Below, piece after piece: positions 1 to 58,218 of a stretch of 58,218 nucleotides of DNA. A model generated the notes under the pieces. The model did no database searches, was not told where the DNA came from, and worked only from the letters and a program-made list of their open reading frames with translations. A program made the position numbers and the translations under genes. This DNA is from Bacteroidia bacterium (GTDB lineage: Bacteria > Bacteroidota > Bacteroidia > Flavobacteriales_D > Sanyastnellaceae). How positions within the stretch are numbered: the first letter of the stretch is position 1; each line of letters opens with the position of its first letter. The stretch spans positions 1 through 58,218 of the forward strand of contig JAUICJ010000018.1 of assembly GCA_030427925.1 (NCBI GenBank). The letters are read 5' to 3'.

Positions 1-3000
1 ACAAGGCGAGGCGGGTGAAGGTCATCCGCAGCTCGTTGTTTTGGGTGGCGGGCCAGAAGTACTTCGTGTAGTTGACGTTGCTGGCGTTCGACTCGGGGCC
101 GCCGCTGTCGAAGAACCGTCCGCCGTCCGTTACGATGGTGCCGTTGTCCATGATGTAGTAGCCGCCGAAGGTGGGCGGAACCACCGTGGCCGTCAGTTCC
201 TCGCCGCCATTGGGTTCGTTCACGAGGACTTCGCTGACGATGGTAAATGGGGTGTCGCTCGCGTCCACGCGGCAGCTCACGCTTTGGTCTTGGACGCGGA
301 CGAGGGCTTCGGTGCTCGGGGTGTTCGGGACCGTCCAGCTGTAGGCGCCGCCGTTTTGGGACGTCACGATGGTGGACCACGTCGTGCCGTTGTCCGTCGA
401 GTAGCTCAGGTTGACGTTGTTCGCTGCGGCCGTCTTGATGTAGTTCAGTTGGCGGACTTCACCGGTGTACCACGTTTCACCGCCGTTGGGCGAGAGCATG
501 ACGACGTCTTCCGTCTTGATCAAGTCGAAAGCGGCGTCGCTGTCGTCGGTCTTGCTCGCGTCGTTGGCGTCGCGGACGCGGACCAACGCGTTGCTCGTCG
601 TCTCGTTCGTGATGACGGACCAGTTCCAGCTCGAGCCTGAAGCGCTGGTCGTGAGGTTGGTCCACGTCGCTCCGCCGTCCAGCGACAGGTCAACGGCGTA
701 GGTGCCGCTGGTGCCTCCCGCGGACCATTGCACAGAAGTCGAGGCACAGCCGTCCAGCTCCTCTCCGCCGTTCGGATGCGTCACCGTGATGAGCGGGAGC
801 AGGTTGAAGTCGGAGTCGCTCGTGTCCTCGTATCCGGCAGCGGCCACCTTCACGCGGGCATTTTCCGAAGCTGTGCTAGGGAGGAGCCACGTGTATGCGC
901 CATCGTTTTCCGTGGTGCCGATGGTGGTCCAGGTCTCACCGCTGTCGAGCGAGTAGCTCAAGGTCACGACGGTGCTCGGGATGAAGTTCGCTACCCACTC
1001 GATCTCGTGCTCCGTGCCGGCGAACCAAGCTTCACCGCCGTTCGGGAACGTCAAACGGGGGGCGGCTGGAGCGATCGTGAAGTTTGCATCACTCATGTCG
1101 ACGACCTCGCCGTTCTCGGTGTCGGTCACCTTAACCAAGCAGCTCGTCCCCGAGTTGTTCGGAACCGGCCAATCGTAGTGGCCCGTCGGGCTGTAGTAGT
1201 TCGACATGATCCGCTTCCACGTGAGGCCACCGTCGTTCGAGTAGTCGAGGTGGAACTCCTTCGAAGTCCCCGCCACGTCCCAGTCCATCGGGTACGTCGT
1301 GTTCTCGTAGGTCACGTCGATGGACTCGATGTTCGCGTCCCAACCGGCGGCGGTGCCGTCGTAGCCTGTTTCGTTTTGGTAGACCACTTTCAGGCCTTGG
1401 CCCTGGGCGGTCGGCGGATTGTTGTGCAGGCTTGCGGCGCTCGGCGTGCCTTGGAGGCTCAGGAGCAGCTGGTTCGTCGTGGCGTCGTAGACGTAGAGGC
1501 GGTCGTCGTAGCTGCTGTAGCCGTCGTACAACGCGAGGCGGGTGAACGTCATCCGCAGCTCGTTGTTTTGGGTGGCGGGCCAGAAGTACTTCGTGTAGTT
1601 GACGTTGCTGGCGTTCGACTCGGGGCCGCCGCTGTCGAAGAACCGGCCGCCGTCGGTCACGATGGTGCCGTTGTCCATGATGTAGTAGCCGCCGAAGGTG
1701 GGCGGAACCACCGTGGCCGTCAGTTCCTCGCCGCCATTGGGTTCGTTCACGAGGACTTCGCTGACGATGGTGAATGGGGTGTCGCTCGCGTCTACGCGGC
1801 AGCTCACGCTTTGGTCCTGGACGCGGACGAGGGCTTCGCTGCTCGGGGTGTTCGGGACCGTCCAGCTGTAGGCGCCGCCGTTTTGGGACGTGACGATGGT
1901 GGACCACGTCGTGCCGTTGTCGGTCGAGTAGCTCAGGTTGACGTTGTTCGCTGCGGCCGTCTTGATGTAGTTGAGTTGGCGCACTTCGCCGGTGTACCAC
2001 GTTTCGCCACCGTTGGGCGAGAGCATGACGACGTCTTCCGTTTTGATCAGGTCGAAAGCGGCGTCGCTGTCGTCGGTCTTGCTCGCGTCATTCGCATCGC
2101 GGACGCGGATGCGGGCGTTGCTCGTGGTTTCGTTCGTGATGACGGACCAGTTCCAGCTCGATCCCGTAGCGCTGGTCGTGAGGTTGGTCCACGTGGCCCC
2201 ACCGTCCAGTGACAGGTCAACAGCGTAGGTGCCGCTGGTGCCTCCCGCGGACCATTGAACGGAAGTTGAGGCGCAGCCGTCCAGTTCCTCGCCGCCGTTC
2301 GGCTGCGTTACCGTAATGTGCGGGAGCAGGTTGAAGTCGGCGTCGCTGGCGTCCTCGTAGCCGGCAGCGGCCACCTTCACCCGTGCGTTTTCCGATGCGG
2401 TGCTGGGCAACAACCACGTGTAAGCGCCGTCGTTCTCCGTGGTCGCGATGGCGGTCCACGTATCGCCGCTGTCGAGCGAGTAGCTCAAGGTCACGACCGT
2501 CGAAGGGATGAAGTTCGCCACCCACTCGATCTCGTGCTCCGTGCCCGCGAACCAAGCCTCGCCCCCGTTCGGGAACGTCACCCGAGGCGCCGCTGGCGCA
2601 ATGGTAAACGACGCATCGCTCACGTCAACGACCGCCCCATTCTCTGTGTCGGTGACTTTCACGAGGCAGCTCGTGCCCGAGTTGTTCGGAACCGGCCAAT
2701 CGTAATGGCCCGTCGGGCTGTAGTAGTTCGACATGATCCGCTTCCACGTCAGGCCCCCGTCGTTTGAGTAGTCGAGGTGGAACTCCTTCGAAGTCCCCGC
2801 CACGTCCCAATCCATCGGATAGGTCGTGTTCTCGTACGTCACGTCGATGGACTCGATGTTGGCGTCCCAACCGGCGGCGGTACCGTCGTAGCCCGTTTCA
2901 TTTTGGTAGACCACTTTCAGGCCTTGACCTTGGGCGGTCGGTGGGTTCGAGTGCAAGCTCGCGGCGCTTGGCGTGCCTTGGAGGCTGAGGAGCAGCTGGT

Positions 3001-3054
3001 TTGTCGTCGCGTCGTAGACGTAGAGGCGGTCGTCGTAGCTGCTGTAGCCGTCGT
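1..3054 (-). repeat. 1527-bp in-frame tandem repeat (two copies plus the start of a third)
   Basis: The same segment begins at 1, 1528 and 3055 (the acaa[g/c]gcgaggcgggtga... stretch), so the period is exactly 1527 bp, or 509 codons. Copies 1-1527 and 1528-3054 differ by only a few bases per 60 in the stretches compared. The copy starting at 3055 stays close for about 150-200 bp and then diverges; that is the N-terminal, more divergent unit of the protein. More copies may lie to the left. Confidence 0.9.
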
Positions 3055-3904
3055 ACAAGGCGAGGCGGGTGAAGGTCATCCGCAGCTCGTTGTTTTGGGT
3101 GGCGGGCCAAAAGTACTTCGTGTAGTTGACGTTCGAGGCGCTTGATTCGGGGCCGCCGCTGTCGAAGAAGCGGCCGCCGTCGGTGACGATGGTGCCGTTG
3201 TTCATGAGGTAGTAGCCGGCGTAGCTCGGGGGAACGACGGTGGCCGGGATGGACTCGCCGCCGTTGGGCTCGTTGACCGTCACGGAGGAGACGATGGTGA
3301 AGGCCGTGGCGCTGCCGTCGACGAAACAGCTTGTGAAGTCGGTTCCAACGCGCAGCCGCGCGGTCGAGGACGGGCTGTTGGGCACGGTCCACTCGTAGAG
3401 GCCGCCGTCGAGGTTGGTGGCGACGGTGGACCAAGTGAGGCCGTTGTCGAGGGAGAGCTGCAGGCCGACCGTGGAGAGGTAGTAGGCGGACATCCAGCCC
3501 ACTTGCACGGTTTGGCCTGCGTAAAGCGTCTCGCCTCCATCCGGGTACAAAAATTGAATCGGGGCATTCAGCGCAAACGTGCTGTTGCTCTCATCGATCA
3601 CCTCCGGCGCCTGCGCATCGTACACGCGGACGAGGCATCCCGTCGAATAAATGTTGGGCGCCTCCCAGCTGAAACTGTTCGTGTTCGTCAAGAAACTCGC
3701 AAGGGACACCCACGTCACGCCGCCGTCGGTCGAGTAGTCGATGTTGAATTCGTTGCTCGTGCCGCTCGCCGTCCATTCGATTTCGAAGGGCGCACAGCCG
3801 TCGATGGATTCACCGCCGTTGGGCTGGATGAGCGTGATTTGTTGAGCGTTGGTGAGCGCAGTTGTGCCCATGGCCAAGATGCAGGCCAAAATGAATCGCC
3901 ACAT
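1..3904 (-). CDS. Giant secreted CUB / NGGE Ig-like repeat protein (3' end outside window)
   Basis: The frame opens at an ATG at 3904 and reads leftwards; translated by eye it shows no stop in the parts followed, and it runs off the left edge. Residues 1-21 form a signal peptide ending in TNAQ. Then come Ig-like modules of the type 'PNGGESIDG..EIEW..DYSTDGGVTW', which recall the Ser-Thr-rich GPI-anchored/Kre9-like fold. They alternate with a CUB-like module marked by FDSGGPES, YTKYFWPATQNNELRMTF and DDRLYVYDATT. From about 3260 leftwards the protein repeats a 509-residue unit nearly identically. This is inferred to be an exported adhesin or matrix protein; ligand and secretion route are unknown, and any C-terminal sorting domain lies outside the window. 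It sits 99 bp downstream of the LuxR-like regulator on the same strand. The long plus-strand frames here are shadows. Confidence 0.85.
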   Translation of the reverse strand, partial: MWRFILACILAMGTTALTNAQQITLIQPNGGESIDGCAPFEIEWTASGTSNEFNIDYSTDGGVTWVSLASFLTNTNSFSWEAPNIYSTGCLVRVYDAQAPEVIDESNSTFALNAPIQFLYPDGGETLYAGQTVQVGWMSAYYLSTVGLQLSLDNGLTWSTVATNLDGGLYEWTVPNSPSSTARLRVGTDFTSCFVDGSATAFTIVSSVTVNEPNGGESIPATVVPPSYAGYYLMNNGTIVTDGGRFFDSGGPESSASNVNYTKYFWPATQNNELRMTFTRLALYDGYSSYDDRLYVYDATTNQLLLSLQGTPSAASLHSNPPTAQGQGLKVVYQNETGYDGTAAGWDANIESIDVTYENTTYPMDWDVAGTSKEFHLDYSNDGGLTWKRIMSNYYSPTGHYDWPVPNNSGTSCLVKVTDTENGAVVDVSDASFTIAPAAPRVTFPNGGEAWFAGTEHEIEWVANFIPSTVVTLSYSLDSGDTWTAIATTENDGAYTWLLPSTASENARVKVAAAGYEDASDADFNLLPHITVTQPNGGEELDGCASTSVQWSAGGTSGTYAVDLSLDGGATWTNLTTSATGSSWNWSVITNETTSNARIRVRDANDASKTDDSDAAFDLIKTEDVVMLSPNGGETWYTGEVRQLNYIKTAAANNVNLSYSTDNGTTWSTIVTSQNGGAYSWTVPNTPSSEALVRVQDQSVSCRVDASDTPFTIVSEVLVNEPNGGEELTATVVPPTFGGYYIMDNGTIVTDGGRFFDSGGPESNASNVNYTKYFWPATQNNELRMTFTRLALYDGYSSYDDRLYVYDATTNQLLLSLQGTPSAASLHNNPPTAQGQGLKVVYQNETGYDGTAAGWDANIESIDVTYENTTYPMDWDVAGTSKEFHLDYSNDGGLTWKRIMSNYYSPTGHYDWPVPNNSGTSCLVKVTDTENGEVVDMSDANFTIAPAAPRLTFPNGGEAWFAGTEHEIEWVANFIPSTVVTLSYSLDSGETWTTIGTTENDGAYTWLLPSTASENARVKVAAAGYEDTSDSDFNLLPLITVTHPNGGEELDGCASTSVQWSAGGTSGTYAVDLSLDGGATWTNLTTSASGSSWNWSVITNETTSNALVRVRDANDASKTDDSDAAFDLIKTEDVVMLSPNGGETWYTGEVRQLNYIKTAAANNVNLSYSTDNGTTWSTIVTSQNGGAYSWTVPNTPSTEALVRVQDQSVSCRVDASDTPFTIVSEVLVNEPNGGEELTATVVPPTFGGYYIMDNGTIVTDGGRFFDSGGPESNASNVNYTKYFWPATQNNELRMTFTRLAL

Positions 3905-4003
3905 GGATCGTCGGTTCAAGGTTGAGTCCTGCAAAATAGCGGAGGACTTCCCTAAGAACTGCGTTCCGCTTTAAAAGGTCGCTCAGCCCACGTTACAATT
4001 CGG

Positions 4004-4879
4004 TCATCGCTTCGAGTCCGAGGTGCCAACCAAGGATCGCAAGTGCTCCGCAAGGGACGCGACTCGCGAGATGTTCAATTTGGTCCGGATGGAACCACGG
4101 CATTGATAGACACGGGACATCGAGCATCCCAGGATCTCCGCGATGCTCCCGTTCGAATAGCCACGCACCAGCAGTTCTGCGATTTGTCGCTCGGTAGAGG
4201 TGAAGCCGAAAGCTTGAAGCGCGGTCCAATTCAAGGATCCCGACATCGCATTCACGTCCGGCAGTTGCTGCCGCAATTTCACCAGCATCCCGAGCATTTT
4301 CGCCTGATTCGCCTCGGTCATGTTGCGCTGCGATTGCACCCGCTTGACTTCCTTCCGTAACGCTTCCAATTCAGTGGACCCCGCACCACTCCGCTCGAGA
4401 GTCGGGGCAATGCGCAGCACCAAGGTGGAGGCTTCGTGCATCAAGTGCTCGCTCAAATCCACGTTGACCGCAAGCCCCAACTTTTCTCGCAAGGTGCTGC
4501 GCACGTTGTTCACGTAGCCCGGAGCGAGTTCAGCGGCCTCGGCGATGTCACTGGTCGAGCGAAAACGCATGAGCATCAGCGCCACCAAGCGCTCCGTGTC
4601 GTTCAGTTGCGGCCACCATGGCAATTGATTTAGGTAGCCCAAAAATTGAGCACGCGCATCGCAGTATTGCTCAAAGTGCTGCCCCATGTGCTCCCAGTCC
4701 ATCTTGTCGATGCATGCTTCCAAGGGCTCCACGGCCACGAACACTTGGTCCAAGGCCTTCCATAGGTTGGGCAAATCGTCGACCTGTCGAACCTTTTGCT
4801 CACGTTGATCGAACCACATCCTGAAGAAAAAAAACAGGATCAGTGCTGCAATGAATCCTATGGGAATTATCCAAAACAC
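4004..4879 (-). CDS. Membrane-anchored regulator with two LuxR-like HTH segments
   Basis: 291 residues starting from GTG at 4879; the next in-frame Met is residue 21, which would remove the membrane anchor, so GTG is preferred. Residues 2-19 are a hydrophobic helix (WIIPIGFIAALILFFFF), followed by a charged cytoplasmic region. Residues about 225-275 match a LuxR-type HTH (FTSTERQIAELLVRGYSNGSIAEILGCS, then SIRTKLNI). Residues about 92-140 show a second, weaker copy of the same pattern (LNDTERLVALMLMRFRSTSDIAE, then STLREKLGL). The family binds DNA, but no receiver or ligand domain is seen, so the input signal is unknown. It is divergent from the 3359-aa surface protein and just upstream of the CUB/Ig protein, so it may control either one; that is inference. 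Confidence 0.8.
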   Translation of the reverse strand: MFWIIPIGFIAALILFFFFRMWFDQREQKVRQVDDLPNLWKALDQVFVAVEPLEACIDKMDWEHMGQHFEQYCDARAQFLGYLNQLPWWPQLNDTERLVALMLMRFRSTSDIAEAAELAPGYVNNVRSTLREKLGLAVNVDLSEHLMHEASTLVLRIAPTLERSGAGSTELEALRKEVKRVQSQRNMTEANQAKMLGMLVKLRQQLPDVNAMSGSLNWTALQAFGFTSTERQIAELLVRGYSNGSIAEILGCSMSRVYQCRGSIRTKLNISRVASLAEHLRSLVGTSDSKR

Positions 4880-5104
4880 AACTCGAAGCTAGTCCGAAAT
4901 CAGGGAGTTTATGTGAACACTCGGCGCCTCTCTTGGTGAATTGCGTTTCAAATATTTGCATGCTCACTCACATTCATTGTAGTGCATGCATGAAACACTC
5001 ATATACCAGCATTTTCACGAGTCATTCACGAAATAATTCATCGAACCTTTGTTTAGATTCGCTTTGTTTCTTACTCGCTTCGTTTAGAAAAACCAAACAC
5101 TACG
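4880..5104. promoter_or_regulatory. Divergent AT-rich intergenic region with two GCATGC boxes
   Basis: This 225-bp spacer separates the LuxR-like gene (minus) from the 3359-aa gene (plus) and must hold promoters for both. It is visibly AT-richer than its surroundings. The 6-bp palindrome GCATGC occurs at 4958-4963 and 4984-4989, 26 bp apart. No convincing Bacteroidota -33/-7 pair (TTTG / TANNTTTG) could be fixed by eye. Confidence 0.3.
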
Positions 5105-8100
5105 ATGCATCATATCACTTCACCACTTGCGAGCCAAAGGCGCTGGAGCCACCTTGCCCCAGCACGACGAACCCTTCAAGTCCTTTTGACGCTCACGTTG
5201 ACTTGTTGGTCGCTTGTGAGCCTCGCTCAAGTCAGTCAAGGTTTGACCGATTTCGAAACCTTCGCAGATGGTTCCGTAAATCTGCAAGGGGAGGGTTCCA
5301 CCACCACCTCCAACTCGTATACCATTGCGGATCCGTATGGCAGCTTGTGGACCCTCGGTGATGAATGGGGCCTGAGCGCACCTTCGTTTGATGAGGAAAT
5401 CAAGGATGATGGGACTGGAAACCAAGTTTGGCGCCTTTCGAACGCTGTTACCACGTCAAGTTTCAGCGCATTGCCTTACTCGCCATCTTCAGCCCAAGCT
5501 GCAGGCGAAACCACCGCAGCTCTTTGGAATGATCGTGGCTCCAATCACACGACTCCATTGAACCCCGCTAATGCGCGTGCCTACGCAGCGACTGAGTTTT
5601 TCCACGCTGCGTTCAGTTTCAAATCTGCGACGGATGCTGGTCAAGCTGGCCTATCAATCAGCACCAGTGCTGCTCCAAGGCAGTCGAGTATTCGCCAGAC
5701 CTTTGTGAGCATTTCAGACGACGGGACCTCGGGGTTGAGTTTGGGTTTTTACGACACCGATGCAACTGCAAACTTTGCTTTCACCTCACTCGCCACAGGC
5801 CTTGCTTATGATCAGTGGCATCAGGTAGATGTTTATGTCGAATTCTTGGACGGTTTGGGGATTGACGGAAGCGGAAACGATGTGGTGCGCGTTCTGATTG
5901 ACGGTCAATTGATTCATACTGGCACCACATGGGAAAGCTACTACAACTCATTGCCGGGGTCCTTCCCATTGAATCCTTATGCGGTGGACGCACTGATGTT
6001 TCGGGTAAGTGGAACGGCACAGCCCAGTTTAGCGGGTGGCGGTTTGTACTTCGATGATGTCGTCATTGACAATGCCCCGTTCCCTGTCCCCGGCTGCACG
6101 AATCCTGCTTATGCGGAATACGACGCAAGCGCAACCACCGATGACGGAACCTGCGAGACGGCAATCGTCTACAACGTCAGTTCATCCACTGCATTTGCAT
6201 CCATCCAAGAAGCCATTGATGCGGCAGTTGCAGGCGACAGCATCGTGATTTCAAATGGCACCTACGTCTTGACGAGCACGTTGGAAGTCAACGAGGAGGT
6301 GGTGCTGCACGGCGAGAGCGCAGAAGGCGTCATCCTCGATGCTACGGCTATGACGCCGCTGAGTAAGCGGGTGATTGAGACGGATGCGAACAACATCACG
6401 TTGCGGAACTTGACCATCAAGCCCATCGCCGATCCCGATCCGACCGCGAACAACAACATCGGATTCACGGTGAAGGTGGGCTCCAACTCCGTGCCGGCCA
6501 TCAACTCGAACATCGTGCTCGAGAACATCGCCATCGACGGAGCTCCCGAGCGGACGCCGTTCGATTTCCACGGGGTGGACGGGTTGACGCTCACGAACCT
6601 TAGCGCAAGCGGAACGACGCGCGGGAACGGCATGTCCTTCTCGGGCTGCACGAACGTGACGGTGAACAGCTTCAGCGGCACGGGCAACCTGTGGGGCAGC
6701 ATCGCGGTGTACGCCTCTCGTTTCGTCCCGGCGGAAGGACGCGGTTCCAGCAACATCACCATCAACGGGGACGGCCTCGACATCGATGGTTCGGTCTTCA
6801 GCCAAGATGACCTCAACCCCACTTCGGGCGATCTCTACAACACGAACATTGCCGTGACGGGATGGGACTACGTCGTCTTCAACGATGATTTCCGAGGAGC
6901 ATTCAACGACTCCGAAGAGTACACCTTCTTCCTTCCCACCGAGTCCGACGCCATCGCTTCGGCCCTTTCGCTGCAAGCTGGTGGCAACAGCTCTTCGACC
7001 ATTCAGCAAGTCAGCACATCCCATTGGTTGGTTGCGAACGGCATGACCATCGGTGAGGCCCTGTCGGATGCGACCGCCGGGGATGTGATTGAAGTCCGCG
7101 CAGGAACGTATGATGAAAACGTGGTCGTAGACAAAGCCATTGATTTGCGGGGCCCAAACCAGGACGTCGCGTGCGGAGCGCGCGCTGCGGAAGCCGCGAT
7201 TGCGCCTGCATCGGGACTGCCCATCAGCGTGGTGGCCGATGGCGTTTCCATCAATGGATTTGAAATCACGGCACCTTCGTACCAATACGCCGTCGTGTGT
7301 GGCAACACGAGTGATTTGACGTTGGCGTTCAACCACATCCACGACATCAATTCTTCAGCGAGCCCCGCCTCGACGAACACGCACGCCATCCAATACACGG
7401 TCGGCAACAGCCCCGCGGAGACCAGCAACGTGTCGATCGTGGACAACTGCTTCACGGACATTGCCAGTGCGAATTTGACCGGAAAAAGCGCATCGGCCAT
7501 CAGCTTCTTGCAGTCAACGACTACGGGAACCTTGACGGGGCTTTCCATTGAGCGCAATGCGATCTCGAATGTGGTGGTGAACGACGGCGCATGGCCGACG
7601 GGAAAAATCGCTTATGGCATCCTGCTCAATGCGGGGGGAGGCAGCGGATACCTGACCTCGACGGGAAAAATTGTCAATGCGGTGATCGCCGACAACGTGA
7701 TTTCAGGTTTGGGCGGTCACATCGCTACGGCGATCGGATTGGAAGGGAATGCGGAGAACGCGAGCGTGACCGGCAACGATGTCAGCAACCTTTCTGCAAC
7801 CAAATCCGCGGACCGCGCAGGCGGCGGGTTGGACTTGCAAGCATTGAAATTCGAAAACAACCGGTTTGTTGGCACGGCGACCGTGGAGAACAACCGGTTC
7901 GCAGCGGAAACCTTCACCCATGGAGGCACTTCGGGGTTGGGGTATGCTGTGGCAAACTACGTGCCTGCCGACAACGGCGGTGTGGCGAACGTGTCCTGCA
8001 ACTGGCTGGGCTCGGAAGATTTGAGTTCCATTGTCGACAATGAGGAGCTGAACGGCCGGGTGCTGGCTAAAGACGGTGCAGCAATCAGCCTCCTACCCTT

Positions 8101-11100
8101 CCTCACGGACGACACAGACGACGATGCCGCTGCAGGCTTCCAGCCCGTTGAGGGCGCCTGCGACGGGGTCGGCCCCGTGGTCAACTTGACGCAGGACGTT
8201 TCCTACTTCACCATCCAAGCGGCCCTCGATGCGGCGACCGATGGCGACGTCATTGAAGTGGCGGCCGGCACCTACGCCGAGCTCATCAACTTCACCACCG
8301 ACAACGTGACCTTGCAGTCGGCTGACGGTGCCGCAACGACCACCATCACCGGAACGGCGGGAAGCGGCGAACTCGCAGCACTCGTCCGGTTCTCGGCAGA
8401 CGGTTGCACCATCGACGGATTCACCCTCGATCACGAGGAGAGCACCGCGACAACGGCCCGCATCATCGGAGCCAAGTCCTCCGACGGAACCACCATCACC
8501 AACTGCGTCCTGCAGAACTCGCAGCGCGCCTTTGGCGGAGATTGGTACGGAAGCCCGAGCAACATCACGTTCGACAGCAACACGTTCCAAAACGTCGTCC
8601 GTGCCATCTCCAACACCGAGAACATCAACGGCATGGCCGTCACCGACAACACGTTCAATGCGGTTGGCAATGGCATTCGGTTGGCGGGAATGACCGGTGA
8701 CATCACGGTCTCTGGCAACGTCTTCACCGAAGTGCCCGTCGGATACTACTACAAGGCGACGACGGCAGCGACGTCTGCTTACCCTGCCTTGGAGAACGTC
8801 CTTGCAAACAACACCTTCCTCATGAACGTCTCCTTTGCGGACGTCGCAGGGGGAAGCTACGTGGACGGAGTGTTCGCCACCCTCGCGGAGGCCATCGACG
8901 ATGCCGAAGCGGGTGCGGAACTCAACATCGCGGCGGGTACGCTGGCGGTGTCGAGCCAAATCAACGTGGACAAGTCGTTGACCATCCAAGGGGCGGGGCA
9001 AGAAGCGACCACGATTGATGGTTCGGGAATCGCCGCACCAGGGTATGGTTTCTGGGTCACGGCGAGCAGTGTTGCGCTGAAGGACTTTGCGTTCAATGGC
9101 GGCGGCGCGACGGGGTTGACGTATGGGTTGCACTTCCAGCCGGGGACTTCGGATTTGGCCTTGGAAAACTTGAGCATCAGCGCTTGCGGCATCAATGCCA
9201 TTGCGATGAACGGGGTGAATGGCCAAATCGGAGCCAACACCATCACCAACGTCACCACCTCCGGCAACGGCCTCTACGGCCTTGGACTCGGTGCGGCCCA
9301 AAACGTGACAGTCAGCGGCTTCACTTCAGCGAGCAATGCCGGCGGCGACATCGGAATCTACGGCAGCGACTACTCAAGCCAAACCACGAGCGACCTGGTG
9401 TTCAACGAACCCCTCACCTTGCAAGGCGGGTTCACCCTCACCAAGCTGCCCGAGCCGTACACGATCTCGTACAGCACAGCCGACGCCACGGATGCGGACT
9501 ACCTTGAGACGGCAGCGGTTCGTGTACCGGCGGCCTACGACCAAGCGTTCCACGCCGACCGTGCGGCCGGTGCCACCTACCCGGCCATGCAATTCGTGGG
9601 ACTCACCACGGAATCCGCAATCGCAGCAACGGTGGGGATCTTCGGGCAGTTGCCGGAGTACAGCGGTTTGGCGGTTCGGGATTTGGGCCAAGGCCAATGG
9701 GAAGTGTTCCCCGGCCTGACCATCCAAAACGCCGTCAACCGCGCTGACGAAGGCGACCTCATCGACGTGGCGGCTGGCACGTACACGGAAAACGTGGTCG
9801 TGGACAAGCGCCTCACCCTCGATGGCGCGGGCGAAACGAGCATCTTGAACGCCGCCGGCAAGGCCATCACGGTCACCGCGTCGGGCGCTTCCGAAACGGA
9901 CCGGTTGGTCATCCGCGACTTCGCCTTCTCCGGACCCAATGCGTCGGGTGGCGGCGATGCCATCTCATTCGAACCGGCATCGGGCGGGGCGCACGTCACC
10001 GTGGAAAACATTTCATCCACGGGCTATGGCGCGGGCGTCCACTTCCGAACGGGCACAATGACCGATGCGCGCATCCTGAACAGCACGTTCGACGGCAACG
10101 GCAACGGTGTTCGGGTGGCAAGCGCCGTGACCAGCATGGACGGCCTGACGGTGGACAACTGCACGATGAGCAACAACCTGTCGTCAGCGTTCAGCAGCAA
10201 CCCGTCTGGCACGGTGTCCAACGTGAACACGAACTACACCATTTCGAATACGACGTTCACGAACAATAGCACTGCCGGTACGAGCAACCAGCACGATTTG
10301 TCCTTCTTCGGATTCACAGGCAACGCCACCTTGACCAACGTCACGGTGACCTCGGGGAATGGCAGCGCTGCGAATGCAGATGCGCACGGCATCGTATTCA
10401 CGCGTGGCGGTTCGGAATTCAGCCCCCTCGGAACGGTCACCCTGAACAACGTCACGGTGCAAGGCCACGTCGGCAAAGGCGCCCTCTCGTTCCAGCAATA
10501 CAGCGATGTCAGCGGCGTTTCGCTCACGGATGTGGACGTTGCGGATTGCAATGCGCCGTGGGGCCAGCTCATCCTTGCCCACACGGATGCGGACGCGTTC
10601 GCCGTAGGGAACACGGAGCTGAAGTCGCTCGTGTTGTGGCAGTCGGGTGGCGCAGATGCCACGTCAGCCGTGGTGCGGAATGCGGTGACGGATGCGGTGT
10701 TGGACCGCGATGTGGTGGCGGACGGCTTTGCTGCTGAAAACCAAATCGGGCACAAAATCGACCTCTCCGCCCTCGGCCTCGTTCAATGGAAAGCGAATGA
10801 GCTCTTCGTGACCGCGACGAGCTTCGCCGCTCCCTACACGACCGCGCCGAGCATCCAGCGGGCAGCCGATGCGGCTTCGGCTGGGTTCACTGTGCACGTC
10901 GATGCGGGAACGTATCCCGAGAGCGTGACGACGGCCGTTCCGCTCACGCTGCAAGGCGCGGGTGCGACCACGATCATCGAGCCGACGAGCGGCAACGCGC
11001 TGACGCTGGCGGCGGGAACGGATGCCAGCAACCGCACCGTCGTGAAGGACTTGAAGGTAACGGGGGGCGCGCGCGGCATCACCGCGGGCGGCTTTACGAC

Positions 11101-14100
11101 CTTGGAGAACGTCGAGTCGAGCGGGAACAGTGGAGCGGGCTTGTGGTTGAATGCGGGCGAGGATTTGGTCCTCACCAACTGCCAATTCGACGGCAACAAC
11201 CTCGGGGTGAAAATCCCAAGCACGGTCAGCTTCGATGACATCGTCATCACGGGAAGCAGCTTCGACGATAATACGCAACACGGCTGGTACAGCGACGCAA
11301 ACAGCGGCACTGAGCCCTCGCTCGACAACGTGTCGATCAGCGGAACGAGCTTCTCGGGCAACGGTACGAAAGGCCTTTACACCGAGCGCTTGAGCAACGC
11401 CACGCTGACGAACCTCACGGTGAGCGGCAACGGCGGCAACGGCGGCGGCGTCATCGGCCAAGGCATCGACCTGAACTTGAAGTGGGCCGATTACGCGAAC
11501 ATCAGCGTCACGAATTCGGCGTTCTCGAACAACGGTTTGGGCCAAACCATGGGCGCAGCCCTCGCGATCAAAGCCCGCGACGACGGATCGAGCTACGGCG
11601 CGAACCCCGCGACCCTCGCGAACGTCACCTTGACTGGCAACACCTTCAGCGGCGACGAGCGGGCCATCATGCTCGGCGAACCCGACAAATCCAACGCGGG
11701 CCCAACGAACGTGACCATCAGCAACAACAGCTTCCCCGACGCGGTGCAGTTTGCGGTGGTGAACCACTCGGCAACGGAAGTGGAACTGACGTGCAACTGG
11801 CACGATGCGGCGAGCATCCCGGGATTGAACGCGACCATTTCGGGCAACATCGACCTCGCTTCGGCCTTGCTCGAAGGAACGGACGGCGATGCGGCAGCGG
11901 GCTTCCAGCCTTCGGGCACGTGTGCGACCATTGGCGGTTGTGCGGTGGCGACGGCGTGCAACTACGAGGCGGATTTGGCCTTCCCCGATGCCGACGATTG
12001 CGAGTACACCTCGTGCGCAGGCTGCATGCTGAGCACGGCGTGCAACTACGACGATTCGGCTACGATCGCCGACAACGCGAGCTGCGAATTCGATGATGCG
12101 CTCGGCGTTTGCGGCGGCACGTGCACGGCGGACGGCAACAACGACGGCGTCTGCGACGACCAAGCCTCCGGCTGCACCGACTCCAGCGCCTGCAATTACG
12201 ACGCGTTCGCGGGAGTGGATGACGGCAACTGCGAGTACGCGTCATGCACCGGCTGCACGGTCGCATCGGCTTGCAACTACGACGCCAGCGCCACGATTGC
12301 GAATGCCGCGAGCTGCATCTACCCGGATGGCTGCGAAACGTGCAGTGGAGCGACGGATGGCACCGGAACGGTCGTCGACAACGACGCGGACGATGACGGC
12401 TTTTGCGATGCCGACGAAGTCGAAGGGTGCACCGATCCCACGGCCTGCGATTACGATGAAGATGCGACGGAACAAACCACCTGTGATTACATCAGCTGCT
12501 CCGGATGCACATTGATCGCTGCTTGCAACTACAACGCGGCAGCCACGATTTCCAACAACGCTTCCTGCGTGTTCCCTGAAAGCTCCAGTGTTGCGGGATC
12601 GTGCGACACGTGCAGCGGCGAAACCGATGGCACGGGTGTCGTGGTGGACAACGACGACGACAACGACGGGTGGTGCAACGACGACGAAGTGGAAGGCTGT
12701 ACCCAGGAGGGCGCTTGCAACTTCGATCCTGACGCGACCGACGACGATCAAAGCTGCGAATTCACGAGCTGTGCCGGATGCACGCTGTCAGCAGCATGCA
12801 ACTACGACGCCAGCGCGACGATTCCGAACAACGCGACCTGCACCTTCCCCGAGAGTTCCGGCATTGCGGGTTCATGCGACACCTGCAGCGGTGAAACCGA
12901 CGGCACGGGTACGGTCGTGGACAACGACGCGGACGATGACGGCTTTTGCGACGACGACGAAGTCTTGGGCTGCACGGAAGAAGGGGCTTGCAACTTCAAT
13001 CCCGCTGCCACGGAAGAGAACAACAGCTGCGAGTACACTTCGTGCATAGGCTGCTTGAATCCTGTTGCGTGCAACTACGATGCGACCGCGACCATCTCCA
13101 GCGCTTGCACCTTCCCGGCTGCGTTCAGCGATTGCGACGGGTGCTTGAACGATGTGAACGACAACTACATTTGCGATGAACTTGAGGTACAAGGGTGCAT
13201 GGATCCGACCGCGACCAATTATAACCCGAGTGCAGCTGTGGACGATGGATCCTGCGAAATCACCATTGTTGGATGCATCATTCCCGTGGCGTTGAACTAC
13301 AACCCAGCGGCGACGGTTCAAGGCATTCCGTTCTTGGATTTCTGCACGTTCCCGCCCCCTTCAGGCTCCATGCCAGGCCCCGGAATGAGTGGCTTGCCAA
13401 CGGCCGGCTGCACCGTTGCGATTGCCTGCAACTACGACCCTTCCGCAACGGAAGATGATGGTTTCTGCGATTACGTTACTTGCCAGGGCTGCACCAACCC
13501 CGCAGCATGCGACTTCGATGAAGACGCCACCATCCCCACGGGATGTTCGGACTTCTCGTCCTGCTACGGCTGCACCAACCCGTCCGCTTGCAACTTCGAC
13601 GCGTCAAACATTTTCAATGACGGTTCGTGCGAATACAGTTCGTGCCTCGGCTGCACGGACAATGCGGCGTGCAATTACAACTCGGCTGCGCTGATCAACG
13701 CGAGCTGCCTTTACCCCGTGGATTGCGAAACCTGTTCCGGAGAAACCGATGGCACGGGCACCGTCGTGGATGGCGACGCCGACAACGATGAGGTCTGCGA
13801 TGGGGATGAAGTACCGGGTTGCATGAACAACACGGCTTGCAACTACAACCCCTTGGCGACGGATTCCAACGGCACGTGTGAATACGAAACGTGCTCGGGC
13901 TGCATGAACACCGATGCCTGCAACTACAATGCAGCAGCGACCATAAGCGAACCCGCCGAATGTTTGATCCCGACAGGATGCCAAACGTGCAACGGTACCG
14001 CCATCGCCGATGGGGATGCCGACAACGACGGGGTTTGCGATGTGGACGAAGTGGCGGGCTGCACGAACAGCGCTGCCTGCAACTACAACATCAATGCGAC

Positions 14101-15184
14101 CGATTCCGATGGAAGCTGCGAATTCGCGACGTGTTCAGGTTGCATGAACAGCACTGCATGCAATTACAATGCAGCGGCCACGGTTTCGGATGCTGCGAGC
14201 TGCGAGTTCCCCAGCGGTTGCGAAACCTGCAGCGGAGCGACCGACGGCAGCGGAATGGTTGTGGACAACGACGACGACAACGACGGAATCTGCAACGCCG
14301 ACGAAATCGATGGCTGCACGAATGCGACAGCATGCAATTACAACATCAACGCCACAGACAACGACGGTTCGTGTGAATTCACCAGCTGCGTGGGCTGCAC
14401 CGATGCGACCGCTTGCAACTACGACAGCGACGCGAGCATCAATGCGGGTTGCGCCTACGCCAGCGGGTGCGACACGTGCTCCGGCGCGACTGACGGAACC
14501 GGAATGGTGGTGGACGGGGACAGCGACAACGACAACATCTGCGATGTGAACGAAGTCGCGGGTTGCCAAACCCTGGGCGCATGCAACTACAATCCCGACG
14601 CGACGGACTCTGCAGCATGTGACTTCACGTCCTGCCAAGGCTGCACGGACAACACCGCATGCAACTACGATGCAACCGCCACGCAAAGCGACGGCTCGTG
14701 CACCTACCCGCCTGCCGGCTACGACGATTGCGCTGGAACGGTTTGCACGGACATCAACAACAACAGCGTGTGCGATTTCGATGAATCGCCGGATTTGGGT
14801 TGCTTGAATTCCACGGCGTGCAACTACGATGCGGCTGCGAACACGTCCGACCCGAACAATCCCTGTACGTTCCTAGTGTTCAGTGGATTCAGCTCCGTCA
14901 CGGCGGCAAGCAGCAATGCCGCTGCTGACGGCAGCGTCACCCCCATCATTGGAGGAACGGGCGGATCCGGAACGTACTTCCTGACGTCGGAAACACCGGA
15001 GCCCCAGGTTTCGAACGACGGCACGAAGGTGTACTTGTTCACGGACGTGACGTTGAGTGGCAACTTGGCCTCAAGCAGCTGGAACGCGCTTCCTGCTGGA
15101 CGGTATGATTTTGGTCTGGTCGACGATGCCGGATGCGAGGCGGTGGATTCCCACCGAGTGCTCGTCCCGGCACTGGCACCATAA
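5105..15184 (+). CDS. Giant secreted protein: lectin-like domain, six beta-helix modules, Cys-rich repeats
   Basis: 3359 residues. Residues 1-42 are a signal peptide with a long N-region ending SLAQ; no other Met is close. Residues about 45-325 resemble a concanavalin/LamG-like jelly roll, followed by one lone CNY-like repeat near 330. Six right-handed beta-helix (pectin-lyase-like) modules start near residues 352, 646, 1026, 1254, 1533 and 1911; each opens with a 'IQ.A.DAA..GD.I.V..GTY.E' signature. From about 2276 to 3255 come dozens of repeats of the type 'GCT..ACNYN..AT..DGSCEY..C.GC', mixed with Asp-rich 'DNDADDDGFC' loops like thrombospondin type 3 calcium sites. Residues about 3255-3359 form a SprB-like terminal domain. 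It is inferred to be an exported adhesin or carbohydrate-binding matrix protein. No canonical T9SS C-terminal signal is obvious. Confidence 0.9.
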   Translation: MHHITSPLASQRRWSHLAPARRTLQVLLTLTLTCWSLVSLAQVSQGLTDFETFADGSVNLQGEGSTTTSNSYTIADPYGSLWTLGDEWGLSAPSFDEEIKDDGTGNQVWRLSNAVTTSSFSALPYSPSSAQAAGETTAALWNDRGSNHTTPLNPANARAYAATEFFHAAFSFKSATDAGQAGLSISTSAAPRQSSIRQTFVSISDDGTSGLSLGFYDTDATANFAFTSLATGLAYDQWHQVDVYVEFLDGLGIDGSGNDVVRVLIDGQLIHTGTTWESYYNSLPGSFPLNPYAVDALMFRVSGTAQPSLAGGGLYFDDVVIDNAPFPVPGCTNPAYAEYDASATTDDGTCETAIVYNVSSSTAFASIQEAIDAAVAGDSIVISNGTYVLTSTLEVNEEVVLHGESAEGVILDATAMTPLSKRVIETDANNITLRNLTIKPIADPDPTANNNIGFTVKVGSNSVPAINSNIVLENIAIDGAPERTPFDFHGVDGLTLTNLSASGTTRGNGMSFSGCTNVTVNSFSGTGNLWGSIAVYASRFVPAEGRGSSNITINGDGLDIDGSVFSQDDLNPTSGDLYNTNIAVTGWDYVVFNDDFRGAFNDSEEYTFFLPTESDAIASALSLQAGGNSSSTIQQVSTSHWLVANGMTIGEALSDATAGDVIEVRAGTYDENVVVDKAIDLRGPNQDVACGARAAEAAIAPASGLPISVVADGVSINGFEITAPSYQYAVVCGNTSDLTLAFNHIHDINSSASPASTNTHAIQYTVGNSPAETSNVSIVDNCFTDIASANLTGKSASAISFLQSTTTGTLTGLSIERNAISNVVVNDGAWPTGKIAYGILLNAGGGSGYLTSTGKIVNAVIADNVISGLGGHIATAIGLEGNAENASVTGNDVSNLSATKSADRAGGGLDLQALKFENNRFVGTATVENNRFAAETFTHGGTSGLGYAVANYVPADNGGVANVSCNWLGSEDLSSIVDNEELNGRVLAKDGAAISLLPFLTDDTDDDAAAGFQPVEGACDGVGPVVNLTQDVSYFTIQAALDAATDGDVIEVAAGTYAELINFTTDNVTLQSADGAATTTITGTAGSGELAALVRFSADGCTIDGFTLDHEESTATTARIIGAKSSDGTTITNCVLQNSQRAFGGDWYGSPSNITFDSNTFQNVVRAISNTENINGMAVTDNTFNAVGNGIRLAGMTGDITVSGNVFTEVPVGYYYKATTAATSAYPALENVLANNTFLMNVSFADVAGGSYVDGVFATLAEAIDDAEAGAELNIAAGTLAVSSQINVDKSLTIQGAGQEATTIDGSGIAAPGYGFWVTASSVALKDFAFNGGGATGLTYGLHFQPGTSDLALENLSISACGINAIAMNGVNGQIGANTITNVTTSGNGLYGLGLGAAQNVTVSGFTSASNAGGDIGIYGSDYSSQTTSDLVFNEPLTLQGGFTLTKLPEPYTISYSTADATDADYLETAAVRVPAAYDQAFHADRAAGATYPAMQFVGLTTESAIAATVGIFGQLPEYSGLAVRDLGQGQWEVFPGLTIQNAVNRADEGDLIDVAAGTYTENVVVDKRLTLDGAGETSILNAAGKAITVTASGASETDRLVIRDFAFSGPNASGGGDAISFEPASGGAHVTVENISSTGYGAGVHFRTGTMTDARILNSTFDGNGNGVRVASAVTSMDGLTVDNCTMSNNLSSAFSSNPSGTVSNVNTNYTISNTTFTNNSTAGTSNQHDLSFFGFTGNATLTNVTVTSGNGSAANADAHGIVFTRGGSEFSPLGTVTLNNVTVQGHVGKGALSFQQYSDVSGVSLTDVDVADCNAPWGQLILAHTDADAFAVGNTELKSLVLWQSGGADATSAVVRNAVTDAVLDRDVVADGFAAENQIGHKIDLSALGLVQWKANELFVTATSFAAPYTTAPSIQRAADAASAGFTVHVDAGTYPESVTTAVPLTLQGAGATTIIEPTSGNALTLAAGTDASNRTVVKDLKVTGGARGITAGGFTTLENVESSGNSGAGLWLNAGEDLVLTNCQFDGNNLGVKIPSTVSFDDIVITGSSFDDNTQHGWYSDANSGTEPSLDNVSISGTSFSGNGTKGLYTERLSNATLTNLTVSGNGGNGGGVIGQGIDLNLKWADYANISVTNSAFSNNGLGQTMGAALAIKARDDGSSYGANPATLANVTLTGNTFSGDERAIMLGEPDKSNAGPTNVTISNNSFPDAVQFAVVNHSATEVELTCNWHDAASIPGLNATISGNIDLASALLEGTDGDAAAGFQPSGTCATIGGCAVATACNYEADLAFPDADDCEYTSCAGCMLSTACNYDDSATIADNASCEFDDALGVCGGTCTADGNNDGVCDDQASGCTDSSACNYDAFAGVDDGNCEYASCTGCTVASACNYDASATIANAASCIYPDGCETCSGATDGTGTVVDNDADDDGFCDADEVEGCTDPTACDYDEDATEQTTCDYISCSGCTLIAACNYNAAATISNNASCVFPESSSVAGSCDTCSGETDGTGVVVDNDDDNDGWCNDDEVEGCTQEGACNFDPDATDDDQSCEFTSCAGCTLSAACNYDASATIPNNATCTFPESSGIAGSCDTCSGETDGTGTVVDNDADDDGFCDDDEVLGCTEEGACNFNPAATEENNSCEYTSCIGCLNPVACNYDATATISSACTFPAAFSDCDGCLNDVNDNYICDELEVQGCMDPTATNYNPSAAVDDGSCEITIVGCIIPVALNYNPAATVQGIPFLDFCTFPPPSGSMPGPGMSGLPTAGCTVAIACNYDPSATEDDGFCDYVTCQGCTNPAACDFDEDATIPTGCSDFSSCYGCTNPSACNFDASNIFNDGSCEYSSCLGCTDNAACNYNSAALINASCLYPVDCETCSGETDGTGTVVDGDADNDEVCDGDEVPGCMNNTACNYNPLATDSNGTCEYETCSGCMNTDACNYNAAATISEPAECLIPTGCQTCNGTAIADGDADNDGVCDVDEVAGCTNSAACNYNINATDSDGSCEFATCSGCMNSTACNYNAAATVSDAASCEFPSGCETCSGATDGSGMVVDNDDDNDGICNADEIDGCTNATACNYNINATDNDGSCEFTSCVGCTDATACNYDSDASINAGCAYASGCDTCSGATDGTGMVVDGDSDNDNICDVNEVAGCQTLGACNYNPDATDSAACDFTSCQGCTDNTACNYDATATQSDGSCTYPPAGYDDCAGTVCTDINNNSVCDFDESPDLGCLNSTACNYDAAANTSDPNNPCTFLVFSGFSSVTAASSNAAADGSVTPIIGGTGGSGTYFLTSETPEPQVSNDGTKVYLFTDVTLSGNLASSSWNALPAGRYDFGLVDDAGCEAVDSHRVLVPALAP
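11932..14870 (+). repeat. CNYNP-type Cys-rich repeat array (coding)
   Basis: Within the giant protein, roughly 2.9 kb encode tandem, variable Cys-rich units. The core is C-N-Y-(N/D)-x-x-A-T followed by DGSCEY/F, then an SCxGC linker. At least seven units carry an acidic insert (VVDNDADDDGFCDADEV and variants), probably binding calcium. The spacing of Cys residues is regular, which suggests intra-repeat disulfides outside the cell. At DNA level the copies are divergent, unlike the 1527-bp repeat at the left edge. Confidence 0.85.
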
Positions 15185-15210
15185 CGCTGGTTTGAACGAA
15201 TGCAGCGCGA

Positions 15211-15242
15211 AGCGGCCTCCTTTTGCAGGGGGCCGCTTTTTT
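15211..15242 (+). terminator. Rho-independent terminator of the 3359-aa gene
   Basis: AGCGGCC (15211-15217) pairs with GGCCGCT (15231-15237). The stem can be extended by TCC/GGG around a TTTTGCA loop and is followed by a run of six T. It lies 27 bp after the stop codon. Confidence 0.9.
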
Positions 15243-16054
15243 GCATTCAGCGGGCGGGGGCGGCGTCGAGCCAGGGAATCGAGGTGGCGCTCGTGGTGGT
15301 GAGGTGGACCGCCGTTAGTGCGCCACGGTCAGGTTATGAGGGCGCCGAGCCGGCAGCGCAGGTGCGGGGATTTGCGAAAAGCATTCCCGCCGTCACTCGC
15401 GCTTCGGGCGGGCTAGGCGCTGAGGGTTGAGGTCCTTGAAGCAGTCTCGATGATGAAAAAGTGAGTGGAGTCGCACACGCGTTGTCCATTTCCCCTTCCT
15501 ACTCGGCCAAACCACTCATGTTGGCTCCGTTAGCACTTCTGACTTCGCGAAAACGCCCAAGGTGCGGAACACGACTTACTCGGGCCAAATGCATCGGTAT
15601 TTGGACTGAATGTCAATGACCAGAAAACTGAATTTCCACCCGCGAATCCGAATCGCCCAAGCCCTTCGATGGGGCCACACGAACACACTGATGCGTCCCC
15701 ATCCTGCAGCGAGGTCAGCAACCGCTCGCCCCCTGGAGCGCTTTCTTCTTGACATAAGAGAAAGGGCATTGTGCAGCACGATCCTTTGAATGATCCGCCA
15801 CAACCTTGCACGCAACGAATCGTACCTCCGCTGTTCTCGGATGATGTGACCCAAACACTGGTTTGGCTGCCATCACTCAGAATCCCCTCCCCCCTTCGAA
15901 AAAGGACGGGAATGAAGGAGTGAACGAGGACCATTCCGCAAGCTTCTTTCCCATCATTCGACGGCGATCAAAACCCCATTGTTTATCGACCAACTCCCGT
16001 GAACTTGCCGTCGGAATGAATCTGGCCATCCCGTCGCCCTGAACGCCGCGCCAT
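15243..16054. other. Intergenic stretch without a supported gene
   Basis: About 810 bp between two convergent terminators. Short frames exist (for example 15530-15934, minus) but show no recognisable domain, no family-like composition and no good start context. No tRNA, promoter or repeat was recognised. Confidence 0.5.
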
Positions 16055-16089
16055 GAAAAAACCCAGCGCGGACGCTCCGCACTGGGTTT
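16055..16089 (-). terminator. Rho-independent terminator of the six-module FISUMP gene
   Basis: On the minus strand, AACCCAGTGCGGA (16088-16076) pairs with TCCGCGCTGGGTT (16072-16060) around a 3-nt loop, with one G-T wobble. A run of six T follows. It lies 23 bp after the stop codon at 16112. Confidence 0.92.
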
Positions 16090-16111
16090 CTTCTGATCCC
16101 GCTGCAACCGC

Positions 16112-19100
16112 TCAATCCCTTGTGCACCGCACAGAGTTGCCCATCCTCCGATTTTTGTACCAATCCAAAACAGACCAACTCCACCCCCCAAAGGACTCCA
16201 TGATGCTGAACGAAGGATAGAAGTTCTGAGGAAATGTCCCCAAGGGAACCGGAACGCCATCGATTACAACCCGGTCAGTGGCCCAGAAACTCGCTGATGG
16301 AATCCAGCCAAAAGAGCCGTCCTCGGAGTAATACCCAAACAGGCCCAAATCAAACTCCCCCCATGACATCCTCATGCCTCCCGGTAACGCTGAAAAACCA
16401 ACTGAATTCGTGCCATCCCAGGCGGGATCATCCGCAGGCGAAGCCTTCAAGGTGTCTCCCCCAGTTCTGCCGACAAACTCTCCAAGCATGGCCTCCCATT
16501 CGTCTTTCGTGCTCACGTGCCAACCGGTCGGACAGAGCTTCTCTGACTCCACCGCATTGTAATTGTAGAGCCGGCCAAAGCGCGCCAAATTGGTCGAGTC
16601 CTGAACGACTTGAAGCGATTCCATGCGGAATTGCAACGAATCCATGTACAGTTGCAACGAATCCACGGACAACCCCAGCGTGTCGAGCATCATTCCCGCC
16701 GTATCCAAGGTGCTGAAGCCTTCTCCAAAGATGGCCGATGCACCGGCATCGTCGTTGTACCAGTCCCAGTTGCTCAGTTCGCTCCTCAACGAATCGCCAT
16801 CGTTGTAAACCAGGGTCCGAAGGTTTTCTGCAAACCAACACGTCGAGCCAATTTCCACGACTTCGTAGGTGTATCCGTCCATTTCCACCGGCGTGCATGG
16901 GATGTGCTCAAAGCTCAGTATTTCCCCGTAACTGGTGCCCTCGCTATTGGTCGCATACGCTCGGAAGTAATACGTGGTGCCTGAAACCAGCCCCGTGAGT
17001 TTCGCGGCAAAAGCCGTTGAATCATCGCTACTCGCCACTTCAGCTCCGTCATTCAAATCGGGATCTTCGCCCCAAACAAAGCCCCTTGCCACGACTTCTG
17101 CATTGCCATCGGATTCGATTTCCCCATAAAGCCAAGCCGACACCGGGCGAATATCCGAGGCCTCGATCGTCGAAACCGTGGGTTTCCTCAAAATCGTGTT
17201 GTCGCCTTTCACGCAGCGGATGGACCGGCCACGCTTCACCGCTCCGAATTGCTGATCCAACGCGACACTGGAGGTGGAAAGGTGCAGCCCGGCTTGCAAT
17301 CCCGGTTCCGCTTCGACCCGTTGGGCCCAGAAGAACGCGTCTTCCCCGTCGTAAACAAATTGGCCTACGCTGTTCCTCCAACCGCCTGGCAGCGCACTGA
17401 AGCCGGTCGAGTTCGAACCATCCCAATCCACCGCGGATTTCAGGGGGCGACCGGCGAGCTGCCACCTCGCTTCATTGGTCAGCAACCCCGTGGCCGGAAT
17501 CAGGTCATCCACCATTGCAATCCATTCGTCATAGGTCGAAACGTGCCAACCGTCCGGACACAGCCGATCCTCGATGATGGTGTAACCGTTGTAAAGTCGA
17601 CCATACGCCTCAAGGTTCGCCGCCTCATCGGGTCCACCTTCACCCAATATGGCACAAGCACCTTCCTCAGTCAAGCCCCAATCCATGGCGCTCAGCCCGC
17701 TCGGGATGGTTTCGCCATCGTTGTAGGCCTCGGCACGCAAGTTTTCGGCAAACCAGCAATCCGCCCCAATGGGAGTCACGGCGTACGTGTGGCCCTGATG
17801 CGTGACGGGTTCGCAGGTCATCGCGTTGACGCGCAGGGTGTCCCCATGCGTTGTGCCTGCACTGTTCGTCGCGAAGGCGGAATAGTAGTAGAACGCGCCT
17901 TCCGTGAGTCCTGCCAAATTTGCGGCGAAGGAATCGGTTGGCCCCACCCCTGCTCCCGCCAGGCTCACCCCATCGCTGAGGTCTTCGTTCAATCCCCAAA
18001 CGAAGCCCACGGCACTCACCCCTTCACCGCCATCGTCCTCCACGATTCCGCGCAGCACCATGGCCTGCTCCGTAACATCCGTGGCCGCGAGGGTGCGGAG
18101 GGTCGGAGGCAGGATGATCGAATCCTGGAGGCAACGAACCGACAGGCCGCTCGCGAGCGATGCACTTGCTCCCGCAACGCTGTCCACCCCTGTTGCCAAC
18201 AGGGCCCTCCAGGCTTCGCCGGCTTGGGTTTCGGTTGCGGACCACCAGGCTCCTTGGATTCCTGCGTTCGTGAAAGCACCGGTGTCGAAAGCCCGGAGCC
18301 CACCGGCTTGGGCCGAGAAGTTGACGGCATTGGTTCCATCCCAGCTCGGGACGTCGGTGGGGGATACTTTGAGGATTTGGCCTGCCAAATCGGCATCGCC
18401 CAATTCCGCAATCAGCGCTTCCCACTCGGCGCGAAGCGGAACGTGCCAGCCCTCCGGGCACAACGCGCCCGAAGTCGCTGCAAACCCGTTATACAACCGG
18501 CCATACGCAGCGAGGTTCGAGGCCTCCTCCGCGCCACCTTCAGCGTACACGGCCGTCGCGCCGGTGGTGGCTTCCGCCCATGCGCCGTCGTTGAGGCCCG
18601 TGGCGATGGCTGCTCCTCCGCGATAGGCGGTCGTCTGGAGGTTTTCCGCGAACCAGCATTGCGCGCCAACAGGCACCACAGCATATGAATAGCCACCGAA
18701 ATCAACGGATTCACAATTCATCGCATAAAAGCTCAGCGTATCGCCAAAGGCGTTGCCGATCGCATTCCGAGCGTACGCTTGGTAGTAGTAGGTCAGCCCG
18801 GGAGTCAACCCCGTGACCGATGCGGTGAACGCACCCGTCGAATCGCTTCCTGCCACGAACGACGCGTTGCTCAAATCCGGAGCCGTGCTCCAAAAGAATC
18901 CGATTTGGGTGATGTCCTGTCCGCCGTCGGATGTGAGGTCGCCGTTCAACGTGGCCTCGGTGCCCGTGATGTTCGAGGCACTTACGGTGAGGACCGTCGG
19001 GATGTCGCCTTCTAAACTGTTGCCGCGAACGCACCGAACCGCTCCGCCGTGTTTGGCGTTTTCCGACCGCCGATCGAGGCCGTTGTACCCGCGTCGCATG

Positions 19101-22100
19101 TGGTAACTCCAAGCCTCGCCCGTCCCGTTCGCGGTGGAGCTCCAAATGAGCGTGCTATCCGGCGAATCCTCCCAATACCCAAAACTCGCTCCCGGAACGC
19201 CCGCTCCGTATATGTTCCCGTCCGTTCCGTCTCGGTATCCTGATGGCGCATAACCTTGACCATAAAAACTCCCACCGTCCCAGTATGGGGTGTTGATCGG
19301 CCCCGATTTCAACTGAACCCCGGCTCCACTGAAGCCTCCAAGGTGCTGGGCGAGTTCGGTCCAATCTTCATCGCTGGCAACCCTCCACCCACTTGGACAC
19401 AACATCCCGGTCGATACCGCCTTCCAATTGTACAAGCGACCGGTCATTTCGATGTCGAACGAATTGCCGTTGGACGCGACCGCTCCCGATGTCGTGCTCA
19501 CCCACTCCTCATTCGTCAAATCCGTCGGAATGGAAACCCCGTTGTTGTAAGTCAGGGTCCGCAGATTCGCCCCCATCCAGCATTGATCGCCGATTTGTGA
19601 CGCGGAATAGTTGACACCGGAGTACTCCACTCCGGTGCAGGCAGCTGAGTACATGAAATCCAAGGTGTCGCCGTATGCGGTTCCGTTGTCATTCGTTGCG
19701 AAAGCCAAATAATAGTAAGTCGTCCCCGCAATGAGGGCTTCGAGGTTCACTGAGAATGCGCCACTCGTCTCCAAGACGGCCACCTCGGTTCCATCGCTCA
19801 AGTCGGCCTGCTCCCCCCAGATGAATCCCGCCTCGGTCACGCTCGTGCCGCCTTCGGACAAAATTTCTCCCTTCAACTTCGCAGAAGTCGGCTCCAAATC
19901 GGTCGCTGCCTGGGTGCGAACGAAAGGCCGCGCATTGAGAACGCAGCGAACGGCAGCACCTGCTGCTGGCAAACCGGCGTGATGGAGCAGCGAGTCTTCC
20001 CCAGACTTCACGTAGAACTGGCTCGCTGCAGGATCCGGGAACAGGGTGCTGAAGTCGGGGGTGACGCTCCACCACCGGGCCTCGGTTCCACCTCCCGAAA
20101 ACGCGCCCGTCGTCGCGCTTCGGCTTCCGCTCGGCAAGGCAAAGAAGCCCGATGCGTTGGTTCCATCCCACCCAGGCGCGATGGTTGACGGCGCCTTCAT
20201 TTTCGCCCCAGCCACAGCTTCTCCCCCCAATGCAGCGGCCAGCGCCTCCCATTCCTCATCCTCGGGCACGTGCCAACCGAGTGGGCAGAGCTTCGAGGTA
20301 GAAACCGCGTGAAAATTGTACAGCCGACCCGAGGTCGCAAGGTTCGCGATTGCATCGGTTGCTCCTTCGTCGAGCACGGTTCGCGCGGGATCCGAGGTGC
20401 CCCTCCATGCCGCGGTGTCCAAGCCAGCGGGAATGGGATTTTCGTCGAAAAACTTGGTGGTTCTGAGGTTTTCGGCGAACCAGCATTGGCCTTCAATCTC
20501 AACCGTCGCGTAGTTGTAGCCATCGTAAGCGACCGGATTGCCACACGCTTCAAACACCGCCGGAACGAAGGGGTCCACAGTGAAGCTCAGCGTATCGCCA
20601 TAGGTGGTTCCCGCCTGATTCTCTGAAAAAGCCGAGTAGTACACAGTCGTGCCCAATTCCAAGGAGGAAAGCACCGCTTGGAACACCTCGCTGCTGTCTT
20701 GACTGATCACGGTATTCGGCGAAGCCAAATCCGGAGTCACCCCCCAAACAAACCCCGAAGCGGTCGCGCTCAATCCACCCAAATCTTCAATGGCTCCGAC
20801 CAAAATGGCCTCCGACTGCGTCACTCCGGCAACCGCCTCGGTGGACACCTCCGGAGCGGAAGCATCCAACCGGCATCGAACGGAATGGCCATATCGCTTC
20901 AACGTGGAATCCACCACCACGGCCTCGCTCCCGCTCTCCATCGCAAAGTAAACCGCCGACTCCGAGTCCGCCGTCACCGTTCGCGTCCACCACCGGCCCT
21001 TGGAATTGAGCCCTTCCCACGCATTGTTGGTCGTGTTCGGAAAACCGCCTGGATTCGACCGGAATCCGCCGGCACTGGCACCAAATCCGGACGCATTGCT
21101 GCCATCCCAAGCGGGGTCATCCGATGCAGAAGCCTTCAACGAGTCCCCCGCCGTGGCCAGGCCTCCGAGTTCTTCGAACAGGGCCTCGACCTGGTCCTTC
21201 GTCGGCACGGCCCAGTATTGCGGGCACAATCCCGCCGGATTCAACACAGCATACGCATCGTACACCCTGCCGTGTATGGCCACATTCGCTTCGTCATCCC
21301 CATAGTTTCCATAAAACCCCGGCGTCAAATACCCGACGTACTGGGAAGACACGTAGTTGGAAATCATTGCCCCCGTGCTGTAATTCGTCGTTTGCAGGTT
21401 TTCAGCGAAGTAACACCCGTCGCCGGCGGAAGTCACCGGGTACGTGTATCCGTGATACGTCACCTCCTCGATGCCAAAACACGGATCGGCCACCGCGACA
21501 AAACTCAACGTATCCCCAAACTGCGTACCCGCGTCGTTCGTGCTGTAGGCTACGAAGAAGATTTCATCGTTCAACTCCGGAGTCAAGTCGAGGGAAATGG
21601 TGCTGTCAGCGGCCAAGGCCACCACGCTGTCGTTCGCATTGGTCAAGTCTTCCAACAGCCCCCACCGAAAACCGCTTGCGGTGGGCGCGACGGTGCCGTA
21701 GGCGATTTTCGCATTCAATGTGCCCGTCGACTCGGAAATGCCCGTAGCAGCCTGCGTGTTCACCCCCGGAAGGGTCGTAAACGCCAACGTGTCGCCGTGC
21801 GCAATGCCGGATTCGTTTTCAGCCCACGCTGCAAAAAAGTAGCGGGTCGAAGCATCCAGGCTTGTTTTTTGCAAGTAGAACGCTCCAGTGTCCACTGCTG
21901 ACGTGTCGAAATAGCCTGCGAAATTGCCCTCGAACAAGGGAACATCGGAGAAGGAAATGTGCAACGAATCCGAAAGCGTGGAGTCCGTGCCAAACTTGAA
22001 GCCCCAATGGGTGAGCGGCTGCCGGCCATCGTCGGTGACTTGACCATTCAACCGGGCGAGGACGTCTCCGATTTGGTTCGCAACAAGCGTCTGCACGCTC

Positions 22101-22474
22101 GGAGGCGCTTGTGCAGCCGCCGCCAAAATGGACCTCAACGCTTGGTCAATGGCAATGGGGTTCAACACATCAGGAAGTGCGAACTCGATGTCGAGCGCGG
22201 CAATCATCTCCTCAAGCGTCGCCCTGAGGGCATCGTAGTCGAGCTGCCGAATCACACGGCCTTCAGCGGCTTCAATGGGCATCACGTTGATGAGCGAGGT
22301 GTTCAAACTCGCCTGCAAAGAGTCAACCAGTCGGTGCAACTCAGGCACATCAACGTTGATGAATTTGCGGTTTGCGCTCGACTCTGTCGTCACGGCTGCG
22401 TGCTCCGACTGCGCTTGGGTCCATTGCCCCAGCATCAAGGACAACACGATCACAAGGGTGGTTCTGGTGGTCAT
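16112..22474 (-). CDS. Secreted protein with six FISUMP domains and Fn3-like linkers
   Basis: 2120 residues from ATG at 22474; a TTG 30 bp upstream (22504) is in frame, but the ATG gives a compact signal peptide (MTTRTTLVIVLSLMLGQWTQAQ). Residues 25-320 hold a unique N-terminal region and two Fn3-like modules. Six FISUMP modules (Fibrobacter succinogenes major paralogous domain) start near residues 328, 641, 945, 1253, 1553 and 1858. Each carries 'CWFAENL.T' (the first CYFAENL, the third CWMGANL), 'GRLYN' or a variant, a CP.GWHVP-like segment, 'WDG.N..GF.A...G.R' and a terminal '(S/A)(V/I)RC'. Fn3-like linkers (FVWGE.PDL.., GTTYYYLAFATN..GTAYGDTL) separate them. FISUMP proteins are exported surface proteins of unknown function. 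The gene is closed by the terminator at 16055-16089. A small MDSLQ-type repeat interrupts the last module. Confidence 0.9.
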   Translation of the reverse strand: MTTRTTLVIVLSLMLGQWTQAQSEHAAVTTESSANRKFINVDVPELHRLVDSLQASLNTSLINVMPIEAAEGRVIRQLDYDALRATLEEMIAALDIEFALPDVLNPIAIDQALRSILAAAAQAPPSVQTLVANQIGDVLARLNGQVTDDGRQPLTHWGFKFGTDSTLSDSLHISFSDVPLFEGNFAGYFDTSAVDTGAFYLQKTSLDASTRYFFAAWAENESGIAHGDTLAFTTLPGVNTQAATGISESTGTLNAKIAYGTVAPTASGFRWGLLEDLTNANDSVVALAADSTISLDLTPELNDEIFFVAYSTNDAGTQFGDTLSFVAVADPCFGIEEVTYHGYTYPVTSAGDGCYFAENLQTTNYSTGAMISNYVSSQYVGYLTPGFYGNYGDDEANVAIHGRVYDAYAVLNPAGLCPQYWAVPTKDQVEALFEELGGLATAGDSLKASASDDPAWDGSNASGFGASAGGFRSNPGGFPNTTNNAWEGLNSKGRWWTRTVTADSESAVYFAMESGSEAVVVDSTLKRYGHSVRCRLDASAPEVSTEAVAGVTQSEAILVGAIEDLGGLSATASGFVWGVTPDLASPNTVISQDSSEVFQAVLSSLELGTTVYYSAFSENQAGTTYGDTLSFTVDPFVPAVFEACGNPVAYDGYNYATVEIEGQCWFAENLRTTKFFDENPIPAGLDTAAWRGTSDPARTVLDEGATDAIANLATSGRLYNFHAVSTSKLCPLGWHVPEDEEWEALAAALGGEAVAGAKMKAPSTIAPGWDGTNASGFFALPSGSRSATTGAFSGGGTEARWWSVTPDFSTLFPDPAASQFYVKSGEDSLLHHAGLPAAGAAVRCVLNARPFVRTQAATDLEPTSAKLKGEILSEGGTSVTEAGFIWGEQADLSDGTEVAVLETSGAFSVNLEALIAGTTYYYLAFATNDNGTAYGDTLDFMYSAACTGVEYSGVNYSASQIGDQCWMGANLRTLTYNNGVSIPTDLTNEEWVSTTSGAVASNGNSFDIEMTGRLYNWKAVSTGMLCPSGWRVASDEDWTELAQHLGGFSGAGVQLKSGPINTPYWDGGSFYGQGYAPSGYRDGTDGNIYGAGVPGASFGYWEDSPDSTLIWSSTANGTGEAWSYHMRRGYNGLDRRSENAKHGGAVRCVRGNSLEGDIPTVLTVSASNITGTEATLNGDLTSDGGQDITQIGFFWSTAPDLSNASFVAGSDSTGAFTASVTGLTPGLTYYYQAYARNAIGNAFGDTLSFYAMNCESVDFGGYSYAVVPVGAQCWFAENLQTTAYRGGAAIATGLNDGAWAEATTGATAVYAEGGAEEASNLAAYGRLYNGFAATSGALCPEGWHVPLRAEWEALIAELGDADLAGQILKVSPTDVPSWDGTNAVNFSAQAGGLRAFDTGAFTNAGIQGAWWSATETQAGEAWRALLATGVDSVAGASASLASGLSVRCLQDSIILPPTLRTLAATDVTEQAMVLRGIVEDDGGEGVSAVGFVWGLNEDLSDGVSLAGAGVGPTDSFAANLAGLTEGAFYYYSAFATNSAGTTHGDTLRVNAMTCEPVTHQGHTYAVTPIGADCWFAENLRAEAYNDGETIPSGLSAMDWGLTEEGACAILGEGGPDEAANLEAYGRLYNGYTIIEDRLCPDGWHVSTYDEWIAMVDDLIPATGLLTNEARWQLAGRPLKSAVDWDGSNSTGFSALPGGWRNSVGQFVYDGEDAFFWAQRVEAEPGLQAGLHLSTSSVALDQQFGAVKRGRSIRCVKGDNTILRKPTVSTIEASDIRPVSAWLYGEIESDGNAEVVARGFVWGEDPDLNDGAEVASSDDSTAFAAKLTGLVSGTTYYFRAYATNSEGTSYGEILSFEHIPCTPVEMDGYTYEVVEIGSTCWFAENLRTLVYNDGDSLRSELSNWDWYNDDAGASAIFGEGFSTLDTAGMMLDTLGLSVDSLQLYMDSLQFRMESLQVVQDSTNLARFGRLYNYNAVESEKLCPTGWHVSTKDEWEAMLGEFVGRTGGDTLKASPADDPAWDGTNSVGFSALPGGMRMSWGEFDLGLFGYYSEDGSFGWIPSASFWATDRVVIDGVPVPLGTFPQNFYPSFSIMESFGGWSWSVLDWYKNRRMGNSVRCTRD

Positions 22475-22923
22475 CAGGAAAGTGAATCGTTTGGTTGAAG
22501 CCAAAGTAGGACCGCAGGTCAGCCAAGTCAGTCCCGCCCAACGGCCTGACAGCGCATGTGAAAACTTGGGAAATGAGGCTCAGCCCTTGAACTCCCTGCA
22601 CAATCCATTAAAATTCAATACGATAAGCCCTTGCGATGCGGAAGTCATGCCCAATATGTGACGGGGCTCAATGTGATGAAATGGGAGATGACTTGCCATA
22701 AATCGTGATGCGTTCTGAAGGGCCAAGGCGCCGGTTCATCGTCAAAATCCATGGGCTTCCACGCGAATCGGCGCGCGCAGTCCATGCACCTCGTTCGGGG
22801 TTTGGGGGCTTCCGATGGATACAAGCCGGCAAATGAGACGTGCCGGAAGAACCCCGAGATGGGTTTGCAGGAAGAGCCGAATGGCCCCCTCAACAAGAAC
22901 CCGTTTCGGAATCCCAACGCACT
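22475..22923. other. Intergenic region upstream of the six-module FISUMP gene
   Basis: 449 bp between the M23 peptidase stop (minus) and the FISUMP start (minus). It should contain the FISUMP promoter and the 3' end of the peptidase transcript. Frames on both strands are short and look like chance. No hairpin with a T-run, tRNA or repeat was recognised. Confidence 0.5.
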
Positions 22924-23448
22924 TCAACGGGCGGTGGCGGCGTCGAGCCGGGGCGTGGGGTCGAGGTACCACATTTTGCGGAAGCCGTGCGGGCCGTCGT
23001 CGATGCGCCACGGGTAGGGCACGAGGGTGCCGATGCTGAAATGCAGGTGGGGGGCTTTGCCTTTCGCATTGCCGCTGTCGCCCACGCTGCCGATGCGTTC
23101 GCCGCGGGTGACCCAGGTGCCGGGGGCGGTGTCGATGGTGTGGAGGTGGGCGAAATAGTGCACGCGCCATTTGGGGCCCAAAACCACCACGAACTTCCCG
23201 CCCGGCCCGCGCTCTCCTGCGGCCACGACCACCCCGGTCACCGACGCGACCACCGGCGTGCCCCACTTCGCGAACACGTCCACGCCCTTGTGCGTGACGG
23301 ACTTGCCCCACGGGTAAAACCAGTACGACTTGCTGTTGTAATCGTTGCGGGACGCGCCTTCGACGGGCATGACGAACCGTTCGGGGACGAGGAAGCCGAG
23401 GGCGGCGATGGCTGCAGCGGTCAGCAGGACGAACTTGATGAATTTCAC
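22924..23448 (-). CDS. Membrane-anchored M23 family metallopeptidase
   Basis: 174 residues using GTG at 23448; the open frame extends further upstream into the neighbouring gene, but only this start places a hydrophobic helix (FIKFVLLTAAAIAALGFLV) at the N-terminus. The LytM/M23 zinc site is visible: H-x3-D in THKGVDVF (about residue 53) and H-x-H in PHLHFSIG (about residue 134), with the usual GTPVVAS...G.V..AG core between them. M23 enzymes cut peptidoglycan cross-bridges or stems in the periplasm. There is little room for extra domains, so substrate choice cannot be read. It follows the 179-aa unknown gene on the same strand by 49 bp, probably in one transcript. Confidence 0.88.
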   Translation of the reverse strand: MKFIKFVLLTAAAIAALGFLVPERFVMPVEGASRNDYNSKSYWFYPWGKSVTHKGVDVFAKWGTPVVASVTGVVVAAGERGPGGKFVVVLGPKWRVHYFAHLHTIDTAPGTWVTRGERIGSVGDSGNAKGKAPHLHFSIGTLVPYPWRIDDGPHGFRKMWYLDPTPRLDAATAR

Positions 23449-23497
23449 GAATGGAGAACGGAAAAGTGAGGAGAAATCGTTTCTGGCAGAAGGAGGG

Positions 23498-24037
23498 TCA
23501 GTCGGTGCGCGGGTTCGCTTCGATTTGGCGCAACAAATCCGCAATGATGATGGCCGGTGCCTCGCGCTCCTCCACCAACCGCCGAAACGCGCCGTGAATG
23601 TCCTTCGCCGTGTTGAAATGGCGCGCGATGAAGACTTCAATCTCACGGGGGAACAGGAAGGGAATCAGCAACTCCACCTTCCAGCGGTGCAGGACGGCCC
23701 CGCGTTCCGCGTCGACCAACACCTTCCCCGAGTTGAGGACGTTGTTGAAATGGGCCGACAAAATGAATGCGTCCGTGATCACATCCGGTGGAATCGCTTC
23801 CATCACATGCACTTGAAGGTTCAGTTCATGGGCCCCAACCCCGTAGTAAAACGGAACGGTGTAGCCCTCCACCAACTGAAACGGCACCTCGACATACCGC
23901 TCCTTTTCGAAGGTTCCCACCGTCCATTCCATTTGTTGGAGGTAGGCCTTGAGGTCGCTCCAAACCAGTGCTTCCCGCTGGCGCAATTGGAAGGCCAGGC
24001 GCCACCAGCGTTGTATTGATGTTTTAAACCCGCTCAT
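23498..24037 (-). CDS. Conserved-looking protein, possibly YbjN-like
   Basis: 179 residues from ATG at 24037; an in-frame TTG lies 9 bp upstream. No signal peptide or membrane helix is seen, so it is cytoplasmic. The alternation of short helices and strands (LVWSDLKAYLQQMEW, then VEVPFQLVEG, then VLHRWKVELLIP, then IARHFNTAKDIH) vaguely recalls YbjN / secretion-chaperone folds, but no diagnostic residue is present and the call is a guess. It probably shares a transcript with the downstream M23 peptidase and is divergent from the pirin gene. Confidence 0.6.
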   Translation of the reverse strand: MSGFKTSIQRWWRLAFQLRQREALVWSDLKAYLQQMEWTVGTFEKERYVEVPFQLVEGYTVPFYYGVGAHELNLQVHVMEAIPPDVITDAFILSAHFNNVLNSGKVLVDAERGAVLHRWKVELLIPFLFPREIEVFIARHFNTAKDIHGAFRRLVEEREAPAIIIADLLRQIEANPRTD

Positions 24038-24176
24038 TTGCGACAAGGTAATGAAATGTCACCGGTGTTCGCTCGCAGTTCGCTGTTCATGGGGGGCCCC
24101 TTTGCGAGGCACAACCCGTTTCTTCAAGGGGTGATGGCGCTCAGGTTCAGCGGATGCGTTGTAACTTGTAGCTACA

Positions 24177-25130
24177 ATGAATCGGAGAACCTTCATCAGC
24201 AACGGATCGGCGATCGTGGGCATGTCGGCGGTTTGGCCTTCCCTCTTGACGGCCACATCAGGGATGTTTTCCTCGCCCACGGAGCGGAGGATTTCACAGG
24301 TGTTGAACGCGCGGCGCACCATGGTGCAGAATGTGCCGGTGTTGAGGAGTTTTGGGGGCGGTGACCTGGATTTGGTGTCGCCGTTTGTCATGTTGGACGA
24401 GTTTGGCCCGTTGCACATTGACCCCGGGACCCTCGGGATGGACATCAAGGCGCATCCGCATGCCGGCGTGACGCCGACGACCTACCTGCTGAGTGGCAGC
24501 GGTCGGCACACGGACAGTTTGGCGAATGACATCGTCTACCGCGAAGGGGAGTTCATGACATTCAGCTCGGGGCGCGGGGCGATCCACGAGGAGGTGAGCA
24601 GCTTGGAAATCCGCAGAGATGGCGGGGTGGTGCACGGGTTTCAGATTTGGTTGAACGTTCCCGGGCGGGAGAAATTCAGCGAGCCGGTGACGCACATTCA
24701 CGAGCGCACGAACTTGCCGGTGGTGGAAACGAAGGACTACCGCCTGAAAGTGGTGATGGGCGATGCCTTCGGGAAGTCCTCGCCGGTTCATGCGCACACG
24801 CCCGTCTTTTACTACCACGTCACGCTGCATGCGGGCGGGCGGCTGGACGTGCCGGTTCACCCGGAGCACAACGCGTTCGTTCACGTGATCGAGGGCGAGG
24901 TGGAAACGGAAGGGCGCCGGAAGCTCGCGGACCAGCAACTCGCGCTTTACGAGCGCGGTGGGGAGGTGATGCGATTCTTTGCGGCTGAGGGGCCTGCTGA
25001 GTTTTTGGTGCTGGGTGGGGAGCCGTTGAATGAGCCGGTGGTGTCGTATGGGCCTTTTGTGATGAATACGCGGGCGCAGATCGAGGAGTGTTTTCGGAAT
25101 TACCGGGCGGGCAGGATGGGTAAGCTGTAA
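24177..25130 (+). CDS. Pirin family protein with Tat-type signal
   Basis: 317 residues. The N-terminus MNRRTFISNG...GMSAVWPSL carries an RRxF twin-arginine motif and a hydrophobic stretch, so export by Tat is likely. This is unusual, since most pirins are cytoplasmic. The pirin N-domain follows: HPHAG (about residues 92-96), the TTYLLSGSGRHTDSL segment and GRGAIHEE (about 131-138). These give the expected two His, third His and Glu metal ligands of the bicupin. The C-terminal cupin (HAHTPVFYYHVTLHAGG to MNTRAQIEECFRNYRAGR) ends in the conserved pirin tail. Pirins can act as iron-dependent quercetinase-like dioxygenases or redox-sensing partners; substrate unknown here. It converges with the FISUMP gene 112 bp downstream. 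Confidence 0.9.
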   Translation: MNRRTFISNGSAIVGMSAVWPSLLTATSGMFSSPTERRISQVLNARRTMVQNVPVLRSFGGGDLDLVSPFVMLDEFGPLHIDPGTLGMDIKAHPHAGVTPTTYLLSGSGRHTDSLANDIVYREGEFMTFSSGRGAIHEEVSSLEIRRDGGVVHGFQIWLNVPGREKFSEPVTHIHERTNLPVVETKDYRLKVVMGDAFGKSSPVHAHTPVFYYHVTLHAGGRLDVPVHPEHNAFVHVIEGEVETEGRRKLADQQLALYERGGEVMRFFAAEGPAEFLVLGGEPLNEPVVSYGPFVMNTRAQIEECFRNYRAGRMGKL

Positions 25131-25242
25131 TTCCTGCAAGAGGTTTTCCCGGGGCCAGCGTTTTACGCCGGCTTGTTTACAAATTTTTTCGCGCCTTGGG
25201 CGATTGACGCTGCATTCACGTTTGGCCCGTCATTCATGCCGT

Positions 25243-28203
25243 TCAATCCCGAACGCAACGAACAGAAAACCCGCTCCATCGGAAGAAGTAGTCCCGATTG
25301 ACGTAGTCGCTGGAGGAATTGAGGCCGCGCCCCCAAGCGTAGCCCATGGCGGGCGAGGAACTCCACCAATGGCCGCTCGAGCCGGCATTGTAGAAGTTTC
25401 CAAGGGAGTTGCGAACGCCGCCCGGCAAACCCGAAAAACCACTGCTATTGGTGCCATTCCAATCGGGACTGTCTGAAGCACTCGACTTCATCTTGCTCCC
25501 TGCAATAGATTCGCCGCCCAAGTAATCCGTTAACGCAGTCCACTCAGCGTCTGATGGCACGTGCCAACCCCAGGGGCACAACTTACCCGTGTTGACCGCA
25601 TACCAATTATACAACCGACCATAGGTCTCTAAATTCGTTGCTTCATTCTCCCCACCTTCGTTATATATGGTCATCGCTCCAACTATGGTGGCAGACCACG
25701 CCGCAACCTCCAACCCACTCGGGATGTCCGTCTCGTCATTGTACTCGGTGGACCGCAAGTTTTCTGCAAACCAGCACTGCGTGCCGATTTCAACTGTCGC
25801 GTAGTCGTAGCCTTGGTAGGTTATGTCGTCACCGCAGGTTACAAACCCTGGACTCACAGCCGCCGTCGTGGTGAAGCTCAGCGTATCGCCGTAGGAAGTG
25901 CCCTCCCCGTTCGTGGCAAACGCCGTGAAGTAATACGTGGTGCCCGCCGCGAGGCCCGTGAGGCTTCCCGTGAAGGGTCCGCTCGTCGCGCTGCCTGCCA
26001 AATACTGAGCATCGCTCAAGTTTGCCACCTGCCCCCAACGGAAGCCCGTCGCCGTGATGGCATCCCCCCCATCGTCCGAAATCGAGCCGATCAAGGTCGC
26101 ACCCGTCTCGGCAACATCCGATGCCGCAGAGGTCACAACCGTCGGCACTGCAGCACTCGAGGCAGCATCCCGAACGCAACGCACAGAAAACCCGTTTCGA
26201 CGGCTGTTGCCGTCCCGATAGACGTAGTCGAAGTAGGTATTGAGTCTGCGGAACCAGGCGAAGCTGCTGTAGGGCGAGGAACTCCACCAGTAGCCGTACG
26301 AGCCGACATAGTCGAAGAAACCACTGAAGGGGCGTTGACCGCCCGGCAAACCCGAAAAACCACTGCTGTTGCTGCCATCCCATGCAGGGGTGTCCGTGGG
26401 AGAAGACTTCAACTTCAACCCTGCAACAGATTCTCCGCCAAAGTGATTTGTCAATGCAGTCCATTCTTCGTCTGAGGGTACATGCCAACCTGAGGGACAC
26501 AACTTGCCCGTGTTGACTGCATACCAGTTATACAATCGTCCATAGGTCTCCAAATTCGTTGCTTCATTCGCCCCGTCTTCGTCATAAATGGTCATCGCTC
26601 CCTCTGTGGTGCTGGACCAAGCCGCATTGTCCAAACCACCCGGGATGACCGCATCGTCATTGTACTTGGTGGTCCGCAAATTTTCTGCAAACCAGCACTG
26701 CGAGCCGATTTGGACCGTCGTGTAGTCGTGGCCTTGGTATGTCATGTCGTCACCGCAGGTCACAAACCCTGCCGTCGCCGTCGTGGTGAAGCTCAGCGTG
26801 TCGCCGTGGGAGGTGCCTTCGCCGTTCGTGGCAAACGCTGTGAAGTAATACGTTGTGCCCCCCACAAGGCCCGTGAGGCTTCCCGTGAAGACGCCACTCG
26901 TCGCGCTGCCTGCCAAATCCTGAGCGTCGCTCAAGTTTGCTGCCTGCCCCCAACGGAAGCCCGTCGCCGTGATGGCATCCCCCCCGTCGTCCGAAATTGA
27001 GCCGTTCAAGGTCGCACCCGTCTCGGCAATATCCGATGCCGCAGAGGTCACAACCGTCGGCACTGCAGCACTCGAGGCGGCATCCCGAACGCAACGTACA
27101 GAAAACCCGCGGTTTAGGCCGATGTCGTAGTATCCATTGACGTCGTCGTTGTTCGAATTGAGAGAGCGGACCGAGGCGCCGCTGAAGTAAGGCGAGGAAC
27201 TCCACCAGTAGCCGTTCGATCCAGGACTGAAGAAGAGTCCAATGCTCGCGCGGCTGCCGCCCGGCAAACCCGAAAAACCACTGCTGTTCGAACCATCCCA
27301 TGCGGGGGTGTCCGAGGCAGAAGACTTCATCTTGGCCCCTGCGACAGATTCTCCACCCAAGTGATCCGTCAAGGTTGTCCATTCTACGTCTGTGGGCACA
27401 TGCCAATCCGAGGGGCACAATTTACCCGTGTTGACCGCATGCCAATTATACAACCGACCATAGGTCGCCAAATTCGTTGATTCATTCGCCCCGCCTTCGT
27501 CATTGATGGTCATCGCTCCATCGGTATTGGTGGACCAAGCCGAAGCGTCCAACACACCCGGGATGACTGCCTCGTCATTGTACTTGGTGGTCCGCAAGTT
27601 TTCCGCAAACCAGCACTGCGTGCCGATTTTGACCGTAGCGTAGTCGTGACCATCGTAATTGACCACAGAAGTGCCGCAAGTGAACGTTTCGGCTCCTGAT
27701 AATTGTGACTCCAACGCCTCAATGCGACCGAGCAAATGGGCAAGGGTATCCGAAAGGGCTGCAATCGCACGAGCCGCTGTGAAGTATAAGTTCGAACCCT
27801 CGGTTAAGTGCCCCGTGTCGTGGTTGCTGAGGTCGCCGATTTGGCCGTCGATCACGTCCGTGACGCTCAAGCTGTCCGCGGAAAGGCTGCCCGTTGAAGT
27901 CAAGTCGCCAAGTCCGCTGATGTCGTAACCACTGAAATCGATGTCCATTCCGGGGTTTGAGCCATTGACCAATACATCACCCCAACTCATACTCGCAGTG
28001 GCAGATAACGCAACATCGATGCGAGCAAATAGGGAATCCAAAGATTGCTGGAGGAGATCCGAACTGATCGTGGTGTAAACGCGCCCCGCACTCGTTTCCG
28101 TGGTGACCGGCTGTTGGTGGTTTCCCTGCGCAACCGCCATCAGCGGAACAGCACAAAGGGGAAGAAGCAGCACGAAGACCGCCTTCAGGAACCGATGTAA
28201 CAT
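25243..28203 (-). CDS. Secreted protein with three FISUMP domains
   Basis: 986 residues from ATG at 28203 (signal peptide MLHRFLKAVFVLLLPLCAVP...AVAQG); an in-frame TTG 27 bp upstream is less likely. Residues about 25-165 form a head region that includes HLTEGSNLYFTAARA (near 125-140), a motif familiar from phage tail-fibre and adhesin stalks, followed by a short coiled coil. Three FISUMP modules begin near residues 174, 483 and 788. Each has TQCWFAENLR or SQCWFAENLR, GRLYNW, a C..GWHVP-like segment, GFSGLPGG and SVRCVRD. They are separated by Fn3-like linkers with AFATNGEGTS(Y/H)GDTLSF. Modules and linkers are very similar to one another, pointing to recent internal duplication. The start is divergent from the TPR regulator at 28435 across an AT-rich 231-bp spacer. 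Confidence 0.9.
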   Translation of the reverse strand: MLHRFLKAVFVLLLPLCAVPLMAVAQGNHQQPVTTETSAGRVYTTISSDLLQQSLDSLFARIDVALSATASMSWGDVLVNGSNPGMDIDFSGYDISGLGDLTSTGSLSADSLSVTDVIDGQIGDLSNHDTGHLTEGSNLYFTAARAIAALSDTLAHLLGRIEALESQLSGAETFTCGTSVVNYDGHDYATVKIGTQCWFAENLRTTKYNDEAVIPGVLDASAWSTNTDGAMTINDEGGANESTNLATYGRLYNWHAVNTGKLCPSDWHVPTDVEWTTLTDHLGGESVAGAKMKSSASDTPAWDGSNSSGFSGLPGGSRASIGLFFSPGSNGYWWSSSPYFSGASVRSLNSNNDDVNGYYDIGLNRGFSVRCVRDAASSAAVPTVVTSAASDIAETGATLNGSISDDGGDAITATGFRWGQAANLSDAQDLAGSATSGVFTGSLTGLVGGTTYYFTAFATNGEGTSHGDTLSFTTTATAGFVTCGDDMTYQGHDYTTVQIGSQCWFAENLRTTKYNDDAVIPGGLDNAAWSSTTEGAMTIYDEDGANEATNLETYGRLYNWYAVNTGKLCPSGWHVPSDEEWTALTNHFGGESVAGLKLKSSPTDTPAWDGSNSSGFSGLPGGQRPFSGFFDYVGSYGYWWSSSPYSSFAWFRRLNTYFDYVYRDGNSRRNGFSVRCVRDAASSAAVPTVVTSAASDVAETGATLIGSISDDGGDAITATGFRWGQVANLSDAQYLAGSATSGPFTGSLTGLAAGTTYYFTAFATNGEGTSYGDTLSFTTTAAVSPGFVTCGDDITYQGYDYATVEIGTQCWFAENLRSTEYNDETDIPSGLEVAAWSATIVGAMTIYNEGGENEATNLETYGRLYNWYAVNTGKLCPWGWHVPSDAEWTALTDYLGGESIAGSKMKSSASDSPDWNGTNSSGFSGLPGGVRNSLGNFYNAGSSGHWWSSSPAMGYAWGRGLNSSSDYVNRDYFFRWSGFSVRCVRD

Positions 28204-28434
28204 GATGAATTTGGTTAACGAAATACTCAACGAAATAAATCACCGACGCCATCGACTGAGCGAAGAATGCCTCCGGTTCACCTATTTCTCTTTCAACCAC
28301 AACCTTTCACAAATCAACATCAACAAAGCGCAAAAAACTGATATACTATTAGTTAACCCCCTTTCACACGCTTTCAATCGGCCCGAAGATGCATTCCCAA
28401 CTTTCTTTGCATTCACATGCCTTGAAATGAAGAA

Positions 28435-30219
28435 ATGATGGAGTCTGTTCGCTTGGTATTCGCTTGGGTGGCGATGGCTGCCATGCCTTTCACCGGGGTG
28501 GCCCAAACCCCAGCCCGCGCCCTGGCATTGCAGGACTCTGCCTGGGACTTGCTGTTCTCGGATCTCGATGCGGCCGTGCCGCTGATCGAAGAAGTGCTGC
28601 GGGATTCCGTGGCGCTTCCGGACTCGGTGGTGGCGAATTCCCTGAGTCACCGAGCCATTGCGTTCTTGCTCGAAGGGCGCATTGAAGAGGCGCTTCCGAC
28701 CTTTCAAACCGCCGTGAACCTCGCGGAGAAGGCGCCGGAGCGCCGGGCGCTCATCCAGACGAACCAAGCCCTCGCGCTCAAGGATGCGGGGGAGCTCGAT
28801 GCCGCGTTGCGGGTGGCTGGAGAGGTGCTGCGGTTCTGGGAGGAACGGGGCGATGCGCTGCGGCAGACGCGGACGCTTTCCATCATCGGGACGATTTATG
28901 AATTGAAGGACGATTACGAGGCGGCGACGCGGCATTATTTGGCGGGCTCCCACGTGCTCGATCGCGAGGACTCCACGCATTGGGGAACCATCGGGAGCCG
29001 GATGAACAACCTCGGCAACCTGTTCCTCAAGGTCGGGGACTGGCCGGCGGCGGCCGAGCATTATCGGGAGGCGGCGGACTTTTTGAGCCGCGCGGGGCGG
29101 GAGCAGTTTGCGTTCGACGCGCTGCTGAATTTGGTGTCCTTGCACCGCATTGCACAGCAGGATTCGGCGTTCAAGGCGGCGCTCGCGGAGGCCGAGGAGT
29201 GGCTGGAGGGGCATGCGGAGCCGCCGTTGCCGTCGCTCGGCCGGCTGGAGGGCTTTCAGGCGCGGCGGCAGTTCCTGGAAACGGGGGATTTGCGCGGGTT
29301 TGAGGAGGTGTGGCAGCGGCACCAGGCGACGATGAGCGGGCGGCTGGGATTTGTCCTGGAATGGGGGAAGGCCTTGGCTGCAGGCCAAATCGACCCCACG
29401 CCCCTGCTCGCTCGCCTCACCGCCGAGCACCCCGAACTCGCGACCGACATCGGCGAAGACCTCCTGTCCATTCCCGCGCTCGCCGCGCAATGGGACACCT
29501 CCCTCCTCGCTCGGCAATTCCTCGCCACCATCGCGACCGCCCAAGAGCGGCTGCACCGCAACGCCGCCACGATGCGCGGCCGGTTCGCCACCCAGCAACT
29601 CGAGGACGAACTCGCAGCGGCCGCCGAACGCAACGCCCTGCTCGCGACATTGAGCGAAGCCCAATCGAAGAACATCGGCCTCCTCGCCTTTGCGCTCATC
29701 GCGGTCGCCCTCGCCAGCCTCGCCGGCGTGAAGCTCCTGCGATCGCGGCACGCCCAATCCACTCAGTTGCTCGAGCTAAGGGCGGCAACCCTCGAAGACG
29801 CGCTTCGCCAGCGGAAGGAGGACCTCGCCTTGCAGCTGATGCGGCAGTCGGAACTGCAGCGGAAGTTGGGACAGCACGTGGAGGATTTGGCCGATCACCA
29901 CGCCCCGCGCGACACGCTGAAAGCCTTGCACGCCCTGAGTTCCTTCGAAGCGAGTCGGCAGCAATTCGAATCCGCCTTCCAGGAACTGTTCCCCCACTTC
30001 CAGCGCGCGTTGCAGGCCGCGCACCCGCGGATTTCGCCGGCGGAAATGGACCTCGCCATGCTCCTCATGCTGGGCCTCAACAACGCGGAAGTAGGCCAAA
30101 TCCTGCACCTCACGCCCCCCGGCGTCTTCAGCCGCACCCACCGGCTCCGCAAGCGCCTCGGCGGCTCGACCGACGAAGAACTCTCCGCCGTGCTCAGCCG
30201 GTACGCCACCGAAAGCTGA
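28435..30219 (+). CDS. TPR-transmembrane-HTH (LuxR-like) regulator
   Basis: 594 residues; the start is one of two adjacent ATGs (28435, 28438). Residues 1-24 are a signal peptide (...FTGVAQ). Residues about 40-330 are alpha-helical TPR-like repeats (IGTIYELKDDYEAATRHYLAG, NLGNLFLKVGDWPAAAEHYREA). A coiled coil leads into one membrane helix at about 410-431 (NIGLLAFALIAVALASLAG), then a second coiled coil. Residues 531-580 are a LuxR-like HTH (ISPAEMDLAMLLMLGLNNAEVGQILHLT... type). This periplasmic-TPR / cytoplasmic-HTH layout is common in Bacteroidota and is thought to couple envelope signals to transcription. It is divergent from the three-module FISUMP gene, which is a plausible but unproven target. 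Confidence 0.85.
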   Translation: MMESVRLVFAWVAMAAMPFTGVAQTPARALALQDSAWDLLFSDLDAAVPLIEEVLRDSVALPDSVVANSLSHRAIAFLLEGRIEEALPTFQTAVNLAEKAPERRALIQTNQALALKDAGELDAALRVAGEVLRFWEERGDALRQTRTLSIIGTIYELKDDYEAATRHYLAGSHVLDREDSTHWGTIGSRMNNLGNLFLKVGDWPAAAEHYREAADFLSRAGREQFAFDALLNLVSLHRIAQQDSAFKAALAEAEEWLEGHAEPPLPSLGRLEGFQARRQFLETGDLRGFEEVWQRHQATMSGRLGFVLEWGKALAAGQIDPTPLLARLTAEHPELATDIGEDLLSIPALAAQWDTSLLARQFLATIATAQERLHRNAATMRGRFATQQLEDELAAAAERNALLATLSEAQSKNIGLLAFALIAVALASLAGVKLLRSRHAQSTQLLELRAATLEDALRQRKEDLALQLMRQSELQRKLGQHVEDLADHHAPRDTLKALHALSSFEASRQQFESAFQELFPHFQRALQAAHPRISPAEMDLAMLLMLGLNNAEVGQILHLTPPGVFSRTHRLRKRLGGSTDEELSAVLSRYATES

Positions 30220-30416
30220 AACACGCGACGGCCCGCGCGGAAGCGACCGGCTCACGTTTGGCCCCCGAAAAATCAATCCGTCAGGAGCCTCCGGAGGAAA
30301 TCAATCGCCACCCCAACGCGGGCCGCTTGCTTTCCACAATTGGCGGTGATATGTCATCATCGGCACGGCGAAAAGCGCCAAATCGATCAACTAGATTCGG
30401 ACCCTACCTTCGACCC

Positions 30417-32186
30417 ATGAAAGAATCGCATCGAATTGGCCTCATCGCGGTTGCAACGCTGATCATTTACGGTGCCTCGACGCAGTACGGATTCATCGCC
30501 ATCGACGACGGCGGGCAAGTGCTCGAAAATCCGTTCGTCGGCGCGCTGGATTGGGACAGCCTGCGCGGGATGTTCACGAGCGCGACGGTGGGCATGTACC
30601 AGCCGCTCACCACCCTCCTGTTTTCGCTCCTTGACGTGGTTTTCGGACACGATTCCGCTACGCCTTTCCATCTCGTCTCCTTGCTGTTGCATGCGCTGAA
30701 TGGCGTGTTGGTGTACCGCTTGGGCAAGCGGATTTTGGAGGCTCCGCAGTCCGCTCTCGTGCTGGCGCTGCTGTTCGTGGCCCATCCGCTCGCGGTGGAG
30801 GCGGTGTGTTGGGTTTCGGCCACGAGCACGCTGCTGTTCACGGCGTTCTTCTTGGCGGGCATGCTGGCGTACGATCGGTTTTTGACGGAAGGCCAAATCA
30901 AATGGCACCGGCAAGCGGTGTTGTGGTTCGCCCTCGGATGCTTTGCGAAAGTCCAAATGCTGCCCTTCATCGGGGTCTTGTTCTTGCTCGATTACTGGCG
31001 CGAGGGTGCACTCTTCCAGGCCAAACGACTGGTTCAGAAACTGCCCTTCATCGTCCTGGCCATCGGCTTTGCGGCGATCAGTTGGCATTTCCGGGGCGGG
31101 CAATCGGCGTTCGTGGGCGATTACAACCCGGCCTTGTTGGTCCCTTCGCAGATCCTTTGGTACGTCGTCAAGGCATTTGCCCCCTTCCAACTCGGCATTG
31201 TGTACGACTGGCCGGCTGAAGCGTGGGGCACGTGGAACCTGGTGGCCTACGCCGCGCTCGCTGGCCTCGGGGGGCTGGTGGTTCGCTTCCGACATCAGCG
31301 ACTCATCGTGTTCGGCGCCCTGTTCTTTCTCGGCAACATCGTGCTGCACACGTCGCTCGTCACGTCGTTTCTGGGGCCATACGCCGACCGGTACGCCTAC
31401 CTTTCCTCGCTCGGCATTTGGCTGGCGGTCTTCGGGGGGTTGCGCAGTGCGCTGGCCCGTGGTGAGCAGGCTGGATTCGTCCGGATTGCAGGGATTTCGG
31501 TGGTGGTGGCGTTCACGGGTTTGGCCTTGCAGCAGACGCGGCACTGGGAGGACACCATCGCCCTCTGGACGCAAAACCTACGCCATCAAACGGCCACGTT
31601 TTCCAACGGGATGCGCGGCGCTTTGTACTACGAGGCGAGGCAGTTCGCTCTTGCCAAACAGGATTTCGAAGCCGTGGATGCGAACCCCGATGGCCGGTTT
31701 GAGCCCGAAAAGTATAGCTACCTGTACACCGCCCTCGGCTTGATGACCACCGATTCAGAACCCCAAAACTCCTTGCGGTATTTCGAGCAGGCGGCCCGCT
31801 GGAAACCCGGAGCGGAATCCTTTGAAAACGTCGCCGTCGCCGCCAGAAAGATGCGCGATTTCGAAACTGCCGAACGCTACTACCAAATGATTCCGAGGGA
31901 CTACAAACCGCCATCGTACTTCACGAACCTCAGCAGCTTGTACTTCGAAACCCAGCAATTCGCTGCGGGTGCCGCGGTCCTGACGGAAGCCATCGAGTCC
32001 GGTTTCGACGCCCTCATTTGCTACAAAATGCGCTGCTACTTCCGGATCGAAACGGGCGATTTGGCGGGCGCCCGGGAAGACCTCGAGCAGGCGGTCGCGA
32101 TGCTGGATCAGCTCCCGAATGCCCAGCCCGACCCGGATTTGGAAAGCCTGCGCACGCGGCTGCTCGGGCTGCCCTTCGTGGATTGA
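30417..32186 (+). CDS. TMTC-like membrane protein: GT-C fold followed by TPRs
   Basis: 589 residues from ATG at 30417. The frame stays open far upstream because the DNA is GC-rich, but that part overlaps the TPR regulator and is not coding. The N-terminal helix is followed by FIAIDDGGQVLENPFV, whose acidic pair (about residues 29-30) is the position of the catalytic loop in GT-C/O-mannosyltransferase-like proteins. GMYQPLTTLLFSLLDVVFG and many membrane helices follow up to about residue 380. Residues about 390-589 are TPR-like. Relatives of this layout (TMTC, and many bacterial TPR GT-C proteins) transfer sugars from lipid carriers to exported proteins. Glycosylation of the large surface proteins nearby is inference. 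Confidence 0.8.
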   Translation: MKESHRIGLIAVATLIIYGASTQYGFIAIDDGGQVLENPFVGALDWDSLRGMFTSATVGMYQPLTTLLFSLLDVVFGHDSATPFHLVSLLLHALNGVLVYRLGKRILEAPQSALVLALLFVAHPLAVEAVCWVSATSTLLFTAFFLAGMLAYDRFLTEGQIKWHRQAVLWFALGCFAKVQMLPFIGVLFLLDYWREGALFQAKRLVQKLPFIVLAIGFAAISWHFRGGQSAFVGDYNPALLVPSQILWYVVKAFAPFQLGIVYDWPAEAWGTWNLVAYAALAGLGGLVVRFRHQRLIVFGALFFLGNIVLHTSLVTSFLGPYADRYAYLSSLGIWLAVFGGLRSALARGEQAGFVRIAGISVVVAFTGLALQQTRHWEDTIALWTQNLRHQTATFSNGMRGALYYEARQFALAKQDFEAVDANPDGRFEPEKYSYLYTALGLMTTDSEPQNSLRYFEQAARWKPGAESFENVAVAARKMRDFETAERYYQMIPRDYKPPSYFTNLSSLYFETQQFAAGAAVLTEAIESGFDALICYKMRCYFRIETGDLAGAREDLEQAVAMLDQLPNAQPDPDLESLRTRLLGLPFVD

Positions 32187-32203
32187 AATCCACTTCAGGG
32201 CCG

Positions 32204-32280
32204 GAGCGGTCGGATTCAGTTGGACACGCTTGAGGGCAAATCAAGGCGGATTTCATGATGCAAGCAGCGCGCTTGTTAAG
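32204..32280 (-). mobile_element. Remnant end of an IS3-family element
   Basis: These roughly 77 bp match the left end of the intact IS3-type element at 55962-57194 with scattered changes. Both contain the terminal block ggtcggattcagttggacac and then the last codons of orfB. The rest of the element is missing, so this is a decayed solo end. It lies directly after the TMTC-like gene and marks the left border of the defence region. Confidence 0.8.
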
Positions 32281-32344
32281 CAATCGGGTGCGCATTGCCC
32301 AGTCAACTCGCAGTCATCCCCTTACGGCACACATAGACGAATCG

Positions 32345-32460
32345 CCCCAAGGGTTCGAACTTTGAAATAACATGCTTCATTCCATGAACTGAACCCGCCT
32401 CAACGCATTGCAAATAGTGACTTCGCTGCACCCGATTGTGGGAGGACCACTTGAACAACG
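32345..32460 (+). mobile_element. Remnant 3' end of an IS256-like element
   Basis: This stretch aligns by eye with 52960-53070, the end of the decayed IS256-type element: shared blocks include ttgaaat, atgaact, cgtctcaacg/cgcctcaacg and tgacttcgct, then a terminus rich in CCC/GGG. No transposase coding sequence is left. The following 240 bp up to 32702 show no gene and should hold the promoter of the nuclease gene. Confidence 0.55.
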
Positions 32461-32702
32461 GAACTTCAGAGATGCCTAGCGTCAATTTCCTCCCACGAAC
32501 TTCCTATTCTCAGAAAGATTCCAAATTCAACTTGACCGAAATTCCGGATGTTGCCCAACCACATGCTGGGGTCATCATGGGGCCTGTAGGCCAAGCAAGA
32601 TGAAAAAGGGAGTCAGCAGTCCTGTAGAAGATCCCATTGCTGAGGTCGAGGCCTTGAGCCGCTCTACCCGACAATCATTAAATTGCGCAAAACCTGAATT
32701 CC

Positions 32703-33593
32703 ATGAAGTTCATTTCCACGTCTGCCTTGTCGAAAACCATCGGCATCAGCTCCAAGGAACTCTTCCAAAAGCTCCAAGAGGCGGGATTGATCGAACGAAA
32801 GGCAGAGGATTGGGTATTGACCACGCAAGGAGAGTCGGCAGGAGGAAAGATGATGAATCACCCCAAATTTGGTCAGTACGTCACGTGGCCAGAAGATTTC
32901 AATCCTGACGCGGCGGGGTCAACGAAACAAAAAGCAACGCTCACTTCGACGAAAGTGGGCAGCAACTTTGGCCTATCTGCGCAGCGAATGAATTCCATCT
33001 TTTCCGAATTGGGCTGGATTGCGAAAAACACCGTTTTGGGTGGTGGATGGGATCTAACGGATTCGGGAAAGCGCGTGGGGGGCGCCCAGGTGGAGTCATC
33101 AAATGGTTTTCCTTATGTGATTTGGCCTGAGAACATTACCGCCAACAAATGGCTCCTAGATTCCATCAACGCGGCAACCGGAACGTCGTATGCGCAAGTC
33201 GTTGAGACCAGCGCCTTCGAACTGGATACGGATGAGTTTCGAAAAAAGCACCCCGCGAACTATCGGACACAAGACGGGCACCGAGTACGTTCTCGGGCTG
33301 AGGCCATGATTGACGACTACCTCTACACAAATGGCATCGCGCACGCCTACGAGAAGCGCCTTCCCATTTTAGACCATGAAGTGATTTCGGACTTCTACAT
33401 TCCGGAAGGCCGCGTTTACATTGAATTTTGGGGAATGGAGGAGAATGAACAATACCGCGACCGGAAATTGAAGAAGCTGGAAATTTATCGCAGCAACGAC
33501 ATCAAGCTGATCGAAATGAACAACCAAGATTTGGAGCGGCTGGATGATGTGTTGCCCGTGATGCTTCGGAAGCACGGTGTACGGATCGGGTGA
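32703..33593 (+). CDS. Winged-helix repeats plus PD-(D/E)XK nuclease-like protein
   Basis: 296 residues. Two related winged-helix-like segments come first: residues about 5-50 (TSALSKTIGISSKELFQKL to VLTTQGE) and about 80-130 (TSTKVGSNFGLSAQRMNSIF to DLTDSGKRVGG), similar in pattern to phage antirepressor/KilAC-type DNA-binding modules. Residues about 195-296 resemble a PD-(D/E)XK domain: VRSRAEAMIDDYL (Glu), HEVISDFYIP (Asp) and VYIEFWGM (Glu), then a Lys-rich helix with KLKKLEIYR. This matches small restriction-like nucleases of the 'SRAE...DF...IE.WG' type. The canonical K after E-x is replaced by Trp, as in some families. It is inferred to cut DNA in a sequence- or structure-guided way, probably in defence. 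It converges with the SNF2 operon. Confidence 0.7.
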   Translation: MKFISTSALSKTIGISSKELFQKLQEAGLIERKAEDWVLTTQGESAGGKMMNHPKFGQYVTWPEDFNPDAAGSTKQKATLTSTKVGSNFGLSAQRMNSIFSELGWIAKNTVLGGGWDLTDSGKRVGGAQVESSNGFPYVIWPENITANKWLLDSINAATGTSYAQVVETSAFELDTDEFRKKHPANYRTQDGHRVRSRAEAMIDDYLYTNGIAHAYEKRLPILDHEVISDFYIPEGRVYIEFWGMEENEQYRDRKLKKLEIYRSNDIKLIEMNNQDLERLDDVLPVMLRKHGVRIG

Positions 33594-33691
33594 GTCTTTT
33601 CATTGAATAGTGGGGCACGAAGTTGACAGGCATCCCTCTCCGAAAATCTGCGCGGAAAGCCTGAGCCAGAGCATCATGTTGACCTCGACTC

Positions 33692-36600
33692 TTATGAATC
33701 ATGGGATTGAGCGGCATTCCATTGGTGGCGTTCCAAGACGTTCAATTCCTCAATGTCAGCGTCTTCGAAGGGGTGAGCAACAGCAAGGTACCATCGGTCA
33801 TCGCACTGCAATCGCTGAACGTGAGGAGCGTTCAAATGCGCGATGGCCTGTCTTTTCAAGTCATGGGGAGGCGATGAAGGTGTGGATTTCCAAATTTGGC
33901 TGCCTCTGAGGGACCAGGTTTGGGGATGGAACTTCTGTTCGCCCGGAACCAACTTCAACTGGGCTTCGGGAAGATGGGCATGGGCGCCATCGGAGACATC
34001 GCTCAGGGGCAAGTCCCGCGCGCCTTGGTGCGCCCGAAGTTCCCAGTCGTCAGCCGTTTTCACGAGGTGCTCGAGGCACGCGAAGAGCTCGGATTGGGCC
34101 ACCCTCACGAAATCGGAATCCACCACCGGGAGTTCGGAAATGGCCTGCACGCCCCAGACGGAACTGGGTTCGCGCTGCGGGTCGTAGCCGATGCGGACGC
34201 CGAGGGTGGAAAACGCGCCCACGTTTTGGAAGTGCTTGAACTCGTCGCGCTTGCCGAGGGGGCTGGTGAGGCGGATCAGGCTCCGTTCTTGTTGGTCCAG
34301 GGCGGTGGCGAGGGGATCGAGGAGGAATTGGATTTGGACGGGTTGCTGGCGGCCGTTGGGGAGGCGGCAGTCGAGGAGGAAGGCGGATGGGGTTTGGCCG
34401 GGTAAGGCGAGGACACGCTGGACCCATGGGTGGCCGGTCAAGGTGTTCAAGAGGACATCCATGCGCTGGGCGAACGGCTTTTGGGCAGGCAAAAGCGCGG
34501 GAGCTGTGATGCCATTGAAAGCCGCAGCGTGCACCGGATACGGGTCGGCAAAGGCGTGGCGGTCGGCGGTGGGGCGGTTGAGGAAGTCGCGCCAGTTTTC
34601 CCAGCCCGAATCGTGGGCGAACGAGTCGGACTCCGAGGCGAGGACGGCGCCCTTGTCGATGAGGCGTTCGGCGGCGCGCTTGCGCTTCACGAACCGGCCG
34701 AGATGCTCCTCGTCCACGGTGCCGAGCAAGACGGGGTAACGCACGTCCAACTCGCCGCTGCCCGCGTCCAGGTTGCGTTCCACGAGGCTGAACATGCGAT
34801 CGATGCGGCCGATGCGCTGCTCGTTGTCGCCCGCCGTCCAAGCTGCTCCGTAGTGGATGACCCGCCGGCAGAAGTACTGCAGGTTGACGCCCTCCTGAAG
34901 AACCGAAGTTGCCACCAGCACGTCCGGGTAGAACGGGGTGTTGAAGCATTTCAAGGCGTGCTTCGAACCGACGCCGCCGCGAAAGGGGTAGCAAGGGCGG
35001 GCGTGACGGAAGTGCTCTTCCCAATTGTGCCGGAAGATGCTGGCGTTTGAGGAGAGCTCGAACACTTTGCTTGCGAGGGTCTCGAAGTGCAGGATGCTTT
35101 CGATGATTTGGCCCCAAATCCGGCGCTTGCGGAAGCCTTGCTCGAACAAATCACAAAACGCTTTGTAGCCATTGACTCCCTCGCGATCCTTGATGTCGCG
35201 GTAAAGTTGGAACATCCACACCACGTCCGCCGAGGCGAGGAGCACGGCTTTCTCGACAAATCGCGCCAGAGATTCTTTGATCTCCGGGGCCATTTTCTCG
35301 TAACACCTCAGCGCGGCACTTTCAGGCTCCTCCTCTTGCAACGCAGAAATCAGCATCGTCCACAACGTGGGCAAGCCGGACTCCTTCTGGTCTGAACGCT
35401 CCAATTTTTCTGATTCAGACCGATATTCCGCCAGCCACTCCGACCCCTCGCCCAACCGGTGGAACGCCGCGGATTGGAAGTAGCGCTTGGTCCTCTTGCC
35501 ACTGCGCACGGCGTGGTAAATAGCCAGGTCATCGTAAGGCGCCGCCATGAAATCCGCCGCGGGCGAAAAGAACATCGCGAAGACACCCGGTTTCGAATTC
35601 GCGAACAGTTGCCGGAAGTTCGAAGCAGGGGTCGTGGAATGGGGGTCGCCTTTCTTGATCTTGAACCAAGAAAGCACCTCGCTGTCGGGAATGTGGTCGT
35701 CCTCCTCGTCGTTGGTGTCGCCCTCTTCGTCCGGCAATTCCAGCCCGCTCCCTTGCACGAACCGCTCCCGCGACCAGTCGCGCACGTTGCCATTCAACCC
35801 GAGTTCGCCAAGCAATGACCGATCGACCTGCTCCATCAGGCGCCGTGTGATTTCGTAGACCGAGGCAATGCGCCGGACGAAAACGAGGGCCTTGGGATCG
35901 CGTGCATCGAGCCCGTGCAGCTGACTCAGCAGGGCTTCGTACTTCGGGTGCCGCGGGCTTTCGTTGAAGATGTTTTGGAATTTTTCACCCAAATCCTGAA
36001 GCAGACCAGAATCGAAGCCTTTGTAAAAATCGGAGCCCCGGTTTTCTTGATCGTCCTCCTCTTCGGATGGTTGCTCTCCGGGCTTGGGCAGAAATTCCAC
36101 CCCTTCGAGGTACCGGATCATGCCCGAGACGCCGGAGTGGTGGCCTTTCTCTTCGAGTTTTTCGGCGACTTGCTGGGCCAACAGCGCTTGGTAAGCGCCG
36201 AAGAACGACTCCGCCAAGGGGTCGTCCTGAAAGTTCGAAGCGTCCGCGACTTCGTGCCGGTACTCGTATTTGTTCGCACCCCGCTCGCCCAGCCGACGCA
36301 ACCGGCGAATGCACAAGCGGTCCAGCACCTCCTTCGAACTTCCGGGGTCAGGCTGGAAATAGCGCAGCACGTTCCGCACGTCCTCGTTCGAACTGTGGTT
36401 CGGCGTGGCCGTCAAGAGGAGCACCCCGTCCGCCATGGGCGGCGCCACGCCTTCGCCGAAAAAGCACCGGACCGCTTCCGCACGGTACGAACCGCCATCG
36501 AAATGCCGCAGGTAATGCGCCTCGTCGATGATGATCAGGTCGAACGGCGGTTGCCCTTGCGCCATCAAGCGCTCCCGAATGAGCGACGCCATCCGTCCGT

Positions 36601-37165
36601 TCAGCCGGTCGTCATCACCGCTCCATTCCGCCACCAAATCCTCTCGGCCCCAAGCCTTCAACCGCTCCTGCCAACGCTCGCCCTGAATCAGCCCCGAAAA
36701 CGACGTGATTTTCCCCACGAGAAACCGAGGCCATTGCGCCTCAACCTGCTCCACCAATTCGAACAAATTCCCCACCTTCACCGCCGGCTTCACCGCCTCG
36801 CCGTGCCACCGCAACACCGCATCATCCCGCCGCACATGCCGCTGGATGAAGGCCGTGTACTCCGAAATCCAGTTCTCGGCCACCACCTCCCTCGGCGTCA
36901 AGACGAGGATGCGTGCGTGCGGTTTTTGTTGCCACAGCGCCGCGCACACCGCCAGCGACTGGATCGTCTTCCCCATGCCCACCTCATCGGCGATCAAGGC
37001 CACCCGGTGCTCGGAAATCAAGTTGAACGCGTGCGCCGCGCCTTCGACCTGCTTGTTGGGCATGCGGTTGTCCTCGGCGGAGGTAACGTACTGCCAGTCA
37101 TCGTCCGCAAGCCAAAAATTGACCAACCGCCCCAAATACTCCGGAGTAATGCGATTCCAATCCAT
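33692..37165 (-). CDS. SNF2/RapA-like superfamily 2 helicase
   Basis: 1157 residues from ATG at 37165, overlapping the stop of the PLD gene (TGATG); a GTG one codon upstream is possible. Motifs: Walker A ADEVGMGKT (about residue 60), DEAH in IIIDEAHYLR (about 211), TATP (about 258), and motifs V-VI in VLVATSVLQEGVNLQYF...QRIGRIDR (about 750-785). The arrangement with a long insert between the two RecA lobes matches RapA/SNF2-type translocases that work with nucleases in restriction and phage defence. The C-terminal 370 residues have no recognised domain. It ends a three-gene operon read from 40274 and is likely the DNA-translocating motor of that system. Confidence 0.88.
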   Translation of the reverse strand: MDWNRITPEYLGRLVNFWLADDDWQYVTSAEDNRMPNKQVEGAAHAFNLISEHRVALIADEVGMGKTIQSLAVCAALWQQKPHARILVLTPREVVAENWISEYTAFIQRHVRRDDAVLRWHGEAVKPAVKVGNLFELVEQVEAQWPRFLVGKITSFSGLIQGERWQERLKAWGREDLVAEWSGDDDRLNGRMASLIRERLMAQGQPPFDLIIIDEAHYLRHFDGGSYRAEAVRCFFGEGVAPPMADGVLLLTATPNHSSNEDVRNVLRYFQPDPGSSKEVLDRLCIRRLRRLGERGANKYEYRHEVADASNFQDDPLAESFFGAYQALLAQQVAEKLEEKGHHSGVSGMIRYLEGVEFLPKPGEQPSEEEDDQENRGSDFYKGFDSGLLQDLGEKFQNIFNESPRHPKYEALLSQLHGLDARDPKALVFVRRIASVYEITRRLMEQVDRSLLGELGLNGNVRDWSRERFVQGSGLELPDEEGDTNDEEDDHIPDSEVLSWFKIKKGDPHSTTPASNFRQLFANSKPGVFAMFFSPAADFMAAPYDDLAIYHAVRSGKRTKRYFQSAAFHRLGEGSEWLAEYRSESEKLERSDQKESGLPTLWTMLISALQEEEPESAALRCYEKMAPEIKESLARFVEKAVLLASADVVWMFQLYRDIKDREGVNGYKAFCDLFEQGFRKRRIWGQIIESILHFETLASKVFELSSNASIFRHNWEEHFRHARPCYPFRGGVGSKHALKCFNTPFYPDVLVATSVLQEGVNLQYFCRRVIHYGAAWTAGDNEQRIGRIDRMFSLVERNLDAGSGELDVRYPVLLGTVDEEHLGRFVKRKRAAERLIDKGAVLASESDSFAHDSGWENWRDFLNRPTADRHAFADPYPVHAAAFNGITAPALLPAQKPFAQRMDVLLNTLTGHPWVQRVLALPGQTPSAFLLDCRLPNGRQQPVQIQFLLDPLATALDQQERSLIRLTSPLGKRDEFKHFQNVGAFSTLGVRIGYDPQREPSSVWGVQAISELPVVDSDFVRVAQSELFACLEHLVKTADDWELRAHQGARDLPLSDVSDGAHAHLPEAQLKLVPGEQKFHPQTWSLRGSQIWKSTPSSPPHDLKRQAIAHLNAPHVQRLQCDDRWYLAVAHPFEDADIEELNVLERHQWNAAQSHDS

Positions 37166-38976
37166 CACGAAATGAGCTGTTCAATTTCCACGAGCCACCG
37201 TTTCCACGAATCGCCCGCCACCCCTTCTGGTCGCGGCTGCTCCGGGAGGGGGATGGCCTCGATTTGCTGTGCGGCTTCGACTTTCGAGTTGAAGGAGGCG
37301 ATGATGGCGTTTGTTTTTTGGCATACCAACCACGCGTAAACGCCCTCGAGCAACTCCGTCGAGACCAAATCGCGCAACTCCACCACGCTGCCCGGCTGCT
37401 GGTAGCCCAAGCGCAAGCATTCCACCTTCGCGTCCGCCTTCAGCGCGTCCACCTGCTGCTTCATGTAGGCCAACGCGAGGAAGGTCGAAAACCACTCGTG
37501 GTGGCTCTGATTCGCCGAAACCGGCGACCACTCCCCCGTCACCGCATCCACGTTGCGCGGGGTCGAAATGGGGCGCACCAAGTCCGTCCGGCTGCCCGGA
37601 TCGCGGGTCAGCCAAGCTTGGAACATGTGGCTCAGGTTGTCGAACCGGCGCGAAGGCCGCAACTCCAGCCCGGTTTCGAGGAGGTACCCGGAAAATAACA
37701 GTTCGTCTTCGCGGTACACGTGGAACTGGCGATTCAACGTCAACGTGCGGTTCGATGCGCCCAGCGGAATCCCGGCCTTCAACGCTGAGTGGCTCACCCG
37801 CTCGCCGCTGGGCAACTCGAATTCGAGTGCCCCGTCGTGCTCAGCGGACTCGGGGGCAATCCGTGTCAACCGCATGGTCCGACGGATCCAATCCAATTGA
37901 ATTTCCGCGGCCAGTGCGTAGTTCGGCAGCGACTTCATGTCCTCGTCCTCTTGCTCGTCCGGATCCGTGCTGACTGCCGGATTGCGCGAAGTCAGTGCGG
38001 CGCTTTGTCGGATTTGGTCGGCCTCCGCCTCGCTCAACGTGAAGACCAATCCGGCTTCCACGTTGTTGCGCCCGTTCGTCGCCCAGCCGAGCGCGGAATC
38101 CGTGAAATTCCAGGAGCCGACCGCCAAACGGTTTGGACTGAGCCACAGCTTCGCGTGCGTCAGGGCGTGCTCGTTTTCGTTCGCCTGCCCTTGGTGAAAC
38201 TGGACGCGCTCCATCGCCAGCAACGCCTCGACCGACTCGCCATCGAGCCGGATTTTGCCTTCATTGCTGAGGTCCGGAACGAGGATGAGCTCCTTGATCC
38301 GCGCCATTCGTTCGCGGATTTTCTCCACCATGCCTTGGGAAAAGTAGGGGCTCCAGACCGCCATCCAGGCCAAATCCGAATTCCCCCAACCCATCGCATC
38401 CTCGAACGTCTCCTCCGCCCCGGTGTACCCCAGCCGCCACGTCGCCGTTCCCGTCAGCGGCGGCGACTTCGGCAGTTCCCCTCCATGGAATCCCCGGAAA
38501 AACGCCCTCAAATCCGCCACCTGCTCGGCGGTCTCCACGCGGGTCAACACAACGGACTCCCGGTTCCGCGCGTACCCCCCGTACGTCAGGTTCGCCGACC
38601 CCGCCATCACAAACCACTCCCCCGCCGCCGTCTCAAACCACGCCACCTTCGGATGGAACACCCCGTGCGCACAGTCGCCGGCCACGTCCCCGGGGTGCAC
38701 GGGGTGCGCGGAGAAGGTGGTTTGCTTGGGGCGGCCGGTTTGGTATGCCCCACGGAAATCGTGAAACACCCGCACGTCAACGGAATCCACTTCCAGCTGC
38801 TCGTTCAGGGGCTCCAAATCCTGCGACGCCGCCGGCAATTCCGCCACCAACAAAATCGGCAACACGTGCCGCTCAAAAAACGACACGTCGAACACGAACG
38901 TGGTGAACCACGCCCGCCGAATGCCATGCTCGGTCGCAAAAGCGCGCAACCGATTCAAGATGGAGAGCTCACTGCT
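37165..38976 (-). CDS. Phospholipase D-like nuclease, operon partner of the helicase
   Basis: 603 residues. The open frame extends further upstream, but ATG at 38976 overlaps the stop of the previous gene as ATGA, so this start is chosen. Two HKD half-sites are visible: HPK...GSANLT (about residues 105-127) and HAK...GSWNFT (about 272-290). Together they can form one PLD active site in a single chain. In such nucleases the two His attack and protonate the DNA phosphate. The C-terminal half has no recognised domain. PLD nucleases paired with SNF2-type helicases occur in several defence systems (for example DISARM-like and related loci). It overlaps both neighbours, so translation is coupled. 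Confidence 0.85.
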   Translation of the reverse strand, partial: SSELSILNRLRAFATEHGIRRAWFTTFVFDVSFFERHVLPILLVAELPAASQDLEPLNEQLEVDSVDVRVFHDFRGAYQTGRPKQTTFSAHPVHPGDVAGDCAHGVFHPKVAWFETAAGEWFVMAGSANLTYGGYARNRESVVLTRVETAEQVADLRAFFRGFHGGELPKSPPLTGTATWRLGYTGAEETFEDAMGWGNSDLAWMAVWSPYFSQGMVEKIRERMARIKELILVPDLSNEGKIRLDGESVEALLAMERVQFHQGQANENEHALTHAKLWLSPNRLAVGSWNFTDSALGWATNGRNNVEAGLVFTLSEAEADQIRQSAALTSRNPAVSTDPDEQEDEDMKSLPNYALAAEIQLDWIRRTMRLTRIAPESAEHDGALEFELPSGERVSHSALKAGIPLGASNRTLTLNRQFHVYREDELLFSGYLLETGLELRPSRRFDNLSHMFQAWLTRDPGSRTDLVRPISTPRNVDAVTGEWSPVSANQSHHEWFSTFLALAYMKQQVDALKADAKVECLRLGYQQPGSVVELRDLVSTELLEGVYAWLVCQKTNAIIASFNSKVEAAQQIEAIPLPEQPRPEGVAGDSWKRWLVEIEQLIS

Positions 38977-40274
38977 CATCGCAACACCCGCATCATCGAT
39001 TCGACGGAAGGCACGTAGTAACTCCGGCGCCACGGCAGGTCGCCCTCCTCGGCTTGAGCCGCCCCAGCGCGCATGTACTGCTGCTTGATGAGGCCGCCCG
39101 GCCCGATGCTCACCCACGTGATGCCCCCGCGTTCGTCCATCGTTTTTTGGTGGAATTGGACGAAGCCTTCGATCCAGTCTCGGTCGGTGCCGGGGGCGGT
39201 CAGCATGGCCCAAAGTTGCTCCAGCCGCGGGATGTGGATGCTCGTCCCCAGCCCCTGCTGGCTTGCGATGAACTTCCGCACGCGTTGTGCTGGGCCCGCG
39301 AGGTCTTCAACGGGTTTGCCGTTGGAGGCGAGCAGGTGATCGAAGAACCAGTCGACGTGGGCCAAAACCGGCTCCAGCCACAAAATGTCGCGCAGCTTCT
39401 GCTGCTCGCTCGGTTCCACCAGGCCCACGGCGCGCTGCAGCACGGCCTGCGGATCGATGGGCTGGCCGGCATCGAGCAGCCCACGCACCTGATGCGCGAT
39501 GCCGCCCGCCGCCCCGTCTTCCAGTCCGAGCTGCTTGCGCAACACGTGGCGCCACGCTTCGGGAACCGACGTGGTTTGGAAGGCCGCTTCCACGGCTTGC
39601 TCGTGTTCCTCGCGCAGGTCCGAGGGCAGGTCGGGGTATTGCTGCCCTTTGCGCGGGTCCGCCACCTCGAGCAGCGCCAGCACCGCGTCGCGGTAGCGTT
39701 TGAACGGGGTAGTGGTGGTGATGAGCTGCTCGATTTCACCCCAAACCGCTTCGTTTTCCGGACTTCGGGCAAACTGCACGTCAAAGAAGCCCATTTCGAT
39801 CATCGCCGCTTTGTACCGGCCTGTGTACCCCAATGCGAGTTGGCTTTTGAGCACGCCACGGTTCATCAACGGAATCAGCTCGTGCCCTTTTTGGGTCGCC
39901 AACACCCCTTTCAACTTTGACAACCCCAAGATGCCCAGCGAATCCACCGGCTTCCCCGTTTGTTCCAACTCGAGAAAGGCATGCGCCAGCAAATCCTCGG
40001 ACCAAATCAACAACCCCGCATAACCATCGAACCGCCCTTCCCACCCCTCATGACTCGGATGCGCCTCCAACCACGCGTGCACCGCCGAATGGTGCAACAC
40101 ATTGATCACAAGCGCCCGGGCATCCGTAGCCACTGAATTCAGTTTGCGATGAAAAATCCGCCGCGCATGCTCTTGCCAAATCACCAGCAACCCCATGGGA
40201 TCCACCGACCCCTCCTGGCTGACGCTCGGGTCGGGCGGCGAAAACAGGGCCTCGATGGAATCGAATGAAGTCAT
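38976..40274 (-). CDS. Unknown protein, first gene of the PLD-SNF2 operon
   Basis: 432 residues from ATG at 40274; it ends in an ATGA overlap with the PLD gene. No catalytic motif, signal peptide or membrane helix is seen. It is mostly helical. Features that may help in identification: DSLGILGLSKLKGVLATQKG (about residues 110-129) and LALGYTGRYKAAMIEMGFFD (about 146-165), which look like a DNA-binding helical region. The C-terminus contains WVSIGPGGLIKQQYMRAG. Its place at the head of the operon suggests a specificity or sensor subunit for the helicase-nuclease pair; this is inference. Not matched to a family I can name. Confidence 0.75.
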   Translation of the reverse strand: MTSFDSIEALFSPPDPSVSQEGSVDPMGLLVIWQEHARRIFHRKLNSVATDARALVINVLHHSAVHAWLEAHPSHEGWEGRFDGYAGLLIWSEDLLAHAFLELEQTGKPVDSLGILGLSKLKGVLATQKGHELIPLMNRGVLKSQLALGYTGRYKAAMIEMGFFDVQFARSPENEAVWGEIEQLITTTTPFKRYRDAVLALLEVADPRKGQQYPDLPSDLREEHEQAVEAAFQTTSVPEAWRHVLRKQLGLEDGAAGGIAHQVRGLLDAGQPIDPQAVLQRAVGLVEPSEQQKLRDILWLEPVLAHVDWFFDHLLASNGKPVEDLAGPAQRVRKFIASQQGLGTSIHIPRLEQLWAMLTAPGTDRDWIEGFVQFHQKTMDERGGITWVSIGPGGLIKQQYMRAGAAQAEEGDLPWRRSYYVPSVESMMRVLR

Positions 40275-40743
40275 GGTCTCGAATCGCTTTACTGCTTGAA
40301 ATTGAAGTTCTCGAATTTAATTCTTCGAACAGACTTCACTGCCTGGACTACTACCCAAAATCAGGTTAGATTGCGGCACTCAAATGAGGGACATGTAGGG
40401 CATCCTCAGAAATTCACGCAACGCCACAGCTCGAAAATCGTCTGCCTCGCGTCCAAGCTAAGTCCCCTCGGTTCACCAAAACGCTCACCTACAAGCCCTA
40501 ATTACGTATCGCAGATTGCTTTACAGAGCAGCAATCCGACCACCTGACGCACGGCCTAAAGTGCTCTTGCAATTCCAACAGATTGGGATTTTGAAATGAA
40601 ACTCGAATGCCAGCAAACAGATTACATCTAAAACAACCGCAAAAGTCAACTTCCCTGAAAGCCAATTCAAGAATACTTGCGCCGACATTAGGGCGCAATC
40701 AAAAAGTCACTGGGCGAACGAGATGCGCATCCCACATAATCAA
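40275..40743. other. Intergenic region with a possible IS256-like end remnant
   Basis: 469 bp between the operon start (minus) and the stop of the PD-(D/E)XK gene (minus). It holds the operon promoter; no clear motif pair was found. At 40583-40635 the sequence (block ttttgaaatgaaactcgaatg) resembles the IS256-type end at 52970-53020 and the copy near 32360. A GCGCC/GGCGC hairpin near 40680 has no T-run and is not called a terminator. Confidence 0.4.
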
Positions 40744-41967
40744 CTACTCCTCAATCATTTCAGCTATTTCCATCTCATGGTGCAACACTTGTTCAATCAT
40801 CTTAATCATGCTTCCTACCAGCTCGTTGATTGTTGGAAAAACTTCATCCTCCACTCCAATCTCACTAACCCACTTGTAGAGATACAAGAAAGTATGAGTG
40901 TTGTTCTTGTTGGCATATTTGCAGAAGTTCCTGTCGCCTCCCCCTGGCGCAATTCGAAATTTTCCGGGCTCGTCGGAACTGTAGCCATCGCCAAGCGCAC
41001 TTTCAAGGTCTCCGTTCCAAAACCACAACTTCTCCTTAACCAGATTGCGAGCGAGGTTAATCGAGGTCTCGTAACTTCCGGACTCCACAAACTGTTTCAG
41101 GCGATTGCCTTGAAGCTGAACACCGATCTTCACTGCCTTACCCTTGGGAATCAGCAGCTTTATAGAGTTCAATCCCTGTGTTCTTGTGAATCCCGCTTCT
41201 ACTGAAACATCCGGTTGCGTTGCTCTCAGGTTTGTTGAAATTAATGCAGCTATCTTCTCATGATAAACTTTTGCTACAAGGTCATGTAATTTAACCGATG
41301 TCAATTGTTTATAATCGTTTTTTGCGTACAAGTTGTAACGCTGCATTCCGAAGTCATAACCATTTTGACGAAGACCAAAATGTTCGCAAATGTCCAATAA
41401 TTGATGGATAAATTTTTTGTACTCAATGATTACCACCTCTTCTATTCCGCCGTTATCGAATTGCATCGCCTCCAAATCGCTCAAGAAATTCATCAAATGA
41501 TGTTCATACGACTTGACATGCCAATCCAGCGCTTCAACCTCCACATCAGCATGTTGAATTAGCCTCAAAACGATCTTCTCTTTTACACCTTTTGACTTTA
41601 AAGAATCGTCGTATTTCTCAAGCTGATCCTTCGACACTAAACTCTTCACCTTGTTTTCGATGACGATAAACTCGGTACGGGATTCATTGAGTCTGAATTC
41701 GATCACGAGATCCATATTCCAACGCTCTCTGTGCACTTCAAACTCCTGAGGCACCGACAAGTCGATTCCGCCGTGATTGATTTCAAAGCTCTTGAAGAAA
41801 GCCTTGATGACCTCCATTTCTCCTCCCTTCGATTTCAACCCCAACAACCAACCTATGATGTTGCTATGAAAAAGCTCTTTTGATGCTAGAGACGCTCGAT
41901 ACATGAAGTTCTTATCCAAATCTCCCAGGATTTCCTTCAATACGGTAGGTGATTCGTGGTTCGCCAT
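40744..41967 (-). CDS. PD-(D/E)XK nuclease family protein (PDDEXK_4-like)
   Basis: 407 residues. The N-terminal half matches the pattern of PF14281-type proteins: ELFHSNIIGWLLGL (about 32-45), NMDLVIEF with the metal-binding Asp (about 83-90), and FIVIENKVKSLVSKDQLEKY with the E-x-K (about 100-120). The second half is alpha/beta and has no named domain. Such proteins are found singly in defence islands and beside restriction systems; activity on phage DNA is expected but not shown. The gene is distinctly AT-richer than the operon on its left, suggesting separate acquisition. It lies 218 bp downstream of mcrC on the same strand. Confidence 0.8.
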   Translation of the reverse strand: MANHESPTVLKEILGDLDKNFMYRASLASKELFHSNIIGWLLGLKSKGGEMEVIKAFFKSFEINHGGIDLSVPQEFEVHRERWNMDLVIEFRLNESRTEFIVIENKVKSLVSKDQLEKYDDSLKSKGVKEKIVLRLIQHADVEVEALDWHVKSYEHHLMNFLSDLEAMQFDNGGIEEVVIIEYKKFIHQLLDICEHFGLRQNGYDFGMQRYNLYAKNDYKQLTSVKLHDLVAKVYHEKIAALISTNLRATQPDVSVEAGFTRTQGLNSIKLLIPKGKAVKIGVQLQGNRLKQFVESGSYETSINLARNLVKEKLWFWNGDLESALGDGYSSDEPGKFRIAPGGGDRNFCKYANKNNTHTFLYLYKWVSEIGVEDEVFPTINELVGSMIKMIEQVLHHEMEIAEMIEE

Positions 41968-42185
41968 TTTTTTTCAGTTGTCAAGAGCTAAAATAGAAGA
42001 ATAAAAACGAATCCGGAAGCAATCTTAGATTCTTCCCAGAAAGAAAATCCCTCTGATATTGGTTGGGACTTAAAGAAGCTTTGTTCGCGAGAACAATCAA
42101 GAAATTGTCAAGTCTTGCACCGCAAGAGATCAGCAACGAAACCTGTTTCAAGGGCACCAGACTTGGTTCAACCAATGGAATGCCA

Positions 42186-43457
42186 TCAGCTCAACCTAAG
42201 CAAGAGTTTAAAAATCGACTTTCCGATTTCCAAGTTCAGATTCCCATCATCGGCCAGCACGCTCAACAATGCCAGTTTGCACGAATGAAGGGGAACAGGC
42301 TTGCCATCAAGTCCAGTTTCGACCTGCGACCAGTAATGCCCCAAGAACTCCTTGTTCCCAGACGTGGTTGGGTACAAGAGCATGCTGAGATTGGTAGACC
42401 AGTACTCGTTGTAAACGAACATCTGCTTGAGGTCGTCATCGCTGGGCCGCGGATGACGCGTGTCGAGGACTTTCCATTTCGTGTCGATGACGAAGGTGGT
42501 CGAGGAATCGCCAGTCTTTCTCGTGACGACCAAGTCAGGGCGCACGGTGTTCGACTCCCAAAACGGTTTGCTCTGCTGCGGAAGAACTTCGAACTCAGGC
42601 GGGGCGGACCGCACGAGCATGCGGTAGATGTATTCTTCCCAGAGCGCGTTCATGTCGAACAGAAGGGCGAGCATTTGGTCCTGGCCTGACTGGATGCTCG
42701 GGGAATAGTGGAGCAGCAGCATTCGGGCGATGCTGAGGGCGCGCTGGTAGCGGCTGACTCCGCGGTCGTCGCTCAGGCGGTCGAAATGGTGGGCTTCGAT
42801 GCGCTCCTGGGTGTGGAAGGGGAAGGCGTCGATGAGCTGGGCGGTCCGCTGGCTCAGCGTGGGGCTGCGGGTGAAGTCGGCCACGGCGTGCAGGCCCTCG
42901 AGAAGGATTTGGTTGATCGGGTTGACGGGGTCGTAGACCTGGTGTTGGGTGAAGAACCGCTCTTGGTGAATGAGGTTGCGCTGGAGGTGTTGGCCGAACA
43001 GGATTTGACCTTTGAGGCTCGTGGCATTCCCCGCCTTCCGCCGGTATTTCTTGACCAAACCCTGTCTCAGCAACTGCTCCGCCTCGTCCAAATACAGCTC
43101 GAAGTACAACTCCAAAACCGAATGGTGCCGCCTTCGCAAATTCGCCTCCGAAATCGCATTCACATTGACCTTCCTGCAAATCCGCAGCATGTCCAACAAC
43201 ACACCGTGCCACTGGTCCAAATCGCCGGGCTCGCGATCCGATTTCGGCAACACCTCGATGGTCAGGTCACCGATCTGGATGACGCCGACGTAGCTCGTGA
43301 ACTTGACGCCGTCCCGAATGCCCGTGAAGTACTTGTTGTCGTTCCGATCATTGAAATCGTACAACCGCGCCAACTCCGACCGCTCCAGCTTCTGCCCTTG
43401 GGCATCCTCGTAGAGCGTCAACTTATCGTGTTCGAAAACGCGGAACTGGCGGGCCAT
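42186..43457 (-). CDS. mcrC: McrC-like nuclease subunit of a McrBC restriction system
   Basis: 423 residues, starting 3 bp after the mcrB stop. The N-terminal DUF2357/McrC-type region includes YVGVIQIGDLTIEVLPK and LLDMLRICRKV. The C-terminal PD-(D/E)XK site is seen as VRPDLVV (about residue 305) and FVIDTKWK (about 322-328). McrC binds the McrB ring and cuts DNA that carries modified cytosines. Length and order match McrBC. It is translated from the same message as mcrB. Confidence 0.93.
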   Translation of the reverse strand: MARQFRVFEHDKLTLYEDAQGQKLERSELARLYDFNDRNDNKYFTGIRDGVKFTSYVGVIQIGDLTIEVLPKSDREPGDLDQWHGVLLDMLRICRKVNVNAISEANLRRRHHSVLELYFELYLDEAEQLLRQGLVKKYRRKAGNATSLKGQILFGQHLQRNLIHQERFFTQHQVYDPVNPINQILLEGLHAVADFTRSPTLSQRTAQLIDAFPFHTQERIEAHHFDRLSDDRGVSRYQRALSIARMLLLHYSPSIQSGQDQMLALLFDMNALWEEYIYRMLVRSAPPEFEVLPQQSKPFWESNTVRPDLVVTRKTGDSSTTFVIDTKWKVLDTRHPRPSDDDLKQMFVYNEYWSTNLSMLLYPTTSGNKEFLGHYWSQVETGLDGKPVPLHSCKLALLSVLADDGNLNLEIGKSIFKLLLRLS

Positions 43458-43460
43458 GCC

Positions 43461-45755
43461 TCAAGCGAGGATTTGCTCGAAGTCCCAGGTGTCCGGGCTC
43501 GTGAGTCGATACACCTTGCGCTCCTGCAGCTCATTGACCAGCACGTGGTCGTAGTCGTGCCCCTTCGCAAACTTCACCTCTTTGTCGTTCACAACCTCCA
43601 CGAAAGACGGGCCTAAAATCAAACTCAGTTTGCCGAGGTCGGCGAAGAAGTACTCTTGAAGGAGCGGGATGATTTTGTCCAGAAATGAGCGCCTCAAATC
43701 CTCGAGCGTTTTCACATCCATCAGGTAGGAATGGCCGATGAGGCAATCTTTATCGCGCAGCAGCTCGATGCGCCCGTTGATGGACTTCAACAACGCAGGC
43801 AAGTTCACTTTCACACGCTCTTCTTCAAGTATGCCGTTGTCTTCCGCGAGTTTACCGTGCGCCGCAATCACATCCGGATCAGGCGCCATTTCCGTGAATG
43901 CAAACCGACGACGCAACGCCGAATCCAGCGCTTCCACACTGCGGTCTGCTGTGTTCATGGTCCCGATGATGTACACATTTTTCGGCACCGAGAACTTCGT
44001 CTTCGAGTAGGGTAAAACGACTTCCAACGACTCCTCTGCCCCCGCTCGTTTATTCGGCTCGATCAACGTGATGAGCTCGCCAAAAATGGCAGAAACATTG
44101 CCGCGATTGATCTCATCAATGATGAGGACGTAGTTCTTTCCTTCGTTGGCCGCTGCCAACCTGCACATCTTTTTGAAAATGCCTTCTTCGACGTCGTACT
44201 TCAAATACGAGTCTCCCTCTTTCGGCCTTGATGGCTTGATTCCTTCGATGAAGTCCTCGTAACTCATGCTTTGGTGAAAGGTGGTGAAGCCGATTTGGCC
44301 CTCTTCGTGCTCGCCTTCCGAGATGAGCAACTCATTGAACCGCTCGCGGATTGCATGTCGGTGGTCTTGGTTTTCGGCGAAAAAATCCGAATCAACAATT
44401 TTCACCGCTTCATTGATGGTGTTGAATGTTTTCCCCGTACCTGGAGGGCCAAAAAAGATTTGGTTGAGTTCACTCGTCACCACACTTTCGACGGGTTGGT
44501 TGAGGAAGTGAATGAACTGATCAATTGCAGCTGAATAGAAGTACTTCTTACCGTAAGAAGCCGCTTCTGGATGATGGTATTTCTCCGTCCGCTGATTGGC
44601 TTTCAAATCGTCGTAGAGTGATTTGAGCTGCGCCTGGTTTTGGCCATATACCTTAACGCCAAAATGCAACTCAAGCAGCTCGATTGCCCGCACATAAGAT
44701 GAAGCGGTTGATGTCCTTACGCCTCGCTCCTCCAGCAGCCAAGACCGAAAGGATTCTTTCATTTCTGATACCAAATCTTCATTCAGCTCCGATTCCAAGT
44801 TTAAGTACGTTCCCACAGCATAAATGAAATCCTGAACAAGCAAGTTAGAATCGTCGTCCAGGGCCAAATCTTCGGGAATTCGGGCCCGATTAGCCTCCAT
44901 GAGTTGTGTGTTCGCAACCAGAACTCCCTTCAGCGCCTCACACATGGACATGAAATCAAACACCACCTCGTAAGAGCCCTTCTTCGCCGAACCGTACTTC
45001 GGCCAAAACTCAGTGAGCTCACAAAACGTGTTGAACATACCATTCTTGTACAAGAAGTAATTTTTCGGGTAACGCATGGTCAAATACGCCATCATCGCCC
45101 GGTCAGATTGGTAGTGACTTATTGGATCACCCGGCCGGTATTCTCCCAAGTACCACTTGCCGAATTCTTCAAAATTCAGCAAGCGCCGCTCCAGTTCGAT
45201 CGCCTCATCAAACAACTCCCGCAATGCCCGCGAAGTTCGTTCTGGATTCGCCTTTGCCATTTCCAATAGCATCTTCAACGGCAGAAAATGCTGTCCCGAC
45301 AGGAGGTTAGCCGACTTAGAAAAAGCCTCTCCGATTACATCGAGCACATTTGAAGCATCGAGTTCATCTGTCCAATGACTTTGAAACCACTTCACCGCCT
45401 CCCATTTGTACAGCTCGTTGTACGATGGGTCAATCCCACCATCTGAAATCAACTTGATGTAGCGATTTACCCACTTCTCCAGGTGATCTGGATTTGCTCT
45501 GGGAATCAATCGGAAACCAAGCCGATCAAATGCCTTGAAACAGTCGGTTTTACGAGCACATCTGAAGTTATCTAACAGAGGTTCCCCGGTAGCTCGTTGA
45601 TTCGCGTAGGCCATCACCGGCTTCGGCGGATAAAGCTCTCCATCCACCTCAACGTCAAATCCCGTTGATTCACCAAACCCATCGGGTAGGCCTCGAGCTT
45701 GAAAGTCGAGCGCTGCCTCTCTCACATGAGCCTCTGTAACCTTTTTAAACTTCAT
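43461..45755 (-). CDS. mcrB: McrB-like AAA+ GTPase of a McrBC restriction system
   Basis: 764 residues from ATG at 45755 (an in-frame TTG precedes it directly). Residues about 1-85 (YPPKPVMAYANQRATGEPL and CFKAFDRLGFRLIPR) resemble the N-terminal head found in ScoMcrA-type restriction proteins. Residues about 310-420 resemble a phage-integrase SAM/core-binding module (SFRSWLLEERGVRTSTASSY) and could contact DNA. The AAA+ motor has Walker A GPPGTGKT (about 436), Walker B LIIDEINRGN (about 545) and the McrB signature MNTADRS (about 600). McrB binds modified DNA, hydrolyses GTP and drives McrC. The modified base recognised cannot be read from the sequence. Confidence 0.93.
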   Translation of the reverse strand: MKFKKVTEAHVREAALDFQARGLPDGFGESTGFDVEVDGELYPPKPVMAYANQRATGEPLLDNFRCARKTDCFKAFDRLGFRLIPRANPDHLEKWVNRYIKLISDGGIDPSYNELYKWEAVKWFQSHWTDELDASNVLDVIGEAFSKSANLLSGQHFLPLKMLLEMAKANPERTSRALRELFDEAIELERRLLNFEEFGKWYLGEYRPGDPISHYQSDRAMMAYLTMRYPKNYFLYKNGMFNTFCELTEFWPKYGSAKKGSYEVVFDFMSMCEALKGVLVANTQLMEANRARIPEDLALDDDSNLLVQDFIYAVGTYLNLESELNEDLVSEMKESFRSWLLEERGVRTSTASSYVRAIELLELHFGVKVYGQNQAQLKSLYDDLKANQRTEKYHHPEAASYGKKYFYSAAIDQFIHFLNQPVESVVTSELNQIFFGPPGTGKTFNTINEAVKIVDSDFFAENQDHRHAIRERFNELLISEGEHEEGQIGFTTFHQSMSYEDFIEGIKPSRPKEGDSYLKYDVEEGIFKKMCRLAAANEGKNYVLIIDEINRGNVSAIFGELITLIEPNKRAGAEESLEVVLPYSKTKFSVPKNVYIIGTMNTADRSVEALDSALRRRFAFTEMAPDPDVIAAHGKLAEDNGILEEERVKVNLPALLKSINGRIELLRDKDCLIGHSYLMDVKTLEDLRRSFLDKIIPLLQEYFFADLGKLSLILGPSFVEVVNDKEVKFAKGHDYDHVLVNELQERKVYRLTSPDTWDFEQILA

Positions 45756-45890
45756 CAATCAAGCATTCGTAAACGAGAAATTGAAAGCTGAAAGTACGTA
45801 ATTCTGATTCCCGTGTTGGGCAAAGATGTTCTTAAGAGGCGCGTACGAACTATAGCAAGGACAAATTGAATCGATTGTCGACTACAATCC

Positions 45891-47042
45891 TCACCTTCTG
45901 TCTCTCCAAACATTGCGAGACAGTCCCTTTGAATGACCGCATAACACGCTCATTTCCTCCGAATACTTCGCGATGTAGCCTGGCTCATTCCTGCGCTGCT
46001 CGTCGGATTTAGGGGCAAAATGGAACTCCCCGAAAAAGGGACATGCCTGACATTCCTTGGCCCTAACCGTTTCATCTTTGAGTTTCGATTTTGGACAATA
46101 CACTTTTGCGTCGCTCCCATTGAACGTGTAGACCTTCTTTTGAGTGAATCCGGCCGCTAATTGCTGGGTCAAGAATTCTTGGGAGCGTTGCTTCTGATGA
46201 CGCGCAAGCCACTTCTGAGCTCGCAGACCAATGTTCTTAGAAACGCGCTTGATGATTGCATCTTCAATCTGGTCTCGCTTTGCGCTGTGCACCCAATGTC
46301 TCGGGAACCCAAACTTGGACTGCAGTTCTTCCAACATACCCTGCCGATTGATTTGGCCTGATTCATCCAACTGAACAAAACGGGACAGGTCAATCTCCAG
46401 GCACGATCGGTTCATTGCCTGGATTCGCGCCTTCTTATCTGGACTTACCGGGTTCGTGAAGTGGAATTCGACCAGCAACTTGGGTAACCCTTGATTCAAT
46501 CCGATTGCATCCGCAATGATTTGTCCGCCCTCATCGGACGATTCGAGCCGCACTTCCAAATCCACCGCACCGAAATCATGCAATCGCGCCTTGAACTTTT
46601 CATTCAACTCTTCATTGGCCTTCTTCGTCCCCTCGTCCAACAATTTTTCGATCAACTCCGGTGGCAATTCAAGGGGGATGACCCTCGCGAGTGCTCGTTC
46701 TAAGTTCTCGTCCCACTCCCACCTCGGTTGAATCTCTGGCAACCAAAGGCGCTTGGTCTGGGCAAAAACGCGTTTGGCGAGCTTGTGAATTGCGCTTTCA
46801 ATCGCATGCTGCGGATTCGCCCCCGTCGTCAATGCGAAATGCGGCGCCCGTTGTCCTGGCAACAAGGGCTCGCCCCTTTTCTTTCCCTTGTTCTTTGCAA
46901 TCAATGGCTCATCTGTTCCCGGCAAAACGCAATTGCAAGCCAAACCATTGGCCACATCGTAAATTGACTTCATTTCTCCAGTGGAGGCGCATTCTGCGAT
47001 TTGGAGAAGGTTTGCCTTCTGGTGGTGTGGTGAAGAATTCAT
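45891..47042 (-). CDS. CoiA-like nuclease family protein
   Basis: 383 residues. The N-terminal part follows the CoiA pattern: TGEMKSIYDVANGLACNC (about 21-38), where the usual second CxxC is lost (CVLPGTD), then HFALTTG and ESAIHKLAKRVF. A putative catalytic stretch KLLVEFHFTNPVSPDKKARI (about 190-209) followed by CLEIDLSRF matches the E-x...EIDL nuclease core of these proteins. The C-terminus has a Cys cluster (C..K..... then CQACPFF, then CGH) that may bind zinc. CoiA-like proteins occur in competence and defence loci. Residues 1-23 fit the family, so the upstream Met is kept. It is divergent from the Nudix/helicase operon. Confidence 0.7.
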   Translation of the reverse strand: MNSSPHHQKANLLQIAECASTGEMKSIYDVANGLACNCVLPGTDEPLIAKNKGKKRGEPLLPGQRAPHFALTTGANPQHAIESAIHKLAKRVFAQTKRLWLPEIQPRWEWDENLERALARVIPLELPPELIEKLLDEGTKKANEELNEKFKARLHDFGAVDLEVRLESSDEGGQIIADAIGLNQGLPKLLVEFHFTNPVSPDKKARIQAMNRSCLEIDLSRFVQLDESGQINRQGMLEELQSKFGFPRHWVHSAKRDQIEDAIIKRVSKNIGLRAQKWLARHQKQRSQEFLTQQLAAGFTQKKVYTFNGSDAKVYCPKSKLKDETVRAKECQACPFFGEFHFAPKSDEQRRNEPGYIAKYSEEMSVLCGHSKGLSRNVWRDRR

Positions 47043-47148
47043 TCCTTGGGTTCTCAGTTTACTCTTGCGTCATATTTGGAAACAGATCGAGCGCGTTCAC
47101 ACTTCAATGGCGTGGCATTTTCCGTGCCAAATTCAAACCTTGAACATC

Positions 47149-47171
47149 ACATCGTAATCTATTTACGATGT
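47149..47171. promoter_or_regulatory. Inverted repeat, candidate operator in a divergent promoter region
   Basis: Perfect 9-bp arms ACATCGTAA (47149-47157) and TTACGATGT (47163-47171) with a 5-bp spacer. It sits in the 302-bp spacer between the CoiA-like gene (minus, start 47042) and the Nudix gene (plus, start 47345). A dimeric repressor would fit, but no regulator gene is adjacent. Confidence 0.45.
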
Positions 47172-47344
47172 ACCGTACCGCTCCGATATTATCAGATTTT
47201 TGTGGGCCTAGGCGCTTCGAAATGGGTGAAGCCTCGCCCTTCAGTTCTTATGAATGCGTGATGACTCAAAGTCTCGTTAGCAATTCCCGAGAAAGGCTGC
47301 GGAAAATTTTTGGATCCCCTGGAGAAAACCTCGAGCTTCAGCCC

Positions 47345-47761
47345 ATGAAAACGATTGAAGTCGTGGCCGCGGTTATTCAAGATGGCTCCGAGGTGTTGTG
47401 CACCCAACGAGGAGCAAACAAACTCCCCTACATCCACCTCAAGTGGGAGTTTCCGGGGGGCAAAATCGAAGAAGGAGAAGACCATGCCACTGCGCTGGCA
47501 CGCGAAATCCGAGAAGAACTGAAAGTCGAGGTTCAGGTGTTGGAACGATTGGAAAAAGTCGATCACGTGTACCCGGATTTCAGGCTCATCATGCACCCGT
47601 ATCGATGCGCGTTTGCCGAGCCGGGAGGCCGGGAACGCCTGACCTTGACGGAGCATCACGCGGCCGCTTGGATGAAGCCCGCTTCGACTGAGTTTCAGGA
47701 ATTGGATTGGGCCGCAGCCGACGTTCCAATTGTCCAACAACTGCTTGCGAGCCAGCCATGA
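47345..47761 (+). CDS. Nudix hydrolase, MutT-like
   Basis: 138 residues from ATG at 47345; the open frame goes 177 bp further upstream, but the conserved Nudix fold begins at MKTIEVVAAVIQDGSEVLCT. The Nudix box is intact: GGKIEEGEDHATALAREI followed by REEL (about residues 38-60). MutT-type enzymes hydrolyse oxidised or modified NTPs to monophosphates. The stop overlaps the next ATG (ATGA), so it is coupled to the PLD-helicase. Nudix genes are often found next to DUF3427 helicases (from memory), which suggests a function in the same process, perhaps signal or modified-nucleotide removal. Confidence 0.88.
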   Translation: MKTIEVVAAVIQDGSEVLCTQRGANKLPYIHLKWEFPGGKIEEGEDHATALAREIREELKVEVQVLERLEKVDHVYPDFRLIMHPYRCAFAEPGGRERLTLTEHHAAAWMKPASTEFQELDWAAADVPIVQQLLASQP

Positions 47762-50652
47762 ATCACCCGCTTCATGCCGCGCTGATCGGAAGCCTGCCCC
47801 ACACCAAGCGCCTCGGAACCTGGCTCCACCGCGAGCTAAGGACCTGCAAGGAATTCCAATTCTTCGTGGCCTTCATCACCAAGTCCGGCATTGCGGCCAT
47901 CAAAGAACCGCTCCTCCGGCTCGAAAGGCAGGGCATTCGGGGGCGCATCTTGACTTCCGATTACCTGAATTTTACGGAAGTCGAGGCGCTGAATGACTTG
48001 CTGGAGTTTCGGAATTTGGACGTGAAGATCCTGGAAGGACAGTCGATGCACAGCAAGCATTTCGCCTTCATGCAAGAAACGGAGTTCATTCAATTCATCG
48101 GAAGCAGCAATTGGACGGCCAATGCGCTGAAGTCGAACATTGAAATGAACGTGCGGATTGCGAGCCCTGGGGATGCGAAAATTGCGGAGGAGGCCAAACA
48201 GGAGTTCGATCATTACTTCGAGGGAGCCACCTCTGTGACCCGGGCGTGGATTGCGGAATATGCGCCGCGCCATTTTCAAGCCCGGCAACAACGAACGTAT
48301 GCGCTTCCTCCCGGTCCGGCGCGTGCAGCCGAAACCGCCGAATCCGATCCGCTCACCACGCCGTTCAAACCGAACAGCATGCAACAGGAAGCCCTGCAGA
48401 AGCTGCATGAAATTCGGTCCAAGGGAGCCCGCAAGGCGCTCATCGTATCTGCGACGGGTACGGGGAAGACGTTCCTTTCGGCGTTCGATGCGGCGGCGTT
48501 TGGGGCTGCGAAGTTGCTGTTCGTGGTGCACCGGGAGAACATCGCCCGCGCCGCGATGAAAAGCTACGCGGCGATTTTCGGGAATCAGCGGACCATGGGG
48601 TTGTACACCGGCGGTAAGCGGAGCGATGCGGATTTCGTCTTCGGGACCATTCAAACGCTGTCCCGGGAAGACCACCTGAACAAGTTCCGGCCCGACCACT
48701 TTGATTACATCATCATCGATGAAACCCACCGGGCGGGAGCGGCAATTTACCGGAAGTTCCTGGATCACTTCCAGCCCCAGTTTTTGCTGGGCATGACGGC
48801 GACGCCGGAGCGCACGGATGGGCATGACATTTATTCGCTGTTCGACCACAATTTGGCCTATGAGATTCGGCTGCATCGCGCGCTGGACGAAGGCATGCTC
48901 TGCCCGTTTCATTATTACGGCATCTCGGACATCCTGATTGATGGCGAGGACCTCAGGAAGGATTTGGACATCCATGATCTTGTATTTGGCCAAAGAGTCA
49001 ACCACATCATCGAAGCCGCCCGCCGCTATGGCACCCACGACGACCAAACCCGAGGGCTCATCTTCTGCTCACGCGTCGATGAAGCCTCAGCACTCGCGGC
49101 CGCGCTTTCCGAGAAAGGCATCCGAACCCAAGCCCTCTCTGGCAATGCCTCCGAGGCGGAACGGGAAGCCGCCATCCTCAGCTTGGAGTCCGATGCCTTT
49201 GATCGAATTCAATATTTGGTCACGGTGGACATTTTCAACGAAGGCATTGACATCCCTTCCGTCAACCAAATCCTGCTGCTGCGACCGACGCAATCCGCCA
49301 TCGTCTTCGTTCAGCAACTGGGCCGCGGCCTGCGACTCAACAACGACCCTCGGAAGTACCTGACGGTCATCGACTTCATCGCCAATTACAACAACAACTT
49401 CCTGATTCCCGTCGCGCTTTATGGCGACCGAACCTTCAACAAGGATCATTTGCGGCAATTGGTCAATTCGGGCAGCGAACAAATTCCGGGGACTTCGACC
49501 ATTCAATTCGATGAGATCACCCGCAGGAAGATTTTCGAAGCGATCAATGAACACAGCGACCGATTGAAGGAGCTTCGGGACGACTGGAACGACATGCGGA
49601 TGCGACTCGGGCGCACCCCTGAGATGATGGACTTCATCGAATTCGGTGGGCGCCACCCCTTCTCATTCGCAGCATACGGCAAGGCAGGAAGCTACCGCGG
49701 ATTCCTGTCCATCGTGGACCCGGATGAATTTCCAGCGCTGCCTGAAGCGCTGCACGTTGCCTTCGCCACTTGGGCGAAAGACGCGTTGAATGGGAGCTCC
49801 ATCGAAGAGCCGGCTCTGGTGCTGGCATTGCTCGAACGCGGAACACGGGGACTGGATTCGGAGGAACTCTCCTCTGCTGTTCTCGCGCAAATCCCAGCGG
49901 ATTGGAATTACATCCCATCGGATCAGCGCCTGGCTTCAGCGCTCAATAGCATTTCCCTTGGATTCATGCGCGTCAGTCACCAATCCAAACTCATTCCAGT
50001 CAATCAGCGCTACGAGCTGACGCCGTTGCTTCAATCAGCCCGCGGCGTGACCGCCCAATTCGACTCCATTCAGCAATGGAACGACCTGCAGCTCACTCCG
50101 TGGCTTGCCGACATGGCTCGCGCTGCACTGCATCAGGCCCTTTCTTTCGGGGAGCCCTTACCTCATGGGCTTGCCCTCGGAGCGAAGTATTCGCGTGCAG
50201 ATGTGTTTCGGATTCTCGGCTCTCCAGTGAATCCTGTCGCTCAAAATGTTGGTGGATACCAAATCCAAGACGACTCCTGGTGTCCCATTTTTGTCACCTA
50301 CCACAAGAGCGAGGACATCTCCTCCACCACCCAATACGAGGACGCCTTCATTGACCGAAGGACCATGCGGTGGTTCACGAAAAGCAACCGCAGCTTGTCG
50401 AGTCCGGACACGCAGTTCTTCCTGCGGGCTGCGACCGATGGCGGCAAGCACCTGCCGCTCTTCGTGAAGAAAAGCGACGACGAAGGCATCGACTTCTACT
50501 ATTGCGGCGATGTCACGCCGGATGCGTCTTCGTTCGTTCAACAGCAGATGCCGAATGGAAAGGGTGGATTCACCAATGTGGTGGAAATGTGGTTGAAACT
50601 CCACGAGCCATTGGATGAGATGCTATTCGAGTTCTTAACAGCTGTTGAATAA
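47758..50652 (+). CDS. PLD - DEAD/DEAH helicase - DUF3427 fusion protein
   Basis: 964 residues from ATG at 47758. Residues about 1-160 form a single-HKD PLD nuclease domain (MHSKHFAF at about 96, GSSNWT at about 118). The SF2 helicase core follows: SATGTGKT (about 230), IIIDETH (about 318), MTATPERTD (about 345) and QQLGRGLRL (about 518). The C-terminal third matches DUF3427: YSRADVFRILG, NVGGYQ, CPIFVTYHKSEDI, FVKKSDDEGIDFYYCGDVTP. Such proteins are typical of defence islands and are predicted to unwind and cut foreign DNA. Its 3' end is duplicated 2570 bp downstream. Confidence 0.92.
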   Translation: MNHPLHAALIGSLPHTKRLGTWLHRELRTCKEFQFFVAFITKSGIAAIKEPLLRLERQGIRGRILTSDYLNFTEVEALNDLLEFRNLDVKILEGQSMHSKHFAFMQETEFIQFIGSSNWTANALKSNIEMNVRIASPGDAKIAEEAKQEFDHYFEGATSVTRAWIAEYAPRHFQARQQRTYALPPGPARAAETAESDPLTTPFKPNSMQQEALQKLHEIRSKGARKALIVSATGTGKTFLSAFDAAAFGAAKLLFVVHRENIARAAMKSYAAIFGNQRTMGLYTGGKRSDADFVFGTIQTLSREDHLNKFRPDHFDYIIIDETHRAGAAIYRKFLDHFQPQFLLGMTATPERTDGHDIYSLFDHNLAYEIRLHRALDEGMLCPFHYYGISDILIDGEDLRKDLDIHDLVFGQRVNHIIEAARRYGTHDDQTRGLIFCSRVDEASALAAALSEKGIRTQALSGNASEAEREAAILSLESDAFDRIQYLVTVDIFNEGIDIPSVNQILLLRPTQSAIVFVQQLGRGLRLNNDPRKYLTVIDFIANYNNNFLIPVALYGDRTFNKDHLRQLVNSGSEQIPGTSTIQFDEITRRKIFEAINEHSDRLKELRDDWNDMRMRLGRTPEMMDFIEFGGRHPFSFAAYGKAGSYRGFLSIVDPDEFPALPEALHVAFATWAKDALNGSSIEEPALVLALLERGTRGLDSEELSSAVLAQIPADWNYIPSDQRLASALNSISLGFMRVSHQSKLIPVNQRYELTPLLQSARGVTAQFDSIQQWNDLQLTPWLADMARAALHQALSFGEPLPHGLALGAKYSRADVFRILGSPVNPVAQNVGGYQIQDDSWCPIFVTYHKSEDISSTTQYEDAFIDRRTMRWFTKSNRSLSSPDTQFFLRAATDGGKHLPLFVKKSDDEGIDFYYCGDVTPDASSFVQQQMPNGKGGFTNVVEMWLKLHEPLDEMLFEFLTAVE

Positions 50653-50797
50653 ATGCATCACAATTGATCGACGAATGAGGCTCATCCAAATCGCGGTTCT
50701 GAAACCAACATTATCATCACGAGTTTATCAAGCGATATTGCGTCGAGTCCGTTCTAGCCTCTTGACATCGAAAAACACACTTTTTCAGGACAGTATC
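50501..50797. repeat. 297-bp direct repeat, copy 1
   Basis: Covers the last 50 codons of the DUF3427 helicase plus about 145 bp downstream. It matches 53071-53367 at a constant offset of 2570 bp, with roughly four of five bases equal by eye and no net indel. The last 19 bases (actttttcaggacagtatc) are identical in both. Confidence 0.88.
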
Positions 50798-50799
50798 GT

Positions 50800-52365
50800 C
50801 TACCTCCCGTATGGTCGCTGCCACCCAAAAGACTCCGCATCCTCAGGTGAACCAAACCAGCGCTCCCCTTTCGCTTCATCAATGATTGTTTTGTCGTAAT
50901 AAGGGTTCGTAGGTATAAAATAGTAACGCTTACCTGACGAATTGATGTTTCCCTTGATCAGTTCATTGCTAGGTCCTAAATCGACCCAACGAAGCGGGCA
51001 TAGAGCAGGAAGTGGTGGTGGATACCTTGAACAACCAGGGTCTTCAGCATCCGCCAAGCCGTCGAAGTCATTGTCCACCCCATCATGGCAAGAAGTGCCC
51101 GAGTCAGAACTCTCAGGATCTGGCCGTGCCGACAGCCATTCACTGCCGATCGAATTCCACCAAACATTAAAATGAGAATGAAAATCACTTGCTGCCGAAC
51201 CGCTGTGAAAGATTAAGGTGTTCTCGTCATTTTGGTATTCTCCTGCACTTGTCCAATTCATTGAGCCTGTAATGAAAATGCTGCGGTCGATTTGAGCGGC
51301 CTTACAATGCATCTTCCCTCCCCAATTTTCAATCTTTACAGGAATACCTGCTGCCCTGAGAAACTCGAACTTCGTGTACTCATTTTTAGTTCCCGTGGCA
51401 TCAAGTATAACTCGTATCATTACTCCTCTTTCCTTCGCGCGAATCAACTCGGCAGTAATCGCCTTAGAAGTAAGGAAAAAAACCGCAATATCAATCTCCG
51501 AACGAGCACTCCGAATGAGGGGTAGAAGGTGTTTATGAATGGTCTTTGCTTTCGGTGACGTGAAGGCCTGAACTCGCTCACCTGCAATCCATCGATCGAA
51601 TGAGGGCTGCGAAGTTTTCTCACCATGGAAACGACCTGAAATGAACATTTGCTCAAATTCAGATGTGTACCATTTCGCTAATTCGGTATCGTCAATCACC
51701 GACGCTGCATTCGCGTTATAGCCCCCCGTTCCTGAGTCACTCAAGTTGCAGCTACCAGTCCAAACATATCGACCGTCAACGACGAAGAATTTATTGTGCA
51801 TGATTTCACCCTCGGAAGCGATGGGTTGGCGACTTGCTTGGACACCGATGAGTGCTCGCCCATGACCAATCGTGTACCCCACACAGCTCGCTGGTCCGTT
51901 AAATCCCGCCGGGCGTTTCCAATAAGGATGGTAATCCCGCCCTCCGTCTTGACCAACTTGTCGCAAATCAGATGCTTCATCCGTGCGTACATTGTGGATT
52001 TTAGATCTGAATTCTTCAATGTCCATATAGTAGTTCTCCCCATCTACATTCGCGTCGACCACACCACGTACCCGCACCCCGCGCTTCTCTGCCCTTATCA
52101 TGGCAGCAATCACCTCTTCTTGATCCCGAAAGCCGTATGCAGCGAAGTCAATGCTATACTGAGCTTCATCGATCAATGCCAACAAAGCCAAGCCGATTTC
52201 GCTATTTGTCTTAGAACTTGGTGCACTGAAGACCAAAGGATCGTTGAAATAGTGCCGAACACGAGCCGACCCAGAATCGCCAATCGTAAAAGCAAGAATA
52301 CCAACGATGGTGAATGCCATCGCTAAAAAAGCCATGCTCTGATTTTGAATCAACGATCTTTTCAT
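50800..52365 (-). CDS. Exported two-HKD phospholipase D-like nuclease with sunset domain
   Basis: 521 residues from ATG at 52365; other in-frame starts are ATG at 52392 and TTG at 52416. Residues about 12-29 form a signal anchor (FLAMAFTIVGILAFTIG). Two full PLD sites: IMHNKFFVVDG...TGSCNLSDSG (about residue 190) and MHCKAAQIDR...TGSMNWTSAG (about 351). Residues about 425-442 (DGVDNDFDGLADAEDPGC) look like a calcium loop. Residues about 455-521 (IKGNINSSGKRYYFIP, then TIIDEAKGERWF) match the sunset domain seen at the end of secreted nucleases. It is inferred to act outside the cytoplasm on DNA or lipid. It lies between two direct repeats, opposite in strand to the helicase. Confidence 0.85.
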   Translation of the reverse strand: MKRSLIQNQSMAFLAMAFTIVGILAFTIGDSGSARVRHYFNDPLVFSAPSSKTNSEIGLALLALIDEAQYSIDFAAYGFRDQEEVIAAMIRAEKRGVRVRGVVDANVDGENYYMDIEEFRSKIHNVRTDEASDLRQVGQDGGRDYHPYWKRPAGFNGPASCVGYTIGHGRALIGVQASRQPIASEGEIMHNKFFVVDGRYVWTGSCNLSDSGTGGYNANAASVIDDTELAKWYTSEFEQMFISGRFHGEKTSQPSFDRWIAGERVQAFTSPKAKTIHKHLLPLIRSARSEIDIAVFFLTSKAITAELIRAKERGVMIRVILDATGTKNEYTKFEFLRAAGIPVKIENWGGKMHCKAAQIDRSIFITGSMNWTSAGEYQNDENTLIFHSGSAASDFHSHFNVWWNSIGSEWLSARPDPESSDSGTSCHDGVDNDFDGLADAEDPGCSRYPPPLPALCPLRWVDLGPSNELIKGNINSSGKRYYFIPTNPYYDKTIIDEAKGERWFGSPEDAESFGWQRPYGR

Positions 52366-52555
52366 TTCAAATTCACTTTCTCGATTTCGCATTCCACCAA
52401 AACGAGTGTAGAACAATTGAGCTTAAGCATAAGTAAACGAATGTAGCTCATTAAAGTGAATTGATCATTTCATGGTTCCAACCAAATGGAAATAACTTCT
52501 GATTCGCTTGATGGACAGAACGTAATGCTTATCCGTTCGATTGTAGGACGATACT

Positions 52556-52987
52556 GTGCGGAACCTGTTGAATCGGGTGAGATCGAACCGGAAGAAAGCG
52601 CTGGCGCAAGACTTTAAATAAGTCTTCCAAATCGAAAATCCCGCTTACACTCCCTAGGCTGCCATGCAAGCTTGGAAGCGGTTCTGCTCGAAGTGGGGCC
52701 GGCAATATCCTGCCATCCTGAAGATGGGCGAAGATCCGCGCTACGCCATGTACTTCACCGTGCTCGACCTTCCGCCCAGCGTGCGACGCATGACCTGGAC
52801 CACGAACTGGGTCGGGCGACTCAATCGGGACTACAAACGCGTTTTGAAAATGCGTGGCGCGTTGCCCAACGAGAACGCGGTCATCGCGCTGATGGCCAAC
52901 GTCGCGCTCACAAAACGACGATATGACCATCCCGTGCACAACCTGAAATCTGCACCTCAATTTCCCTGGGTTGGAACCTTGAAATGA
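52556..52987 (+). pseudogene. IS256-family (mutator-type) transposase, decayed 3' part
   Basis: One frame reads VRNLLNRVRSNRKKALAQDF, a stop (52619-52621), VFQIENPAYTP, a second stop (52655-52657), then AMQAWKRFCSKWG...WTTNWVGRLNRDYKR...ALPNENAVIALMANVAL. The last part is the C-terminal region of IS256-type transposases (compare TTNAIESLNR). A further frameshift seems to lie upstream near 52550. The catalytic core is missing. Confidence 0.82.
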
Positions 52988-53070
52988 AACTCAAATGTCA
53001 ATGAACTAAATTCGTCTCAACGTACTGGAGAAGCTGACTTCGCTATACCCACTTTTTGGGACACTACCCT
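52988..53070 (+). mobile_element. 3' terminal end of the decayed IS256-like element
   Basis: Noncoding tail after the transposase fragment. It ends in cccactttttgggacactacc just before the second 297-bp repeat. Similar sequence occurs near 32345-32460 and more weakly near 40583-40635. The 5' end of the element could not be located. Confidence 0.5.
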
Positions 53071-53222
53071 ATTGCGGGGATGTCACGCCGGATGCGACTT
53101 CATTCGTTCAACAGAAGATGACGAATGGAAAGGGAGGATTCATCAATGTGGTTGAAATGGCACTGAAGCTCCACTATCCGTTGGATGAGCTCCTCTTCGA
53201 GTTCCTAACTGCTGGGGATTAG
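53071..53222 (+). pseudogene. C-terminal stub of a second DUF3427 helicase
   Basis: The frame encodes about 50 residues (CGDVTPDATSFVQQKMTNGK ... LLFEFLTAGD) and then a stop. They differ from the intact helicase C-terminus at several positions, so this is a diverged allele and not a fresh copy. No start and no upstream domain remain. Confidence 0.8.
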
Positions 53223-53367
53223 TTGCATCACAAATTGCTCGAGGATGACAGCTCCTCCAAATCATGGTCTGAAAACCAACACCATTAGAAAGAGCTCAGC
53301 AAGCGATACTGCGTCAAGTCCAATCTTGACTCTAGCTTCGACATACACACTTTTTCAGGACAGTATC
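53071..53367. repeat. 297-bp direct repeat, copy 2
   Basis: Second copy of 50501-50797. It begins directly at the end of the IS256 remnant and ends with the same 19 bases; beyond them the two contexts have nothing in common. Confidence 0.88.
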
Positions 53368-53558
53368 TGTTGTGCCATGTTTCGGGTTCAATATCGGCAC
53401 TCAGGCTTAACTCTACTCCGGGATATTGGCGAGGTCCACTCAGGAAGAATTGTTGGGTCGTCATAGATTCCGATTTGAAACCTAGCCACACCCCTCACAT
53501 CGTAACCCATTTAAGTCCTACAAACAACATGGATAAGCATTTAATTTCATAAATAAAA

Positions 53559-54788
53559 TTAGTTGTTTGCCCTCCTTAATTCTTCGAGTAACCGTTTATA
53601 TAGCTTGCTCTGGAGTCCTGCGCCACCGGTACCGGCAAATGGGCTTTCACCGCCGAAAAGATCTTTTCCCTTATTACCTATCGAAGAAAATATAGGTTCA
53701 AAAGTCTCTTGAACTTCTCCTAGTGTAAGGTCTTGAAAATTCACTTGTCCTTGCCCAGGGTACGTCCCATCACTTAACTCCTTGCATAAATAACCAAGTA
53801 ATCTTACTGCAGCTCCAATTCCTGTTGACTTACAAAGGATGCTATCATACTTTTCATTCACACCTTTAGGCCATTGATCTGCAAACGTGGTTTTCAATGC
53901 TTGAAAATAGCCGATGAATATTCGAGGAAGACTTTTCACAATAACCCCATCTTTTCTGAAGTCTTCTTCAATATTAGACCAGACCCCATTTTTTTTGAAA
54001 TGAACCATAATGGCTTCAACAAACATCGCCTGCGAGAAGAAACCACGCCCGGTTCCAAGCATTTTAATGAATCCTTTTAAAGGAGATTTTTCACTGACGT
54101 TTAAGTATTCTGTTAAATCATGCGCCAAGTAAATTTGGTTCCTTATGCTGTCATTTGTTTCCGGTGGGACTGAACCAAAAATGTCGTAATATAAGGACTT
54201 ATTAACTCTCTTTTGATTGAAGTTAACATTGGCGAACAATTGGGCTTGTTCCCAAAGACTGAAATTGAGCACTATGGTGCAATTAAATTTATAAGCTCTA
54301 ATCTGACGTAAGATTTCTTCAGAATTTTCTTTCTTGCTCTCCCGGTTACCTTCCAAGATCCGCTCATGTTGATCATGGAGACTCTTCATCGCAGCAAATC
54401 GGTGTTGGCCATCAACAATTAGCCCTTTCTCGCCTAGGCATTTTAAATCGAGCGAATCAATTCCTTTCTCAGGAATGGTTTCATAATACTCAAAAGCAAG
54501 TATCATCGATGATGGAAAAATAGTTTTGATAGAACTTTGAGAAATTTCTGGCTCCGAGAAAGCACTTTCGATAAACCTACTTATCTCTCGAACCCTATTT
54601 CCTTGAGTAAGCCTTTGATAGTATTTCTTATTTGATTCTGGGTTTCCCTCCGTAGCATCCGGTGAATAAGGATCCCAAGATTCCTCTTGTCTTTCTGTAA
54701 ACTTTAATCTGTCCTTGAGGGTGTCAAAAGTAATTGCGCCAATTAACACTACCTTGTTTCCCAAGCGCTGCAATTCAATTACTCTCAT
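53559..54788 (-). CDS. DGQHR domain protein
   Basis: 409 residues. The signature IVDGQHRFAAM lies at about residues 122-132 and FANVNFNQKRVNKSL at about 188-202; this pair defines the DGQHR/DndB-like family. DndB proteins regulate phosphorothioate DNA modification, and other members sit in defence loci with unknown chemistry. The start overlaps the stop of the two-TM gene by 4 bp (ATGA), so the two are coupled. Both are strongly AT-rich compared with the helicase genes. No dnd modification genes are near, so a role in a different system is likely. Confidence 0.82.
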   Translation of the reverse strand: MRVIELQRLGNKVVLIGAITFDTLKDRLKFTERQEESWDPYSPDATEGNPESNKKYYQRLTQGNRVREISRFIESAFSEPEISQSSIKTIFPSSMILAFEYYETIPEKGIDSLDLKCLGEKGLIVDGQHRFAAMKSLHDQHERILEGNRESKKENSEEILRQIRAYKFNCTIVLNFSLWEQAQLFANVNFNQKRVNKSLYYDIFGSVPPETNDSIRNQIYLAHDLTEYLNVSEKSPLKGFIKMLGTGRGFFSQAMFVEAIMVHFKKNGVWSNIEEDFRKDGVIVKSLPRIFIGYFQALKTTFADQWPKGVNEKYDSILCKSTGIGAAVRLLGYLCKELSDGTYPGQGQVNFQDLTLGEVQETFEPIFSSIGNKGKDLFGGESPFAGTGGAGLQSKLYKRLLEELRRANN

Positions 54789-55498
54789 AGCTGTTCATCA
54801 TTAAATATTCGGCTTGCATTCAAGCCGATAACGGGTTCATTGTCATTCGGAGCTTGTTCTGGCCCATTGTTATCATGCTCAGGATTATCAGGACAGCACT
54901 CGTCGATTCTATCTTCCAAATCATTCAATTGTCTTTCAAAAACCTCATACAATCGCAGAAAATTCTCTTCTACATATCCTGTAACCGTACTTTCTAGATT
55001 TGTTTTAAACGACCCTTCGTTTATTTTTTTAGCTGCGTCCTTGGCTTCTTCTTTGGCAATTTCTTCCACCTGAAGCTTAATGCTTTTTTTTACATCAGTT
55101 ATGGATCTAAAACCAAAGAACCCGCCTAAAGCTGCGATAATGGCTATCAATGCCGATGCGTAGGTTAAGAACTGATTTTGTCTTAATTCAGCCTCTCTAA
55201 AAGCGGCAAATTGTTCTTTTTGCAAGGACAATTGCTCGTTGATTTCATCTGATGTTTTCGAACTGATTTTTTCAAGTTCTAGGTTGACCTGTGACAACAA
55301 ACTATCATACTGGCTGGATTCTGTCGTATTATCAATTGATATCGATATGCTATACTCATGATTGTCTAATTCTGGATGATTTGAAGGGTAGATTAACCAA
55401 AAAGAAATTATAGCAATTAAGAAAAACACAGTAGCGACAATCGCTACTGAGACATAGTCTAAGAACTTTCTAAGGCGGTCTAAGTGTTTATCATTCAT
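54785..55498 (-). CDS. Two-TM coiled-coil membrane protein, partner of the DGQHR protein
   Basis: 237 residues from ATG at 55498 (an in-frame TTG is 9 bp upstream). First membrane helix at about residues 15-40 (YVSVAIVATVFFLIAIISFW), an extracytoplasmic loop with a coiled coil (about 70-110), second helix at about 112-130 (FLTYASALIAIIAALGGFFG), then a cytoplasmic Lys/Glu-rich helix of about 75 residues. No enzymatic motif. Small two-TM coiled-coil proteins often serve as membrane effectors or sensors in defence pairs. It is translationally coupled to the DGQHR gene, and the Mod stub lies 22 bp upstream. Confidence 0.78.
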   Translation of the reverse strand: MNDKHLDRLRKFLDYVSVAIVATVFFLIAIISFWLIYPSNHPELDNHEYSISISIDNTTESSQYDSLLSQVNLELEKISSKTSDEINEQLSLQKEQFAAFREAELRQNQFLTYASALIAIIAALGGFFGFRSITDVKKSIKLQVEEIAKEEAKDAAKKINEGSFKTNLESTVTGYVEENFLRLYEVFERQLNDLEDRIDECCPDNPEHDNNGPEQAPNDNEPVIGLNASRIFNDEQL

Positions 55499-55520
55499 GT
55501 CAAACAACTGTCAATTTAGT

Positions 55521-55943
55521 TTAGTGGCTATGCTGCTTGATTAGCCACTTTACATCGGCTTTAGCCGAATCGTCCTTGAAACTATTGTCTTTGAAAACTA
55601 TTCGAATCGGTTCACCTTCGGCAAGGGCTTTGGCTAACAGATGGTCTATGCTGCTATCAAAACAAGAATAGGGAGAGTTTTTGGCAACTTTGAACACCCT
55701 CTTGGCCAAGACATCTAACTGCTCAAATTTAAGCGATTGCGACAAACCCCAACCTAACGATACTTGCACTAACAAATCATCCGCTTCACGATTTGACTTT
55801 ACATTATGTGCGAAGCAATCTAAGCTGTTTTGGACGCCGTCCGTTGGGTCGAGACTGACATTGTGCATGTTACCACTATCTAGGTGCAAAATACGAAAAC
55901 TATGGCCTATGCGTGCATTCGTCTCTTGATTAGTTAGAATGGG
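55521..55943 (-). pseudogene. C-terminal fragment of a type III restriction methyltransferase (Mod)
   Basis: The frame is open from just after a TAA at 55944-55946 to the stop at 55521, 140 codons, without a proper start. It reads SFRILHLDSGN ... ADDLLVQVSLGWGLSQSL ... VFKVAKNSPYSCFD ... PIRIVFKDNSFKDDSAKADV. This order (DLL.Q.LL.WGL, then a CFD segment, then RVVF.D.SF..D..K.NV) is the C-terminal tail of type III Mod proteins. The catalytic domain and target recognition domain are missing; the IS3 element lies just upstream. Confidence 0.8.
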
Positions 55944-56019
55944 TTAACGGGTTAAGACTCATGAAGTGGTCGGATTCAGTTGGACACGTTTGAGAGCAAG
56001 TTAAGGTGGATTTCATGGT

Positions 56020-57012
56020 TCAAGCAGCGAGTTTGTAAAAGACCATCGGAGGCTGATTTCCGATGGAACTGTGATCTCGCTTGTGGTTGTAATACTGAAT
56101 GAATTCGTGGCAAGCTCGCTGTACGTCGGCTCCTGTTTCGAGGGATTCGAGGTAGAGCTTGTCGTACTTGATGGTTCGAAAAAAACGCTCAACAATCACG
56201 TTGTCAATGGCCCTCCCCTTGCCGTCCATCGAAATCTGAATGCTCCGGCTCTTCACGAACGCAACATATTCATCTGATGTGAATTGGCTGCCTTGATCCG
56301 AATTGATGATCTCGGGTTTGCCATGGCGTTGGATGGCGAAATCCAGGGTCTCAACGACCCACGAGGCCTCCATTGTGTTCGATAAACTCCAGCCCACAAC
56401 AGCCCGGGAATGCCAGTCGATGATGACCAGCAAGAATAGGTAGCCTCGTTCCATTGGAATGTAGGAAATGTCAAGGGCCCAAAGTTGGTTAGGACACTTG
56501 ATTTCCAAGATCCGAAGCAAGTATGGAAACTTGAACTTCGTTGGATAACAAACGGTTGTTCGTGGTCGGCAATGGATCGTCTTCATTCGCATCCGTTGCA
56601 GCAAACGCCGAGTTCTGTCTCGTCCAATGTCAAAACCCTGTTTCTGAAGTTCGTTACTCATGCGCCGAGTGCCGCGCGTATGATCTTCCTGGTAGAGCTC
56701 ATCCAAAACGCGCATGGCAGCCAAATCTTGCTGGGACGCTGACACCGGTCGGTAGTAAAATGTGGAGCGTGGCAAACCAAGCAGGTTGCATTGCTCCGTG
56801 ACTCCAAGGTCAACGAAATCGCTGTCAATCAACGCTTTCCTTTCTCGGGTGTCCATGGCCCCAATTTTTTTAAAGAACTCGTTTTCTATGGTCAAGCGAC
56901 CAATGCGCTCATGAGCCACCCGCTGTTCAAGTTCCAAGCGTTCGATTTCTTCTGCTTGCTTTTGTCGCCTTCGAAAACCTGGGCACTTCGCTCCAAAAAC
57001 TCCCGTTTCCAT
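56020..57012 (-). CDS. IS3-family transposase OrfB (DDE integrase domain)
   Basis: 330 residues as read from the first in-frame ATG; in IS3 elements OrfB is usually made as an OrfAB fusion by -1 frameshift. The DDE triad is visible: Asp in LWALDISYIPM, Asp in IINSDQGSQFTS and Glu in DNVIVERFFRTIKYDKLY, with the H-T-H-containing N-terminal region TRGTRRMSNELQKQGFDIGR before it. It overlaps the end of orfA (56892-57012) in the -1 frame, as expected. No clear A6G slippery site was seen. The gene is intact. Confidence 0.92.
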   Translation of the reverse strand: METGVFGAKCPGFRRRQKQAEEIERLELEQRVAHERIGRLTIENEFFKKIGAMDTRERKALIDSDFVDLGVTEQCNLLGLPRSTFYYRPVSASQQDLAAMRVLDELYQEDHTRGTRRMSNELQKQGFDIGRDRTRRLLQRMRMKTIHCRPRTTVCYPTKFKFPYLLRILEIKCPNQLWALDISYIPMERGYLFLLVIIDWHSRAVVGWSLSNTMEASWVVETLDFAIQRHGKPEIINSDQGSQFTSDEYVAFVKSRSIQISMDGKGRAIDNVIVERFFRTIKYDKLYLESLETGADVQRACHEFIQYYNHKRDHSSIGNQPPMVFYKLAA

Positions 57013-57140
57013 TGACTGACTTGGTTGGGATGGACCTCGAATTCTTGGGCAAGTTCTGAGATCGTGCGTTGCTCCTTGATGGCTTCAATCGCCACTTTCG
57101 CCTTGAAGGCCGAGCTGAATTTTCTGCGTGTTCTGGACAT
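56892..57140 (-). CDS. IS3-family transposase OrfA (HTH protein)
   Basis: 82 residues from ATG at 57140 (a TTG start 9 bp upstream is less likely). It shows the typical IS3 HTH: RRKFSSAFKAKVAIEAIKEQ, then TISELAQEFEVHPNQVSQWK, followed by a short leucine-zipper-like tail. It binds the element's ends and supplies the N-terminal part of the OrfAB transposase. Confidence 0.88.
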   Translation of the reverse strand: MSRTRRKFSSAFKAKVAIEAIKEQRTISELAQEFEVHPNQVSQWKREFLERSAQVFEGDKSKQKKSNAWNLNSGWLMSALVA

Positions 57141-57208
57141 CGTCCACAATGTAAGACACCCCCATTTTGTGTCCAGTTTTTCCCGACCACCTCATTCGTT
57201 CACCTCAC

Positions 57209-58081
57209 TCAATGCAGGTCTTTTTTCTTTGCTCCAGAAATCAACGCCTCCTGCTCCAAACCCTTCTTCGCCTTATGAATAATGGCGATGAGTTTTTGCA
57301 CACCGGGATCGAAAGATTTCAGATTCCTGTATTTCTGATATTGTTGATTGTAGAGCTTACGACTTCCATGTTTGGTTAGTAGCAGCTCCACTTCAGGAGG
57401 AATGTAGAAAGTTGCCTTGGAGCCTATCACTGCTTTAAACTCTCTTTCGAAAATCGCAACCCCAGCCAAATCAATGTCACCAAAGTGCAGGTAGGAATTG
57501 GAAATGGTTTTGAGCCAACTTCGGAGATCAGAAGAAAACGGATAGCGGCTTACAAAGATGCTCTGCGGAGAAAATAAGTGAGCCTGCTTCTTAATGTGTC
57601 TAAAGTTCTCTGGGTTTTCAATCCCCACCACGGTCACATCTTTGGGTAAATGGAAACTTTCAAAATCATGGATAAACATAAAGCTCCCTTCTGCCTGAGC
57701 AATCGTGATACTCCTGCCATTGAGCTGAGCTTCGATAGGTTCGACTGAATTTACCAGGAATCCTTTGTGCGTTCGGTTTTTCCGCAGCTTGGTATCACCT
57801 GCAACTTCCTGGGCTTCCTGCCCCGAAAGGCTCTCGCTCTGTAGCGCGTTTATATAGGCTTGTAGATCAGAAATTTGAAAATGGTTGTGGAGAAAGCTTT
57901 CCAGTCTCTGTAAAGAGGCAATAGATACTTGCGCACGTGTTCTTCCGGAACGAATAAGCTTGACTACTTCCTCTTGCAGCAAACGTGCAAGCCAATTATT
58001 ATTTATGCTACTTTGAGGTAAAGTATCTCCCCTGCTTAGGGAAAGTAATTTTTTAGCCAGGGAAAGCGGTAATTTACTCAT
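57209..58081 (-). CDS. JetD-like Toprim protein (Wadjet-type)
   Basis: 290 residues. The N-terminal 65 residues look like a winged helix (LARLLQEEVVKLIRSGRT). The Toprim-like part has the catalytic Glu in VVGIENPENF (about residue 150) and the D-x-D of LHFGDIDLAG (about 199), as in JetD/topoisomerase VI A-like nucleases. It is shorter than classical JetD (DUF3322-DUF2220) and is perhaps a variant. JetD is the DNA-cutting subunit of Wadjet, where a condensin-like JetABC complex senses circular plasmids. The partners would lie upstream, beyond the right edge. The IS3 element lies 14 bp after its stop. Confidence 0.72.
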   Translation of the reverse strand: MSKLPLSLAKKLLSLSRGDTLPQSSINNNWLARLLQEEVVKLIRSGRTRAQVSIASLQRLESFLHNHFQISDLQAYINALQSESLSGQEAQEVAGDTKLRKNRTHKGFLVNSVEPIEAQLNGRSITIAQAEGSFMFIHDFESFHLPKDVTVVGIENPENFRHIKKQAHLFSPQSIFVSRYPFSSDLRSWLKTISNSYLHFGDIDLAGVAIFEREFKAVIGSKATFYIPPEVELLLTKHGSRKLYNQQYQKYRNLKSFDPGVQKLIAIIHKAKKGLEQEALISGAKKKDLH

Positions 58082-58097
58082 GCACGTAAGGTCTTGA

Positions 58098-58218
58098 TCA
58101 ATTCGAGACGGGGGAATTTTGGTTTACGCTTATAAGCCTTTTTACCCTGGTATGGCTTTCCTTGTCCTTCCGCAATTCGTAAATGTGCCGGTAGGCCATG
58201 GCATCCTGCTCCACAGGT
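58098..58218 (-). CDS. C-terminal end of an upstream gene (frame uncertain)
   Basis: The right edge holds the 3' end of another minus-strand gene. The preferred frame reads VEQDAMAYRHIYELRKDKES ... and stops at 58098-58100, 17 bp before the JetD-like start; it has a coiled-coil-like composition. A second frame (ending LIKTLRA) stops inside the next ATG (ATGA) and cannot be excluded. In a Wadjet-like operon this would be the end of the condensin-type ATPase gene; that is inference. Confidence 0.4.
   Translation of the reverse strand, partial: PVEQDAMAYRHIYELRKDKESHTRVKRLISVNQNSPVSN

What the first reader, a model, noticed from the sequence alone, without database searches (positions are those of the whole stretch)
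33692..40274. Three-gene coupled operon: unknown 432-aa protein, PLD nuclease, SNF2-type helicase
Seen: ATGA and TGATG overlaps join all three genes; the helicase and two-HKD nuclease are clearly intact. Known: helicase plus PLD pairs occur in DISARM and related systems, but drmA/B (DUF1998) and a methyltransferase are absent here. The first gene has no recognised domain. Inference: a methyltransferase-free helicase-nuclease defence system with a new specificity subunit.
Basis: partly seen in the sequence, partly recalled or inferred. Interest (0 to 1): 0.75.

Follow-up and report, generated by a model that had tools for sequence, protein, structure and literature searches.

The report
Untested nuclease-helicase phage-defence operon (PDC-M27)
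Three overlapping genes encode a DNA-cutting enzyme, a DNA motor and a helper protein that stay together in many bacteria as a catalogued but untested anti-virus system, and the helper looks like a distant cousin of a protein that heads a second such system.

Summary
In detail: genes A (38976-40274), B (37165-38979) and C (33692-37168) lie on the minus strand, joined by ATGA and TGATG overlaps. The trio is not unlisted: all three proteins match PADLOC's candidate system PDC-M27 over most of each profile (A 3e-53, B 9e-86, C 2e-188). A's neighbourhoods are not random: in 26 of 28 other loci B follows A and in 23 of 28 C follows B; the exceptions are contig ends. No DUF1998 (MZB) gene and no match to three methyltransferase families lies on this contig, so it is not DISARM. 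B is a tandem-site PLD nuclease with eight active-site positions invariant in 24 of 24 rows. What is new here: A is a remote relative of DUF6361/ZacA (hhalign 86.5% with an intermediate family, 53.9% directly, 0 of 100 column shuffles reach either). DUF6361 heads its own PLD-helicase trios. PDC-M27 is thus probably one branch of a wider class, with divergent trios whose A proteins PADLOC scores only weakly (1.5e-9 to 1.5e-12). Best guess: a DNA-surveillance nuclease-translocase that needs no methyl mark. No activity was tested.

The parts
38976..40274 (-). Gene A, 432 aa, PDC-M27A; mostly helical model
   Evidence: PADLOC PDLC04552 3.2e-53 over 9-431; AF2 pLDDT 79.7, pTM 0.77
39780..40229 (-). 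N-terminal part of A (about residues 16-165) similar to the DUF6361/ZacA superfamily; includes the DPLG-like motif (DPMG here)
   Evidence: hhalign; controls
39810..39851 (-). Conserved segment of A (residues 142-155; L142, Q145, G149, G152, R153, Y154 invariant in the 25-row alignment)
   Evidence: overlaps one of the four low-confidence segments of the model (146-151 under pLDDT 50; 129-140 next to it). In the wider 11-row alignment only G149 and Y154 of it stay invariant
37165..38979 (-). Gene B, 604 aa, PLD-family nuclease, PDC-M27B
   Evidence: PADLOC PDLC04553 9.2e-86; Pfam PLDc_2 1.1e-10
37945..38979 (-). Tandem PLD barrel of B (residues 1-345)
   Evidence: AF2 pLDDT 81.5; VIA-align Z 20.6, rmsd 4.2, 305 aligned to Tdp1 1rff_B
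38590..38655 (-). First active half-site: H109-x-K111 ... N130
   Evidence: invariant in 24 of 24 rows
38107..38157 (-). Second active half-site: H275-x-K277 ... N291
   Evidence: invariant in 24 of 24 rows
33692..37168 (-). Gene C, 1158 aa, SNF2-type helicase/translocase, PDC-M27C
   Evidence: PADLOC PDLC04556 2.2e-188, PDLC04554 8.6e-183
36965..36991 (-). Walker A motif ADEVGMGKT of C (60-68)
36512..36526 (-). Motif II DEAHY of C (215-219)
34796..34819 (-). Motif VI QRIGRIDR of C (784-791)
33692..34528 (-). C-terminal extension of C (881-1158), present in 8 of 22 helicases aligned; no Pfam domain found

Best explanation
The trio is an intact PDC-M27-type operon: a three-protein DNA-surveillance machine against phages and other foreign DNA. 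Shown by sequence: three overlapping genes kept together in the same order elsewhere; B has two complete PLD half-sites in one chain; C has the SNF2 ATPase motifs; A is modelled as helical, matches no enzyme family in Pfam, NCBIfam or PADLOC, and its N-terminal 150 residues resemble DUF6361/ZacA, which heads a second PLD-helicase trio. Inferred: C moves along double-stranded DNA using ATP; A is the adaptor or sensor that couples C to B and decides when to fire; B cuts by the metal-independent phosphohistidine chemistry of PLD enzymes (recalled). With no methyltransferase found beside it, self is probably spared by DNA state (free ends, replication or repair intermediates, damage) and not by a methyl mark, as described for Hachiman and in part for DISARM.
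For: PADLOC match of all three. Gene order kept in 26 of 28 (A-B) and 23 of 28 (A-B-C) loci, the rest cut by contig ends, in genomes titled as Bacteroidota, beta- and gammaproteobacteria, a planctomycete MAG and a spirochaete MAG and on plasmids. Pairwise identities of A, B and C correlate at r 0.97-0.98 over 19 trios, 0 of 5000 permutations as high. Active-site residues invariant. A-DUF6361 link with controls. Defence neighbours in the window: PDC-S69 5e-100, SauUSI-like type IV enzyme 1.5e-181, McrC 1.4e-64. Neighbours elsewhere include type I RM genes (87 of the 240 neighbours were given). DNA-state sensing precedents: PMC12278908 and PMC9142583 (abstracts).
Against: No experiment. Correlated identities also follow from shared descent and do not prove a complex. 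No A-B-C complex was predicted. A's model has no useful PDB match (best Z 3.9), so the adaptor role rests on context. A related two-gene form (A-like plus PLD) has no SNF2 gene annotated after it in 4 plasmid loci, so the motor may not be essential in the class. Self/non-self logic is inference only.
Confidence: 0.5

Rival explanations
1. A modification-dependent (type IV) restriction system: a split analogue of SauUSI in which the three parts recognise modified phage bases and cut.
For: SauUSI combines a PLD nuclease, helicase motifs and a C-terminal domain in one chain and cuts modified DNA with ATP (PMC3874153, passages). A SauUSI-like gene and McrC/McrB-like genes sit in the same island. 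No methyltransferase found beside the trio.
Against: No DUF3427 and no modified-base reader domain in the Pfam lists of A, B or C; C is SNF2-type. But the C-terminal part of B (346-604) and the extension of C are unassigned, so a reader could hide there.
Confidence: 0.2
2. Accessory module of type I restriction-modification that borrows its methylation for self-protection.
For: The related DUF6361 trio of L055 and the two-gene form of L058 lie inside type I RM operons. Single type I methyltransferase or specificity models match up to 4 of 87 scanned neighbours of M27 loci.
Against: No fourth gene recurs in more than 5 of 28 loci (many flanks are short). No N6_Mtase on the window's contig; the own genome's three are on C5 and C30.
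Confidence: 0.1
3. Not defence but DNA repair: B is a Tdp1-like phosphodiesterase that clears protein-DNA adducts, with C as a remodeller.
For: Among the best solved matches to B are Tdp1 and PLD3/4; a related B in L048 passes Pfam's Tyr-DNA_phospho cut-off (24 vs 22 bits).
Against: Patchy: M27A gives one convincing genome in 395 of the window's phylum and 1 of 369 in the class of L016's genome, that one being the seed genome itself; both are lower bounds, see full report. Also found on plasmids and among defence genes. Phosphatidylserine synthase scores nearly the same (Z 20.3), so the Tdp1 likeness is the general tandem-PLD fold.
Confidence: 0.08

Closest known systems
PDC-M27 (PADLOC-DB 2.0.0 phage defence candidate)
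   Same: All three profiles match over most of their length; same three genes in the same order in relatives
   Different: No difference found; the window's C also fits the long helicase model (PDLC04554, 1217 positions)
ZacABC (PADLOC; ZacA = DUF6361)
   Same: Same architecture: DUF6361 protein, PLD, SNF2-type helicase; remote similarity of the parts
   Different: ZacA profile does not hit A; ZacB 6.9e-9 and ZacC 4.4e-21 are weak
DISARM
   Same: A PLD nuclease and an SNF2-like helicase (DrmC, DrmD)
   Different: No MZB/DUF1998 or tested methyltransferase family on the contig; DrmC and DrmD scores far under NCBIfam cut-offs (27.7 vs 133, 84.1 vs 610)
SauUSI-type type IV restriction enzyme
   Same: PLD nuclease plus helicase motifs
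   Different: One chain with DUF3427; here three genes without DUF3427. The island has a separate SauUSI-like gene at 47707-50652
DUF499-centred BREX-related (Hma) systems, type 2
   Same: HKD nuclease with Swi2/Snf2 helicase (PMC12839542, sections 28 and 31 read)
   Different: They have a DUF499 ATPase and N6-methyltransferase; neither is found among the ten window proteins scanned
Hachiman (HamAB)
   Same: Works-like only: a sensor helicase restrains and releases a nuclease (PMC12278908 abstract)
   Different: HamA is a DUF1837 nuclease (section title); no HamA hit for B in PADLOC

Membership tests
PDC-M27 | M27A protein | tested here: met
   PDLC04552 3.2e-53, residues 9-431, profile 5-455 of 460
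PDC-M27 | M27B PLD protein | tested here: met
   PDLC04553 9.2e-86, residues 18-572, profile 15-595 of 635
PDC-M27 | M27C helicase | tested here: met
   PDLC04556 2.2e-188; PDLC04554 over residues 2-1086 of 1158
PDC-M27 | Anti-phage activity | not testable with these tools
   PDCs are described as mostly unvalidated (PMC12988326, passages)
ZacABC | ZacA/DUF6361 profile match | tested here: not met
   no ZacA hit at E up to 1 in 22 A members; only profile-profile similarity
ZacABC | PLD gene followed by SNF2-type helicase gene | tested here: met
   ZacB and ZacC profiles hit only weakly
DISARM | DUF1998 (MZB) protein | tested here: not met
   the only MZB match in the genome is on contig C34; the window is on C47
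DISARM | DNA methyltransferase in the unit | tested here: not met
   PF02384 only on C5 and C30; PF01555 and PF00145 none in the genome. Other methyltransferase families were not searched
DISARM | DrmC and DrmD equivalog scores | tested here: not met
   27.7 vs 133 and 84.1 vs 610 bits
SauUSI-type type IV | DUF3427 domain | tested here: not met
   none in A, B or C; present in 47707-50652
DUF499-centred BREX-related | DUF499 ATPase and N6-MTase beside the helicase | tested here: not met
   none among ten window proteins; the one MTase_I hit, on the McrC protein, is at chance level (E 0.054)

The most novel reading that the evidence does not exclude
A and DUF6361/ZacA are branches of one sensor superfamily with a 'DPLG' N-terminal domain, not linked in any paper I could find. 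It partners tandem-site PLD nucleases in at least four lineages: PDC-M27, the divergent L042 and L046/L047 trios, Zac, and a form with no SNF2 gene of its own, from bacteria to a haloarchaeal plasmid. A plus B would be the minimal sensor-cutter pair, and the motor an exchangeable add-on, perhaps borrowed from a neighbouring type I RM or Zorya operon.
Probability: 0.5. Interest if true: 0.6.

Novelty: new member of a known kind. Interest (0 to 1): 0.42.

Why it matters
The trio itself is a catalogued candidate. If the wider reading holds, several separately listed or unlisted systems are one class, whose divergent A proteins PADLOC's model scores only weakly, and a direct question opens: does the A protein decide when the PLD enzyme cuts, and what DNA state does it sense without a methyl mark?

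Tried and rejected
DISARM, SauUSI and DUF499-type membership were rejected on defining features (see Membership tests). Scans that found no relative: genome contigs with the single A sequence, viral contigs with A1, phage records. The fold search of A gave no usable match: Foldseek best E 0.2; VIA best Z 3.9, rmsd 6.5, 97 aligned, within what the tool calls common for helical models; this does not show a new fold. PDB sequence search with A's profile: lamin and a designed protein, E 0.09 and 0.17. The extension of C hit pentatricopeptide-repeat proteins at E 2e-4 or worse over 36 residues with no stretch passing alone, judged chance. Hits of SspF (2 members, 7e-4), JAB (1, 0.004) and PDC-M41A (1, 0.014) among 22 A members were not followed. 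M27A hits in G194 and G082 (E 4e-4 and 7e-4) both have stops inside and were judged spurious; a look at G194's ORFs showed nothing like A to the eye. The single-sequence hhalign of A12 against L048's protein was weak (8.4%); only the family profile made it convincing. Literature: PDC-M27 and DUF6361 gave no paper and the zac terms only unrelated ones; the library says it holds no bioRxiv collection and lacks most subscription journals, so this is not proof of absence. The original PDC preprint is recalled, not seen. Papers seen: PMC12839542 (passages and sections 28, 31), PMC12458937 (passages), PMC12988326 (passages), PMC13239085 and PMC12584637 (passages), PMC3874153 (passages), PMC12278908 and PMC9142583 (abstract and outline); others in search listings only.

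Full report
WHAT IS THERE. The three ORFs are on the minus strand: A 38976-40274, B 37165-38979, C 33692-37168. A and B share ATGA and B and C share TGATG. The trio's genes have G+C 0.61-0.62; the PD-(D/E)XK gene next to it has 0.43 and the McrB-like gene 0.50, so the island looks patchwork.

WHAT THE PROTEINS ARE. PADLOC matches all three to candidate system PDC-M27 over most of each profile. Pfam and NCBIfam give A nothing above cut-off. B is a PLD-family protein; its AF2 model (pLDDT 81.5) places residues 1-345 in a tandem PLD barrel, Z 20.6 with Tdp1, rmsd 4.2 over 305 residues, tied with other tandem PLDs. H109, K111, N130, E141, H275, K277, N291 and E308 are invariant in 24 of 24 rows. 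In C the key SNF2 residues are invariant in 22 of 22 rows; 8 of 22 carry a C-terminal extension of about 270 residues in which Pfam finds no domain.

NEIGHBOURHOOD TEST. A profile of three A proteins found 26 loci in the species-level genome collection; two plasmid loci had been found before and one more was near-identical to the second. Of the 28 loci analysed, 26 have B right after A and 23 have C after B; the 2 and 5 exceptions are contigs that end 1 to 1693 bases after A. In 25 of 26 the A end and the homologous B start lie within -17 to +4 bases; the other, L027, has a broken A. Identities of A, B and C over 19 trios correlate at 0.97-0.98, 0 of 5000 permutations as high; this fits co-transfer, but shared descent also raises it. 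No fourth gene recurs in more than 5 of 28 loci. Mean pairwise identities are 0.37 (A), 0.35 (B) and 0.44 (C), so A is not more variable than B.

DISTRIBUTION. In 395 genomes of the window's phylum (not named by the tool) M27A reaches E 0.001 in three, of which only the own genome is convincing. In 369 genomes of the class of L016's genome only that seed genome hits. These are lower bounds: one search missed the A proteins of G002 and G111, which do match M27A in a direct scan (9.3e-11 and 1.5e-9). The system is rare and patchy, as mobile defence tends to be.

A WIDER CLASS. A second locus in the genome of L028 (L042) holds a divergent trio of 424, about 690 and 1502 aa: M27A 1.5e-12, M27B 4.7e-28, M27C 2.7e-82. 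M27B at E <= 1e-8 in the phylum found four of 395 genomes, the own one included. Two of the others (L046, L047) hold trios with A-like proteins of 379 and 384 aa, a PLD and a helicase (M27C 1.1e-55 and 2.2e-65). The last (L048) holds a PLD after a 532-aa protein with a weak ZacA hit (4.4e-5). ZacA is DUF6361: three DUF6361 proteins match ZacA at 3.5e-91 to 2.4e-137. In 8 of 8 DUF6361 loci examined, ZacB-like and ZacC-like stretches follow (L051-L057, L062): both genomes, and six plasmids picked by eye from the 43 and 45 records, one of them haloarchaeal. In L057 ZacA is annotated as three pieces and in L054 the PLD as two. The 532-aa type is followed by a PLD in 5 of 5 loci. In the 4 plasmid loci of it no SNF2 gene is annotated after the PLD, but three have another motor close by: L058 a type I R gene next, L060 a Zorya operon with an SNF2 gene upstream, L061 a DEAD/DEAH helicase upstream. 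Only L059 has none in view. L048's contig ends too early to say.

A IS PROBABLY A REMOTE DUF6361 RELATIVE. The profile of 11 A proteins (A12, which includes the three divergent ones) against the 532-aa type gives probability 86.5, E 4.6e-6; against DUF6361 53.9, E 1.3e-4; DUF6361 against the 532-aa type 79.9, E 1.4e-5. Controls: a ZorC protein 0.16; an unrelated profile 0.1-0.2; reversed profiles 0.2-0.8; 0 of 100 column shuffles reach the observed score in any of the three. Against: a single 532-aa sequence gave only 8.4, and all three probabilities are short of the 90-95% usually asked (recalled). The shared gene context is the needed second line of evidence. The alignment covers A residues 16-165 and lines up the DPLG motif and the G-x-x-G segment.

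FOLD AND ROLE OF A. The AF2 model is nearly all helix (pLDDT 79.7). The conserved stretch 142-155 overlaps one of its four low-confidence segments. That would fit a segment that orders on binding, but a 22-row alignment may simply be too shallow. In the wider alignment only G149 and Y154 of it remain invariant. The fold searches gave no useful match.

HOW IT PROBABLY WORKS. C moves on DNA, A senses or couples, B cuts. With no methyltransferase of the families searched on the contig, self is probably spared by DNA state. Precedents: HamAB, activated by DNA damage, and DrmAB, opened by 5' overhangs (abstracts). All of this paragraph is inference.

VERDICT. PDC-M27 is a catalogued, untested candidate. 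What is added is the DUF6361 link and the divergent trios, which may turn isolated entries into one class. On re-checking, the probability of the bold reading was set from 0.55 to 0.5, because three of the four two-gene loci have another motor gene nearby.

Noticed in passing
window 40744-50652 and 32703-33593: Defence island: PDDEXK_4 protein, McrC, McrB-like AAA protein, SauUSI-like PLD-helicase-DUF3427, and PDC-S69 (5e-100) flank the trio.
   Followed up: partly
window 45891-47042: 383-aa ORF upstream of the McrB-like gene with no hit in PADLOC, Pfam or NCBIfam at E 0.1.
   Followed up: no
L042 3107-10906: Divergent second trio in a Paraburkholderia genome that also carries the ordinary PDC-M27.
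   Followed up: yes
L046 5022-11393 and L047 3604-10206: Trios of the window's phylum with 379/384-aa A-like proteins, missed by the genome search with M27A; both have a 161-aa ORF nearby that looks Vsr-like to the eye (not searched).
   Followed up: partly
L055 and L058: A DUF6361 trio and a two-gene relative lie inside type I RM operons, between S and R genes.
   Followed up: no
L060: Two-gene relative directly downstream of a Zorya operon.
   Followed up: no
L032 9941-12317; L031 1925-3405; L027: Gene A is interrupted by about 900 bases (L032) or split over two frames (L031, L027), so some copies look decayed.
   Followed up: no
window 33692-34528: C-terminal extension of the helicase occurs in 8 of 22 relatives, inside and outside Bacteroidota, with no Pfam domain.
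   Followed up: partly
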